64,000 nucleotides of DNA from Diphasiastrum complanatum (taxonomy: Eukaryota > Streptophyta > Lycopodiopsida > Lycopodiales > Lycopodiaceae): positions 20,687,407 to 20,751,406 of the forward strand of contig CM055094.1 in the NCBI GenBank assembly GCA_029204225.1, in the 5' to 3' direction. A program made the translations under genes and the position numbers. Positions 1 through 64,000 of the stretch are shown here, in pieces (position 1 is the stretch's first letter; each line of letters starts with the position of its first letter). The notes under the pieces were generated by a model. That model did not search any database. It had not been told where the DNA came from and saw nothing but the letters and a program-made list of their open reading frames with translations.

Positions 1-55
1 ATAATCGATAGATTGATCTAGTAGAAAACCAACTTGTTATATATCTTGTACGCTA

Positions 56-307
56 TTAAAACTTGTCTTCATTATAAAACAAAATTAATTGAAAAAGTTT
101 GAAATGACCTTGGCGCTCTTTTTGATCCATCACACTCCAAGTTTCTTGCTTTATATGCAAAATCAAAGCTTTGCAGTTATGAGCAAAATAAGCAAAATAT
201 TTTTTCAATAGATGTGTGTTGAAATTGCAAATTTTTGAATTGCAAAACTTTGAAATAACCTTGCCGCTCCATTTGATCCAACACACTCCGTATTTTCTGA
301 ATTTCAA
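56..307 (-). pseudogene. orfB copy 1, unknown short ORF with internal repeats
   Basis: This is an unidentified minus-strand reading frame with copies at 21702-21971, 49163-49447 and 55210-55497. The underlying DNA holds imperfect direct repeats: the phrase around TTTGATCCA-CACACTCC occurs near 120-145 and again near 265-290, with a third degenerate form further right. Copies differ by indels at the ends, so the start is not fixed. It may be a 3' part of orfA, which lies just upstream on the same strand. No domain is recognised. Confidence 0.3.
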
Positions 308-530
308 GATTCACGTTGGCTTTCATTGTGATCCAAAATATTCAAAGTTTCTTGCCATGATTTTCAGATCGATAAGACTGTTTTTCTTTGATGTGAACGC
401 TTTGAGTAGATGGAAAGAAAACTTTGATGTGCAATACGATTTGCATTTACATGAGAAGTTATCTTAGTTAATGGTGGAAAATAGAATCTTGAAGTATGGA
501 CCCCACGCGTTGCGGCTATCCAACTTCTAG

Positions 531-1383
531 TTAATTACATACGTTACTAGTGAGGTCAAGCTCCATATGATCTGAGTTTGTTTCATCTGATGAAGCATGA
601 CGCTTCGTCCGTATCTTGGTCCTTTGTCTGGATTGTTGTGTTGGTGGTGGTTGGACCAGTGTGGTGGTGTCTTCATGTTGAGCAAAAGAATCTTCAGCAG
701 AATGATCCTTCGTTTGTGACATAGAGGACATGGGTGTCTTTCTCGATGTAAGCTTCACTAGGCCGACCATTTGGTGCTTTGCAGTTGGCCCTTGTGGAGA
801 GAAGGAATTCTTTCTCTTTTGAGAAGCCACTTGCGTGGAATCTGTTGGAATAGGCCTGGAAGTAGAGTTGGTATTCTTGGCTGGTTTTGAGGGAGTCTCC
901 CAAGCTTTTATCTGCTAGCATAAAGTGGTCTCGAACTCGAGGTCGGTGGCTCAACTGCTACAGTGACATCTATCAGAAGATAGCCCAATAACTGGAGGTT
1001 TGCTTGTTCTTGATATAGTCATGGAGGCAATTGGAAGCACACTGGGCCCAGTCATAAAGGTTCTGATCGTGTAGTCTAGAATCAACCATCATGTGGAATA
1101 GTTTCATGGGGATACGCATGATCTTGGACCTATAGCGCTATGTATATTTCGTTAGATAGGTACATGGAGCTGCTAAGGGCTTATCATTTATGACCTCGAT
1201 ACGGTAACCATCTTTTTTTTTCCATTTGTCCACTGAGGGGTCTATGTATCTGAAGTATGCTATGAATTCAATCTTTTTGAGGGTCCTGTTGACTGTGTTT
1301 GGTCCCCTAGGGAAGCCAAATGTATTGAGGTCAGCTCCAGAAATAGGGATAATATAAACAAAATTTTGGTTAGGAGGTAACAT
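531..1383 (-). pseudogene. orfA copy 1, unknown transposon-type protein
   Basis: This minus-strand gene starts at an ATG (1383) with MLPPNQNFVYIIPISGADLN and is found six times in the window. The frame stops early at 1138, where a CAG codon seen in copies 2 and 4 is TAG. It then resumes in other frames to about 531 through a segment with the motif LYFQAYSNRFHASGFSKEKE. A full composite would be about 250-300 residues. I recognise no domain. Upstream on the same strand is TGGCTATCAGAGCC, one base different from a plant LTR-element primer-binding site, so a divergent gag is possible but unproven. Confidence 0.45.
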
Positions 1384-1696
1384 GAACTGGAAAATCTGTC
1401 GGTGTGGTGATAAGCAATATGCAATAGAAATGGGCTCTGATAGCCACTGAAAAGAGGAAGTTGGAACTCTATGTGGCTCAGGAACTAGTGTGCCTCCTGG
1501 TACCAAGTGTTCATCTCAGAGATATAGAGGCTTTCCATGGTGATGTCAATTATGTCTTGAGTTGGGTCATCAGAACTGGAAGATGTTGTGGCATACATGT
1601 TTTGGACTCAGCTGATGACTATGTTGAAGGTTCGGCTCTGGTAACAGACAAGTGGAATCTCGGCTCGATCGACTGTGGAGGGCTTCGGATCGGTCG

Positions 1697-1845
1697 AGTT
1701 TTGATGGACTCGGCTCAGTCAACTTTGTATGTAGAGTATGGACGCTCAGCTCGTTCCACAGCTAATGCAGAGTATGTACGTTCAGCTCGGTCCATGGTGA
1801 TTGTAGACTATGGGGGCGCGGCTCTATGAGCAGTGTATGTAGAGT
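1697..1845. repeat. 36-bp minisatellite, 4 units
   Basis: Imperfect 36-bp tandem units end in variants of GCAGAGTATGGA and start with variants of CGCTCAGCTCGGTCCAC. Because 36 is divisible by 3, they keep the plus frame open (1461-1829, 12-residue repeat of the form SARSTVNAEYGR) and also a minus frame. Seven copies of this module occur in the window with 3 or 4 units. Confidence 0.75.
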
Positions 1846-2039
1846 ATTGCTCGGCAGTGTACAGAGAATAGAAATTTGTGGAAAAATTTGGAGCCATGTC
1901 GCTCTGATAGGATGTGGAAACGATGATGTTTCTTCGCGATAACGTAGTAGTAGAGAGATTTCAACCCAAATCGGTGTTGAATGTGTGGTTTTGACAAGCT
2001 CTAGTAGCACTATCCCTCAGCATTCTCGTGTTAGATGTG

Positions 2040-2770
2040 ACGATTTTTGTGTAATGTAACAAGTCTCGGCAGCTTAGGGTTTATCACCAGTAAAAGATGG
2101 AAAATCGATCCTTTGAAGCTATAGCTTTTCAAAGCTTCTGAATTCCATTTCCATGCTTGAAGAAGGAAGTGCCAGCATCAAATCTTCTCCCATCAGAGTT
2201 TGTTTTCATTTCCTGAAAAGCATGCATGGCAACATGACAGTAAAGCGTGATATTGTGAAGTTTTTCTGCAACATTTTCTTACATACATAGCTACACCAAA
2301 TGAGAAAATTAAGGACCTAGATTCTTAAAGAGTTTTATGAGGTTGAAGTTCTAGTTTCTGTACAAATCAACTTCCTCTGAAAGTTTCTTTTTGGTGTAAA
2401 TGATCCTATTTATACCAAGTGTAGGCTAATTTATAATGGCAAAGATCGAGTTTACAGCTCACCATGATTATGATCATTTGCAAGTAGCCTATTATAAGCA
2501 AATTGTGCTACACTTTCGTGTTATCCTAGCGCATTTGAATGTAGCTTGTGATATTATTGGTTCGATATTCTAGTAGCTTTTTTGCACCATTTAAGGTAAG
2601 AGAAAGAGAGCACAATCAAATAATGATGCAATAGGTTCTAGAAAAATGTAAATTTGTTGTTCCGATATCTCCAATTTCTAGGAATTTGGGCATGAAGACA
2701 ATCCGAATCGAATCATGCACAGAAAAATTGATGAGTGTTTGCCATCTTGTTTGCATGTATGTGATGATTT
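2040..2770 (+). pseudogene. Exon-like module of unidentified gene, copy 1
   Basis: This is a degenerate copy of a plus-strand module whose best-preserved version lies at 56790-58098. The first small ORF seen in other copies (MDDDG start) is missing here. The second, around 2154-2330, is disrupted. The exon with the MAKIEF start (2436-2600) is broken by a 2-base difference (GATATTATTGG against GATTTATTGG). The AAG|GTAAGA donor after TTTGCACCATTT and the TTTCTAG|GAATTTGG acceptor are still visible. Confidence 0.4.
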
Positions 2771-4070
2771 TTGTTGTTTAATTATATCGATGTCGATTGA
2801 AACTATGATAGCTTCATGGTTGTCATTCGTAATATTAAAAGTTTTTTTTCAACTTATCTTGGGGCAAGTTCACAAATAGCAAGGTAACAAATTGGGACTC
2901 GGCAAGAACTCACTCCAAATGACTTTTTGAGATTCACTAACTTCTTCTCATGAATTTATCATTGTGTCTAACTTGCCATATACCAGTTTTATAAGTATTT
3001 GCTTGATCCTATACTCTTAAATGCACCATAATGGTACCCCCCTTTTGCATGTGCCATAGTCCTAGAGCTCTAAAATTAACAATGTATACACATGCATGGA
3101 GGTTTTCAAGACATACTGATGTTTTTGCATCCACTTGTCTTTAAGCTTAAACATGTTCTTTGTAGTTCCTGAAGAAGTCTTGAAAGTTTGAAGCTTGTGT
3201 GTTAAGCCAAGTGTTCTTGTGGTTCATCGTAGATGCTTGGAGTTGATTACTGGCCACCTCCAAGGACATAGACTTGAAAAAATTTGTCTAGGCCCCTTCA
3301 TTTTTTAACGCTTGCTTCTTGTACAACCAAATTACCTTCCAATTTTTTCAAGCCCATTTGTGTTAAAGTGTCTCACATCTCTATGGAACATATGCACAAA
3401 AGTGAATCACTTTCTGCCACGTGATGATAGTGATACATTGTGCACTAGGGAATCACATTGTTGATAAGTTGGATTCACATTTACATCATGAAGCAAATAG
3501 TCTTGTAAGTTTCGTGTTCAAATGGATCGGAAGCTCACTCCAATGGATGTTGAGATTAATATATCATGCTATCTCTAGCCTAATAGCCACACACTAGATG
3601 TTTGGATCCAGAAAATATTCACATAAAGGGACACAGGTCTACCACGTAGGTCTGCCACGTAGTTTTCAATCAATCAAAAGGAAGGTAGATCCTAATCTTT
3701 GGTACTGTAATAGTTAGTTCTTAGACTTATTGAGATCTTAGAAATTAAATTTGAGGGTCAGCCCAAAGTTTTTGACAAGTGCTCATCAAGTGAATGCAAT
3801 TCTAGTCAAGATTGTGTTCAATTTTGCTTGATTTGTGATATAGTTTGGATTGATTATTGCTTGATGATTCAACTGATCTTGTAGGAATTATTTGAAGAGG
3901 CATATTTATGTGCATATGATTCCTTTTGGTTCAGGTTAGGTGAATCCTATATCCTTGTGAAGTCGAGATCAAGGATGAGGCAGTTCTACATCCAATTTTT
4001 ATGCAAATTCAAGCTAGTTTCCATTCTTGTTAACATTAATACATATGATTTGGCATAAGATCGGGTAGGA
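2771..4070. other. Non-coding spacer module shared by repeat units
   Basis: No coding sequence is apparent. The stretch recurs in whole or part near 11460-12110, 15640-15805, 24540-24950, 29760-30400, 33890-34045 and 58100-59390. Near its end it has an exon-like stretch bounded by TTGTAG|GAATGATTTG and TTCAG|GTTAGG, which may be the last surviving exon of the module to its left. Confidence 0.5.
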
Positions 4071-4075
4071 TCTTA

Positions 4076-5010
4076 TTGAGAGGTCAAGTTTTGAGCTTTC
4101 TCAAGTCCCTAGGTAGTGGGATATCTAGTCTTTTAATCATTTCTATTTTGCATCTATTCAAGAAGAAGCAAACTCAAAGTCCAGCAAATCTTGTTCAAGA
4201 GGAAGAGGAGAGCTCTCATGAAGATTTCGTCATGATGCCAAGTTTCTCTTCTTCAAGAATAAGAGGTGAAGACCCTTGGTGGATAGATAGTGGGGCTAGC
4301 TCCCACATGACAAGTAAGAGGGAGTATTTTTCAACCTTATCTACCTATGAAGGACCTATCAAGTCAATTTTTACAACAAATAATTATGCTTGTAAGATAG
4401 AAGGAATAGGATCTATACCTTTATGCTTGGGATTTTCAAGGAAAATCAAGATTGATGGAGTACTTTACATTTCTAGTATCACTAAGAACTTTCTTAGTGT
4501 AGGGCAATTGCTTGACAATGGTTTGATTGTGGAGTTCGCCACAAATACATCTAACATCAAGAAGGATGGCAAGATCATTGCTAAAGGCATAAGGTTTGGA
4601 AGATTGTTCAAACTAGATGCCTATGTGGATGCTAATATTGTGATGCTAGCCAAGGAGACCAAAGTATCCAACCATATTCTACGGCAGAAAAGACTTGGCC
4701 ACATCAACTCGAAATCCATGGAGATCATGTGCAAGGAGGGGCTTGCCTCAGGACTTCCAAGAACCTTAGCAAAGTTTATTTGATGTTCCAACTCTCTACA
4801 ATGACAACATTTTAGTCCAACACCTTGCAACCAACCCAATCTTCCATGCAAGACCAAAACATATTGAGATCTCTCATCATTTTTTGTCAGAGAAGGTGCA
4901 ATCTAAGGAGATATCTTTGGAGCATGTGGCAAGTAGTGAATGTGAAGTTAAGGTCAGCCCTAGGGTTGATAGCAATTCTATGTTATCTTCAAACTAGTTG
5001 TGAGGAGGAG
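4076..5010 (+). pseudogene. Gutted Ty1/copia fragment: leader, protease, pre-integrase, RNase H end
   Basis: A 235-codon frame opens at a TTG with a hydrophobic leader (SLLIISILHLF). It runs into the copia protease site WWIDSGASSHMT (about residues 69-78) and the GAG-pre-integrase signature KRLGHINSKSM. Right after this, at 4784-5000, comes the C-terminal end of copia RNase H, read as NPIFHARPKHIEI in another frame. Integrase core, RT and most of RNase H are deleted. Compared with copies 2 and 3, this copy also lacks about 43 bp near 4940. A purine tract GAGGAGGAG abuts the LTR. The leader replaces gag; the same joint occurs at 25058 and 59400. Confidence 0.85.
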
Positions 5011-5500
5011 TGTTAAATTTACACAAGCTAGTTTGCATAAATTCCACTTGTAAATGACTTTGAGGCCATGATGTGGGATTGTCACACATGCCAAAAGCAT
5101 AGGATACCTTATTCTAAGTCAAATTATTAACCTAGCTTTGGAATGGTACCTTTGGAATGTGTCCAAAGAGAGCATAGATAAGGTAGAAAAAAAGTAGGAG
5201 CTTAAAATAGCAGTTTTTGCATTGTTTTTGGATCTCGAGGTATCGACCCTAAATAGGGTGGATCAACTGGATCTTTAGGTTGGATGTTAGGGTTAGGTTG
5301 TGATGATTACATAGAAGCCGTAATACGCTCAAATTCGAGCTCTACATGTATAAATATGTGATGGGACTTCCATCCAATTATGAACAAAATTGAGATTTTT
5401 CTTCTTGACTAGTTTGAGTCTATGATTTGACTCATGAATGCTATTGGCTTATGATTTTTTATGATCATTGAATGAGATTGGAGTTGCAGGTACAGTACGC
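5011..5500 (+). repeat. 3' LTR of the gutted copia family (right end approximate)
   Basis: It begins TGTTAAATTTACACAAG directly after the polypurine tract, as a 3' LTR should. A TATA-like TATAAATA lies at 5349-5356. I find no upstream LTR for this copy or for those at 26037 and 60394, so the right end cannot be set by LTR comparison. Confidence 0.6.
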
Positions 5501-6530
5501 AGGCAACAGCAAGCCGTACATCCACATGTGTGAAGAGTATTGGAGTAATTCATGGACTTCAAGCCAAGATAAACTGGGAATCAATGCATTGATTAGTAAT
5601 CTAGCTTAGATCTTGTTTGGATTTTAAGTAGGTGCTTTCTCCATCATTTCTAGAACCAAATGGGTTTATTTTGCTGTATTTTTATCAAAAAGAACCCCAA
5701 CCTCCTACTAGTGGAAAAGTGGACGATAAAGGGGAGTTTGCTGATGTCCTAGTTCAGGATAAATGTGGTTACAGTTGTCAAGGAAATTGTGGAAGAGGTG
5801 CCAATTGACACTGCAATGGCTCCTTCAAAAAAACAAAAAATGTAAATGATCTTGATGATTTCTAAGAGTAATAAATTCTCTTTTATTTTAAAAAAAAATT
5901 GCGTTTATATTTCTTGAAATATTGTGTATTGAAATCTTTTTTATTAATTTAATGTTTTTAAATTTGTTTGTATTAAAACTATAGATTTAGCAGTTTTTTA
6001 ATGATTTAAATATTAGCAAAACAAAAATTGCAACGAACTGTCAGGTTTTTAATATTTTAATTTTTTGTTGTGTTTTTATAAGAAGTTTCTAGAAATAATT
6101 TCATTTGCAATCATTTAATGTTTAAATATAAGTAAAGATTTAAATACTAATTCAAATTTTGTCATAATTTAAAAATATTTTTCTTGATACAAGAATTGTA
6201 ATTTAAAACACTTTTAAAATTTTTAAAAAAACATTGAAAGCTTTTGTTGTAATAAGCAAAAATGTTTTTTTTAGTTATTCCAATGGTTGTGTCCAATGAT
6301 TTTATTTTGAATAGTATTATTATTTCATATAAGCTAATTTGCAATTATTAACAAAAATCTATTAACAAAATTTTAGTAGGTTGATTAATTTTCTTGCAAA
6401 ATACAACATTTTTTTTAGCATTACAATATCTTTATTTGAAGCATTTTAAATATGGATATTTTTTTATAAAATTAAAAAAAAAACGACAACAAATAATGGG
6501 TCTCCATGTCATTTTTTTTTTTTTGGGTCA
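5501..6530. other. Exon-like scrap followed by AT-rich non-coding DNA
   Basis: At about 5733-5845 lies a damaged copy of the small reading frame that is intact at 60950-61069. From about 5860 the DNA is very AT-rich with A and T runs and no convincing gene. The AT-rich part recurs near 9430, 26880, 50825 and 61070. Confidence 0.5.
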
Positions 6531-6689
6531 TCGTGTTTCATGATGAACAATCTTAGTAAATTCTTCCGTGGTGCATTCTTCCAAAATCAGATGAATGGCT
6601 TTTTTCTTTGGCTACACAAGCTCGTTAGAGATGTTGTCAAGTCACACATACTTTTCTCTTTTTACGCCAGCACATGATTGATTTGTTGC

Positions 6690-6990
6690 AAACCCTTCTG
6701 CTAAACTCCTTGCCAACTTAGGAGATGCTGAAAACATCAGAGAGATTGAACGCCTCCTCAAAAGACCACGTTTTTTCACTGTCCAAGATAAATTCTTCCA
6801 AAACTCAAATGAAAGGCCTGGTTCTTTCAACCTAAACAACCCTAGTTCGGTGGTTTATGGACGAAATATGAGAAAAAGAAAGAAGTATAAATGATATAAA
6901 GAGAAGGAAGGACAAGGCAGTGGTGCAAAAGAAGACTTACTGGATAAAAGACTGAGCTTTTACAGGTATTAACTAGCTCGCAGGATGACG
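6690..6990 (+). pseudogene. NPSAK module, unidentified exon-like sequence, copy 1
   Basis: The plus frame reads NPSAKLLANLGDAENIREIE and on through VQDKFFQNSNERPGSFNLNN, then a lysine/arginine-rich end. It resembles real protein more than the minus-strand frame over the same bases. A TGA follows the basic stretch and could be a decayed CGA. Upstream (about 6540-6675) another plus frame begins MMNNLSKFFPGAFFQNQM in a different phase. The family is unknown. The module ends where gypsy sequence starts, near 6992. Confidence 0.35.
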
Positions 6991-7787
6991 AGGATCTGCA
7001 TTAGTCTCCCTATAAATAGAGACTATCTGGTAAAACTTATCTCTAAATACAATAGTATGGTTTTTAAAATCTATTTTCAACGAATCTGATTTATCAAAAA
7101 ACCATTCATATCCTAGGATTACATAAGTTCTAGCAAGATTCATAACATGGAAGTCGAGCTGCTCAACATGATCTTGCATCCGAACCTCCAAATTAGGGAC
7201 TTTCACATCCCAAACTTCTGTGTCTGACCCTGAGGCTAGAGGACCACATAATGTTGATCACGGGCACCCGAAGCTTCTATACAAGCTGCACATTCAAAAG
7301 GTTGTGAGTACCTCCAAAATCAAACATTATACCTAAGTCTTTCCCTAGAATATTGCCTTTAACTTGAAACCATTGATTAGACTTGAAAGAAAGTGTACTG
7401 AAGTTACAAGTATATTCACAACCATTTAACAAATCAACTTTCAATTCACAACCATTTAACAAATCGACTTTCAATTTACCTGTCGGTAAATCCATCGCCA
7501 TGAAACTTAATGATTTATTTTCCCTCTAGGATCTCTCTTTGGCATGATGCCCAAGTTTGTTGGCAAGCAGTAGCTTCTAGTTCATCAAAAAATAGATTTT
7601 TTATCTTATTATTTTTTGGTTTTTCATTCTTAGGCTTTTGGGCTGATTGGCTGTGCATACTCTTCCGTGAGGCAATCACGGTGCTATCGTAGGCTTTAGC
7701 TACTCGGATAGGATCTTTCAATATGGAGGACATTCCCTTTGCACTCCTTTTGGTAATCGGCTGACAATCCATACTATGAATTGCCAC
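6973..7787 (-). pseudogene. Ty3/gypsy gag end and aspartic protease remnant, copy 1
   Basis: Three minus-strand frames line up. The first (7787-7515) is a lysine- and proline-rich gag tail. The second (7501-7277) carries the protease active-site region as FDFGGTHNLLN, where the family normally has D-S/T-G. The third (7206-6973) carries the flap-side motif VILGYEWF followed by IDFKNHTIVF. The catalytic serine/threonine is replaced by phenylalanine, so the protease should be inactive. An eight-residue duplication (KVDLLNGC twice) precedes the site. A nearly identical copy lies at 51624-52438. Confidence 0.7.
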
Positions 7788-8404
7788 TGTGCCAATTTCG
7801 AATCAAGTGACCCTTAAGTGATTATTAGAAGCCTTTTTCAAATGGAAAAAAATAGCATACACCTCTAAAAGGATACGGTTGCTAGGTCTACAAAGTACTC
7901 AACAAAAATTGCTTTTTCTTTTAAGGCTTTCAATTGCCTTAACCCAAAAAAGTAAATAGGAAAAAAGTAATGGCAAACCTGAATGCAATAAAGGAACTTC
8001 TAAAATCCCTATTTAAGAGCAAAAAATCCAAAATCCCCCCCCCCCCCCCAAATTAATATAACTAGTAACATTATTCTCAAAGCATATACGATGAGCTACA
8101 AACAACACTTGGAGAGTAAAAAATTAGGAATCTGTCAAATACTCTTGCATCTAGTATTTGGAAAGTTAGACATAACGATAGTATCATAAGAATGAGTTAG
8201 AGAAGCTTGTGAAGCCATCCAGAGGTGTGTTGTTGTTTTATTAGTTGCCTAGATACATATCAAGCTACCCCAAGTTACCACAGATCTATTATATGAGTTA
8301 AAGACGGGTCTATATGAGGCAAGGTGTATATATTGCAAAAAGCGAAAAGGAAGGTCTCCCCTTTTAATATATTGTGTACAACCGGTAATTGGGTTAAAGG
8401 TAAT
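7788..8404. other. Non-coding joint with poly-C tract and truncated RT tail
   Basis: A run of C bases lies at about 8035-8050. From about 8060 to 8400 the sequence matches the region downstream of the RT (compare 20056-20280 and 52720-53040), ending abruptly where the NPSAK module restarts. The RT core is absent. No gene is seen. Confidence 0.55.
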
Positions 8405-8448
8405 TGTCACCTACTTTTCTCTTTTTACGCCAGCACATGATTGATTTG

Positions 8449-9152
8449 CTGTAAACCCTTCTGCTAAACTCCTTGCCAACTTAGGAGATGCTGAAAACAT
8501 CAGAGAGATTGAACGCCTCCTCAAAAGACCAAATTTTTTCGCTGTCCAAGATAAATTCTTCCAAAACTCAAATGAAAGGCCTGGTTCTTTGAATCTAAAC
8601 AACCCTAGTTCGGTGGTTTTGGGACAAAATATGGGAAAAAGAAAGAAGTATACATGATATAATGGAAAGGAAGGACAAGGCAGTGGTGCAAAAGAAGACT
8701 TACTGGCTAAAAGACTGAACTTTTACAGGTATTAACTAGCTCGTAGGATGACGAGGATCTGCATAGAAGAACTCTCACTAGGAATACGGTGGATCGACTA
8801 CAGCTCAGCATGCGCAAGGACAAGGCGGAGATATTTTTACATTTACGTTACTGTAATAGAATGTTTGAGACCATTCATGTGAGACACTTTTACACTCGTA
8901 TTTTATTACAATCTTTGGCCTTATATACACAAGTCCTTCCATAATATTGTGTTTGCTTGGTCATACTTACCTAACATCAAAAGTAAATGGTATTTTTTGT
9001 TTGATGTTTTCTGCAATTTTGAAATTGAAAATCTATCTTTATGTTCTTGCTCTTTTCTAAAACATTTCAAAGATTTCATTTCAGAAAAATTTGATTATGT
9101 TCTAACAACGGACTGCAATATAATTAGAAGTATGTACCTCAGAAAATCTTAG
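8449..9152 (+). pseudogene. NPSAK module, copy 2
   Basis: This is a longer copy of the module at 6690. The frame continues past the TGA as YNGKEGQGSGAKEDLLAKRL and then, with one more stop, into LARRMTRICIEELSLGIRW. The copy near 27690-28110 has the same downstream reading. The remainder, to 9152, has an open plus frame of unknown meaning that overlaps gypsy debris on the other strand. Function is unknown. Confidence 0.35.
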
Positions 9153-9159
9153 CTATTTA

Positions 9160-9430
9160 GAAAAAACATCATTGAACTCTTGTTTTAAATCTTGCATTAA
9201 AAGTTGTTCTTGATGCTAATTTTTGGTGTTAAAGCATGTTAACACATTCACATCACAATGCATACGACGTTTCAAAACAAGATGAAAAAGCTCATACTTA
9301 GAATTATGTAGTTTTTCCATAACTTCCGCCGAGTAAACCATCGGTGATGGGAGTACATTAGTCTCCCCATAAATAGAGACTATCTGGTCAAACTTATATT
9401 TGAATACAACAGTATGGTTTTTAAAATTTT
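9160..9430 (-). pseudogene. Ty3/gypsy remnant between protease and RT
   Basis: Read on the minus strand, it joins the end of the protease region (KIYL-type reading near 9420) to a segment resembling the gypsy linker before RT, with the motif QEFNDVFP also seen in the copy at 10050-10393. It is fragmented, and no RT core follows. Confidence 0.5.
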
Positions 9431-10049
9431 TAAAAAAACATTGAAAACTTTTGTTTTAATAAGCAAAAAGGTTTTTTTTAGTTATTCTAATGGTTGTGTC
9501 CAATGATTTTATTTTGAATAGTATTGTTATTTCATATAAGCTAATTTGCAATTATTAACAAAAATCTATTAACAAAATTTTAGTAGGTTGATTAATTTTC
9601 TTGCAAAATACAACATTTTTTTTAGCATTACAATATCTTTATTTGAAGCATTTTAGATATGGATATTTTCTTTATAAAAAAAAAAAAAGCGACAAAAAAA
9701 AAATGGGTCTCCATGTCATTTCTTTTTTTTTTGGGTCATCGTGTTTCATGATGAACAATCTTAGTAAATTCTTCCCTGGTGCATTCTTCCAAAATCAGAT
9801 GAATGGCTTTTTTCTTTGGCTACACAAGCTCACCAGAGATGTTGTCAAGTCACACCTACTTTTCTCTTTTTACGCCAGCACATGATTGATTTGCTGCAAA
9901 CCCTTCTGCGAAACTCCTTGCTGACTCCGACTTAGGAGATGCTGAAAACATTAGAGAGATTGAATGCCTCCTCAAAAGACCAAATTTTTTCGCTGTCCAA
10001 GATCTATCTTTATGTTCTTGCTCTTTTCTGAAACATTTCAAAGATTTCA
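9431..10049. other. AT-rich repeat plus truncated NPSAK module
   Basis: 9430-9700 is a second copy of the AT-rich DNA of 6210-6500. 9740-10010 repeats the MMNNLSKFFPGAFF and NPSAK stretch, cut off mid-exon where it joins gypsy sequence. No intact gene. Confidence 0.5.
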
Positions 10050-10393
10050 TGCTGGAAAAATTCGATTATGTGCTTAAAACGGACTGCAATATAATTAGAA
10101 GTATGTACCTCAGAAAATCTTACCTATTTAGGAAAAACATCATTGAACTCTTGTTTTAAATCTTGCATTAAAAGCTGTTCTTGATGCTAATTTTTGGTGT
10201 TAAAGCATGTTAACACATTCACATCATCATTCACATCACAATGCATACGAGATTTCAAAACAAGATGAAAAAGCTCATACTTAGAATCTTGTAGTTTTTC
10301 CATAACTTCCGCCGAGCAAACCATCGATGATGGGAGTACATTAGTCTCCCCATAAATAGAGACTATTTGGTCAAACTTATCTTTAAATACCAT
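10050..10393 (-). pseudogene. Ty3/gypsy remnant, protease end and pre-RT linker
   Basis: The minus frame begins MVFKDKFDQIVSIYGETN, continuing the protease C-terminus. In another phase it reads LMQDLKQEFNDVFPK, which matches the linker just before gypsy RT, where a D-V-F-P motif is usual. The RT itself is missing. Copies lie at 9160-9430 and 28280-28660. Confidence 0.55.
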
Positions 10394-10459
10394 AGTAAGG
10401 TTTTTAAAATCTATTTACAAGTGGAGTCTCGGCTCGATCGACTGTGGATCGGATCGGTC

Positions 10460-10640
10460 GAACTTTGATGGACTTAGCTCAGTCAACTTTGTATGCAGAC
10501 TATGGACGCTCAGCTTGGTCCACAGTGAATGCATAGTATGGACGCTCGGCTCGGTCCACGGTGATTGCAAAGTATGGGGGATCGGCTCTATGAGCAGTGT
10601 ATGTAGAGTATTGCTCGGTAGTGTATGGAGACTAGAAATT
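10460..10640. repeat. 36-bp minisatellite, 4 units
   Basis: This array lacks the orfA-proximal part of the module, because the joint with gypsy sequence lies at about 10410. Unit number equals that of its counterpart at 28735, as expected if both descend from one duplicated block. Confidence 0.7.
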
Positions 10641-10799
10641 TGTGGAAAAATTTGGAGCAATGTCGCTCTGATAGGATGTGGAAACGATGATGTTTCTTCG
10701 CGATAACGTACTAGTAGAGAGCTTTCAACCCAAATCGGTGTTGAATGTGTGGTTTTGACAAGCTCTAATAGCACTACCCCTAAGTATTTGGCTCGTGCT

Positions 10800-11460
10800 A
10801 GATGTGACGATTTTTGTGTAATGTAGCAGATCTCGGCAGCTTAGGGTTTCTGGAAGTGGATGTATGTAGATGGTGTCCAAGCATGCGAAGGAGTAATCAA
10901 GCATGGTCATAGCAAATGATAGATCGCCACTAAAAGATGGAAAATCAAACCTTTGAAGCTATAGCTTTTCAAAGCTTCTGAATTCCATTTCCATGCATGA
11001 AGAAGGAAGTGCCAGCATCAAATCTTCTCCCATCAGAGTTTGTTTGCATTTCCTAAAAAGCATGCATGGCAGCATGGCAGTAAAGCATGATATTGTGACT
11101 TTTTGTAATGTTCTGCAACATTTGCTTACATACATAGCTACACCAAATGAGAAAATTAAGGACCTAGATTTTTAAAGTGTTTTATGAGGTTGAAATTCTA
11201 GTTTTTCTACAAATCAACTTCCTCTGAAAGTTTCTTTTTGGTGGAAATGATGCTATTTATACCAAGTGTAGGCTAATTTGTAATGGCAAAGGTCGAGTTT
11301 GCAGCTCACCATGATTATGATCATTTGCAAGTAGCCTATTATAAGCAAATCGTGCTGCACTTTCGTGTTATCTTAGCACATTTGAATGTAGCCTGTGATA
11401 TTATTGGTTCGATATTCTAGTAGCTTTTTTGCGCCATTTAAGGTAAGAAAAAGAGAGCAC
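10800..11460 (+). pseudogene. Exon-like module of unidentified gene, copy 2
   Basis: The second small ORF is open here (10993-11175, MHEEGSASIKSSPIRV, one residue different from the consensus MPEEG). The MAKIEF exon starting near 11283 is frame-broken like copy 1. The following intron is cut off at about 11463, where the spacer module begins. Confidence 0.4.
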
Positions 11461-12116
11461 AATCTTTAACGCTTGCTTCTTGTACAACCAAATTACCTTC
11501 CAATTTTTTCAAGCCTATTTGCAGTAAAGTGTCTCACATCTCTGTGGAACATATGCACAAAAGTGAATCACTTTCTGCCACGTGATGATAGTGATACATT
11601 GTGCACTAGGGAATCACATTGTTGATAAGTTGGATTCACATTTACATCATGAAGCAAATAGTCTTGTAAGTTTCGTGTTCAAGTGGATCGGAAGCTCGCT
11701 CCAGTTGATGTTGAGATTAATATATCATGCTATCTCTAGCCCAATAGCCACACACTAGATGTTTGGATCCAGAAAATATTCACACAAAGGGACATAGGTC
11801 TACCACGTAGGTCTGCCACATAGTTTTCAATCAATCAAAAGGAAGGTAGATCCTAATCTTTGGTACTATGATAGTTAGTGCTTAGACTTATTGAGATCTT
11901 AGAAATTGAATTTTAGGGTCAGCCCAAAGTTTTTGACAAGTGCTCATCAAGTGAATGCAATTCTAGTCAAGATTGTGTTCAATTTTGCTTGATTTGTGAT
12001 ATATTTGGATTGATTAATGCATGATGATTCAACTGATCTTGTAGGAATGATTTCAAGAGGCATATTTATGTGCATATGATTTCTTTTGGTTCAGGTTAGG
12101 TGAATCCTATATCCTT
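11461..12116. other. Spacer module, copy 2
   Basis: This is the second copy of the spacer of 3320-3990. It carries the exon-like stretch near 12046-12095 between TTGTAG and GTTAGG. Nothing else coding is seen. Confidence 0.45.
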
Positions 12117-12152
12117 GTGAAGTCGAGATCAAGGAGGAGGCAGTCGAGATCA

Positions 12153-13310
12153 ATGAATGCATATCTTTTGGATTCACATGATAGATTGAATGCTTCTAAA
12201 TATTCAATTTGGAAGCTAAGAATGGAACCAATCCTTATTTTACAAGATCTAATGGATATAGCGAGTGGCGAAGAGGATGAGCCTATTCACCCTCAAGAAG
12301 CTACAAAATACAAAAGGAGGTGCAAGGTTGCTCTCCATTGTATAAAATGAATGTAGCTCATGAGCTTCCTAAGGAGGTAGGAGCTTGCATCTTGGCTCAA
12401 GAATCATGGGAAACTCTTCAAAAGATATATGAATCCAAGAATACTTCAAGGTTGATATCCTTGAAGAATCAAATCCATATGTGCTGAGAGTCAAGGACTT
12501 AAACAAAGAGCTTGCTCACATAGGAGATTCCATTAAGGAAAGTGAACTTGTTCAACCAATCTTGAATGGTTTAAGTATGGATTTTGCTAACTTGGTGCAA
12601 GGCTATGCAGTCATGGGCAAGTTGCCTTCACTTGAAGATCTCCAAGGATTCCTCATGGTCGAGGAGAGTAGGAGAACTCAGATCAAGTCAAGGATGGAGA
12701 AGCTCTCCCTCAATGATGGAGATGACAAGGTTCTTTTCATCAAGATCAAGAGAAAATACAAAGGCAAAGGTGTTGCATTCAAGAAGAACCAAGTCAAAGC
12801 TCGAGCAAGCCAAAGACGGATAAGTCGAAGATCAAATGCTACTTTTGTGGCAAGACGGGGCACTATGCCTCGGAGTGCTTCAAGAAGAAGCAAACTCAAA
12901 GTCAAGCAAACCTTGGTCAAGAGGAAGAGGAGAGCTCTCATGAAGATTTCGTCATGATGTCAAGTTTCTCATCTTCAAGCATAAGAGGTGAGGACCCTTG
13001 CTGGATAGATAGTGGGGCTAGCTCCCACATAACAAGTAAGAGGGAGTATTTTTCAACCTTATCTACCTATGAAGGACCTATCACGTAAATTTTTACAACA
13101 AATAATTATGCTTATAAGATAGAAGGAATAGGATCCATACCTTTTTGCTTGGGATCTTCGAGTGAGATCAAGATTGATGGAATGCTTTACATTTTCAGTA
13201 TCACTAAGAACCTGCTTAGTGTAGGGCAATTGCTTGACAATGGTTTGATTGTGGAGTTCGCCACAAATACATGTAACATCAAGAAGGATGGCAAGATCAT
13301 TGCTAAAGGG
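12153..13310 (+). pseudogene. Frameshifted Ty1/copia gag-protease, copy 1
   Basis: Gag starts at the ATG at 12153 with MNAYLLDSHDRLNASKYSIW, a typical copia Gag opening. A one-base loss near 12345 moves the frame (stop at 12350), and the TGA just after 12480 is a second break. Gag continues in 12481-12790. A CCHC zinc knuckle (C-x2-C-x4-H-x4-C) lies at 12837-12878 in another frame, then the protease site CWIDSGASSHIT near 13000, with a stop just after it at 13086. The Gag frameshift is shared with the copies at 30442, 57291 and 62472, so the source was already defective. Confidence 0.8.
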
Positions 13311-13540
13311 GTGATGATCTCCACACAACCCGGCCTCACTCTTCAAAAGGTGATCGGTCATCTTCTTCAGGAAGAAATGCGCAGAAAGATCAACGGCCTG
13401 TCCATCAAAAACAAATCCATGGCCCTGTACACCAAGAAGAAAGACTATTCCAAGGTCAAGAATCAAGTGCAACAGCAACAACAGAAGCCTCACACTCAAG
13501 GTCAAAATAGTGGATCGCTGGTTCCGAGGGAGTCGCTTTT
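13311..13540 (+). pseudogene. Second copia gag tail fused behind the protease
   Basis: At 13311 the frame leaves the pre-integrase region and enters VMISTQPGLTLQKVIGHLLQ followed by EEMRRK, which fits the distal part of the copia Gag (UBN2-type) domain from another element. The fusion is in frame. It recurs at 31599, so it predates duplication of the unit. Confidence 0.55.
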
Positions 13541-13561
13541 ATCTGCTACTATCAACTGGTC

Positions 13562-14017
13562 TCAAACTCGAGGTCGGTGGCTCAACTGCTGCAAAGTGAC
13601 ATCTATCAAAAGATAGCCTAATAACGTGGAGGTTTGCTTGTTCTTGATATAGTCATGGAGGCAGTTGGAAGCAAACTGGGCCCAGTCATAAAGGTTCTCA
13701 TTGTGTAGTCTAGAATCAGCCATCATGTGGAATAGTTTCATGGGGATACGCGTGATCTTGGACCTATAGCGCTGTGTATATTTCACTAGATAGGCACATG
13801 GAGCAGCTAAGGGCTTATCATTTATGACCTCAATACGGTAACCATCTTTTTTTTTCCATTTGTCCGTTGAGGGGTCTATGTATTTGAAGTATGCTATGGA
13901 TTCAATTTTTTTGAGAGTCCTACTAACTGTGTTCGGTCCCCTAGGGAAGCCAAATGTATTGAGGTCAGCTCCAGAAATAGGGATAATGTAGACAAAATTT
14001 TGGTTAGGAGGTAACAT
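13562..14017 (-). pseudogene. orfA copy 2, longest open N-terminal part
   Basis: The ATG at 14017 opens a 151-residue frame through YIDPS, KLFHMMADSRL and DYIKNKQTSTLLGYLLIDV. It keeps the CAG codon that is a stop in copies 1, 3 and 6. It is cut off at 13562 by the joint with the copia gag tail, losing the C-terminal half. Confidence 0.5.
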
Positions 14018-14334
14018 GAACTAGAAAATCTGTCGATGGGGTTATAAGCAATATGCAATCGAAATGGGCTCTGATAGCCACTGATCAAAAGAGGAAGTTG
14101 GAACTCTATGTGGCTCAGGAACTAGTGTGCCTCCTCGTACCAAGTGTTCATCTCATAGATATCGAGGCTTTCCATGATGATGTCAATTCTGTCTTGAGTT
14201 GGGTCATCAGAACTGGAAGATGTTGTGGCAGACAGGTTCTAGACTCGGCTGATGACTCTGTTGAAGGTTCGGCTCTGGTAACAGACAAGTGGAGTCTCGG
14301 CTCGGTCGACTGTGGAGGGCTTCGGATCGGTCGT

Positions 14335-14470
14335 CTTCGGATGGACTCGGCTCAGTCAACTTTGTATGCAGAGTATGGACGCTCAGCTCGGTCCATAGTG
14401 AATGCAAAGTATGGGGGCTCGGCTCTATGAGCAGTGTATGTAAAATATTGCTCGGCAGTGTATGGAGACT
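14335..14470. repeat. 36-bp minisatellite, 3 units
   Basis: One unit fewer than the arrays at 1697, 23405 and 50515, and the same number as its positional counterpart at 32630. Confidence 0.7.
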
Positions 14471-14639
14471 AGAAATTTGTGGAAAAATTTGGAGAAATGT
14501 CGTTCTGATAGGATGTGGAAACGATGATGTTTCTTCGTACTAACGTACTAGTAGCGAGCTTTCAACCCAAATCGGTGTTGAATGTGGGGTTTTGACAAGC
14601 TTCAGGAGCACTACCCCTCAGTATTTGGCTTGTGCTAGA

Positions 14640-15848
14640 TGTGACGATTTTTGTGTAATGTAGCAGATCTCGGTAGCTTAGGGTTTTTTAAAATGGATGA
14701 TAATGGCGCTCCGGATCCGTGGTGGATGTATGTAGATGGTGTCCAAGGATGCGAAGGAGTAATCAAGCACTGTCGTAGCGAATGATAGATCGCCACTAAA
14801 AGATGGAAAATCGATCCTTTGAAGTTATAGCTTTTCAAGGCTTCTGAATTTCATTTCCATGCCTAAAGAAGGAAGTGCCAGCATCAAATCTTCTCCCATC
14901 AGAGTTTGTTTTCATTTTCTAAAAAGCATGCATGGCAGCATGGCAGTAAAGCGTGATATTGTGATTTTTTGTAATGTTTCCATGTATGTGATGATTTTTG
15001 TTGTTTAATTATATCTATGTTGATTGAAACTATGATAGCTTCATGGTTGTCATTCGTAATAGTAAAAGGTTTTTTTCGCCTTATCTTGGGGCAAGTTCAC
15101 AAATAGCAAGGTAACAAATTGGGACTCGGCAAGAACTCACTCCAAATAACTTTTTGAGCTTCACTAACTTATTCTCATGAATTTATCATTGTGTCTAACT
15201 TGCCATATACTAGTTTTATAACTATTTGCTTGATCCTTTACTCTTAAATGCACCATAATGCTACTCCCTTACTGGCCATGACCTCTTCACCGTAGCTCGG
15301 AACTGGGTCATGTTGGGTGTCGTTGAAAAAGCTCTCGTCGAGGGCTTTCTAATGGCAACCTAATCGTCTCTATTTGAGTTGTTATTCAAAAGTTACACTG
15401 TTTTTTAACTGAGTTGCATACTATACTACAAATAAAGTGGCTTATTTACGGGCTGCCCCGACGCAAAATTACAGTTCTTGTGAAAAGATAAGAAAATCCA
15501 TTTGAAGGAGCTATGTTACGTAGATTTCAAATTTGAATGTTTTGATTGGACCATGTGGAAGAAACTTTTGAGAAAAAAAATAAAAGGTATGTTTCTGAAA
15601 GGCCCCTTTTGTGCTCAAATTTTCTGTAATGGTTGATAAGTTGGATTCACATTTACATCATGAAGCAAATAGTCTTGTAAGTTTTCTATTCAAGTGGATC
15701 GGAAGCTCGCTCCAATGGATGTTGAGATTAATATATCATGCTATCTCTAGCCTAACAGCCACACACTAGATGTTTGGATCCAGAAAATATTCACACAAAG
15801 GGACATCACACATCAATATTAATCTACTTTCACCTTTTATTTCGTCAC
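14640..15848. other. Exon-module remnants and a spacer found only in this position
   Basis: 14640-15270 carries broken pieces of the exon-like module (MDDNG-type start near 14693). 15270-15640 is a segment found only here and at 33515-33890. 15640-15848 is spacer DNA leading to orfH, containing the undisrupted copia target site at about 15844-15850. No intact gene. Confidence 0.5.
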
Positions 15849-16025
15849 ATCTCTTTGTGCTTATGCGACATGAAAAGCTCCCTTCAAACAAACCTGTGAA
15901 TGTGCCTTTCCTGTTGCCTTAATTTGTCATGCACTATCTTTTTCTTGGGCAACTAAAATGTGATACAATTGTGACCTTTTTTCATGCTTATCTTTCTCCT
16001 ATTCTTGGAAAAGTAAAATTACATT

Positions 16026-16045
16026 GTTGTAAGGGGGGGGGGGGG
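16026..16045. repeat. Poly-G tract
   Basis: A run of about 19 G bases lies upstream of orfH. The counterpart near 39823 has 8-9, so the tract is length-variable. Confidence 0.9.
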
Positions 16046-16059
16046 GGGGGGTATAGTAT

Positions 16060-16243
16060 AGATGGCTATGAGTGTGAAAGGGGCATGGATTATTCTTGAC
16101 TTTGAAATGAATGGAGGGCGGTCTTATTCAAGTCACCTAGAGAATGGTCACAAGTTCCCCTTTAAGGATGGGATGCTCTATACATATGACTACAATGCCT
16201 CAACGTCTAACCCGAAATAGTACAAATAGAATGCAATGCATGG

Positions 16244-16288
<45 letters not shown>

Positions 16289-17850
16289 TATCGATGTTCT
16301 CGATCCTGATTTCGCCTCTTATTTTCGTCATTTACAGGAGGCTGAAGAGTCTCAGAAAAGGATTGTTGATCCAACATCGGCTTAGGAAGATGGAGCAGGA
16401 CCTAGAAATGAACATAGTATCGGCGGCTGAGAAAATCCGTTTGGCCAAAATATCAGAAACTATGAAATCTATATGCGGAAGAGATTTGGAGGCACATGAT
16501 ATCAGTAATTCGATTCTGGTAGGACGCAAAGACGCGGACAAGTCAGTTCCAACGACAGCATCTAATTTGATCGGAAGCTCTTCTCAGCCAGAATTAATGG
16601 CGTCTACCGGTTGGAGAGCTCCAGTCCTCAAAGATACACACGTGAATGAAAGGCTTGAGCAAGCACCAAAGCAATTCCAGAATGATCCTTCTTTCGAAGC
16701 AAGATTTCGTAGAAGACGAGCATGGAGATCGGAAGACAACATATCAGCATATCCTTGCAACTTTGCGATTATAGATGGCTCGTTCTCTTCTCAGAAGGAA
16801 TGTCATACATCAATCAATAATTTCTGGGAACTGAGTTCCGATTCTCGCGATCCTACAATCTAGCTACAACACAAGTTCTGCCAGTTTCTGATGACTGTCA
16901 TGGGCCCAAGGTTTGAGCAAGATCCACAATTTTCCATCAATCCCAACAAAGCGGTCCTTCACATGGAGGATACCAGGATCTATTTACGGATTCAATACTA
17001 TCCTGCAGACTCCATACATATCTTCGACGAGATGTGCACTTCAAGATTTATCATCAATGCTGATGAGGGTTACATGTACACCCAGAGATCAAAAGCATTC
17101 ACTGGTCGAAGACAAATACTGACTCGAAACTGCTTCAACTGGCTACGTGAGCAAAATCATAAGCATGCCAGTAAGTCAACTCTGATAGGATGAAAAGACG
17201 GGGACAAGTCAGTTCCAACGACGACATCTAATTCGATCGGGAGCTCTTCTCAGCCAGATTTAATTGCGTCGACCGGTTGGAGAGCTCCATTCCTCAAAGA
17301 TACGTACGTCTATGAAATGCTTGATCAATCACCAAAGCAAATTCAGAATGATCCTTGTTTCGACCCAAGTTTTCGTAGAAGACGAGCGCTAGCATGGAGA
17401 TCGGAAGACAACATATCAGCATATCCTTGAAACTTTGCGATAATAGATGGCACGTTCTCTTCTCAAAAGGAATGTCATACATCCATCAAGAAATTTTGCA
17501 AATTAACTTCCGATTCTGACGATCCTACAATCAAGCTACAACACAAGTTCTGCCAGTTTCTGATGACTGTCATGGGCCGAAGGTTTGAGCAGGATCCACA
17601 ATTTTTCATCAATCCCAACAAACCGGCGCTTCACATGGAGGATACCAGGATCTATTTACGGATACAATACTTTCCTGCAGACTCCATACAAATCTTCGAA
17701 GAGATGTGCACTTCAGGCTTTATCATCAATGCTGATAAGGCTTACACCCAGAGATCAAAAGCATTTGCTGGTCGAAGACAAATGCTGACTCGAACCTGCT
17801 CCAAGTGGCTGCGTGAGCAATATCATAAGCATGATGCCCACTATTCCTGA
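16060..17850 (+). pseudogene. orfH copy 1, unknown protein with duplicated domain
   Basis: A first frame starting near 16062 (MAMSVKGAWIILDFEMNGGR) is followed by a (CT)n tract and a plausible splice acceptor TTTACAG at about 16338. The following frame has a charged helical stretch and then two related blocks of about 215 residues, each with a GWRAP motif, RRRAWRSED, a P-C-N-F-A-I-I-D-G motif, an MG.RFEQD segment and a C-terminal TRNCFNWLREQ or TRTCSKWLREQ. Stops at 16861, 17191 and 17428 break this copy; copy 2 at 40361 is open over the same parts. I do not recognise the family. Confidence 0.5.
16245..16284. repeat. (CT)n microsatellite, short allele
   Basis: About 39 bp of CT repeats lie in the presumed intron of orfH. 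The same site in unit 2 holds about 131 bp (40029-40159). Confidence 0.95.
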
Positions 17851-18599
17851 ACAAATGTTATGAAGAAAATCCTTTAGGCGCAATTTTTTGAATTGAGTAC
17901 ATTGAAAACATCAACATTTGTTGATTGGATCTTTTAAGATTGACCATTATAGTCATCTAGGGCCAATGTATATGGCACTCAACTGCTAATCTATCTCTCC
18001 ACTGCTTTTGAAATGTCCACTTTAGTTCATAATCTATGATCTAGATATACCTTCTTCTCGTTGTGTATATATATATATGTTCTCATCGTTGATATTTGAT
18101 TTAATGTATTAAATGAACATTGAGTGCTCATTAAATCAAAATCAACAATAATTAGGTTACACATATTTTGTTCAAAAAATATTTAGACACACAATGAAAA
18201 TATCATATCGACAAGAGGGAACATATCACGACAAAAGGACTAGACAGAAATTGTTTGTTAGTGATCATCCATCCAAAGTAGGTGCACCACTTCCAAATTC
18301 TAATGTTACTCCAAGCCTTTTCGTGAGACTACTAATATTTTTGGAAAACACATGTTCTTCATATTCCAAGCATGCTCAACATACCTCCAAGCACATAGCA
18401 AAGTAAACCGTACATCTTCTTTCCTTGCCCTACTTGTTGGTCTTCATCTCGTATGGTAAGTACTCGACCCTTGACTGTTCCTTTGAATAAGAGCTTTTTG
18501 CTATAGTTTCAAGAGAGAAGCTTCCTGGGAAAGGGTCAACTTGGGAGTAGCTTAATATATTGATGTCATTTCAAATCATGATAGCTTCATGGTTGTCAC
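17851..18599. other. 3' flank of orfH with a small conserved ORF
   Basis: Mostly non-coding. A 70-codon ATG frame at 18194-18406 (MKISYRQEGTYHDKRTRQKL) is also open in the other copy at 42013-42225 with very few changes. It could be coding or simply young duplicate DNA. Confidence 0.3.
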
Positions 18600-18965
18600 C
18601 TAAAATAATAGTAAACTGTTTGGTAACTTGGGGTAGCTTGATATGTAGCTAGGCAACTAAACAACAAATCACCTCTAGATGGCTTCACAAGCTTGTCTAA
18701 CTCATTCGTATAATTACTACCATTGCGTCTAACTTGCCAAATGCTAGGTGTAAAAGTATTTGACAAATGCATAACTCTTTACTCTCCAAGTCTTAAGACT
18801 TACCAAGTGTTGTTTGTAGCTCATACTAGATGCTTTGAGAAGTTATATTAATAATTGGGGGGGGTTATCGCAAAGAATCCGATCTTGCCAAATACTAGGT
18901 GTAAAAGTGTTTGACATATTCCTAACTCTTTACTCTCCAAGTGTTGTTTTTAGCTCATAGTACAT
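18600..18965 (-). repeat. Inverted copies of the RT downstream region
   Basis: Two adjacent stretches (about 18610-18850 and 18885-18965) are the reverse complement of the DNA at 8050-8290 and 52720-52940, including a G-run where those have a C-run. In direct orientation this DNA follows the RT ORF, so orfH is bounded by an RT tail in opposite orientation. Confidence 0.6.
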
Positions 18966-18989
18966 GCTTTGAGAATAATCTTACTGGTT

Positions 18990-19163
18990 ATATTAATTTG
19001 GGAGGATTGCAAAGAATCAAACTTGAGTGTACAAGCCCAACTCAAGTGCAGACACCAACTCACCACACATGGGAAGATCATTAAATTTGAATTTGAAGAA
19101 AAATCAAAATTAAAAAAAAATGAAAAACTATTTCTCCTTAGAGGCATTGTGGTCATCATCTAG
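18990..19163 (+). pseudogene. KESNLSVQ coding-like segment, copy 1
   Basis: The plus frame reads KESNLSVQAQ, HQLTTHGKIIKFEFEEKSK and ends RGIVVII with a stop at 19161. The same frame recurs at 42819-42992 and, inverted, at 44073-44282. The origin is unknown; it may be a captured host-gene C-terminus. Confidence 0.35.
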
Positions 19164-20124
19164 ACGAGCTGTGCTTGCTTGAATCAATAGAAACAAAGAA
19201 AATAATAATAGCAAGTTTTTATCCTATTAATGCACCAATAATATATAAATATAATTGAATTAAATGGGAAGATTATAATATTTATCGCTTCATTTAAACA
19301 TTGATCTACTCATTTCAATGATTTCGTTCAAATTCAAATTCCAATGATTTGTGAAGTGTGAATGAATGCAATGTAACTTGCATATGTTTGCAGCATAGCA
19401 TAGATTCATTATATGCTTTTTAACTATATGTTATTTAGTCGTGTAACAAGGAATAAGCATTTTTTTTAACAAATTTTCAATTTGTTTTTGGAAACCCTAG
19501 ATTACAACATTTTAATATATTAACAAAAATGACTTAATTTGCAAGAACAACTTTGAGTTTTGAAAATCCTAGATTACAGCTTCATTCAATCTTCAAATTT
19601 CCAAGGTCGTTCAAACTTTAATGAAATATGATTCATTCCAAAATCCATTCTCGAATCCTAAAACGATGTATTTTAAAAACTTTTGTAATGTGAAAGAGAG
19701 ATCACTGAGCTAAAACATGACCCTGATTGCATTCGGAATTGCTTTCAAAAACTTATAAATTGTATTCATCAATGGAGATGTCTAGAGGACATGGTGTGAA
19801 AAATTGTCAACTAGTTTGGTTTTTTATTTGGCAATTTTGGAGGCCAAAATGAATCTCAACTTCGAGTTAGTTTCATAGTTGTTAATAAGGGCCTAAATAG
19901 TGGTTTAACTACCTCTGGCAAGTAGATAAGTGGATGAGGTCGAGTTTGGACCCATTATAATTGGCTAAATTTTGGTACATTGCTTTCAAAAACTTATAAA
20001 TTGTATTCATCAATGGAGATGTCTAGAGGACATGGTGTGAAAAATTGTCAACTATGATAGTATCATAAGAATGAGTTAGAAAAGCTTGTGAAGCCATCCA
20101 AAGGTGTGTTGTTTTATTAGTTGC
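19164..20124. other. Non-coding AT-rich DNA between orfH module and RT
   Basis: No gene is seen. A segment of about 90 bp beginning TTGCTTTCAAAAACTTATAA is duplicated directly (about 19741 and 19981). At about 20056 the sequence switches to the RT downstream region. Confidence 0.5.
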
Positions 20125-20982
20125 CTAGATACATATCAAGCTACCCCAAGTTACCACAGATCTATTATATGAGTTAAACATGGGTCTATATGAGGCAAGG
20201 TGTATATATTGCAAAAAGCGAAAAGGAAGGTCTCCCCTTTTATCATATTTGGATAGATGTATACAACCGGTAATTGGGTTAAAGGTAATTGTAATATTCA
20301 GAAAGTTCACCAAATTACATGTGTTGTCGTTTCCGTCTATCTCAAGGTATTCCAGGGGATAGATCCAAAAAGGATTGTCAGGTGTTCTTGGTTGAGTCTT
20401 GTCTAGGAAACGTCCAACCGTATGATTATTGATAAAGCATATATCGTCAATGTACCTGAACGAATATTTGAAGTCGTTTATAAATTTAATTTCCCCTAAT
20501 CTTGCAAGCCTCTTAATAAACTGCAATTTAAAAAAAGAAAGGTACCAATTACAAGACATTGGTGGATATGGAAAACCCATTGGTATTCCCCCGACCTGTC
20601 GCCAAGTATGATCCCCAAGTCTGATAATGCAATTGTCTATCAAATAGAAATTCCAAATGCATAAGGTATTCTTGTGGTCTACAGTACTCCATTCATATGA
20701 ACTTGTATTTTTCGAAACCCATTTAAAATCATTGGTTCCAGATATTCGTTTGTATTTGAGCAATTTGATTTTGGCAATTTTAAATGCCAAACAAATCATT
20801 TTAGTCATAATAGTTTTCAAATCGTCAATCCCGTTCAAAGGAATATTGCTTTTTTGGGGGTAACCTAATTCTTTGCTTCCTGGTTTTTTGAGTTTGTAAT
20901 GCAATTTGAGGCTGAAATTTTCAGCACACAAGGCTTGTAGGAGGGTGAGTTCCTTCATCCATCTAATGTGTGGTTTCAACAC
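20125..20982 (-). CDS. Reverse transcriptase, Penelope-like type (partial)
   Basis: A 285-codon frame with no internal stop. It carries the RT turn GGIPMGFPYPPMS (motif B region), the catalytic box FRYIDDICF (motif C) and a downstream VNFLNITITF (the F-L-D-I/V-type motif after the palm). The C-terminus is KYDKRGDLPF then SYNRSVV. No motif A aspartate is obvious upstream, and no endonuclease domain or Zn finger is adjacent. The order and wording of these motifs fit Penelope-like or endonuclease-deficient relatives better than LINE, copia or gypsy RTs; this is judged by eye. The frame opens at a GTG and probably lacks its N-terminus. A damaged copy lies at 53113-53755. Confidence 0.65.
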   Translation of the reverse strand: MLKPHIRWMKELTLLQALCAENFSLKLHYKLKKPGSKELGYPQKSNIPLNGIDDLKTIMTKMICLAFKIAKIKLLKYKRISGTNDFKWVSKNTSSYEWSTVDHKNTLCIWNFYLIDNCIIRLGDHTWRQVGGIPMGFPYPPMSCNWYLSFFKLQFIKRLARLGEIKFINDFKYSFRYIDDICFINNHTVGRFLDKTQPRTPDNPFWIYPLEYLEIDGNDNTCNLVNFLNITITFNPITGCIHLSKYDKRGDLPFRFLQYIHLASYRPMFNSYNRSVVTWGSLICI

Positions 20983-21024
20983 ATTTTGGGGCTGATTTTT
21001 TAGATTTGATACTTGCTGTTATAT

Positions 21025-21345
21025 ATATATATAGATCTCTAGGTCCACTCAAGCCTACGTGGCACAAGGCCCAGTTGATTTGACATACAAGTTTATGGTA
21101 GGCCTACATGGCTTGCCACATGGCAACCCTCAAGCCTGCATGATTTGCCATGTGGTAGACCTACGTGGCTTGCCATGTGGTAGTGTGCGATAGGCTTCAC
21201 AAATAGCAGACCACGTAGGCAGAGCCTGGTTGGCTCACACGTGTGGACGGTTGTATTACGCACCATAGATCTGATCCGCTGTTGGATCGACGAGTGTACG
21301 GCTTGGGTTTTATTGGTTTTAGCTATATAAATATTGTTTGATAAG
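21025..21345 (-). promoter_or_regulatory. Collapsed copy of the G-box promoter cassette
   Basis: It shares its left edge (TA repeat then GATCTCTAGGTCCACTCAAG) and its right edge (CACGTGTGGACGG) with the cassettes at 45066-46330 and 53880-54765. Almost the whole G-box array, TATA box and cargo are deleted; one CACGTG remains. Confidence 0.5.
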
Positions 21346-21660
21346 TTAAAACATTTCGCTAAGTTTTGGATTTTCACTCCCTGTAGCTCTTGGTGTGTGA
21401 ACCAAATGCCATTCCACCTTAAAATCACCTATTCTAGGAACATTGAGTGGTGTGTCGCTTATATGATTCTCAATTATCTCTGGATATTCTGTTTTACTAA
21501 AAATCCAAAATAGCATTTCATGATTTTCTTTAAAACCTGTTTGAAACTTGTTTCATGTCTTCTGTCCTTTGGTGAGCTGGTAAGGTGGATCCTTTCAGAT
21601 TTTTTCTCGACAGTGGAGCATATTCTATGGGAAGATCAATATGGAGATGATATTTAGACA
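21346..21660 (-). pseudogene. orfC copy 1, internally deleted
   Basis: The minus strand holds the first residues of orfC (MSKYHLHIDLPTEYAP) and its C-terminal end (RIGDFKVEWHLVHTPRATG, stop at 21346). The middle, present at 46422-49091, is lost. A run of extra coding-like sequence lies between (ILFWIFSKTEYPEII). Compared with the copy at 54854 the substitutions look conservative, suggesting past coding function. Confidence 0.5.
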
Positions 21661-21701
21661 TCTTAATAATCGATAGATTAATCTAGTAGAAAACCAACTT
21701 G

Positions 21702-21971
21702 TTATATATCTTGTAAGCTATTAAAACTCGTCTTAATTATAAAAAAAATTAATTGGAAAAGTTTGAAATGACCTTGGCGCTCTTTTTGATCCATCACACT
21801 CCAAGTTTCTTGCTTTATATGCAAAATCAAAGCTTTGCAGTTATGAGCAAAATAAGCAAAATATTTTTTCAATAGATGTGTGTTGAAATTGCAAATTTTT
21901 GAATTACAAAAATTCGAGATAACCTTGCCGCTCCATTTGATCCAACACACTCCGTATTTTCTGAATTTCAA
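21702..21971 (-). pseudogene. orfB copy 2
   Basis: Same reading as 56-307 with a longer open C-terminus (through FNSLQDI). It lies directly downstream of orfC copy 1 on the plus map, that is, upstream in the minus reading direction. Confidence 0.3.
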
Positions 21972-22209
21972 GATTCACGTTGGCGCTCATTGTGATCCAA
22001 AATATTCAAAGTTTCTTGCCATGATTTTCAGATCGATAAGACTGTTTTTCTTTGATGTGAACGCTTTGAGTAGATGGAAAGAAAACTTTGATGTGCAATA
22101 CGATTTGCATTTATATGAGAAGTTATGTTAGTTAATGGTAGAAAATAGAATCTTGAAGTATGGACCCCACGCGTTGCGGCTATCCAACTTCTAGTTAGCT
22201 ACATACGTT

Positions 22210-23093
22210 ACTAGTGAGGTCAAGCTCCATATCATCTGAGTCTGTTTCATCTGATGAAGCATGACGCTTCGCTTGTATCTTGGTCCTTTGCCTGGATTGG
22301 TTGAACCAGTGTGGTGGTGTCTTCATATTGAGCAAAAGACTCTTCAGCAGAATGATCCTTCGTCTTTGGCATAGAGGACATGGGTGTATTTCTAAATGGA
22401 ACCTTCACTAGGCCGACCGTTTGGTGCTTTGCAGTTGGCCCTTGTCGAGATAAGGAACTCTTTCTCTTTTGAGAAGCCGCTTGCGTGGAATCAATTGCAA
22501 TAGGCCTAGAAGTAGAGTTGGTATTCTTGGCTGGTTCTGAGACAAATGTAGAAAGCCTAAGCTAGCTCGAGCCACATCACACTTCAAATTTGGCCCTATC
22601 ACAGTCTCCCAAGCTTTTATCTGATAGCATGAAGTGGTCTCGAACTCGAGGTTGGTGGCTCAACTGCTGCAAAGTGACATCTATCAAAAGATAGCCCAAT
22701 AACTGGAGGTTTGCATGTTCTTAATATAGTCATGGAGGCAGTTGGAAGCAAACTGGGCCGAGTCATAAAGGTTCTGATCATGTAGTTTAGAATCAGCCAT
22801 CATGTGGAATAGTTTCATGGGGATACGCATGATCTTGGCCTATAGCCCTATGTATATTTCGTTAGATAGGCGTACGGAGCAGCTAAGGGCTTATCATTTA
22901 TGACCTCAATAAGGTAACCATCTTTTTTTTTCCATTTGTCCACTGAGGGATCTATGTATTTGAAGTTTGTTGTGGATTCGATCTTTTTGAGGGTCCTATT
23001 GATAGTGTTTGGTCCCCTAGGGAAGCCAAATGTATTCAGGTCAGCTCTAGAAATAGGGATAATATAAACAAAATTTTGGTTAGGAGGTAACAT
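22210..23093 (-). pseudogene. orfA copy 3
   Basis: ATG at 23093. The frame stops at 22848 by the TAG also seen in copy 1. A separate insertion-like stretch around 22540-22605, absent from the other copies, interrupts the SHRPRVRD region. Confidence 0.4.
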
Positions 23094-23404
23094 GAACTGG
23101 AAAATCTGTCGGTGTGGTTATAAGCAATATGCAATCGAAACGGGCTCTGCTAGCCACTATTCAGAAGAGGAAGTTGGAACTCTATGTGGCTCAGGAACTA
23201 GTGTGCCTCCTGGTACCAAGTGTTCATCTCAGAGATATCGAGGCTTTCCATGGTGATGTCAATTCTGTCTTGAGTTGGGTCATCAGAACTGGAAGATGTT
23301 GTGGCAGACAGGTTCTGGACTCGGCTGATGACTCTGTTGAAGGTTTGGCTCTGGTAACAGACAAGTGGAGTCTCGGCTCGATCGACTATGGAGGGCTTCG
23401 GATC

Positions 23405-23560
23405 GGTCGACTTTTGATGGACTCGGCTCAGTCAACATTGTATGTAGAGTATGGACGCTCATCTCGTTCCACAACGAATGCAGAGTATGTATGCTCAGCT
23501 CGGTCCACGATGATTGTAGAGTATGGGGGCGCCGCTCTATGAGCAGTGTATGTAGAGTAT
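23405..23560. repeat. 36-bp minisatellite, 4 units
   Basis: It lies in the plus frame 23114-23542. It matches the unit number of the array at 1697, its positional counterpart. Confidence 0.7.
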
Positions 23561-23753
23561 TGCTCGACAGTGTATGGAGAATAGAAATTTGTGGAAAAAT
23601 TTGGAGCAATGTCGCTCTGATAGGATGTGGAAACGATGACGTTTCTTCATGATGCTTGACAAGCTCCAGTAGCACTACCCCTCAGCATTCTCGTGCTAGA
23701 TGTGACGATTTTTGTGTAATGTAGCAAGTCTCGGCAGCTTAGGGTTTTTGAAA

Positions 23754-24540
23754 ATGGATGATGATGGCACTCTGGATCCGTGGTGGATGTATGTAGATGG
23801 TGTCCAAGGATGGGAAGGAGTAATCAAGCATGGTCGTAGCGAATGATAGATCGCCAGTAAAAGATGGAAAATCGATCCTTTGAAGCTATAGCTTTTCAAA
23901 GCTTCTGAATTCCATTTCCATGCCTGAAGAAGGAAGTGCCAGCATCAAATCTTCTCCCATCAGAGTTTGTTTTCATTTCCTAAAAAGCATGCATGGCAAC
24001 ATGGCAGTAAAGCGTGATATTGTGAATTTTTGTAATGTTCTGACACATTTGCTTACATACATAGCTACACCAAATGAGAAAATTAAGGACCTAGATTCTT
24101 AAAGAGTTTTATGAGGTTGAAGTTCTAGTTTTTCTACAAATCAACTTCCTCTGAAAGTTTCTTTTTGGTGGAAATGATGCTATTTTTACCAAGTGTAGGC
24201 TAATCTATAATGGCAAATATCGAGTTCACAGCTCACCATGATTGTGATCATTTGCAAGTAGCCTATTTTAAGCAAATTGTGCTGCACTTTCGTGTTATCT
24301 TAGCACATTTGAATGTAGCTTGTGATATTATTGGTTCGATATTCTAGTAGCTTTTTTGCACCATTTAAGGTAAGAGAAAGAGAGCACAATCAAATAATGA
24401 TGCAATAGGTTCTAGAAAAATGTAAATTTGTGGTTCTGGTATCTCCAATTTCTAGGAATTTGGGCATGAAGGCAATCCGGCTTGAATCATGCACAGAAAA
24501 ATTGATGAGTGTTTGCCATCTTGTTTGCATGTATGTGATG
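23754..24540 (+). pseudogene. Exon-like module of unidentified gene, copy 3
   Basis: Two small ATG frames are open: 23754-23846 (MDDDGTLDPWWMYVDGVQGW) and 23920-24102 (MPEEGSASIKSSPIRVCFHF). The MAKIEF exon near 24207 has further changes and is frame-broken. The AAG|GTAAGA donor is kept. The pieces look like successive exons of one plus-strand gene carried inside the repeat; I cannot name it. Confidence 0.4.
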
Positions 24541-25057
24541 ATTTTTGTTGTTTAATTATATCGATGTCGATTGAAACTATGATAGCTTCGTGGTTGTCAT
24601 TCGTAATATTAAAAGTTTTTTTTCACCTTATCTTGGGGCAAGTTCACAAATAGCAAGGTAACAAATTGGGACTCGACAAGAACTCACTCCAAATGACTTT
24701 TTGAGCTTCACTAACTTGTTCTCATGAATTTATCATTGTGTCTAACTTGCCATATACCAGTTTTATAAGTACTTGCTTGATCGTTTACTCTTAAATGCAC
24801 CATAATGGTACCTCCCTTTGCATGTGCCATAGTCCTAGAGCTCTAAAATTAACAATGTATACACATGTATGGAAGTTTTCAAGACATACTAATGTTTTTG
24901 CATCCATTTGTCTTTAAGCTTAAACATGTTCTTTGTAGTTCCTGAGAAGTTCAAGGAGGAGGCAGTTCTACATCCAATTTTTATGCAAATTCAATCTAGT
25001 TTCCATTCTTGTTAACATTAATAGATATGATTTGGCTTAAGATCGGGTAGGATCTTA
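24541..25057. other. Shortened spacer module
   Basis: The spacer is cut at about 24945 and joined straight to the leader of the gutted copia; about 700 bp present in unit 1 is missing. No gene. Confidence 0.5.
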
Positions 25058-26036
25058 TTGAGAGGTCAAGTTTTGAGCTTTCTCAAGTCCCTAGGTAGCT
25101 GGATTTCTAGTCTTTTAATCATTTCTATTTTGCATCTATTCAAGAAGAAGCAAACTCAAAGTCCAGCAAATCTTGGCCAAGAGGAAGAGGAGAGCTCTCA
25201 TGAAGATTTCATCATGATGTCAAGTTTCTCTTCTTCAAGCATAAGAGGTGAAGACCCTTGGTGGATAGATAGTGGGGCTAGCTCCCACATGACAAGTAAG
25301 AGGGAGTATTTCTCAACCTTATCTACCTATGAAGGACCTATCAAGTCAATTCTTATAGCAAATAATTATGCTTGTAAGATGGAAGGAATAGGATCCATAC
25401 CTTTATGCTTGGGATTTTCAAGGAAAATCAAGATTGATGGAGTACTTTACATTTCTAGTATCACTAAGAACTTTCTTAGTGTAGGACAATTGCTTGACAA
25501 TGGTTTGATTGTGGAGTTCGCCACAAATACATGTAACATCAAGAAGGATGGCAAGATCATTGCTAAAGGCATAAGGTTTGAAATATTGTTCAAACTAGAT
25601 GCCTATGTGGATGCTAATATTGTGATGCTAGCCAAGGAGACCAAAGTATCCAACCATATTCTACGGCACAAAAGACTTGGCCACATCAACTCAAAATCCA
25701 TGGAGATCATGTGCAAGGAGGAGCTTACCTCAGGACTTCCAAGATCCTTAGCAAAGTTTATATGATGTTCCAACTCTCTACAATGACAACATTTCAGTCC
25801 AACACCTTGCAACCAACCCAATCTTCCATGCAAGACCAAAACATATTGAGATCTCTCATCATTTTTTGTCAGAGAAGGTGCAATCTAAGGAGATATCTTT
25901 GGAGCATGTGGCAAGTAGTGAATGTGTTGCTGATATCCTCACTAAACCACTTCAAAGAGCTGCATTTGTGAAGTTAAGGTCAGCCCTAGGGTTGATAGCA
26001 ATTCTATGTTATCTTCAAACTAGTTGTGAGGAGGAG
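25058..26036 (+). pseudogene. Gutted Ty1/copia fragment, copy 2
   Basis: Same leader, protease (WWIDSGASSHMT) and pre-integrase frame (25058-25765) as copy 1. The RNase H tail is more complete here: the other frame reads ARPKHIEI, SSECVADILTKPLQ and on to the purine tract at 26028-26036. LADI-FTKPL-type wording is diagnostic of the copia RNase H C-terminus. Confidence 0.85.
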
Positions 26037-26530
26037 TGTTAAATTTACACAAGCTAGTTTGCATAAATTCCACTTGTAAATGACTTTGAGGCCATGATGT
26101 GGGATGTCACACATGCCAAAAGCATAGGATACCTTATTCTAAGTCAAATTATTAACCTAGCTTTGGAATGGTAACTTTGGAATGTGTCCAAAGAGTGCAT
26201 AGATAGGGTAGAAAAAAAGTAGGAGCTTAAAATAGCAGTTTTTGCATTGTTTTTGGATCTCGAGGTATCGACCCTAAATAGGGTGGATCAACTGGATCTT
26301 TAGGTTGGATGTTAGGGTTAGGTTGTGATGATTACATAGAAGCCGTAATACGCTCAAATTCGAGCTCTACATGTATAAATATGTGATGGGATTTCCATCC
26401 AATTATGAACAAAATTGAGTTTTTCTTTCTTGACTAGTTTGAGTCTATGATTTGACTGATGAACGCTAATGGCTTATGATTTTTTATGATCATTGAATGA
26501 GATTGGAGTTGTAGGTACAGTATGCAGGCA
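26037..26530 (+). repeat. 3' LTR of gutted copia, copy 2 (right end approximate)
   Basis: Starts TGTTAAATTTACAC right after the purine tract and is very close to the copies at 5011 and 60394. No matching 5' LTR is found upstream. Confidence 0.6.
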
Positions 26531-27689
26531 GCAGCAAGCCGTACATCCACATGTGTGGAGAGTTTTGGAGATAATTCATGGAGTTCAAGCCAAGATAGAC
26601 CCGGAATCAATGCATTGATTAGTAATCTAGCTTCTAGATCTTGTTTGGATTTTAAGTAGGTGCTTTCTCCATCATTTCTAGAATCAAATGGGTTTATTTT
26701 GCTGTATTTTTATCAAAAAGAACCCCAACCTCCTACTAGTTGAAAAGTGGGTGATAAATGGGAGTTACAGTTGTCAAGGAAATTGGGGAAGAGGTGCCAA
26801 TTGACACTGCAATGGCTCCTTCAAAAAAACAAAAAATGTAAATGATCTTGATGATTTCTGGGAGTAATGAATTCTCTTTTATTTTCGAAACAATTGCGTT
26901 TATATTTCTTGAAATATTGTGTATTGAAATCTTTTTGATTAATTTAATGTTTTTAAATTTGTTTGTATTAAAAATATAATTGTAGCAGTTTTTTAATGAT
27001 TTAAATATTAGCAAAACTAAAATTGCAACGAACTGTCAGGTTTTTCATATTTTATTTTCTCGTTGTGTTTATATAAGAAGTTTTAAAAAATAATTTCATT
27101 TGCAATCATTTAATGTTTAAATATAAGTAAAGATTTAAATACTGATTAAAATTTTGTCATAATTTAAAAAATATTTTTCTTGATACAAGAATTGTAATTT
27201 AAAACACTTTTAAAATTTTAAAAACAACATTGAAAACTTTTGTTTTAATAAGCAAAAAGGTTTTTTTTAGTTATTCTAATGGTTGTGTCCAATGATTTTA
27301 TCTTGAATAGTATTATTATTTCATATCAGCTAATTTGCAATTATTAACAAAAATCTATTAACAAAATTTTAGTAGGTTGATTAATTTTCTTGCGAAATAC
27401 AACATTTTTTTTAGCATTACAATATCTTTATTTGAAGCATTTTAAATATGGATATTTTTTTTATAAAATTAAAAAAAAAGCGACAAAAAAAATTGGGTCT
27501 CCATGTCATTTTTTTTTTTTTTTGGGGTCATCGTGTTTCATGATGAACAATCTTAGTAAATTCTTCCCTGGTGCATTCTTCCAAAATCAGATGAATGGCT
27601 TTTTTCTTTGGCTATACAAGCTCGCCAGATATGTTGTCAAGTCATACCTACTTTTTTCTTTTTACGCTAGCACATGATTGATTTGCTAC
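26531..27689. other. AT-rich DNA between copia LTR and NPSAK module
   Basis: The exon scrap seen at 60950 is deleted here (joint near 26765). The rest is AT-rich with long T and A runs and no convincing frame except the MMNNLSKFFPG stretch near 27540-27675. Confidence 0.45.
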
Positions 27690-28110
27690 AAATCCTTCTG
27701 CTAAACTCCTTGCCAATTTAGGAGATGCTGAAAACATCAGAGAGATTGAATGCCTCCTCAAAAGACCAAATTTTTTCGCTGTCTAAGATAAATTCTTCCA
27801 AAACTCAAATGAAAGGCCTGGTTCTTTCAACCTAAACAACCCTAGTTCGGTGGTTTCTGGACAAAATATGGGAAAAATAAAGAAGTATACATGATATAAA
27901 GGAAAGAAAGGACAAGAGAGTGGTGCAAAAGAAGACTTACCGGCTAAAAGACTAAACTTTTACAGGGATTAACTGGCTCGCAGGATGTTGAGGATCTGCA
28001 TAGAAGAACTCTCACTAGGAATACGGTGGATCGACTACAACTCAACACGCACAAGGACAAGGCAAAGATATTTCTACATTTATGCTACTGCAATAGAATG
28101 TTTGAGACCA
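27690..28110 (+). pseudogene. NPSAK module, copy 3
   Basis: Here the sequence after NFYR is GGATTAACTGG, giving a reading FYRD-stop-LARRMLRICIEELSLGIRW without any splice donor. This argues that the module is one exon with decay stops, not two exons with a 38-nt intron as copy 2 might suggest. Confidence 0.35.
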
Positions 28111-28279
28111 ATAATGTGAGACACTTTTACACTTGTATTTTATTACAGTTCTTTGGCCTTATATACACAAGTCCTTCCATGATATTGTGTTTGCTTGGTC
28201 ATACTTACCTAACATCAAAAGTGAATGGTACTTTCTGTTTGATGTTTTCTGCAATTTTGAAATTGAAAATCTATCTTTA

Positions 28280-28660
28280 TGTTCTTGCTCTTTTCTAAAA
28301 CATTTCAAAGATTTCATTTCAGAAAAATTTGATTATGTGCTAACAACGGACTGCAATATAATTAGAAGTATGTACCTCAGAAAATCTTAGCTATTTAGGA
28401 AAAACATCATTGAACTCTTGTTTTAAATCTTGCATTAAAAGCTGTTCTTGATGCTAATTTTTGGTGTTAAAGCATGTTAACACATTCACATCATCATTCA
28501 CATCACAATGCATACGAGATTTCAAAACAAGATGAAAAAGCTCATACTTAGAATCATGTAGTTGTTCCATAACTTCTGCCGAGCAAACCATCGATGGCTG
28601 GAGTACATTAGTCTCCCCATAAATAGAGACTATCTGGTCAAACTTATCTTTAAATACCAT
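28280..28660 (-). pseudogene. Ty3/gypsy remnant, copy 3
   Basis: Same reading as 10050-10393 (MVFKDKFDQIVSIYGETN), with the pre-RT linker in another frame. It overlaps an open plus frame at 28133-28390 that is probably a shadow. Confidence 0.5.
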
Positions 28661-28734
28661 AGTATGGTTTTTAAAATCTATTTACAAGTGGAGTCTCGGT
28701 TCGATCGACTGTGGAGGGCTTCGGATCAGTCGAC

Positions 28735-28905
28735 TTTTGATGGACTTGGCTCAGTCAACTTTGTATGCAGAGTATCCACGCTCAGCTTGGTCCACAGTGA
28801 ATGCATAGTATGGACGCTCCGCTCGGTCCACGGTGATTGCAGAGTATGGGGGCTCGGCTCTATGAGCAGTGTATGTAGAGTATTGCTCGGCAGTGTATGG
28901 AGACT
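28735..28905. repeat. 36-bp minisatellite, 4 units
   Basis: Positional counterpart of 10460-10640, with the same upstream joint to gypsy sequence. Confidence 0.7.
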
Positions 28906-29059
28906 AGAAATTTGTGGAAAAATTTGGAGCAATGTTGCTCTGATAGGATGTGGAAACAATGATGTTTCTTCATGATAACGGACTAGTAGAGAGATTTCAA
29001 CCCCAATCGGTGTTGAATGTGTGGTTTTGACAAGCTCCAGTAGCACTACCCCTCAGCAT

Positions 29060-29760
29060 TCTCGTGCTAGTTTTGACGATTTTTGTGTAATGTAACAAGT
29101 CTCGGCAGCTTAGGGTTTTTGAAAATGGATGATGATGGCACTCTGGATCCGTGGTGGATGTATGTAGATGGTGTCCAAGGATGCGAAGGAGTAATCAAGC
29201 ATGTCGTAGCAAATGATAGATCGCCACTAAAAGATGGAAAATTAGTCCTTTGAAGCTATAGCTTTTCAAAGCTTCTGAATTCCATTTCCATGCCTGATCA
29301 AAGGAAGTGCCAGCATCAAATCTTCTCCCATCAGAGTTTGTTTGCATTTCCTAAAAAACATGCGTGGCAGTAAAGCATGATATTGTGACTTTTTGTAATG
29401 TTCTGCAACATTTGTTTACATACATAGCTACACCAAATGAGAAAATTAAAGACCTAGATTCTTAAAGAGTTTTATGAGGTTGAAATTCTAGTTTTTCTAC
29501 AAATCAACTTCCTTTGAAAGTTTCTTTTTGGTGGAAATGATGCTATTTATACCAAGTGTAGGCTAATTTGTACTGGCAAAGATCGAGTTTGCAGCTCACC
29601 ATGATTATGATCATTTGCAAGTAGCCTATTTTAAGCAAATTGTGCTGCACTTTTGTGTTATCTTAGCACATTTGAATGTAGCTTGTGATATTATTGGTTC
29701 GATATTCTAGTAGCTTTTTTGCGCCATTTAAGGTAAGAGAAAGAGAGCACAATCTTTAAC
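29060..29760 (+). pseudogene. Exon-like module of unidentified gene, copy 4
   Basis: The MDDDG frame near 29125 is open at first. The MPEEG frame is broken by an indel (CCTGATCAAAGG). The MAKIEF start is lost (TACTGGC for ATGGC near 29572). The intron donor remains. Confidence 0.35.
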
Positions 29761-30405
29761 GCTTGCTTCTTGTACAACCAAATTACCTTCCAATTTTTTC
29801 AAGCCTATTTGCGGTAAAGTGTCTCACATCTCTATGGAACATATGCACAAAAGTGAATCACTTTCTACCACGTGATGATAGTGATACATTGTGCACTAAG
29901 GAATCACGTTGTTGATAAGTTGGATTCACATTTACATCATGAAGCAAATAGTCTTGTAAATTTTGTGTCAAGTGGATTGGAAGCTCGCTCCAATTGATGT
30001 TGAGATTAATATATCATGCTACCTCTAGCCTAATAGCCACACACTAGATGTTTGGATCCAGAAAATATTCACACAAAGGGACATAGGTCTACCACGTAGG
30101 TCTGCCACGTAGTTTTCAATCAATCAAAAGAAAGGTAGATCCTAATCTTTGGTACTATAATAGTTAGTCCTTAGACTTATTGAGATCTTAGAAATTAAAT
30201 TTTAGGGTCAGCCCAAAGTTTTTGACAAGTGCTCATCAAGTGAATGCAATTCTAGTCAAGATTGTGTTCAATTTTGCTTGATTTGTGAGATATTTGGCTT
30301 GATTATAGCATGATGATTCAACTGATCTTGTAGGAATGATTTGAAGAGGCATATTTATGTGCATATGATTCCTTTTGGTTCAGGTTAGGTGAATCCTATA
30401 TCCTT
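29761..30405. other. Spacer module, copy 4
   Basis: Same spacer as 11461-12116. No gene apart from the exon-like stretch between TTGTAG and GTTAGG near 30335-30382. Confidence 0.45.
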
Positions 30406-30441
30406 GTGAAGTCGAGATCAAGGAGGAGGCAGTCGAGATCA

Positions 30442-31598
30442 ATGAATGCATATCTTTTGGATTCACATGATAGATTGAATGCTTCTAATTATTCAATTTG
30501 GAAGCTGAGAATGGAATCAATCCTTATTTTACAAGATCTAATGGATATAGTGAGTGGCGAAGAGGAGGAGCCTATTCACCCTCAAGAAGCTACAAAATAC
30601 AAAAGGAGGTGCAAGGTTGCTCTCCATTGTATAAAATGAATGTAGCTCATGAGCTTCTTAAGGAGGTAGGTGCTTGCATCTTGGCTCAAGAATCATGAAA
30701 AACTCTTCAAAAGATATATGAATCCAAGAATACTTCAAGGTTGATATCTTTGAAGAATCAAATCCATATGTCCTGAGAGTCAAGGACTTAAACAAAGAGC
30801 TTGCTCACATAGGAGATTCCATTAAGGAAAGTGAACTTGTTCAACCAATCTTGAATGGTTTAAGTATGGATTTTGCTAACTTGGTGCAAGGCTATGCAGT
30901 CATGGGCAAGTTGCCTTCACTTGAAGGTCTCCAAGGATTCCTCATGGTCGAGGAGAGTAGGAGAACTCACATCAACTCAAGGATGGAGAAGCTCTCCCTC
31001 AATGATGGAGATGACAAGGCTCTTTTCATCAAGATCAAGAGAAAATACAAAGGCAAAGGTGTTGCATTCAAGAAGAACCAAGTCAAAGCTCGAGCAAGCC
31101 AAAGAAGGATAAGTCGAAGATCAAATGCTACTTTTGTGGCAAGACAGGGCACTATTCCTCGGAGTGCTTCAAGAAGAAGCAACCTCAAAGTCAAGCAAAC
31201 CTTGGTCAAGAGGAAGAGGAGAGCTCTCATGAAGATTTCATCATGATGTCAAGTTTCTCATCTTCAAGCATAAGAGGTGAGGACCCTTGCTGGATAGATA
31301 GTGGGGCTAGCTCCCACATGACAAGTAAGAGGGAGTATTTTTCAACCTTATCTACCTATGAAGGACCTATCACGTGAATTTTTACAGCAAATAATTATGC
31401 TTATAAGATAGAAGGAATAGGATCCATACCTTTATGCTTGGGATCTTCAAGGAAGATCAAGATTGATGGAGTGCTTTACATTTTCAGTATCACTAAGAAC
31501 TTGCTTAGTGTAGGGCAATCGCTTGACAATCGTTTGATTGTGGAGTTCGCCACAAATACATGTAGCATCAAGAAGGATGGCAAGATCATTGCTAAAGG
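30442..31598 (+). pseudogene. Frameshifted Ty1/copia gag-protease, copy 2
   Basis: Counterpart of 12153-13310, with the same one-base loss (stop at 30639), the same stop after the pre-knuckle joint and the same stop soon after the protease site (near 31375, here TGA). An additional stop lies near 30698. Confidence 0.8.
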
Positions 31599-31795
31599 GG
31601 TGATGATCTCCACACAAACCGACCTCACTCTTCAAAAGGTGATCGGTCATCTTCTTCAGGAAGAAATGCGAAGAAAGACCAACGGCCTGTCCATCAAAGA
31701 CAAATCCATGGCCCTCTACACCAAGAAGAAAGACTATTCCAAGGGCAAGAATCAAGTGCAGCAGCAATAGCAGAAGCCTCAAACTCAAGGTGAGA
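31599..31795 (+). pseudogene. Second copia gag tail, copy 2
   Basis: Same in-frame fusion as 13311, with the LTLQKVIGHLLQEEMRRK reading; it ends at a TAG inside the glutamine run at about 31768. Confidence 0.55.
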
Positions 31796-32305
31796 ATAGT
31801 GGATCGCTGGTTCCGAGGGAGTCTCTCAAGCTTTTATCTGCTAGTATCAACTGGTCTCGAACTCGAGGTCGGTGGCTCAACTGCTGCAAAGTGACATCTA
31901 TCAGAAGATAGCCTAATAATGTGGAGGTTTGCTTGTTCTTGATATAGTCATGGAGGCAGTTGGAAGCAAACTGGGACCAGTCATAAAGGTTTTGTAGTCT
32001 AGAATCAGCCATCATGTGGAATAGTTTCATGGGGATACGCGTGATCTTGGACCTATAGCGCTGTGTATATTTTGCTAGATAGGCACATGGAGCAGCTAAG
32101 GGCTTATCATTTATGGCCTCAATACGGTAACCATCTTTTTTTTCCATTTGTCCGCTGAGGGTTCTATGTATTTGAAGTATGCTATGGATTCAATTTTCTT
32201 GAGGGTCCTACTAACTGTGTTCGGTCCCCTAGGGAAGCCAAATGTATTGAGGTCAGCTCCAGAAATAGGGATAATATAAACAAAATTTTGGTTAGGAGGT
32301 AACAT
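31785..32305 (-). pseudogene. orfA copy 4
   Basis: ATG at 32305. A one-base change near 32140 shifts the frame from MVTVLRP back into KDGYRIEAINDKPLAAP, after which 120 residues stay open. It retains the CAG codon like copy 2. Confidence 0.45.
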
Positions 32306-32629
32306 GAACTGAAAAATCTGTCGGTGGGGTTATAAGCAATATGCAATCAAAATGGGCTCTGATAGCCACTGATCAAAAGAGGAAGTTGGAACTCTATGTG
32401 GCTTAAGAACTAGTGTGCCTCCTGGTACCAAGTTTTCATCTCATAGATATCGAGGCTTTCCATGGTGATGTCAATTCTGTCTAGAGTTGGGTCATCAAAA
32501 CTGGAAGATGTTGTGGCAGGCATGTTCTGGACTCGACTGAGGACTCTGTTGAAGGTTCGGCTCTGGTAACAGACAAGTGGAGTCTCAGCTCGGTCGACTA
32601 TGGAGGGCTTCAGATCTGTCAACTTTTGA

Positions 32630-32760
32630 TGGACTCGTCTCGGTCAACTTTGTATGCAGAGTATGGATGCTCAGCTCGGTCCATAGTGAATGCAGAGTTT
32701 GGGGGCTCGGCTCTATGAGCAGTCTATGTAGAGTATTGCTCGGCAATGTATGGAGAGTCA
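32630..32760. repeat. 36-bp minisatellite, 3 units
   Basis: Same reduced unit number as its positional counterpart at 14335. Confidence 0.7.
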
Positions 32761-32922
32761 AAATTTGTGGTAAAACTTGGAGCAATGTCTTTATGATAGG
32801 ATGTGGAAACGATGATGTTTCTTCGTAGTAACGTACTAGTAGCGAGCTTTCAACCCAAATCGGTGTTGAATGTGGGGTTTTGACAAGCTCCAGGAGCACT
32901 ACCCCTCAGCATTTGGCTCGTG

Positions 32923-34077
32923 CTAGATGTGACGATTTTTGTGTAATGTAGCAGATCTCGGCAGCTTAGGGTTTTTGAAAATGGATGATGATGGCGCTCC
33001 GAATCCGTGGTGGATGTATGTAGATGGTGTCCAAGGATGTGAAGGAGTAATCAAGCACTGTCGTAGCGAATGATAGATCGCCACTAAAAGATGGAAAATC
33101 GATCCTTTGAAGCTATAGCTTTTCAAAGCTTATGAATTCCATTTCCATGCCTGAAGAAGGAAGTGCCAGCATCAAATTTTCTCCCATCAAGTGGCAGCAT
33201 GGCAGTAAAGCGTGATATTGTGATTTTTTGTGATGTTCCCATGTATGTGATGATTTTTGTTGTTTAATTATATTGATGTTGATTGAAACTATGATAGCTT
33301 CGTGGTTGTCATTCGTAATATTAAATGTTTTTTTTCACCTTATCTTGGGGCAAGTTCACAAATAGCAAGGTAACAAATTGGGACTCGGCAAGAACGCACT
33401 CCAAATGACTTTTTGAACTTCACTAACTTATTCTCATGAATTTATCATTGTGTCTAAGTTGCCATATACCAGTTTTATAAGTATTTGCTTGATCCTTTAC
33501 TCTTAAATGCACCATAATGCTACTCCCTTACTGGCCATAACTTTTTCACCGTAGCTCGGAACTGGGTCATGTTGGGTGTCGTTGAAAAAGCTCTCGTCGA
33601 GGCTTTCTAATGGCACCCTAATCGTCTCTATTTGAGTTGCCGTTCAAAAGTTACACTATTTTTTTTGCCGAGTTGCATACTATACTACAAATAAAATGGC
33701 TTATTTACGGGCTGCCCCGAGGCAAAATTACAGTTCTTTTAAAAAGAAAAGAAAATCAATTTGAAGGAGCTACGTTACGTAGATTTCAAATTTGAATGTT
33801 TTGATTGGACCATGTGGAAGAAACTTTTGAGAAAAAAATAAAAGGTATGTTTTTGAAAGGCCCCTTTTGTGCTCAAATTATATGTAATGGTTGATAAGTT
33901 GGATTCACATTTACATCATGAAGCAAATAGTCTTGTAAGTTTTGTGTTCAAGTGGATCGGAAGCTCGCTCCAATGGATGTTGAGATTAATATATCATGCT
34001 ATCTCTAGCCTAAAAGCCACACACTAGATGTTTGGATCCATAAAATATTAATCTACTTTCACCTTTTATTTCGTCAC
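32923..34077. other. Exon-module remnants and spacer in front of the copia insertion
   Basis: The MDDDG frame (near 32982) is present and the MPEEG frame is truncated at about 33190. 33515-33890 is the segment shared only with 15270-15640. No intact gene. Confidence 0.45.
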
Positions 34078-34082
34078 ATCTC

Positions 34083-34728
34083 TGTGAAAAATACAGATCC
34101 TAAGTGGATCTAAACTCCAAGATCATTGGCTTGAATGCTTGCACTCCAAACTACATAAGCTAGGAATTGGCAACACATTCTATGCTACCTAGAATGCAAA
34201 GAACTTGATCAAAAAGCATTTATCACAAATGGAAACTTCCATAAACATCAAGTGCGGCCCAAAATAGCATTATACAGTCCATAATACATCAGCCTATCAC
34301 TTTTGGAAAGCACCTAAGATCATACACACAAAGCTTGAACTCAATCACTACACAATGCCAACAATGGAAGGAGAACCCAATAGAAAAATCTCTCATTAAG
34401 CAAATGAATACAATGGATCTGCTCCAACCTGTTTCTCCACGGCCTACCTGCTATATATAGCTGAGAGAGATGACTCTCTCTCCTCTCTCTAGACCTCCTT
34501 ACCTAAAATATGCCCTATATAGGTAAAATTGGCATATATGTCCAAAATACATGAAAATGGACTCATTTCGAAGGTCTTGAAGTTTGACACTTCTTCATAC
34601 TGAAAAAATACACTTACTAAAAATATCTAGACCTGTTTCACACGTGTGAAAAGTCAGATCCTAAACTATGTGCCATTTTTAGCAATTTTGGCCTAAAACT
34701 AGACAAGGAAATGTTGACAATTTTCACA
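34083..34728 (-). repeat. 3' LTR of the young copia element
   Basis: 646 bp; it differs from the 5' LTR by one A in the first A-run, AATT/AATA near 34177, TAGCT/TATCT near 34449 and one C near 34493. Confidence 0.95.
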
Positions 34729-34741
34729 CTCCCTCTTCAAC

Positions 34742-37700
34742 TTAACTTGCTAGTTTTACAACACTACTTTGTTCCAACTTAAGAATGATCTCCATCATCA
34801 GAATAGATCTCTTCTCAAGGATCCTAATATGTACAAAATAGGACACAACATAATTGATATAGATAATAGTGTCCATATAGGATGCTTCACTATTTCTTAC
34901 ATCAATTTTACATAGAATCATAAAAATGGTACATGTAAAAGAACATAGAATCTCAATTAATGAATTCCTCCATGTATCCATCTCTGGTTTCTCTGTAAAA
35001 TAGCAGCAAACAAGTTGTAAATGAAAGTGATCAACAAGTGTTTGCATGCCTCCTCCACATTTCACTATACATATAGTGAATGCAACATGTATCTCCATGA
35101 ATGAACTTCCATCACCACCTTGCCTTTGTAGATCTTCAATCCATGAAAGCCTTTGAGTGAATGAATGCCAAAAAGATGTGTTCCCTACTCCATTTGAATG
35201 ACCAAAACCTGAACTTGAAATACTTGAAGTACCTCCACAAGATTTGCACACAACGCTTGATCCTACAATGTCAACAAGTTGCCAATTTGCCAACACTAGA
35301 ATACTAGATCTTGAACTTTGTTCAAAAGAAAACATATTGACCACTTCAATACCTTTCAAGATTTGAATGAATTCATGTACTTGATCATACAAACCAGCAA
35401 TGATAACTATTCCATCTCCAAGATCCAAAGGATGCAAAACTATGGAACTAGTTTTATTGAAATTTGACAATTTCAACACATTGACATAACAATGTTCATA
35501 CATGAGATTAGGCAAGTGAGGTAGAGTAAGAAGACACTTCCTTGCAGCTCCAAAGACCTTACTTGAACCTTCAAGAACCTGTAAAAACAGATCCAAAATG
35601 CCTTGACCATTTGTCTCTTCTTTGATGCTTTTCACTAGCTTCGAATTGCCACTTGTCTCTTGGTGTTGATGAAGCAATCCAAGATCAACCTCTTGATCTT
35701 CCAATAAGACATCAAAGATCTTGCATATGTGAACATCTTCAGATCTGAAACTCTGAAGATACTCCCTCTCAAACACATGATTAAGATCCCACAAGATCTC
35801 ATCAATGCTCAAATTTGACCCTTCACTATAGTTAGTGAAAACAATGCCACCATCATAAACCAAAAGATAGATTCCAACATTTCCATTTAACATGAAGTAG
35901 AGTAGGTGAAGATGAGTATCAAACCTAATCAAAACAGCCCTCTTGAGTTCATAACAAACCTCAATAAGCTCACCAATGATATCTCCCTTGCCTTGAAGAA
36001 GTTGCCACTTGAGTTGCTCCATGTAGTCTTCTTCAACCAACCTTTTGCCATCTTGACCATGAATGAACAATCCACCACAATCATAGAATGCTTTGAGTTG
36101 ATGAAGAGATGTTAGATCCATGCTTTGGATCTTCCCAAGAACCACTCTTCCATTGCCCTTTCCTTCACAAGACTCCCTCTTAATGCTAGCACCACAAAAG
36201 TTAGAAACCTCCCTCTTGATAGTTGCACCATAAGAAGTAGAAGACTCTTGAATATTAGAAGCCAAGAAAAGAATCCTTAGTACCTTCAACATAAGAGTGA
36301 TTGAAGTACTCTCTCTTTTCAAACATGAACTTCTACTCAATGATTTAGGTAATGAGTCATATGATAATGATTCTTCCTCACTATCGTTCATAAAAACATC
36401 ATTCAAAGTACATCCTACTTTGAACACTTCACATACTTCTCTTCCTTTTGACTTGTGATCTCCCTCACCAAGTCTCATGATAGAAACCTTTGATCTACTC
36501 TTTTTATGAAGAAATGTGACACCACTTGTTGCACAAATGACTTTATCACAAAAAGATGTAAAAGAACCATTTCCTTCAAGCATGCTCAAAGCACCATCAT
36601 CTTTTCCCACATGATTACATACATCAATATGAAAAGAATTAGAAGAACAACCATCTTCTTGCAAAGAATGACACTTAGCATCTCCATCTTTTTCCATATG
36701 AACAAACAAGTCATTAGCAACAATCACTTCCAAAGAAGAATCTTCATCAACTCCATTGATGAAGTTAGCTCCTTCCTTACCTTTTCCATTTTTGCACTTG
36801 CCATCTAGTTCCATTGAAGAGCCACCAAGACTTGAAAATCTATGAGTAGAAGAGTTCAAACATGATACTAATTTAGCACCACATGACTCCATTTGACTAG
36901 TAGGTAGCACTAGTCCATCTTCAAGATCCAATGGATCCAAAAAATTGACCATAGATTCACCAAAGCTTGCCAAGTTAGCACAACAATTATCATCTCCAAG
37001 AAGTACATTAGATCTCAACCTAGATCTAGCATTTTGTTTCTTATGGCATTCATTTGCAAAATGTCCTTTCACTCCACAATAAAAACATTTGAACTTGGAC
37101 TTATCTTGCTTCCTACTTTGCAAAGAAGAAGAATGCTTTCCATGCTCCAAACTACCTTGCTTGGACCACTTGCCTTTGAACTTGCCCTTTGTGAAAAGAG
37201 CTTCTTCATCTCCACCTTGTGTTGATGCACCACCACCTTTGGCTTGCAACCTATGCTCTTCAGCCACCAAGATCTCTTGCAAGTCATTGACACTTGGCAA
37301 GGACTTTTGTATAGCAAAGCATTGTACAAGGTTAGAATGTTCATCAAGCAAACCATTCAACATGACTTGAACTAGTTCCCCATCCTTTATGCTTTCATCT
37401 ATGCATGCTAGATCATCATTCAAGGATTTAACCTTCAAGACAAATGAATGTGCACTCTCTCCCTCTCTTTGACAACTTTGGAAGATTTGCCTTCTTAGGG
37501 TGAGAACCCTAGATGTGGATTTGGACTCATAGATCTTCTTCAAAGCATTCCATGCTTCACTTGAAGAAGTACATTTACCAACTTCTTTAAGAAGTTCATT
37601 GGTAACATTCATCTTTATGATATGTAAGGCTCTTTTAGCCCTTCTATCAAAATTTAGTTGCTCTTGAAGAATTAGAGGTCTTTCTTCAATTCCCACAACT

Positions 37701-37816
37701 ATATCCATTAGCTCATTCAACTCTAGTAAAGACTCCATCCTCACTTTCCAAGTTGAATAGTTTGTAGAGTTTAACCTTTCTTTAGCTTCCAACATGATTC
37801 CACCATTGGATGTCAT
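34742..37816 (-). CDS. Gag fused to a giant unknown ORF, 1,024 aa
   Basis: The ATG at 37816 opens MTSNGGIMLEAKERLNSTNY, a standard copia Gag start (an upstream TTG would add 22 residues). Residues about 10-200 match the UBN2-type Gag domain. A CCHC knuckle C-x2-C-x4-H-x4-C lies at residues 244-257 (37046-37087). The remaining 767 residues run open to 14 bp from the LTR. I see no D-S-G-A protease site, no HHCC or DDE integrase, no YVDD RT box and no RNase H end there. The tail has serine-rich, charged and hydrophobic parts, two related LDLEDG and LDLGDG phrases, and no family I recognise. A whole internal region kept open in a young element suggests selection on the protein; the alternatives are captured sequence or a young chimera. 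Confidence 0.8.
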   Translation of the reverse strand: MTSNGGIMLEAKERLNSTNYSTWKVRMESLLELNELMDIVVGIEERPLILQEQLNFDRRAKRALHIIKMNVTNELLKEVGKCTSSSEAWNALKKIYESKSTSRVLTLRRQIFQSCQREGESAHSFVLKVKSLNDDLACIDESIKDGELVQVMLNGLLDEHSNLVQCFAIQKSLPSVNDLQEILVAEEHRLQAKGGGASTQGGDEEALFTKGKFKGKWSKQGSLEHGKHSSSLQSRKQDKSKFKCFYCGVKGHFANECHKKQNARSRLRSNVLLGDDNCCANLASFGESMVNFLDPLDLEDGLVLPTSQMESCGAKLVSCLNSSTHRFSSLGGSSMELDGKCKNGKGKEGANFINGVDEDSSLEVIVANDLFVHMEKDGDAKCHSLQEDGCSSNSFHIDVCNHVGKDDGALSMLEGNGSFTSFCDKVICATSGVTFLHKKSRSKVSIMRLGEGDHKSKGREVCEVFKVGCTLNDVFMNDSEEESLSYDSLPKSLSRSSCLKRESTSITLMLKVLRILFLASNIQESSTSYGATIKREVSNFCGASIKRESCEGKGNGRVVLGKIQSMDLTSLHQLKAFYDCGGLFIHGQDGKRLVEEDYMEQLKWQLLQGKGDIIGELIEVCYELKRAVLIRFDTHLHLLYFMLNGNVGIYLLVYDGGIVFTNYSEGSNLSIDEILWDLNHVFEREYLQSFRSEDVHICKIFDVLLEDQEVDLGLLHQHQETSGNSKLVKSIKEETNGQGILDLFLQVLEGSSKVFGAARKCLLTLPHLPNLMYEHCYVNVLKLSNFNKTSSIVLHPLDLGDGIVIIAGLYDQVHEFIQILKGIEVVNMFSFEQSSRSSILVLANWQLVDIVGSSVVCKSCGGTSSISSSGFGHSNGVGNTSFWHSFTQRLSWIEDLQRQGGDGSSFMEIHVAFTICIVKCGGGMQTLVDHFHLQLVCCYFTEKPEMDTWRNSLIEILCSFTCTIFMILCKIDVRNSEASYMDTIIYINYVVSYFVHIRILEKRSILMMEIILKLEQSSVVKLAS

Positions 37817-38977
37817 GATGCTAATATCTTCTTGTGTCCTTAGGCTCTGTTCTAATGCACCTAGCACTCTCCTTTCTCTCAATAAATGAAGAAGGAGAAG
37901 ATCTTAAAAGATTTAGAACCCTAAATGACCTCTATCTTGAAACTATTTGGCTTTCAAGCATAGAAAGGAAGATTGAAACACATGCAACACTTTGCACACA
38001 CTAAGAATGGATTACAAACTCAAACCAACCTGAACACACTATTGCTTAAGCTCTCAAACTTTCCAGCAAGTGACCAAATCAAGTTATGGTGTGAAGAGTT
38101 ACTTGCATTCTTAGAAAATACCCAAAACTAGGATGCCAAGATTACCTAGTAATGAACAAACTTGATCAACATATGATCAACACACTAAGATATTGATTCA
38201 ACCTGTAAAACCACATGTAAACCACACTTCTAAAAGTTTATAAACTCCAGCAAGTGATAAATACAAGATTTAGAGGTGAATGAATGAGCACACTTAGTGA
38301 ATCACAAGACTAGCTTCACTATCTTGTCAAATCTTGGTGTTTAGATGTAGATCTAAGATCACTTCACATGAGAATGTTCCTCAACCTGTTAAGAACCTGA
38401 AAACACACTTGCATAATGGTTAACACCTTCCAGAAAATGCTCCAATCAAATTACATAAGGAGAGTTACTTACATGCTCAACAAAGTACACCAAAATTTAT
38501 GCCAAAATTGATGACAATCTTTACAATATGCTCTTCACAATGGAGCTTACAATATGTTCACCCAAAAAAGGGGATCTTTCATCCAAATGGGAGCTTTGCT
38601 CAGCCTTTAGGAGAATTACAACTCACTCAAAAGAGCATTTGTCATCCACTTAAGGAGAAGTTTCATCCACTTAAGGAGAGTGTTCATCCAAGAATGGAGA
38701 TTGTCAACAATAGGATTGAAAAGAACATTGTTAGTATTGAATATGCACAAGCCTCACAATCACAAATGATTAGGTGTTATGATCTGATCCAAAATAGTTT
38801 CTTTTCAGCCTCTGATCTTCAATAGACCTGAAATATGCTTTTGATCCACAAGTTCAACTCACAAAACAAAGGTTAGTAAGATTTGATCAACAAAGCAATG
38901 CAAAATCATGCTAGAACTTGATCAAACATCCAAATATCACCAAAAATGGAATACTTACTGTAAATAGAAGCCAACCA
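37817..38977 (-). other. Untranslated leader of the young copia element
   Basis: No sense-strand gene. It contains several imperfect copies of a motif with AACCTG and CCAGCAAGTGA (37980-38480). At 38643-38705 there are three 21-bp repeats (CATCCACTTAAGGAGAAG type). The latter lie in a 108-codon antisense frame (38499-38825) with a repeated HPLKE motif, probably fortuitous. Confidence 0.6.
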
Positions 38978-38989
38978 GCTCTGATACCA
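38978..38989 (-). promoter_or_regulatory. Primer-binding site for tRNA-Met
   Basis: The minus strand reads TGGTATCAGAGC immediately after the LTR end, the usual complement of the 3' end of plant initiator methionine tRNA. Confidence 0.95.
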
Positions 38990-39637
38990 TGTGAAAAAAT
39001 ACAGATCCTAAGTGGATCTAAACTCCAAGATCATTGGCTTGAATGCTTGCACTCCAAACTACATAAGCTAGGAATAGGCAACACATTCTATGCTACCTAG
39101 AATGCAAAGAACTTGATCAAAAAGCATTTATCACAAATGGAAACTTCCATAAACATCAAGTGCGGCCCAAAATAGCATTATACAGTCCATAATACATCAG
39201 CCTATCACTTTTGGAAAGCACCTAAGATCATACACACAAAGCTTGAACTCAATCACTACACAATGCCAACAATGGAAGGAGAACCCAATAGAAAAATCTC
39301 TCATTAAGCAAATGAATACAATGGATCTGCTCCAACCTGTTTCTCCACGGCCTACCTGCTATATATATCTGAGAGAGATGACTCTCTCTCCTCTCTCTAG
39401 ACCCTCCTTACCTAAAATATGCCCTATATAGGTAAAATTGGCATATATGTCCAAAATACATGAAAATGGACTCATTTCGAAGGTCTTGAAGTTTGACACT
39501 TCTTCATACTGAAAAAATACACTTACTAAAAATATCTAGACCTGTTTCACACGTGTGAAAAGTCAGATCCTAAACTATGTGCCATTTTTAGCAATTTTGG
39601 CCTAAAACTAGACAAGGAAATGTTGACAATTTTCACA
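38990..39637 (-). repeat. 5' LTR of the young copia element
   Basis: 648 bp. It should contain the promoter on the minus strand, and a TA-rich CTATATATA stretch lies at about 39359-39368. Near identity with the other LTR supports recent insertion. Confidence 0.95.
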
Positions 39638-39844
39638 ATCTCTTCGTGCTTATGCTACATGAAAAGCTCCCTTCAAACAAACGTGTGAATGTGCCTTTCC
39701 TGTTGCCTTAATTTCTCATGCACTACCTTTGTCTCGGGCAACTAAAATGTGATACAATCGTGACCTTTTCTCATGCTTATCTTTCTCCTATTCTTGGACA
39801 AGTAAAATTTGATTGTTGTAAGGGGGGGGGTGTATAGTATAGAT

Positions 39845-41671
<1,827 letters not shown>

Positions 41672-42429
41672 ACAAATGTTATGAAGAAAATCCTTTAGGC
41701 GCAATTTTTTGAATTGAGTACATTGAAAACATCAACATTTGTTGATTGGAGCTTTTAAGATTGACCATTATAGTCATTTAGGGCCAATGTATATGGCACT
41801 CAACTGCTAATCTATCTCTCCACTGCTTTTGAAATGTCCACTTTAGTTCATAATCTATGATCTAGATATACCTTCTTCTCGTTGTGTATATATATATGTT
41901 CTCATCGTTGATATTTGATTTAATGTATCAAATGAACATTGAATGCTCATTAAATCAAAATCAACAATAATTAGGTTACACATATTCTGTTCAAAAAATA
42001 TTTAGACACACAATGAAAATATCATATCGACAAGAGGGAACATATCACGACAAAAGGACTAGACAGAAATTGTTTGTTAGTGATCATCCATCCAAAGTAG
42101 GTGCACCACTTCCAAATTCTAATGTTACTCCAAGCCTTTTTGTGAGACTACTAATATTTTTGAAAAACACATGTTCTTCATATTCCAAGCATGCTCAACA
42201 TACCTCCAAGCACATAGCAAAGTAAACCGTACATCTTCTTTCCTTGCCCTACTTGTTGGTCTTCATCTCGTATGGTAAGTACTCGACCCTTGACTGTTCC
42301 TTTGAATAAGAGCTTTTTGCTATAGTTTCAAGAGAGAAGCTTCCTGGGAAAGGGTCAACTTGGGAGTAGCTTAATATATTGATGTCATTTCAAATCATGA
42401 TAGCTTCATGGTTGTCACTCAAAATAATA
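41672..42429. other. 3' flank of orfH, copy 2
   Basis: Nearly identical to 17851-18600, including the small ATG frame (42013-42225). Otherwise no gene. Confidence 0.35.
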
Positions 42430-42790
42430 GTAAACTGTTTGGTAACTTGGGGTAGCTTGATATGTAGCTAGGCAACTAAACAACAAATCACCTCTAGATG
42501 GCTTCACAAGCTTGTCTAACTCATTCTTATAATTACTACCATTGTGTCTAACATGCCAAATGCTAGGTGTAAAAGTATTTGACAAATGCATAACTCTTTA
42601 CTCTCCAAGTCTTAAGACTTACCAAGTGTTGTTTGTAGCTCATACTAGATGCTTTGAGAAGTTATATTAAGAATTGGTGGGGGGGGGGGGGGTTTATCGC
42701 AAAGAATCCGATCTTGCCAAATACTAGGTGTAAAAGTGTTTGACATATTCCTAACTCTTTACTCTCCAAGTGTTGTGTTTAGCTCATAGT
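42430..42790 (-). repeat. Inverted copies of the RT downstream region, unit 2
   Basis: Counterpart of 18600-18965. The G-run near 42678-42692 is longer than in unit 1. Confidence 0.6.
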
Positions 42791-42818
42791 ACATGCTTTG
42801 AGAATAATGTTACTGATT

Positions 42819-42992
42819 ATATTAATTTGGGGGGATTGCAAAGAATCGAACTTGAGTGTACAAGCCCAACTCAAGTGCAGACACCAACTCACCACACATG
42901 GGAAGATCATTAATTTTGAATTTGAAGAAAAATCAAATTTAAAAAAAAATGAAAAACTATTTCTCCTTAGAGGCATTGTGGTCATCATCTAG
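42819..42992 (+). pseudogene. KESNLSVQ coding-like segment, copy 2
   Basis: Same frame as 18990-19163 with a few substitutions. It faces an inverted copy at 44073-44282, about 1.1 kb away. Confidence 0.35.
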
Positions 42993-44072
42993 ACGAGCTG
43001 TGCTTGCTTGAATCAATAGAAACAAAGAAAATAATAATAACGAGTTTTTATCCTATTAATGCACCAATAATATATAAATATAATTGAATTAAATGGGAAG
43101 ATTATACTATTTATCGCTTCATTTAAACATTGATCTACTCATTTCAATGATTTCGTTCAAATTCGAATTCCAATGATTTGTGAAGTGTGAATGAATGCAA
43201 TGTAACTTGCATATGTTTGGAACATAGCATAGATTCATTATATGCTTTTTAACTATATGTTATTTAGTCATGTAACAAGGAATAAGCATTTTTTTTAACA
43301 ATTTTTCAATTTGTTTTTGGAAACCCTAGATTACAACATTTTAATATATTAACAAAACTGACTTAATTTGCATGAACAACTTTGAGTTTTGAAAATCCTA
43401 GATTACAGCTTCATTCAATATTCAAATTTCCAAGCTCGTTCAAACTGTAATGAAATATAATTCATTCCAAAATCCATTATCGAATCCTAGAACGATGTAT
43501 TTTAAAAACTTTTGTAATGTGAAAGAGAGATCAGTGAGCTAAAACATGACCCTGATTGCTTTTGGAATTGCTTTCAAAAACTTATAAATTGTATTCATCA
43601 ATGGAGATGTCTAGAGGACATGGTGTGGAAAATTGTCAACTGGGTTGGTTTTTTATTTGGCAATTTTGGAGGCCAAAATGAATCTCAACTTCGAGTTAGT
43701 TTCATATTTGTTAATAAGGGCCTAAATAGTGGCTTAACTACCTCTGGCAAGTAGATAAGTGGATGAGGTCGAGTTTGGACCCATTCTAATTGGCTAAATT
43801 TTTGTACGTTTCTTTCAAAAACTTATAAATTGTTTTTGATAAAGTATCTAGAAGTTTCCAAATTAGGTCAAGTTTGGGGCAAGTGGCCAAATGACATTTT
43901 GGAAGCTATAAATAGTTGCACCTAAGTGGAGAAATAATAATCAAAGTTTCTTTCTTGGTGGAGAATTCATCTCTTATGTCCATCTCTATGTGTAGAATGT
44001 TGATTTTCTTGTAGATCTTGATTTCACACGTGTGAAGATTATAGTATATATTTGATTTTGTTAAACATCGAT
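42993..44072. other. Non-coding AT-rich DNA
   Basis: No gene is seen. It extends about 300 bp further than the unit 1 copy, which is cut near 20055. The extra part ends with a partial direct repeat of the 43115-43180 sequence. Confidence 0.5.
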
Positions 44073-44282
44073 TTACAAACATTTCAATGATTTTTCTTCA
44101 AATTCAAATTTAACGATCTTCCCATGTGTGGTGAGTTGGTGTATGCGCTTTTGTTGGGCTTGTACACTCAAGTTCGATTCTTTGGGATCCCTCGCCAATT
44201 GTGGTTTCAATACTTTCTCTGCAAGATTCTCATTTGAAATTTGCTTGGGACCCTTCTTATCTCCATCAGATATTTTTTTCAA
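44073..44282 (-). pseudogene. KESNLSVQ coding-like segment, inverted copy
   Basis: The frame begins KKISDGDKKGPKQISNENLA and then matches the plus-strand copies (KESNLSVQAQ, HQLTTHGKIVKFEFEEKS). It therefore carries more upstream coding-like sequence than they do. With 42819-42992 it forms an inverted pair of about 110 matching bp. Confidence 0.4.
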
Positions 44283-44336
44283 CGTTGATGCTAGGCCATA
44301 CCACAGGGAAGTAGTTCATGTGTGACTCCTCACTCA

Positions 44337-44337
<1 letters not shown>

Positions 44338-44400
<63 letters not shown>
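44338..44400. repeat. (CT)n microsatellite
   Basis: About 62 bp of CT directly in front of the 210-bp tandem repeats, which themselves begin with short CT runs. Confidence 0.95.
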
Positions 44401-44404
<4 letters not shown>

Positions 44405-45215
44405 CCACTCAAGCCTACATGGCAAACCCACATGGTATAGCTTCGTTGGCTTGCCACACAAGCCTATGTCAAGCCTATATGGCAGACTGCAACATACCAG
44501 CATGAACATACTAGCATCAAGCCTATGTCATGCCTATATGACCTACCACGCAAGCCTATGATAGGCCTACATGGCTTGCCACATGGCAAGTCCCCAGCCT
44601 GTGCGGTTTATCTCATGACATGCCTACATGGCTTGCCACATGGCAACTTGGGTGCCCCAGCTCTCTCTCTCTAGCTCCACTCAAGCCTACATGGTAGAGC
44701 TTGGCTGGCTTGCCACACAAGCCTATGGCAAGCCTATGTGGTATCCTGCGACATGCTTACATGGGAAGCATCAGAAATATGCCATGCCTATGTGGCCTGC
44801 CATGCAAGCCTATGGTTTATCTCATGACATGCCTACATGGCTTGCCACATGGCAACTTGGGAGCCCCAGCTCTCTCTCTCTAGCTCCACTCAAGCCTACA
44901 TGGCAGAGCTTGGTTTGCTTGCCACACAAGCCTATGGCAAGCCTATATGCTAGCCTGTGGCATGCTTACGTAGGAAGCATCAGAAACATGCCATGCCTAT
45001 GTGGCCTGCCACGCAAGCCTATGGTAGGCCTGTGTGGTTTGCCAAGTGGCATCTTTTGAGCCCACCTATATATATATATATATAGATCTCTAGGTCCACT
45101 CAAGCCTACGTGGCACAGGGCCCAGTTGGCTTGACATACAAGGTTATGGTAGGCCTACATGGCTTGCCACATGGCAACCCTCAAGCCTGCATGATTTGCC
45201 ATGTGGCATACCACT
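44401..45215. repeat. Four tandem units of about 210 bp rich in CCACATGG-type motifs
   Basis: Each unit starts with a short CT or TA run, then a variant of CTCCACTCAAGCCTACATGG (about 44400, 44660, 44870, 45084). Within units the near-palindromes GCCACATGGC and CCTACATGGC recur many times. Units 1 and 3 of the higher-order repeat keep only the last of these. Dense short motifs near the end of a block resemble the subterminal repeats of some DNA transposons, but I find no clear terminal inverted repeats. Confidence 0.65.
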
Positions 45216-45602
45216 GTCATAGGTGTTTCGAAACCTCATGACAAGAAGCATGTCCTTGGGCATCAGTGTCACGCTCTTGCCATGAATGGAACACAAAATC
45301 GAATCCTCAAACAATTTTATCTGGAAGTCCTCGTATACAATATGGAGGGCCTCCAATGCAGCGATATTCCACCTCACTGCATAGGGAAGATGCGTGGTCA
45401 TATCTTGTGTAACCTCCCTCACAGCCCGGTACAAGGCTGCTTTTAGGATCACAAGTTTGGTGTACCTCTTCAAGGCCCTGATGTCCCTCAACCATGGACG
45501 GCGAGGTCTTCCGCGTCTTTGTAGACATATGGGTTCAGATGTCTGGGGACGGGATGGTTGAACAAAATGGGTAAGCCTAGCAGTTTGCTTCGTCCGAGCC
45601 AT
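45144..45602 (-). CDS. Histone H3 variant, CENH3-like, embedded in transposon repeat
   Basis: The ATG at 45602 opens MARTKQTAR, identical to the H3 start. After a tail of about 37 residues with no equivalents of K9, K27 or K36 come an alpha-N/alpha-1 region (LRDIRALKRY then AVREVTQD) that aligns to H3 without gaps, and a loop 1 about four residues longer than in H3 with an RW pair as in plant CENH3. Then follow FEDSILCSIH, SVTLMPKD and a degraded C-terminus. By eye, 36 of 76 aligned histone-fold positions outside loop 1 match canonical H3. The last 20 or so of the 152 codons come from transposon repeat DNA (compare 21093-21160), so the original C-terminus is replaced. No introns, unlike most plant CENH3 genes, suggesting a retrocopy. 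Expression is unknown. Confidence 0.75.
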   Translation of the reverse strand: MARTKQTARLTHFVQPSRPQTSEPICLQRRGRPRRPWLRDIRALKRYTKLVILKAALYRAVREVTQDMTTHLPYAVRWNIAALEALHIVYEDFQIKLFEDSILCSIHGKSVTLMPKDMLLVMRFRNTYDSGMPHGKSCRLEGCHVASHVGLP

Positions 45603-45663
45603 TGAGGCCGGATATCTATACCATGCGAGGACCGAGATACAGCTGAAGAGAGAGCTAAATTAT

Positions 45664-45850
45664 CTTGCGTAATGGCGACACTGAGAACTCTAAGGGTGAT
45701 ATTGCTACACCGCGAGAGAGTGGCAGAGACAGGCGGGGAGAGGCAGGGGCTTGCATGATGGCGATGCTGGGAAAGTCAAGCTGATATCGCTACGACGTGA
45801 GAGGGTGTAAGGAATATGCCTAGGGACGAGGTAGCTTGCATGATGGCAAT
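45664..45850. repeat. 85-bp tandem repeat upstream of the histone-like ORF
   Basis: On the plus strand the phrase CTTGCATGATGGC starts at about 45750 and 45835, with a variant at 45664 (spacing 86 and 85 bp). It lies in the presumed 5' leader on the minus strand, which also contains upstream ATGs. It is absent from the other two promoter cassettes. Confidence 0.7.
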
Positions 45851-45930
45851 ATCACGAATGCAGGTCGTATGGAAGCATTGAAACATGACAGCAAATTATG
45901 CGAAAACCTATACAATCCCCGGGAATGGAC

Positions 45931-45939
45931 TTATATAGG
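45931..45939 (-). promoter_or_regulatory. TATA-like box for the histone-like ORF
   Basis: The minus strand reads CCTATATAA, about 330 bp upstream of the ATG and just below the G-box array. The same box and flank recur at 54380-54388. Confidence 0.45.
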
Positions 45940-45952
45940 AGAAAGAAGTTGG

Positions 45953-46319
45953 CACGTGTGAATCCCAGCGACACGTGGCTCAGTCAGTAGCTGACATGTG
46001 GAACCACACGTGTGTATACGCATGTGTGAAACTGCATGTCTGGATCAACATGTGTGGGATCCCATGTGGGGACACGTGGCCGAATGGATCAGCGACATGT
46101 GTTCTTGCACGTATTGGCTCGCATGTGTGGTCACGTGGCCCAATCAGTAACTGAAGTGTGGGACCACACTTCTGTATCCGCACGTGTGAAACTTGCACAT
46201 GTGGCCATGTGGTTGAATGGTTTCGTGACATGTGTTCTGGCACGTGTAAGCTCGCACGTGTGGGCACGTGGCCGAATGGCAGATTGACGTGTATTGTAGC
46301 ACGTGTGGTCTCACACGTG
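45953..46319 (-). promoter_or_regulatory. G-box array, 11 CACGTG motifs in 367 bp
   Basis: I count eleven perfect CACGTG hexamers, mostly as CACGTGTG or CACGTGGC, plus many CATGTG variants, in a degenerate repeat with TGGCCGAATGG phrases. CACGTG is the plant G-box bound by bZIP and bHLH factors, and CACGTGGC is also ABRE-like. Position next to a TATA-like box suggests an upstream activating region for the minus-strand gene; strand assignment is inferred. Confidence 0.6.
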
Positions 46320-46421
46320 TGGACGGTTGTATTACGTGCCATATATCTGATCCGTTGTTGGATCGACGAGTGTACGACTTGGGTTTTATTGGTTTTAGCT
46401 ATATAAATGTTGTTTGATCAG

Positions 46422-47642
46422 TTAAAACATTTCGCTATGTTTTGGATTTTCACTCCCTGTAGCTCTTGGTGTGTGAACCAAATACCATTCCACCTTAAAA
46501 TCACCTATTCTGTGTTGCTCATATGATTCAGATCTACAAACATATTGTTGGTAGAATCAAATGACAAAGTGCCATGTTTTGAGTTATAAATTTCATTGAT
46601 ATGTTAAGGAATACCAATGATGTTTTGCAAGCCCCTGTTTTACACATCCCTCTCTAATTTGATTTGAAAGGGCCAGGTGATAGGAAATTGTTTTATATGT
46701 ACTTGTCCAAATGCCTCTTTGATAATTTTAAACATTGTGTCATATGCATCCCTGCTAATACCAGAATAATCACATGCTCCTTGTATCAATTTTCGATCAA
46801 TGGTCTTGCCGACTTCGCCCATAAGGGCCTCTGCAATCTTGGGCTTGATTCGAGAATATCGTTGATTTCCAAGTAGAGTCGTCGTTGACTTGGCTGTAAG
46901 TACTGCACTCAAGGACTTTCCAATCATGTCCTTGTCTTTCGGATTTTCATTGGTGACTAAAGCTGCTCTGCAAAATAAAAAAAAGATTTAGAAAAAACCA
47001 ATTCATAACCATTGATGTGCTAGATGAAACAAAACACATGAATAGTTTAAAACATAATCCTACTTGAAAGCATATATTCTTTTTTTTCCGTTGACCCCCA
47101 CTTGTTGAGAGCTCGTCAATACTTTTTAAAATAACTCTTTTTCCTTATTGTTCAGTATTTTCTTCCGTAATGTGTTTACTTCTACATTTATTTGACAATA
47201 TGAGGTACACAATGTTTGTACAATTAGTTTCATATTGTCAGTTTCTTGGTTGAGGTTTAATATAATATCTTGCAAACGAGAACTATCTATCTTTAAGATT
47301 TCATTTTCGTCTTTTGTTTGCAAAAAAAAGTTTCTTTTTCTCGGTAGTCAGTAAGAAAACCATTCAACATATTTTCCAAATAGTGGATTTTTTTCATTGA
47401 ATAACTAATGCCATAACTTTTCAATCTTTCACAACAACCCAATAGACTATTGTGTCCTTCACACAAAAACAGTATGAGTTGTGTGACTGATCTAAAATTT
47501 GGATGTTGCATTGAGCTTGGATCGATTGGATACAAACTTCCATCAACCCATAGATCACAATGTTTCCTGTCTTTCATCCTTTGGTGAGCTGGTAAGGTAG
47601 ATCCTTCAGATTTTTTCTCGACAGTGGAGCATATTCTGTGGA
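46422..47642 (-). pseudogene. orfC copy 2, N-terminally truncated
   Basis: Spliced minus-strand gene of unknown family. The first coding part includes KHCDLWVDGSLYPIDPSSMQ and a K-K-I-H-Y-L-E-N motif. The second is rich in Q, N and leucine (coiled-coil-like, QDIILNLNQETDNMKLIV). A 96-bp intron (46968-47063) with GT and TTTTGCAG ends follows, then an exon with RYSRIKPKIAEALMGEVGK and CDYSGISRDAYDTMFKII. A 16-bp loss near 46514 shifts the frame before the C-terminus VEWYLVHTPRATG (stop 46422). Between parts 1 and 2 the frame shifts within a T-run, in both complete copies. Confidence 0.55.
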
Positions 47643-47934
47643 AAGATCAATATGGACATGATAACTATTTTAAGAGAATTGAACTCAGACCTATAATAAC
47701 AAAACAATATTAGCTTAAAACACAAAACCATTAATTCTCGAGATGAATTAGTTGCTAGTACTCAATAGAATAGATTTAAACCTGGAAAGCTGCCAACCAC
47801 CAAATATTATTTTCGGACTGCACACTGAAATTAAGACTCTCCGAGTTTATCGTATTGCTAATTGTTCCATTCATAAGTATAACACTAACCCTTTCAATTT
47901 CGTTTGTGATTCCATAAAACTTTATAATAAATCT
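47643..47934. other. Joint between tandem orfC copies
   Basis: The sequence after 47660 is not seen elsewhere in the window. It contains an open plus frame (47752-47982) with no recognisable meaning. Confidence 0.4.
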
Positions 47935-49091
47935 CTACAAATGATTCAGATCTACAAACATATTGTTGGTAGAATCATATGACAAAGTGCCATGTTTTGA
48001 GTTATGAATTTCATTGATATGGTAAGGAATATCAATGATGTTTTGAAAATTCTTGTTTAACACATCCCTCTCTAATTTGATTTGAAAGGGCCGGGGAATA
48101 GAAAATTGTTTTATATGTACTTGTCCAAATGCCTCTTTGATAATTTTAAACATTGTGTCATATGCATCCCTGCTAATACCAGAATAATCACATGCTCCTT
48201 GTATCAATTTTCGGTCAATGATCTTGCCGACTTCACCCATAAGGGCCTCTGCAATCTTGGGCTCGATTCGAGAATATCGTTGACTTCCAAATAGACTCGT
48301 CGTTGACTTGGCTGTAAGTATTGCACTCAAAGACTTTCCAATCATGTCCTTGTCTTTCGGATTTTTATTGGTGACTAAAGCTGCTCTGCAAAATACAAAT
48401 AAGATTTAGAAAGAAACAATTCACAACCATTGATGTGCTAGATGAAACAAAACACATGATTAGTTTAAAACGTAATCCTACTTGAAAGCATATATTCCTT
48501 TTTTCCGTTGACCCCCACTTGTTGAGAGCTCGTCAATACTTTTTAAAATAACTCTTTTTTGCTTATTGTTCAGTATTTTCTTCCGAAATGTGTTTACTTC
48601 TACATTTATTTGACAATATGAGGTACACAATGTTTGTACAATTAGTTTCATATTGTCAAGTTCTTGGTTGAGGTTCAATATAATATCTTGCAAACAAGAA
48701 TTATCTATCTTCAAGATTTCATTTTCTTCTTTTGTTTGCAACAAAAAATTGATTTTTCTCGGTAGTCAGTAAGCAAACCATTCAACATATTTTCCAAATA
48801 GTGGATTTTTTTCATTGAATAACTAATGCCATAACTTTTCAATCTTTCACAATAACCCAATAGACTATTGTGTCCTTCACACAAACACAGTATGAGTTGT
48901 GTGACTGATCTAAAATTTGGATGTTGCATTGAGCTTGGATTGATTGGATACAAACTTCCATCAACCCATAGATCACAATGTTTCCTATCTTTCGTCCTTT
49001 GGTGAGCTGGTAAGGTGGATCCTATCAGATTTTTTCTCGACAGTGGAGCATATTCTGTGGAAAGATCAATATGGAGATGATATTTAGACAT
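47935..49091 (-). pseudogene. orfC copy 3, most complete N-terminus
   Basis: ATG at 49091 (MSKYHLHIDLSTEYAPLSRK). The intron is at 48386-48481 (96 bp, same size as copy 2), and splicing restores the phase exactly (lysine codon split AA|A). The C-terminus is cut: an ATG found in the other copies is TTG followed by TAG at 47935. About 350 residues would be encoded if the T-run frameshift near 48735 is bridged. It is unknown whether that shift is decay, a sequencing effect or a recoding site; both copies share it. Confidence 0.55.
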
Positions 49092-49162
49092 CTTAATAAT
49101 CAATAGATTAATCTAGTAGAAAACCTGCTTGTTATATATCTTGTAAGCTATTAAAACTAGTC

Positions 49163-49447
49163 TTAATTATAAAAAAAAAATAATTGGAAAAGTTTGAAAT
49201 GACCTTGGCCCTCTTTTTGATCCATCACACTCCATGTTTCTTGCTTTATATGCAAAATCAAAGCTTTGCAGTTATGAGCAAAATAAGCAAAATATTTTTT
49301 CAATACATGTGTGTTGAAATTGCAAATTTTTGAATTGCAAAAATTTGAGATAACCTTGCCACTCCATTTGATCCAACACACTCCGTATCTTCTGAATTTC
49401 AAAAATTCAGATTCACGTTGGCGCTCATTGTGATCCAAAATAGTCAA
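49163..49447 (-). pseudogene. orfB copy 3
   Basis: The longest version (MTILDHNERQRESEFLKF start), with a short duplication AAAAATTCAGATTC near 49405 that opens the N-terminus. Confidence 0.3.
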
Positions 49448-49564
49448 AGTTTCTTGCCATGATTTGCAGATCGATAAGGCTGTTTTTCTTTGATGTGAAC
49501 GCTTTAGTAGATGGAAAGAAAACTTTGATGTGCAATACGATTTGCATTTACATGAGAAGTCATG

Positions 49565-50191
49565 TTAGTTAATGGTAGAAAATAGAATCTTGAAGTATGG
49601 ACACCACGCGTTGCGGCTACCCAACTTCCAGTTAACTACATACGTTACTAGTGAGGTCAAGTCATCGGAGTTGTGCGGGCAGACCAAAAACTCAGTCGGA
49701 GTTTTAAAATTCGACGATTTTCTCTCTCTTACGTGGCATTTCTTAGACAGCCCTTTTGGGCCATGGAACTCCTCGAATGTAAACTCCATATTATTTGAGT
49801 CTGTTTCATCTGATGAAGCATGACGCTTGGCTTGTATCGATCCTTCGTCTGTGACATAGAGTACATGGGTGTCTTTCTCGATGTAAGCTTCAATAGGTCG
49901 ACCGTTTGGTGCTTTGCAGTTGGCCCTTGTGGAGAGAAGGAACTCTTTCTCTTTTGAGAAGCCGCTTGCGTGGAATCTGTTGCAATAGGCCTGGAAGTAG
50001 AGTTGGTATTCTTGGCCGGTTCTGAGGGAGTCTCCCAAGCTTTTATCTGCTAGCATCAAGTGGTCTCAAAATCGAGGTCAGTGGCTCAACTGTTGCAAAG
50101 TGACATCTATCAGAAGATAGCCCAATAATGTATTGAGGTCAGCTCCAGAAATAGGGATGATATAAACAAAATTTTGGTTAGGAGGTAACAT
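49565..50191 (-). pseudogene. orfA copy 5, with extra internal segment
   Basis: The frame 50059-49565 (164 codons) includes about 125 bp at 49662-49788 that the other copies lack, and stays open through it (FEEFHGPKGLSKKCHVRERK). The N-terminal part is deleted between about 50130 and 50160; the original ATG is at 50191. The extra piece has no GT-AG ends, so it looks like ancestral sequence lost elsewhere, not an intron. Confidence 0.45.
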
Positions 50192-50514
50192 GAACTAGAA
50201 AATTTGTTGGTGTGGTCATAAGCAATATGCAATCGAAATGGGCTCTGATAGTCACTGATCAATAGAGGAAGTTGGAACTCTATGTGGCTCAGGAACTAGT
50301 GTGCCTCATGGTACCAAGTGTTCATCTCATAGATATCGAGGCTTTCCATGGTGATGTCAATTCTATCTTGAGTTGGGTCATCAGAACAGAAAGATGTTGT
50401 GGCAGACAGGTTCTGGACTTGGCTGATGACTCTGTTGAAGGTTCGGCTCTGGTAACAGACAAGTGGAGTCTCGGCTCGGTCGACTGTGGAGGGCTTCGGA
50501 TCGGTCGTCTTTGG

Positions 50515-50690
50515 ATGGACTCGGCTCAGTCAACTTTGTATGCAGAGTATGGAAGCTCAGCGCAGTCCAGAGTGAATGCAGAGTATGGACGCTTGGCTCG
50601 GTCCACAGTGATTGCAGAGCATGGGGGCTAGGCTCCCTGAGCAGTGTATGTAGAGTATTGCTCGGCAGTGTATGGAGACTAGAAATTTGT
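50515..50690. repeat. 36-bp minisatellite, 4 units
   Basis: Lies in the plus frame 50272-50631. Several units carry private substitutions (AGCTCAGCGCAGTCC). Confidence 0.7.
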
Positions 50691-50739
50691 GGAAAACTTT
50701 GGAGCAATGTTGCTCTGATAGGATGTGGAAACGATGATT

Positions 50740-51339
50740 ATTGCATGATGATTCAACTGATCTTGTAGGAATGATTTGAAGAGGCATATTTATGTGCATA
50801 TGATTCCTTTTGGTTCAGGTTAGGTCATAATTTAAAAAATATTGTTCTTGATACAAGAATTGTAATTTAAAACACATATAAAATTTTTAAAAATAATTTA
50901 AAAACTTTTGTTTTAATAAGCAAAAAGTTTTTTTTTAGTTATTCTAATGGTTGTCTCCAATGATTTCATTTTGAATAGTATTATTATATCATATAAGCTA
51001 ATGTGCATTTATCAATAAAAATCTATTAACAAAATTTTAGTAGCTTGATTAATTTTCTTCCAGAATACAACATTTTTTTTAGCATTACAATATCTTTATT
51101 TGAAGCATTTTAGATATGGATATTTTTTTTAAAAAATTAAAAAAAAATGGGTCTCCATGTCATTTCTTTTTTTTGGGATCATCGTGTTTCATGATGAACA
51201 ATCTTAGTAAATTCTTCCCTGGTGCATCCTTCCAAAATTAGATGAATGGCTTTTTTCTTTGGCTACACAAGCTCGCCAGAGATGTTGTCAAGTCACACAT
51301 ACTTTTCTCTTTTTACGCCAGCACATGATTGATTTGTTG
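50740..51339. other. Deletion joint and AT-rich DNA
   Basis: About 85 bp of spacer (exon-like stretch ending TTCAGGTTAGG) joins straight to AT-rich DNA near 50825. No gene except the MMNNLSKFFPGA reading near 51194. Confidence 0.5.
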
Positions 51340-51640
51340 CAAACCCTTCTGCTAAACTCCTTGCCAACTTAGGAGATGCTGAAAACATCAGAGAGATTGA
51401 ACGCCTCCTCAAAAGACCACGTTTTTTCACTGTCCAAGATAAATTCTTCCAAAACTCAAATGAAAGGCCTGGTTCTTTCAACCTAAACAACCCTAGTTCG
51501 GTGGTTTATGGACGAAATATGGGAAAAAGAAAGAAGTATACATGATATAAAGGGAAGGAAGGACAAGGCAATGGTGCAAAAGAAGACTTACTGGATAAAA
51601 GACTGAGCTTTTACAGGTATTAACTAGCTCGTAGGATGAC
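51340..51640 (+). pseudogene. NPSAK module, copy 4
   Basis: Near-identical to 6690-6990 and, like it, joined to the gypsy protease, so this joint existed before the copies separated. Confidence 0.35.
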
Positions 51641-52438
51641 GAGGATCTGCATTAGTCTCTCCATAAATAGAGACTATCTGGTAAAACTTATCTCTAAATA
51701 CAATAGTATGGTTTTTAAAATCTATTTTCAACGAATCTGATTTATCAAAAAACCATTCATATCCTAGGATTACATAAGTTCTAGCAAGATTCATAACATG
51801 GAAGTCGAGCTGCTCAACATGATCTTGCATCCGAACCTCCAAATTAGGGACTTTCACATCCCAAACTTCTGTGTCTGACCCTGAGGCTAGAGGACCACAT
51901 AATGTTGATCACGGGCACCCGAAGCTTCTATACAAGCCGCACATTCAAAAGGTTGTGAGTACCTCCAAAATCAAACATTATACCTAAGTCTTTCCCTAGA
52001 ATATTGCCTTTAACTTGAAACCATTGATTAGACTTGAAAGAAAGTGTACTGAAGTTACAAGTATATTCACAACCATTTAACAAATCAACTTTCAATTCAC
52101 AACCATTTAACAAATCGACTTTCAATTTACCTGTCGGTAAATCCATCGCCATGAAACTTGATGATTTATTTTCCCTCTCGGATCTCTCTTTGGCATGATG
52201 CCCAAGTTTGTTGGCAAGCAGTAGCTTCTAGTTCATCAAAAAATAGATTTTTTATCTTATTATTTTTTGGTTTTTCATTCTTAGGCTTTTGGGCTGATTG
52301 GCTGTGCATTCTCTTCCGTGAGGCAATCACGGTGCTATCGTAGGCTTTAGCTACTCGGATAGGATCTTTCAATATGGAGGACATTCCCTTTGCACTCCTT
52401 TTGGTAATCGGCTGACAATCCATACTATGAATTGCCAC
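51624..52438 (-). pseudogene. Ty3/gypsy gag end and protease remnant, copy 2
   Basis: Nearly the same as 6973-7787, including the inactivating FDFGGTHN site and the KVDLLNGC duplication. Confidence 0.7.
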
Positions 52439-53059
52439 TGTGCCAATTTCGAATCAAGTGACCCTTAAGTGATTATTAGAAGCCTTTTTCAAATGGAAAA
52501 AAATAGCATACACCTCTAAAAGGATACGGTTGCTAGGTCTACAAAGTACTCAACAAAAATTGCTTTTTCTTTTAAGGCTTTCAATTGCCTTAACCCAAAA
52601 AAGTAAATAGGGAAAAAGTAATGGCAAACCTGAATGCAATAAAGGAACTTCTAAAATCCCTATTTAAGAGCAAAAAATCCAAAATCCCCCCCCCCCCCCC
52701 CCCCCAAATTAATATAACTAGTAACATTATTCTCAAAGCATATACGATGAGCTACAAACAACACTTGGAGAGTAGAAAATTAGGAATCTGTCAAATACTC
52801 TTGCATCTAGTATTTGGAAAGTTAGACATAACGATAGTATCATAAGAATGAGTTAGAGAAGCTTGTGAAGCCATCCAGAGGTGTGTTGTTGTTTTATTAG
52901 TTGCCTAGATACATATCAAGCTACCCCAAGTTACCACAGATCTATTATATGAGTTAAACACGGGTCTATATGAGGCACGGTGTATATATTGCAAAAAGCG
53001 AAAAGGAAGGTCTCCCCTTTTATTATATTGTGTACAACCGATAGTTGGGTTAAAGGTAA
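52439..53059. other. Poly-C tract and RT downstream region
   Basis: A C-run of about 19 lies at 52687-52705. 52720-53040 is the direct copy of the RT 3' region. No gene. Confidence 0.55.
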
Positions 53060-53755
53060 TTGTAATATTCAGGACAGTTCACCAAATTACATGTGTTGTC
53101 GTTTCCGTCTATCTAAAGGTATTCCAGGGGATAGATCCAAAAAGGATTGTCAGGTGTTCTTGGTCGAGTCTTGTTTAGGAAACGTCCAACCGTATGATTA
53201 TTGATAAAGCATATATCGTCAATGTACCTGAACGAATATTTGAAGTCGTTTATAAATTTAATCTGCCCTAATCTTGCAAGCCTCTTAATAAACTGCAGTT
53301 TCAAAAAAAGAAAGGCACCAGTTATAAGACATTGGTCAATGTGAAAAGCCCATTGGTATTCCCCCGACCTGTCGCCAAGTATGATCCTCAAGTCTAATAA
53401 TGCAATTGTCTATCAAATAGGAATTCCAAATGCATAAGGTATTCTTGCGGTCTATAGTACTCCATTCGTATGAACCTGTATTTTTCGAAACCCATTTAAA
53501 ATCATTGGTTCCAGATATTCATTTGTATTTGAGCAATTTGATTTTGGCGATTTTAAATGCCGAACAAATCATTTTAGTCATAATAGTTTTCAAATCGTCA
53601 ATCCCGTTCAAAGGAATATTGCTTTTTTGGGGGTAACCTAATTCTTTGCTTGCTGGTGTTTTGAGTTTGTAATGCAATTTTAGGCTGAAATTTTCAGCAC
53701 ACAAGGCTTGTAGGAGGGGGAGTTCCTGCATCCATCTAATGTGTGGTTTTGACAC
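53060..53755 (-). pseudogene. Reverse transcriptase, copy 2 (decayed)
   Basis: The frame is broken by stops after KLLKYK (near 53519), within the GIPMG region and after WIYPLEYL. The catalytic FRYIDDICF box remains. Substitutions relative to 20125-20982 are scattered. Confidence 0.6.
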
Positions 53756-53802
53756 ATTTTGGTGCTGATTTTTTAGATTTGATACTTGCTATTTTTTGTG
53801 TC

Positions 53803-53824
53803 TTTTAGGGCACATTTAGGGTTT
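53803..53824. other. Two telomere-like TTTAGGG units
   Basis: TTTTAGGGCACATTTAGGG occurs just upstream (minus sense) of the RT. Two units could be chance; endonuclease-deficient Penelope-like elements are known to sit at telomeric repeats, which is why it is noted. Confidence 0.2.
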
Positions 53825-53877
53825 GAAAAAGTTTATTTTCTTGGCTAGTTTTTATGGCAAGAGATTTGAGCCCACCT

Positions 53878-54285
53878 ATATATATATATATAGATCTCTA
53901 GGTCCACTCAAGCCTACGTGGCACAGGGCCCAGTTGACTTGACATACAAGCTTATGGTAGGCCTACATGGCTCGCCACATGGCAACCCTCAAGCCTGCAT
54001 GATTTGCCGTGTGGTAGACCTACATGGCTTGCCATGTGGTAGTGTGCGATAGGCTTTGCAAATAGCAGACCACATAGGCAGAGTCTGGTTAGCTTGCCAG
54101 CCTATGATGGGCCTACGTGGCTTGCCACATGGCTAGCCCCAAGCCTGCATGATTTGCCACATGGTAGTCATACGTGACTTGACACGTGGGCACCTGTGAC
54201 AGCCTTGGTCAATCGCAGGCCTATGTGGCCTGCTACACAAGTCTATGGTAGGCCATGTGGTAAACCACACAAGACTATGGTAGGA
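53878..54285. repeat. CCACATGG-type repeat region, unit 3
   Basis: One full and several partial copies of the motif repeat of 44401-45215, read through to 54300. It occupies the place of the histone-like ORF relative to the promoter cassette. Confidence 0.5.
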
Positions 54286-54357
54286 CTATGTGGTTGTAGT
54301 TGTAGCCTCAACTCGTCGTATGTTGACCTTTCTGAAATCCCTGGAATCACCGGCCAT
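54286..54357 (-). other. Short ORF after the promoter cassette, 23 codons
   Basis: The ATG at 54357 reads MAGDSRDFRKVNIRRVEA then threonines and a stop in repeat DNA. It may be the stub of a second cargo. The ATG lies only about 23 bp from the TATA-like box, so it is unlikely to be the translation start from that box. Confidence 0.25.
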
Positions 54358-54401
54358 TGTACAATCCCCGGGAATGGACTTATATAGGAGAAAAAAGTTG
54401 G

Positions 54402-54751
54402 CACGTGTGAATCCCAGTGACACGTGGCCCAGTTAGTAGTTGACATGTGGAACCACACGTTTGTATACGCATGTGTGAAACTGCACGTCTGGATCAACAC
54501 GTGTGGGATCTCATGTGGGTACACGTGGCCGAATGGATCCACGTATCGGCTCGCACGTGTGGTCACGTGGCCCAATCAATACTTGACGTGTGGGACCACA
54601 CTTTTGTATCCGCATGTGTGAAACTTGCACATGTGACCATGTGGTCGAATGGTTTGGTGACGTGTGTTCTGGCATGTGTTAGCTCGCACGTGTGGGCAGA
54701 TGGCCGAATGGCAGATTGACGTGTATTGTAGCACGTGTGGTCTCACACGTG
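54402..54751 (-). promoter_or_regulatory. G-box array, second copy, 9 CACGTG motifs
   Basis: Same array and order as 45953-46319 with a deletion near 54540 and several CACGTG sites mutated to CACGTT, CATGTG or CAGATG. The TATA-like box is at 54380-54388. Confidence 0.6.
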
Positions 54752-54853
54752 TGGACGGTTGTATTACGCGCCATAGATCTGATCCGCTGTTGGATCGACG
54801 AGTGTACGGCTTGGGTTTTATTGGTTTTAGCTATGTAAATGTTGTTTGATCAG

Positions 54854-55170
54854 TTAAAACATTTTGCTAAGTTTTGGATTTTCACTCCCTGTAGCTCTTG
54901 GTGTGTGAACCGAATACCATTCCACCTTAAAATCACCTATTCTAGGAACATTGAGTGGTGTGTCGCTCATATGATTCTTAATTATCTCTGGATATTCTGT
55001 TTTACTAAAAATCCAAAATAGAATTTCATGCTCTTCTTTAAAACCTGTTTGAAACTTGTTTCCTGTCTTTCGTCCTTTGGTGAGCTGGTAAGGTGGATCC
55101 TTTCAGATTTTTTCTCGACAGTGGAGCATATTCTGTGGGAAGATCAATATGGAGATGATATTTAGACATC
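54854..55170 (-). pseudogene. orfC copy 4, internally deleted
   Basis: As copy 1 at 21346: N-terminal MSKYHLHIDLPTEYAPLSRK, an alternative middle (HEILFWIFSKTEYPEIIKNH) and C-terminal VEWYSVHTPRATG ending at 54854. The last exon is open for at least 75 codons. Confidence 0.5.
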
Positions 55171-55209
55171 TTAATAATCGATAGATTAATCTAGTAGAAA
55201 ACCAACTTG

Positions 55210-55497
55210 TTATATATGCTGTAAGCTATTAAAACTCGTCTTAATTATAAAAAAAATTAATTGGAAAAGTTTGAAATGACCTTGGTGCTCTTTTTGATCC
55301 ATCACACTCCAAGTTTCTTGCTTTATATGCAAAATCAAAGCTTTGCAGTTATGAGCAAAATAAGCAAAATATTTTTTCAATAGTGTGTGTTGAAATTGCA
55401 AATTTCTAAATTGCAAAAGTTTGAAATAAACTTTTCGCTCCATTTGATCCAACACACTCGGTATTTTCTGAATTTCAAGATTCACGTTGGCGCTCAT
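55210..55497 (-). pseudogene. orfB copy 4
   Basis: Same module; a two-base loss (near 55384) changes the middle of the frame. Confidence 0.3.
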
Positions 55498-55635
55498 TGT
55501 GAGCCAAAATATTCAAAGTTTCTTGCCATGATTTTCAGATTGATAAGACTGTTTTTTCTTTGATGTGAACTTTTTGAGTAGATGGAAAGAAAACTTTGAT
55601 GTGCAATACGATTTGCATTTACATGAGAAGTTATG

Positions 55636-56539
55636 TTAGTTAATGGTAGAAAATAGAATCTTGAAGTATGGACCCCACACGTTGCGGCTATCCAACTTCC
55701 AGTTAACTACAGACGTTACTAGTGAGGTCAAGCTCCATATCATCTGAGTCTGTTTCATCTGATGAAGCATGACGCTTCGTTCGTATCTTGGCCCTTTGCC
55801 TGGATTGTTGTGTTGGTGGTGGTTGGACAAGTGTGGTCGTGTCTTCATGTTGAGCAAAAGACTCTTCAGCAGAATGATCCTTCATTTGTGGGTGTCTTTC
55901 TCGATGTAAGCTTCACTAGGCCAACCGTTTGGTGCTTTGCAGTTGGCCCTTGTGGAGAGAAGGAACTCTTTCTCTTTTGAGAAGCCGCTTGTGTTGAATC
56001 TGTTGCAATAGGCTTGGAAGTAGAGTTGGTATTCTTGGCTGGTTCTAAGGGAGTCTCCCAAGCTTTTATCTGCTAGCATCAAGTGGTCTCGAACTCGAGG
56101 TCGGTGGCTCAATTGCTACAATGACATCTATCAGAAGATAGCCCAATAATTGGAGGTTTGCTTGTTCTTGATATAGTCATGGAGGCAGTTGGAATCAAAT
56201 TGGGCCCAATCATAAAGGTTCTGATCATGTAGTCTAGAATCAACCATCATGTGGAATAGTTTCATGGGGATACGCATGATCTTGGACCTATAGCGCTATG
56301 TATATTTCGTTAGATAGGCGCATGGAGCAGCTAAGGGCTTATCATTTATGACCTCGATACGGTAACCATCCTTTTTTCCATTTGTCCACTGTGGGGTCTA
56401 TGTATTTGAAGTATGCTGTGGATTCAATCTTTTTGAGGGTCCTGTTGACTGTGTTTGGTCCCCTAGGGAAGCCAAATGTATTGAGGTCAGCCCCAGAAAT
56501 AGGGATAGTATAAACAAAATTTTGGTTAGGAGGTAACAT
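55636..56539 (-). pseudogene. orfA copy 6
   Basis: ATG at 56539. The frame is interrupted near 56342 (K-run) and at the TAG shared with copies 1 and 3; the C-terminal part is open at 55882-56112 and 55703-55885 in different frames. Confidence 0.4.
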
Positions 56540-56785
56540 GACTTGGAAAATCTGTCGGTGTGGTTATAGGCAATATGCAATAGAAATGGGCTCTGATAGC
56601 CACTGAAAAGAGGAAGTTGGAACTCTGTGTGGCTCAGGAACTAGTGTGCCTCCTGGTACCAAGTGTTCATCTCAGAGATATCGAGGCTTTCCATGGTGAT
56701 GTCAATTATGTCTTGAGTTGGGTCATCAGAACAAGAAGATGTTGTGGCATACATGTTTTGGACTCAGCTGATGACTTTGTGTAAT

Positions 56786-57125
56786 GATGGCACTCTGGAT
56801 TCGTGGTGGATGTATGTAGATGGTGTCCAAGGATGCAAAGGAGTAATCAAGCACGGTCGTAGCGAATGATAGATCGCCACTAAAAGATGGAAAATTGATC
56901 CTTTGAAGCTATGGCTTTTCAAAGCGTCTGAATTCCATTTCCATGCTTGAAGAAGGAAGTGCCAGCATCAAATCTTCTCCCATCAGAGTTTGTTTTCATT
57001 TCCTAAAAAGCATGCATGGCAGCATGGCAATAAAGCATGATATTGTGACTTTTTGTAATGTTCTGCAACATTTGCTTACATACATAGCTACACCAAATGA
57101 GAAAATTAAGGACCTAGATTCTTAA
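56786..57125 (+). pseudogene. Exon-like module of unidentified gene, copy 5, first part
   Basis: The MDDDG start is lost in a deletion that also removed the minisatellite (joint near 56782). The following small frame is open (56943-57125, TTG in place of ATG) and reads EEGSASIKSSPIRVCFHFLK. Confidence 0.4.
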
Positions 57126-57290
57126 AGAGTTTTATGAGGTTGAAATTCTAGTTCATTGCTTAAAATTCAACTGATCTTGTAGGAATGATTTGAAGAGGCA
57201 TATTTATGTGCATATGATTCCTTTTGGTTCAGGTTAGGTGAATCCTATATCCTTTTGAAGTCGAGATCAAGGAGGAGGCAGTCGAGATCA

Positions 57291-57672
57291 ATGAATGCAT
57301 ATCTTTTGGATTCACATGATAGATTGAATGCTTCTAATTATTCAATTTGGAAGCTAAGAATGGAACCAATCCTTATTTTACAAGATCTAATGGATATAGC
57401 GAGTGGCGAAGAGGATGAGCCTATTCATCCTCAAGAAGCTACAAAATACAAAAGGAGGTGCAAGGTTGCTCTCCATTGTATAAAATGAATGTAGCTCATG
57501 AGCTTCTTAAGGAGGTAGGAGCTTGCATCTTGGCTCAAGAATCATGGGAAACTCTTCAAAAGATATATGAATCCAAGAATACTTCAAGGTTGATATCCTT
57601 GAAGAATCAAATCCATATGTGCTGAGAGTCAAGGACTTAAACAAAGAGCTTGCTCACATAGGAGATTCCATT
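57291..57672 (+). pseudogene. Copia gag fragment, copy 3 (truncated)
   Basis: Same MNAYLLDSHDRLNASNYSIW start and same one-base loss (stop at 57488). It is cut at about 57672 and joined back to the exon module, with short duplicated sequence at the joint (GAGTTTTATGAGGTTGAA). Confidence 0.75.
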
Positions 57673-57781
57673 ACGGAGTTTTATGAGGTTGAAGTTCTAG
57701 TTTTTCTATAAAACATCTTCCTCTGAAAGTTTCTTTTTGGTGGAAATGATGCTATTTATACCAAGTGTATGCTAATTTATA

Positions 57782-57940
57782 ATGGCAAAGATCGAGTTCA
57801 CAGCTCACCATGATTATGATCATTTGCAAGTAGCCTATTATAAGCAAATTATGCTGCACTTTCGTGTTATCTTAGCACATTTGAATGTAGCTTGTGATTT
57901 ATTGGTTCAATATTCTAGCAGCTTTTTTGCACCATTTAAG
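57782..57940 (+). pseudogene. Best-preserved exon of the unidentified gene
   Basis: 53 codons from ATG (MAKIEFTAHHDYDHLQVAYY) to AAG, followed at 57941 by a textbook donor GTAAGA. This is the only copy without the GATATTATT frameshift. The next exon (58024-58098) follows in the same phase after 83 bp. No family is recognised. Confidence 0.45.
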
Positions 57941-58023
57941 GTAAGAGAAAGAGACAATCAAATAATGATGCAATAGGTTCTAGAAAATTGTAAATTTGTT
58001 GTTCCGGTATCTCCAATTTCTAG

Positions 58024-58098
58024 GAATTTGGGCATGAAGACAATTCGGCTCGAATCATGCACAGAAAAATTGATGAGTGTTTGCCATCTTGTTTGCAT
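58024..58098 (+). pseudogene. Next exon of the unidentified gene
   Basis: 25 codons (EFGHEDNSARIMHRKIDECL and on) between acceptor TTTCTAG and donor GTATGT, phase 0 on both sides. Joined to 57782-57940 it gives 78 continuous codons. The intron is 83 bp, normal for plants. Confidence 0.4.
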
Positions 58099-59399
58099 GT
58101 ATGTGATGATTTTTGTTGTTTAATTATATCGATCTCTATTGAAACTATGATAGCTTCGTGGTTGTCATTCGTAATATTAAAAGTTTTTTTTCACCTTATC
58201 TTGGGGCAAGTTCACAAATAGCAAGGTAACAAATTGTGACTCGGCAAGAACTCACTCCAAATGACTTTTTGAGCTTCACTAACTTGTTCTCATGAATTTC
58301 TCATTGTGTCTAACTTGCCATATACCAGTTTTATAAGTATTTGCTTGATCCTTTACTCTTAAATGCGCCATAATGGTACCCCCCTTTGCATGTGCCATAG
58401 TCCTAGAGCTCTAAAATTAACAATGTATACACATGTATGGAAGTTTTCAAGACATACTGATGTTTTTGCATCCACTTGTCTTTAAGCTTAAACATGTTCT
58501 TTGTAGTTCCTGAAGAAGTCTTGAAAGTTTGAAGCTTGTGTGTTAAGCCAAGTGTTGTTGTAGTTCATCGTAGATGCTTGGAGTTGATTATTGGCCACCT
58601 CCAAGGACATAGCCTTGAAAAAATTTGTCTAGCCCCCTTCATTTCTTAACGCTTGCTTCTTGTACAACCAAATTACCTTCCAATTTTTTCAAGCCTATTT
58701 GTGGTAAAGTGTCTCACATCTCAATGGAACATATGCACAAAAGTGAATCACTTTCTGCCACGTGATGATTGTGATACATTGTGCATTAGGGAATCACATT
58801 GTTGATAAGTTGGATTCACATTTACATCATGAAGCAAATAGTCTTGTAAAATTCGTGTTCAAGTGGATCGGAAGCTCGCTCCAATGGATGTTGAGATTAA
58901 TACATCATGCTATCTCTAGCCTAATAGCCACACACTAGATGTTTGGATCCAGAAAATATTCACACAAAGGGACATAGGTCTACCACGTAGGTCTGCCACG
59001 TAGTTTTCAATCAATCAAAGGGAAGGTAGATCCTTATCTTTGGTACTATAATAGTTAGTTCTTAGACTTATTGAGATCTTAGAAATTAAATTTTAGGGTC
59101 AGCTCAAAGTTTTTGACAAGTGCTCATCAAGTGAATGCAATTCTAGTCAAGATTGTGTTCAATTTTGCTTGATTTGTGAATAGTTTGGATTGATTATTAC
59201 TTGATGATTCAACTGATCTTGTAGGAATGATTTGAAGAGGCATATTTATGTGCATATGATTCCTTTTGGTTCAGGTTAGGTGAATTCTATATCCTTGTGA
59301 AGTCGAGATCAAAGAGGAGGCAGTTCTAGATCCAATTTTTATGCAAATTCAAGTAGTTTCCATTCTTGTTAACATTAATAGATATGATTTGGCTTAAGA
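58099..59399. other. Spacer module, copy 6
   Basis: Colinear with 2760-4075. No gene apart from the stretch between TTGTAG and GTTAGG near 59221-59275. Confidence 0.45.
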
Positions 59400-60393
59400 T
59401 TGGGTAGGTTCTTATTGAGAGGTCAAGTTTTGAGCTTTCTCAAGTCCCTAGGTAGTGGGATATCTAGTCTTTCAATCATTTCTATTTTGCATCTATTCAA
59501 GAAGAAGCAAACTCAATGTCAAGCAAATCTTGGTCAAGAGGAAGAGGAGAGCTCTCATGAAGATTTTGTCATGATGCCAAGTTTCTCTTCTTCAAGCATA
59601 AGAGGTGAAGACCCTTGGTGGATAGATAGTGGGGCTAGCTCCCACATGACAAGTAAGAGGGAGTATTTTTCAACCTTATCTACCTATGAAGGACCCATCA
59701 AGTCAATTTTTACAGCAATTAATTATGCTTGTAAGATAGAAGGAATAGGATCCATACCTTTATGCTTGGGATTTTCAAGGAAAATCAAGATTGATGGAGT
59801 CCTTTACATTTCTAGTATCACTAAGAACTTGCTTAGTGTAGGACAATTGCTTGACAATGGTTTGATTGTGGAGTTCGCCACAAATACATGTAACATCAAG
59901 AAGGATGGCAAGATCATTGCTAAAGGCATAAGGTTTGGAAGATTGTTCAAACTAGATGCCTATGTGGATGCTAATGTTGTGATGCTAGCCAAGGAGACCA
60001 AGCTATCCAACCATATTCTACGGCACAAAAGACTTGGCCACATCAACTCAAAATCCATGGAGATCATGTGCAAGGAGGAGCTTGCCTCAGGACTTCCAAG
60101 ATCCTTAGCAAAGTTTATATGATGTTCCAACTCTCTACAATGACAACATTTCAGTCCAACACCTTGCAACCAACCCAATCTTCCTTGCAAGACCAAAACA
60201 TATCGAGATCTCTCATCATTTTGTGTCAGAGAAGGTGCAATCTAAGGAGATATCTTTGGAGCATGTGGCAAGTAGTGAATGTATTGCTGATATCCTCACT
60301 AAACCACTTCAAAGAGCTGCATTTGTGAAGTTAAGGTCAGCCCTAGGGTTGATAGCAATTCTATGTTATCTTCAAACTAGTTGTGAGGAGGAG
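59400..60393 (+). pseudogene. Gutted Ty1/copia fragment, copy 3
   Basis: A 240-codon frame with the leader (SLSIISILHLF), protease and pre-integrase parts, then the RNase H end (SSECIADILTKPLQ in another frame) and the purine tract just before 60394. Same deletion as copies 1 and 2. Confidence 0.85.
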
Positions 60394-60890
60394 TGTTAAA
60401 TTTACACAAGCTAGTTTGCATAAATTCCACTTGTAAATGACTTTGAGGCCATGATGTGAGATGTCAAACATGCCAGAAGCATAGGATACCTTATTCTAAG
60501 TCAAATTATTAACCTAGCTTTGGAATGGTACCTTTGGAATGTGTCCAAAGAGTGCATAGATAGGGTAGAAAGAAAGTAGGAGCTTAAAATAGCAGTTTTT
60601 GCATTGTTTTTGGTTCTCGAGGTATCGACCCTAAATAGGGTGGATCAACTGGATCTTTAGATTGGATGTTAGGGTTAGGTTGTGATGATTACATAGAAAC
60701 CGTAATACGCTCAAATTCGAACTCTACATGTATAAATATGTGATGGGATTTCCATCCAATTATGAACAAACTTGAGAGTTTCCTTCTTGACTAGTTTGAG
60801 TCTATGATTTGACTGATGAATGCTATTGGCTTATGATTTTTTATGATCATTGAATGAGATTGGAGTTGCAGGTACAGTACGCAGGTAGCA
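60394..60890 (+). repeat. 3' LTR of gutted copia, copy 3 (right end approximate)
   Basis: Starts TGTTAAATTTACAC. Small differences from the copies at 5011 and 26037. No 5' partner. Confidence 0.6.
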
Positions 60891-60949
60891 GCAAGCCGTA
60901 CATCCACATGTGTGAAGAGTTTTGGAGATAATTTATTGGAAAACTGGGT

Positions 60950-61069
60950 AATAAAGGAGAGTTTGTTGATGTCTTAGTTCAGGACTATAATGTGGTTGCA
61001 GTTGTCAAGGAAATTGTGGAAGAGATGCCATTTGACACTGCAATGGCTCCTCAAAAAAAAAAAATGTAA
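60950..61069 (+). pseudogene. Exon-like 3' end of an unidentified gene
   Basis: 39 codons plus stop: NKGEFVDVLVQDYNVVAVV, then EEMPFDTAMAP and a basic end KKKM. It is damaged in unit 1 (near 5733-5845) and deleted in unit 2. Likely the last coding exon of a captured gene; no upstream exon is recognised. Confidence 0.3.
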
Positions 61070-61957
61070 ATGATCTTGATGATTTATGGGAGTAATAAAT
61101 TCTCTTTTATTTTAGAAAGCAATTGCGTTTATATTTCTTGAAATATTGTGTATTGAAATCTTTTTGATTAATTTAATGTTTTTAAATTTGTTTGTATTAA
61201 AAATATAGATTTAGCAATTTTTTAATGATTTAAATATTAGCAAAACTAAAATTGCAACGAACTGTCAGGTTTCTAATATTTTAATTTTTCATTGTGTTTT
61301 TATAAGAAGTTTTTAGAAATAATTTCATTTGCAATCATTTAATGTTTAAATATAAGTAAAGATTTAAATACTGACTAAAATATTGTCATAATTTAAAAAA
61401 TATTTTTCTTGATACAAGAATTGTAATTTAAAACACTTTTAAAATTTTTAAAAAAACATTGAAAACTTTTGTTTTAAAAAGCAAAAAGATTTTTTTTAGT
61501 TATTCTAATGGTTGTGTCCAATGATTTTATTTTAAATAGTATTATTATTTCATTCAAGCTAATTTGCAATTATTAACAAAAATCTATTAACAAAATTTAA
61601 GTAGGTTGATTAATTTTCTTACAAAATACAACATTTTTTTTAGCATTACAATATCTTTATTTGAAGCATTTTAAATATGGGTATTTTTTTTATAAAATTA
61701 AAAAAAAAAGCGACAAAAAAAAAAAAGGGTTTGCATGTCATTTCTTTTTGTTTTGGGTCATCGTGTTTCATGATGAACAATCTTAGTAAATTCTTCCCTG
61801 GTGCATTCTTCCAAAATCAGATGAATGACTTTTTTCTTTGGCTACACAAGCTCACCAGAGATGTTGTCAAGTCACACCTACTTTTCTCTTTTTACGCCAG
61901 CACATGATTGATTTGTTGCAAACCCTTCTGCTAAACTTCTGCTTAGGGTTTTTGAAA
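61070..61957. other. AT-rich DNA and joint to exon module
   Basis: AT-rich as in the other units. The NPSAK module begins (near 61910) but is cut after about 30 bp and joined to the exon module near 61940. Confidence 0.5.
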
Positions 61958-61958
61958 A

Positions 61959-62306
61959 TGGATGATGATGGCGCTCTGGATCCATGGTGGATGTATGTAG
62001 ATGGTGTCCAAGGATGCGAAGGAGTAATCAAGCATGGTCGTAGCAAATGATAGATCTCCACTAAAATATGAAAAATCAATCCTTTGAAGCTATAGCTTTT
62101 CAAAGCTTCTGAATTCCATTTCCATGCCTGAAGAAGAAAGTGCCAGCATCAAATCTTCTCCCATCAAAGTTTGTTTGCATTTCCTAAATTGCATGCATGG
62201 CAGCATGGCAGTAAAGCATGATATTGTGACTTTTTGTAATGTTCTGCATCATTTGCTTACATACATAGCTACACCAAATGAGAAAATTAAGGACCAAGAT
62301 TCTTAA
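61959..62306 (+). pseudogene. Exon-like module of unidentified gene, copy 6
   Basis: Both small ATG frames are open: MDDDGALDPWWMYVDGVQGC from about 61959, and MPEEESASIKSSPIKVCLHF at 62124-62306. The MAKIEF exon is deleted; the joint runs straight to the copia gag. Confidence 0.4.
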
Positions 62307-62471
62307 AGAGTTTTATGAGGTTGAAATTCTAGTTCATTGCTTAAAATTCAACTGATCTTGTAGGAATGATTTGAAGAGGCATATTTATGTGCATATGATT
62401 CCTTTTGGTTCAGGTTAGGTGAATCCTATATCCTTGTGAAGTCGAGATCAAGGAGGAGGCAGTCGAGATCA

Positions 62472-64000
62472 ATGAATGCATATCTTTTGGATTCACATGA
62501 TAGATTGAATGCTTCTAATTATTCAATTTGGAAGCTAAGAATAGAATCAATCATTATTTTACAAGATCTAATGGATATAGTGAGTGGTGAAGAGGATGAG
62601 CCTATTCACCCTCAAGAAGCTGCAAAATACAAAAGGAGGTACAAGGTTGCTCTCCATTGTATAAAATGAATGTGGCTCATGAGCTTCTTAAGGAGGTAGG
62701 TGCTTGCATCTTGGCTCAAGAATCATGGGAAACTCTTCAAAAGATATATGAATCCAAGAATACTTCAAGGTTGATATCCTTGAAGAATCAAATCCATATG
62801 CGCTGAGAGTCAAGGACTTAAGCAAAGAGCTTGCTTACATAGGAGATTCCATTAAGGAAAGTGAACTTGTTCAACCAATCTTGAATGGTTTAAGTATGGA
62901 TTTTGCTAACTTGGTGCAAGGCTATGCAATCATGGGCAAGTTGCCTTCACTTGAAGATCTCCAAGGATTCCTCATGGTCGAGGAGAGTAGGTGAACTCAC
63001 ATCAAGTCAAGTATGGAGAAGCTCTCGATGGAGATGACAAGGCTCTTTTTATCAAGATCAATCGAAAATCCAAAGGCAAAGGTGTTGCATTCAAGAAGAA
63101 CCAAGTCAAAGCTCGAGCAAGCCAAAGAAGGATAAGTCAAAGATCAAATGCTACTTTTGTGGCAAGACGGGACACTATGCCTCGGAGTGCTTCAAGAAGA
63201 AGCAAACTCAAAGTCCAGCAAATCTTGATCAAGAGGAAGAGGAGAGCTCTCATGAAGATTTTGTCATGATGCCAAGTTTCCCATCTTCAAGCATAAGAGG
63301 TGAAGACCCTTGGTGGATAGATAGTGGGGCTAGCTCCCACATGACAAGTAAGAGGGAGTATTTTTCAACCTTATCTACCTATGAAGGACCCATCAAGTCA
63401 ATTTTTACAGCAAATAATTATGCTTGTAAGATAGAAGGAATAGGATCCATACCTTTATGCTTGGGATTTTCAAGGAAAATCAAGATTCATGGAGTCCTTT
63501 ACATTTCTAGTATCACTAAGAACTTGCTTAGTGTAGGACAATTGCTTGACAATGGTTTGATTGTGGAGTTCGCCACAAATACATGTAACATCAAGAAGGA
63601 TGGCAAGATCATTGCTAAAGGCATAAGGTTTGGAAGATTGTTCAAACTAGATGCCTACGTGGATGCTAATGTTGTGATGCTAGCCAAGGAGACCAAGCTA
63701 TCCAACCATCTTCTACGGCACAAAAGACTTGGCCACATCAACTCAAAATCCATGGAGATCATGTGCAAGGAGGAGCTTGCCTCAGGACTTCCAAGAACCT
63801 TAGCAAAGTTTATATGATGTTCCAACTCTCTACAATGACAACATTTCAGTCCAACACCTTGCAACCAACCCAATCTTCCATGCAAGACCAAAACATATCG
63901 AGATCTCTCATCATTTTGTGTCAGAGAAGGTGCAATCTAAGGAGATATCTTTGGAGCATGTGGCAAGTAGTGAATGTGTGTGCTGATATCCTCACTAAAC
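62472..64000 (+). pseudogene. Copia gag-knuckle-protease-pre-integrase, copy 4, cut by window end
   Basis: This copy joins the frameshifted Gag (stop at 62669), a CCHC knuckle (near 63148-63189) and a long open protease and pre-integrase frame (63266-63817, WWIDSGASSHMT, HKRLGHINSKSM). The same deletion then leads to the RNase H end. It shows the full order of the family before the leader replaced gag in other copies. No LTR before the window ends. Confidence 0.8.

Follow-up and report, generated by a model that had tools for sequence, protein, structure and literature searches.

An H3-like histone gene carried by DNA transposons with terminal inverted repeats in the lycophyte Diphasiastrum complanatum

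Introduction

The CMCT clade of DNA transposons comprises EnSpm/CACTA, Plavaka, ESTA, Lanisha and Transib, and its members duplicate a target site of 2-5 bp, as described in PMC12730594. Spy elements, which possess terminal inverted repeats (TIRs), insert without duplication and prefer the sequence AAATTT (PMC4482050). In plants, VANDAL DNA transposons carry an accessory gene, VANC, which encodes a DNA-binding protein, and VANC proteins act via clusters of a short motif in the non-coding DNA of the elements (PMC5735166). Transposon-encoded proteins of the SET, TET/JBP and VANC types have been named as counter-silencing genes, and in fungi TET/JBP genes are found in several lineages of DNA transposons (PMC12730594).

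Here we describe elements of D. complanatum, grouped in three lineages (I, II and III), which carry a gene for an H3-like histone alongside a gene designated T and, in lineages I and II, genes designated B and D. The elements of lineages I and II share 5'-CA...TG-3' ends with the CMCT clade, and to the eye T resembles the clade in its acidic residues, which enclose C(2)C and H(4)H (PMC12730594); similarly, the PlavakaB ends CATCA..TGATG resemble the CATTA..TAATG of our elements. Unlike the CMCT clade, the present elements carry an H3-like gene, show no target-site duplication at the proven insertion site, and encode a T protein without a profile match to any transposase. Insertion without duplication is shared with Spy, whereas the insertion sites differ from the Spy preference, and our elements are 8.7-10 kb long with four genes in lineages I and II. 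They are like VANDAL in being plant DNA transposons that carry an accessory gene and contain clustered short motifs outside their coding sequence, but the putative counterpart of the DNA-binding VANC protein would be a histone. As in the fungal TET/JBP transposons, a gene related to chromatin or methylation occurs in several transposon lineages, although the fungal elements carry an enzyme and those described here a component of the nucleosome. The likeness to plant CENH3 consists of the H3 fold, a longer loop 1, the residues RW (lineage I) and P at the position of H3 R63 in most of the aligned rows; unlike plant CENH3, the gene is multi-copy and mobile, and has a long C-terminal extension in lineages I and II. 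No report of a transposon-encoded histone H3 was found in the open-licence papers searched.

Results

The H3-like open reading frame of the window

The stretch of DNA analysed, hereafter the window, comprises 64,000 nucleotides (contig CM055094.1, positions 20,687,407 to 20,751,406). An earlier reading of the sequence alone had proposed that it contains a CENH3-like histone gene as cargo of transposon-type repeats in an array of retroelements. The open reading frame (ORF) in question is composed as follows:

45144..45602, minus strand: H3-like ORF of 152 codons, with a short tail, a histone fold and about 24 repeat-derived last codons
45147..45214, minus strand: repeat-derived end of the ORF, lying past the point where the lineage-I gene is cut off; similarity to the dispersed loci L039-L041 ends at 45215

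The predicted protein matched the Pfam family Histone over residues 11-124 (E=1.3e-16), and its best PDB match was at 2.3e-18; 173 distinct chains reached E<=0.001, and all 60 of those listed were of the H3 type. These scores indicate that the similarity to histones is not due to chance and that the ORF encodes a clear H3 fold. The description given by the sequence-only reading was confirmed in the following details: the N-terminus is MARTKQTAR, an exact H3 start, and the alignment to host H3 shows a gap-free alpha-1, a loop 1 with four more residues, and the motifs VRW (including the RW pair), FEDSILCSIH and VTLMPKD. The C-terminus had rightly been called repeat-derived, as can be seen from the point at which the similarity to L039-L041 ends; these dispersed relatives run some 180-230 residues past the truncation, and the window copy is without their C-terminal extension. 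Moreover, the position of H3 R116 is occupied by S in the window copy (KRV -> KSV), compared to R in 18/18 other transposon rows.

Three lineages of related genes

The genome (1.74 Gb) was searched for the Histone family, with 150 scored of 6325 first-look candidates; here and below, the number of such candidates is a rough count that should not be taken as a copy number. There were 13 canonical H3 matches at 164-165 bits; below these, the matches listed scored 82.8-109.5 bits and lie on many contigs, in open frames of 95-417 aa. Five dispersed 10-kb loci were read, and their H3-like ORFs lie inside repeated multi-gene DNA. Lineage I, to which the window copy belongs, is represented by stop-to-stop frames of 382 (L039), 330 (L040) and 336 aa (L041), consisting of tail, fold and C-terminal extension. 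Lineage II (L043) has a 331-aa frame starting with MDKRKQT. Lineage III (L042) has a proline-rich N-terminal part unlike the H3 tail and a fold whose end is much like H3. A long polyproline stretch, the length of which differs among copies, precedes the lineage-III protein (L042:4476-5117).

Further genomic copies, which the earlier reading had suggested looking for, were thus found in lineages I, II and III. For lineage II, 122 copies were scored of 9630 candidates (81-100% identical), and for lineage III, 185 matches were obtained from 150 scored of 29937 candidates; the scored copies of both lineages are spread across large contigs. At least one in-frame stop occurs in 100 of the 122 lineage-II copies, 22 rows being open. 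By hand count, the stops in these 122 rows are 162 TAG, 19 TAA and 11 TGA, and the excess of TAG would fit CAG -> TAG decay at methylated CHG sites.

Element ends and insertion

Two lineage-II copies, located on contigs C7 and C5, were read with their flanks. Between their ends the aligned pieces are 94.7-96.4% identical, and outside them the flanks gave no match reaching 1e-10. The two copies are 8681 and 9245 bp in size, respectively, and terminate in inverted repeats of 35 bp, which are perfect in C7 and mismatched at one position in C5. The ends of lineages I and II read 5'-CATTA...TAATG-3'. The core of the lineage-II TIR, with <=2 mismatches, was found 1013 times in forward and 1051 times in reverse orientation (reversed-pattern control, 0), a count of ends that includes deletion derivatives; CATTA precedes it in 17/20 lineage-II ends, which were picked for an exact core and two of which share a flank. 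One pair of lineage-II TIRs lies 2.6 kb apart (G000:C1:47860007-47862588) and is likely an internally deleted derivative.

A lineage-II copy on contig C2 (L043) is inserted in a Copia element. As 8/8 Copia paralogues are uninterrupted and join the flanks exactly, the insert is CATTAG...CTAATG without a target-site duplication. Both ends were also read in five further elements, three of which were put together from the position and type of their ends. Four of the five lack a duplication of >=2 bp, and the fifth has a 3-bp match. The ends of lineage I were located on contig C8, the left one at L093:1689 and the right one near L041:8637, roughly 10 kb away, and differ from each other at 7/31 positions; with <=3 mismatches the left end has 168+183 matches in the genome (control, 0). 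TIRs of lineage III, looked for in L042 and L094, were not found.

The proposal that a histone is transposon cargo was borne out far beyond the locus by the many copies, the defined ends, the clean insertion and the constraint on the fold in lineages II and III (see below). The carrier was, however, misnamed as a retroelement array: the gene belongs to a TIR DNA transposon, with Copia fragments as neighbours. Carriage by an LTR retroelement is ruled out by the TIRs, the clean insertion and the location of one copy itself inside Copia.

Genes carried by the elements

Gene order was compared by tblastx with the lineage-II copy of C5. Genes T, B, H3-like and D have the same order and orientation in lineages I and II. 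In lineage III, L042 gave matches to T, the H3-like gene and part of B, with T inverted relative to the other two genes, and no match to gene D was obtained there. When the 122 lineage-II H3 copies listed were compared to 150 T exons (scored of 9697 candidates), at least 19 pairs within 15 kb had T on the strand of H3 and upstream of it, against about 0.3 expected, and no pair had another arrangement. The corresponding comparison for lineage I, between 76 exact left ends and 56 dispersed H3 copies, gave 11 pairs in the expected order and 1 otherwise.

The unspliced frames of T contain by eye, in this order, LDESE, GDLK...CLYC, HILRDH and GMEKSHW; they can be read as D, D with C(2)C, H(4)H and E, and on this visual reading we call T transposase-like. 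Apart from Histone, no Pfam match over the cut-off was found in the element ORFs scanned, so that T has no profile support. A piece of gene D in L043 has a TnsA-like Pfam match at 0.003, under the cut-off.

The pieces of lineages I and II contain 9-16 ACACGT/ACGTGT sites (overlaps counted), mostly between B and the H3-like gene; 100 first-order Markov resamplings gave means of 1.3-2.2 and maxima of 4-6. No such excess was seen in lineage III L042 (7 sites; mean 2.0, maximum 9). The CACGTG-type cluster could equally well be a plain promoter or serve VANC-like targeting, and it is considered here as a lead only.

The window copy

Read leftwards from 49779, the window copy has the left TIR, the 5' part of T to 47663 and a second, partial 5' segment of T to 46523; there the T core and gene B are skipped, and a CACGTG-rich spacer, the H3-like gene to 45215 and repeat DNA follow. 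The later transposase exons are missing. The following features were assigned:

49734..49779, minus strand: left TIR and subterminal sequence of a lineage-I element
47663..49733, minus strand: 5' part of the transposase-like gene T, holding ORF 47935-48405
46523..47663, minus strand: second, partial copy of the T 5' part, holding ORF 46640-46927
46478..46523, minus strand: internal deletion junction (L041:525 -> L041:3887), with the transposase core and gene B absent
45959..46325, no strand: ACACGT/ACGTGT cluster in the spacer adjoining the H3-like gene, 12 sites, compared to a mean of 1.3 and a maximum of 5 in 100 first-order Markov resamplings
33849..33889, minus strand: right-end-like TIR remnant, 8/31 mismatches to the lineage-I right end
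15591..15631, minus strand: right-end-like TIR remnant, 6/31 mismatches to the lineage-I right end

A search with the window protein scored 150 of 7560 first-look candidates, and the best 89 matches are all located on C3 (18.5-21.8 and 29.9-30.2 Mb) or C14 (49.4-49.9 Mb). In-frame stops were counted by hand in 38 of these 89 array copies. The pooled dN/dS of 29 of 30 fetched copies (L038 was dropped for length) was 0.36 for the tail, 0.35 for the fold and 0.34 for the repeat-derived end, all three values being lowered by the choice of copies by protein score; constraint specific to the fold, judged against the repeat-derived end, was not found in this C3/C14 array. Considering the stops in the array copies, the loss of the T exons and of the C-terminal extension, and the KSV substitution, the window copy, a truncated, internally deleted and non-autonomous relic, is most likely inactive.

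Copia-type fragments surround the H3-like gene within the same mosaic array. Positions 1-34000 and 48979-64000 of the window form a direct-repeat mosaic with a spacing of about 18 kb, containing Copia-type gag/protease frames and transposon fragments. A 297-aa frame at 20125-21018 (minus strand) shows by eye a reverse-transcriptase-like FRYIDD motif, with no Pfam match. A duplicated frame is present at 16141-16863 and 40352-41671 (plus strand); the latter copy internally repeats its own unit and has no Pfam match over the cut-off.

Selection on the histone gene

Eight genes of lineage II and ten of lineage III entered the dN/dS analysis; most had been selected because their frames were open, and three have a stop. 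Pairs outside pS 0.08-0.6 were dropped, leaving 22/28 (II) and 34/45 (III). The median dN/dS of the fold was 0.15 (II) and 0.18 (III), and 0.13 and 0.14, respectively, in the 12 most diverged pairs; the way in which copies entered this set, through their protein score and mostly with open frames, lowers dN. The N-terminal parts gave 0.30 (II) and 0.29 (III), and the C-terminal extension of lineage II gave 0.40. Since dS of the lineage-II fold exceeded that of the extension, CpG decay was suspected and the test was repeated with CpG contexts masked. The 0-fold/4-fold ratio of the fold was then 0.39 (II) and 0.31 (III), that of the extension 0.68, and transversions alone gave 0.27 (II) and 0.11 (III) for the fold. 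These ratios indicate purifying selection on the histone fold between diverged copies of lineages II and III.

Among nine close lineage-II copies, private and shared changes reached 0.64 and 0.70 of the neutral expectation over the gene (fold, 0.39 and 0.60); this comparison gave no signal of selection and could not tell branches under selection from those in decay. For lineage I, limited early comparisons gave a fold dN/dS of 0.5-1.1. The gene did not turn out to be an ordinary H3 retropseudogene lacking other copies, the outcome named beforehand as refuting, yet the window copy does look like a decaying relic. A lone H3 retropseudogene is ruled out by copy number, divergence, fold constraint and membership in a multi-gene element.

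Relationship to H3 and CENH3

Among 19 transposon rows, H113, K115, V117 and T118 are kept in all 19, R116, D123 and R129 in 18, R83 and K122 in 17 and R69 in 15, whereas R72, F84, C110 and R128 vary; P replaces R63 in 14. The conserved positions (H113, K115, R116, V117, T118, D123, R129, R83 and K122) are nucleosome-contact positions. The tails of lineages I and II start with MARxKQT or MDxRKQT and then diverge, and in these tails the earlier claim that K9, K27 and K36 contexts are absent held for K9 and K27.

In a tree of 24 folds, four of whose reference sequences were provisional, each lineage forms one clade, lineages I and II group together at 93/91, and all transposon rows at 71/53. The transposon rows group with plant CENH3 at 92/91, a split that was not starred and depends on provisional references; with the same references, neither a grouping of the transposon rows with host H3 (p-AU 0.062) nor one of lineage III with host H3 (p-AU 0.071) was rejected. 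An earlier FastTree run placed plant CENH3 with host H3 and CENP-A (0.655). The designation of the gene as centromere-type thus finds weak support in the first grouping and is weakened by the second.

The back-translated pattern A[KR]RVT[IL]MxKD, applied for host CENH3, gave 448+471 genome matches (e.g. G000:C1:5269336, C1:29232616 and C1:18086666) and none with the reversed control, so that host CENH3 was not singled out. As lineages I-III mostly misfit this pattern, further H3-like families probably exist. Non-canonical matches to a host-H3 query were mostly 44-57% identical, a few of exon length reaching 81-95%. The 13 canonical H3 genes (C11, C5 and C23) are intronless, and 8/8 of those read have A31 and Y41. 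The residue F41 of H3.1 first appears in ferns (PMC5809374); host H3 with A31 and Y41 would fit an H3.1 type older than ferns, as in a lycophyte or moss.

Discussion

The window ORF is very probably a truncated copy of an H3-like gene belonging to TIR DNA transposons. Given its presence in three diverged lineages and the constraint on its fold in lineages II and III, the gene most likely has a function in the element. Its carriage by many element copies across the genome suggests that the transposons encode a DNA-packaging protein of their own. As a whole, the explanation that we favour, at close to an even chance, is that of a transposon-borne H3-like gene acting as an anti-silencing histone. 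The protein would pair with host H4 and enter nucleosomes, preferably on the element itself. With a tail that keeps the KQT start but has no K9 or K27 contexts (lineages I and II), the resulting chromatin may resist H3K9 and H3K27 silencing and so keep the element expressible. Targeting might, at a guess, run via the C-terminal extension or the CACGTG cluster adjoining the gene. This anti-silencing mechanism is put forward tentatively.

The joint presence of T and the H3-like gene in three lineages, in fixed order, and the conservation of the C-terminal extension between lineages I and II could also be explained by a transposition cofactor, which would package or bend element DNA, or tether the transposase to chromatin, without protecting against silencing. 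We consider this unlikely, the extension being less constrained than the fold (dN/dS 0.40 vs 0.15 in lineage II).

Transposons capture host genes, and a functionless host fragment that is simply carried along would agree with the neutral appearance of the close copies and of the C3/C14 array, as well as with the stops in 100/122 lineage-II copies. Its retention in three diverged lineages, the fold constraint in II and III and the kept contact residues argue against such a fragment and render it more doubtful still.

A histone derived from CENH3 that marks the surroundings of the element as centromere-like, or biases segregation, appears improbable. The longer loop 1, the RW pair in lineage I, P at R63 in 14/19 rows and the tree split at 92/91 point towards it; against it stand the unrejected grouping with host H3 (p-AU 0.062), the provisional references and the spread of lineage-II and -III copies over large contigs.

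Some viruses carry histones, and multi-gene elements whose tested proteins have no Pfam match over the cut-off except Histone might be remnants of endogenous DNA viruses in which the histone once served the virus, but short TIRs, clean insertion, about 2000 ends and tested ORFs without a match to a capsid or polymerase make this very improbable. Nor did two IMG/VR scans, with six peptide patterns each for the T piece and the lineage-II H3-like protein, find a relative among the contigs, and no match to a viral hallmark gene was seen in the scanned ORFs.

Returning to the anti-silencing histone, enzymes and binding proteins that counter silencing are already known in transposons, and a histone retained by the elements would achieve this more directly. 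It is possible, though on balance doubtful, that plant DNA transposons encode their own nucleosomal H3, build their own chromatin and carry a chromatin state along with them, the gene being kept through at least three diverged lineages; hundreds of further H3-like sequences may represent additional ones. Transposon histones would offer many natural H3 variants for probing tail and core residues. For genome annotation, the finding means that transposon copies would lead to a gross overestimate of the number of H3 or CENH3 genes in genomes of this kind.
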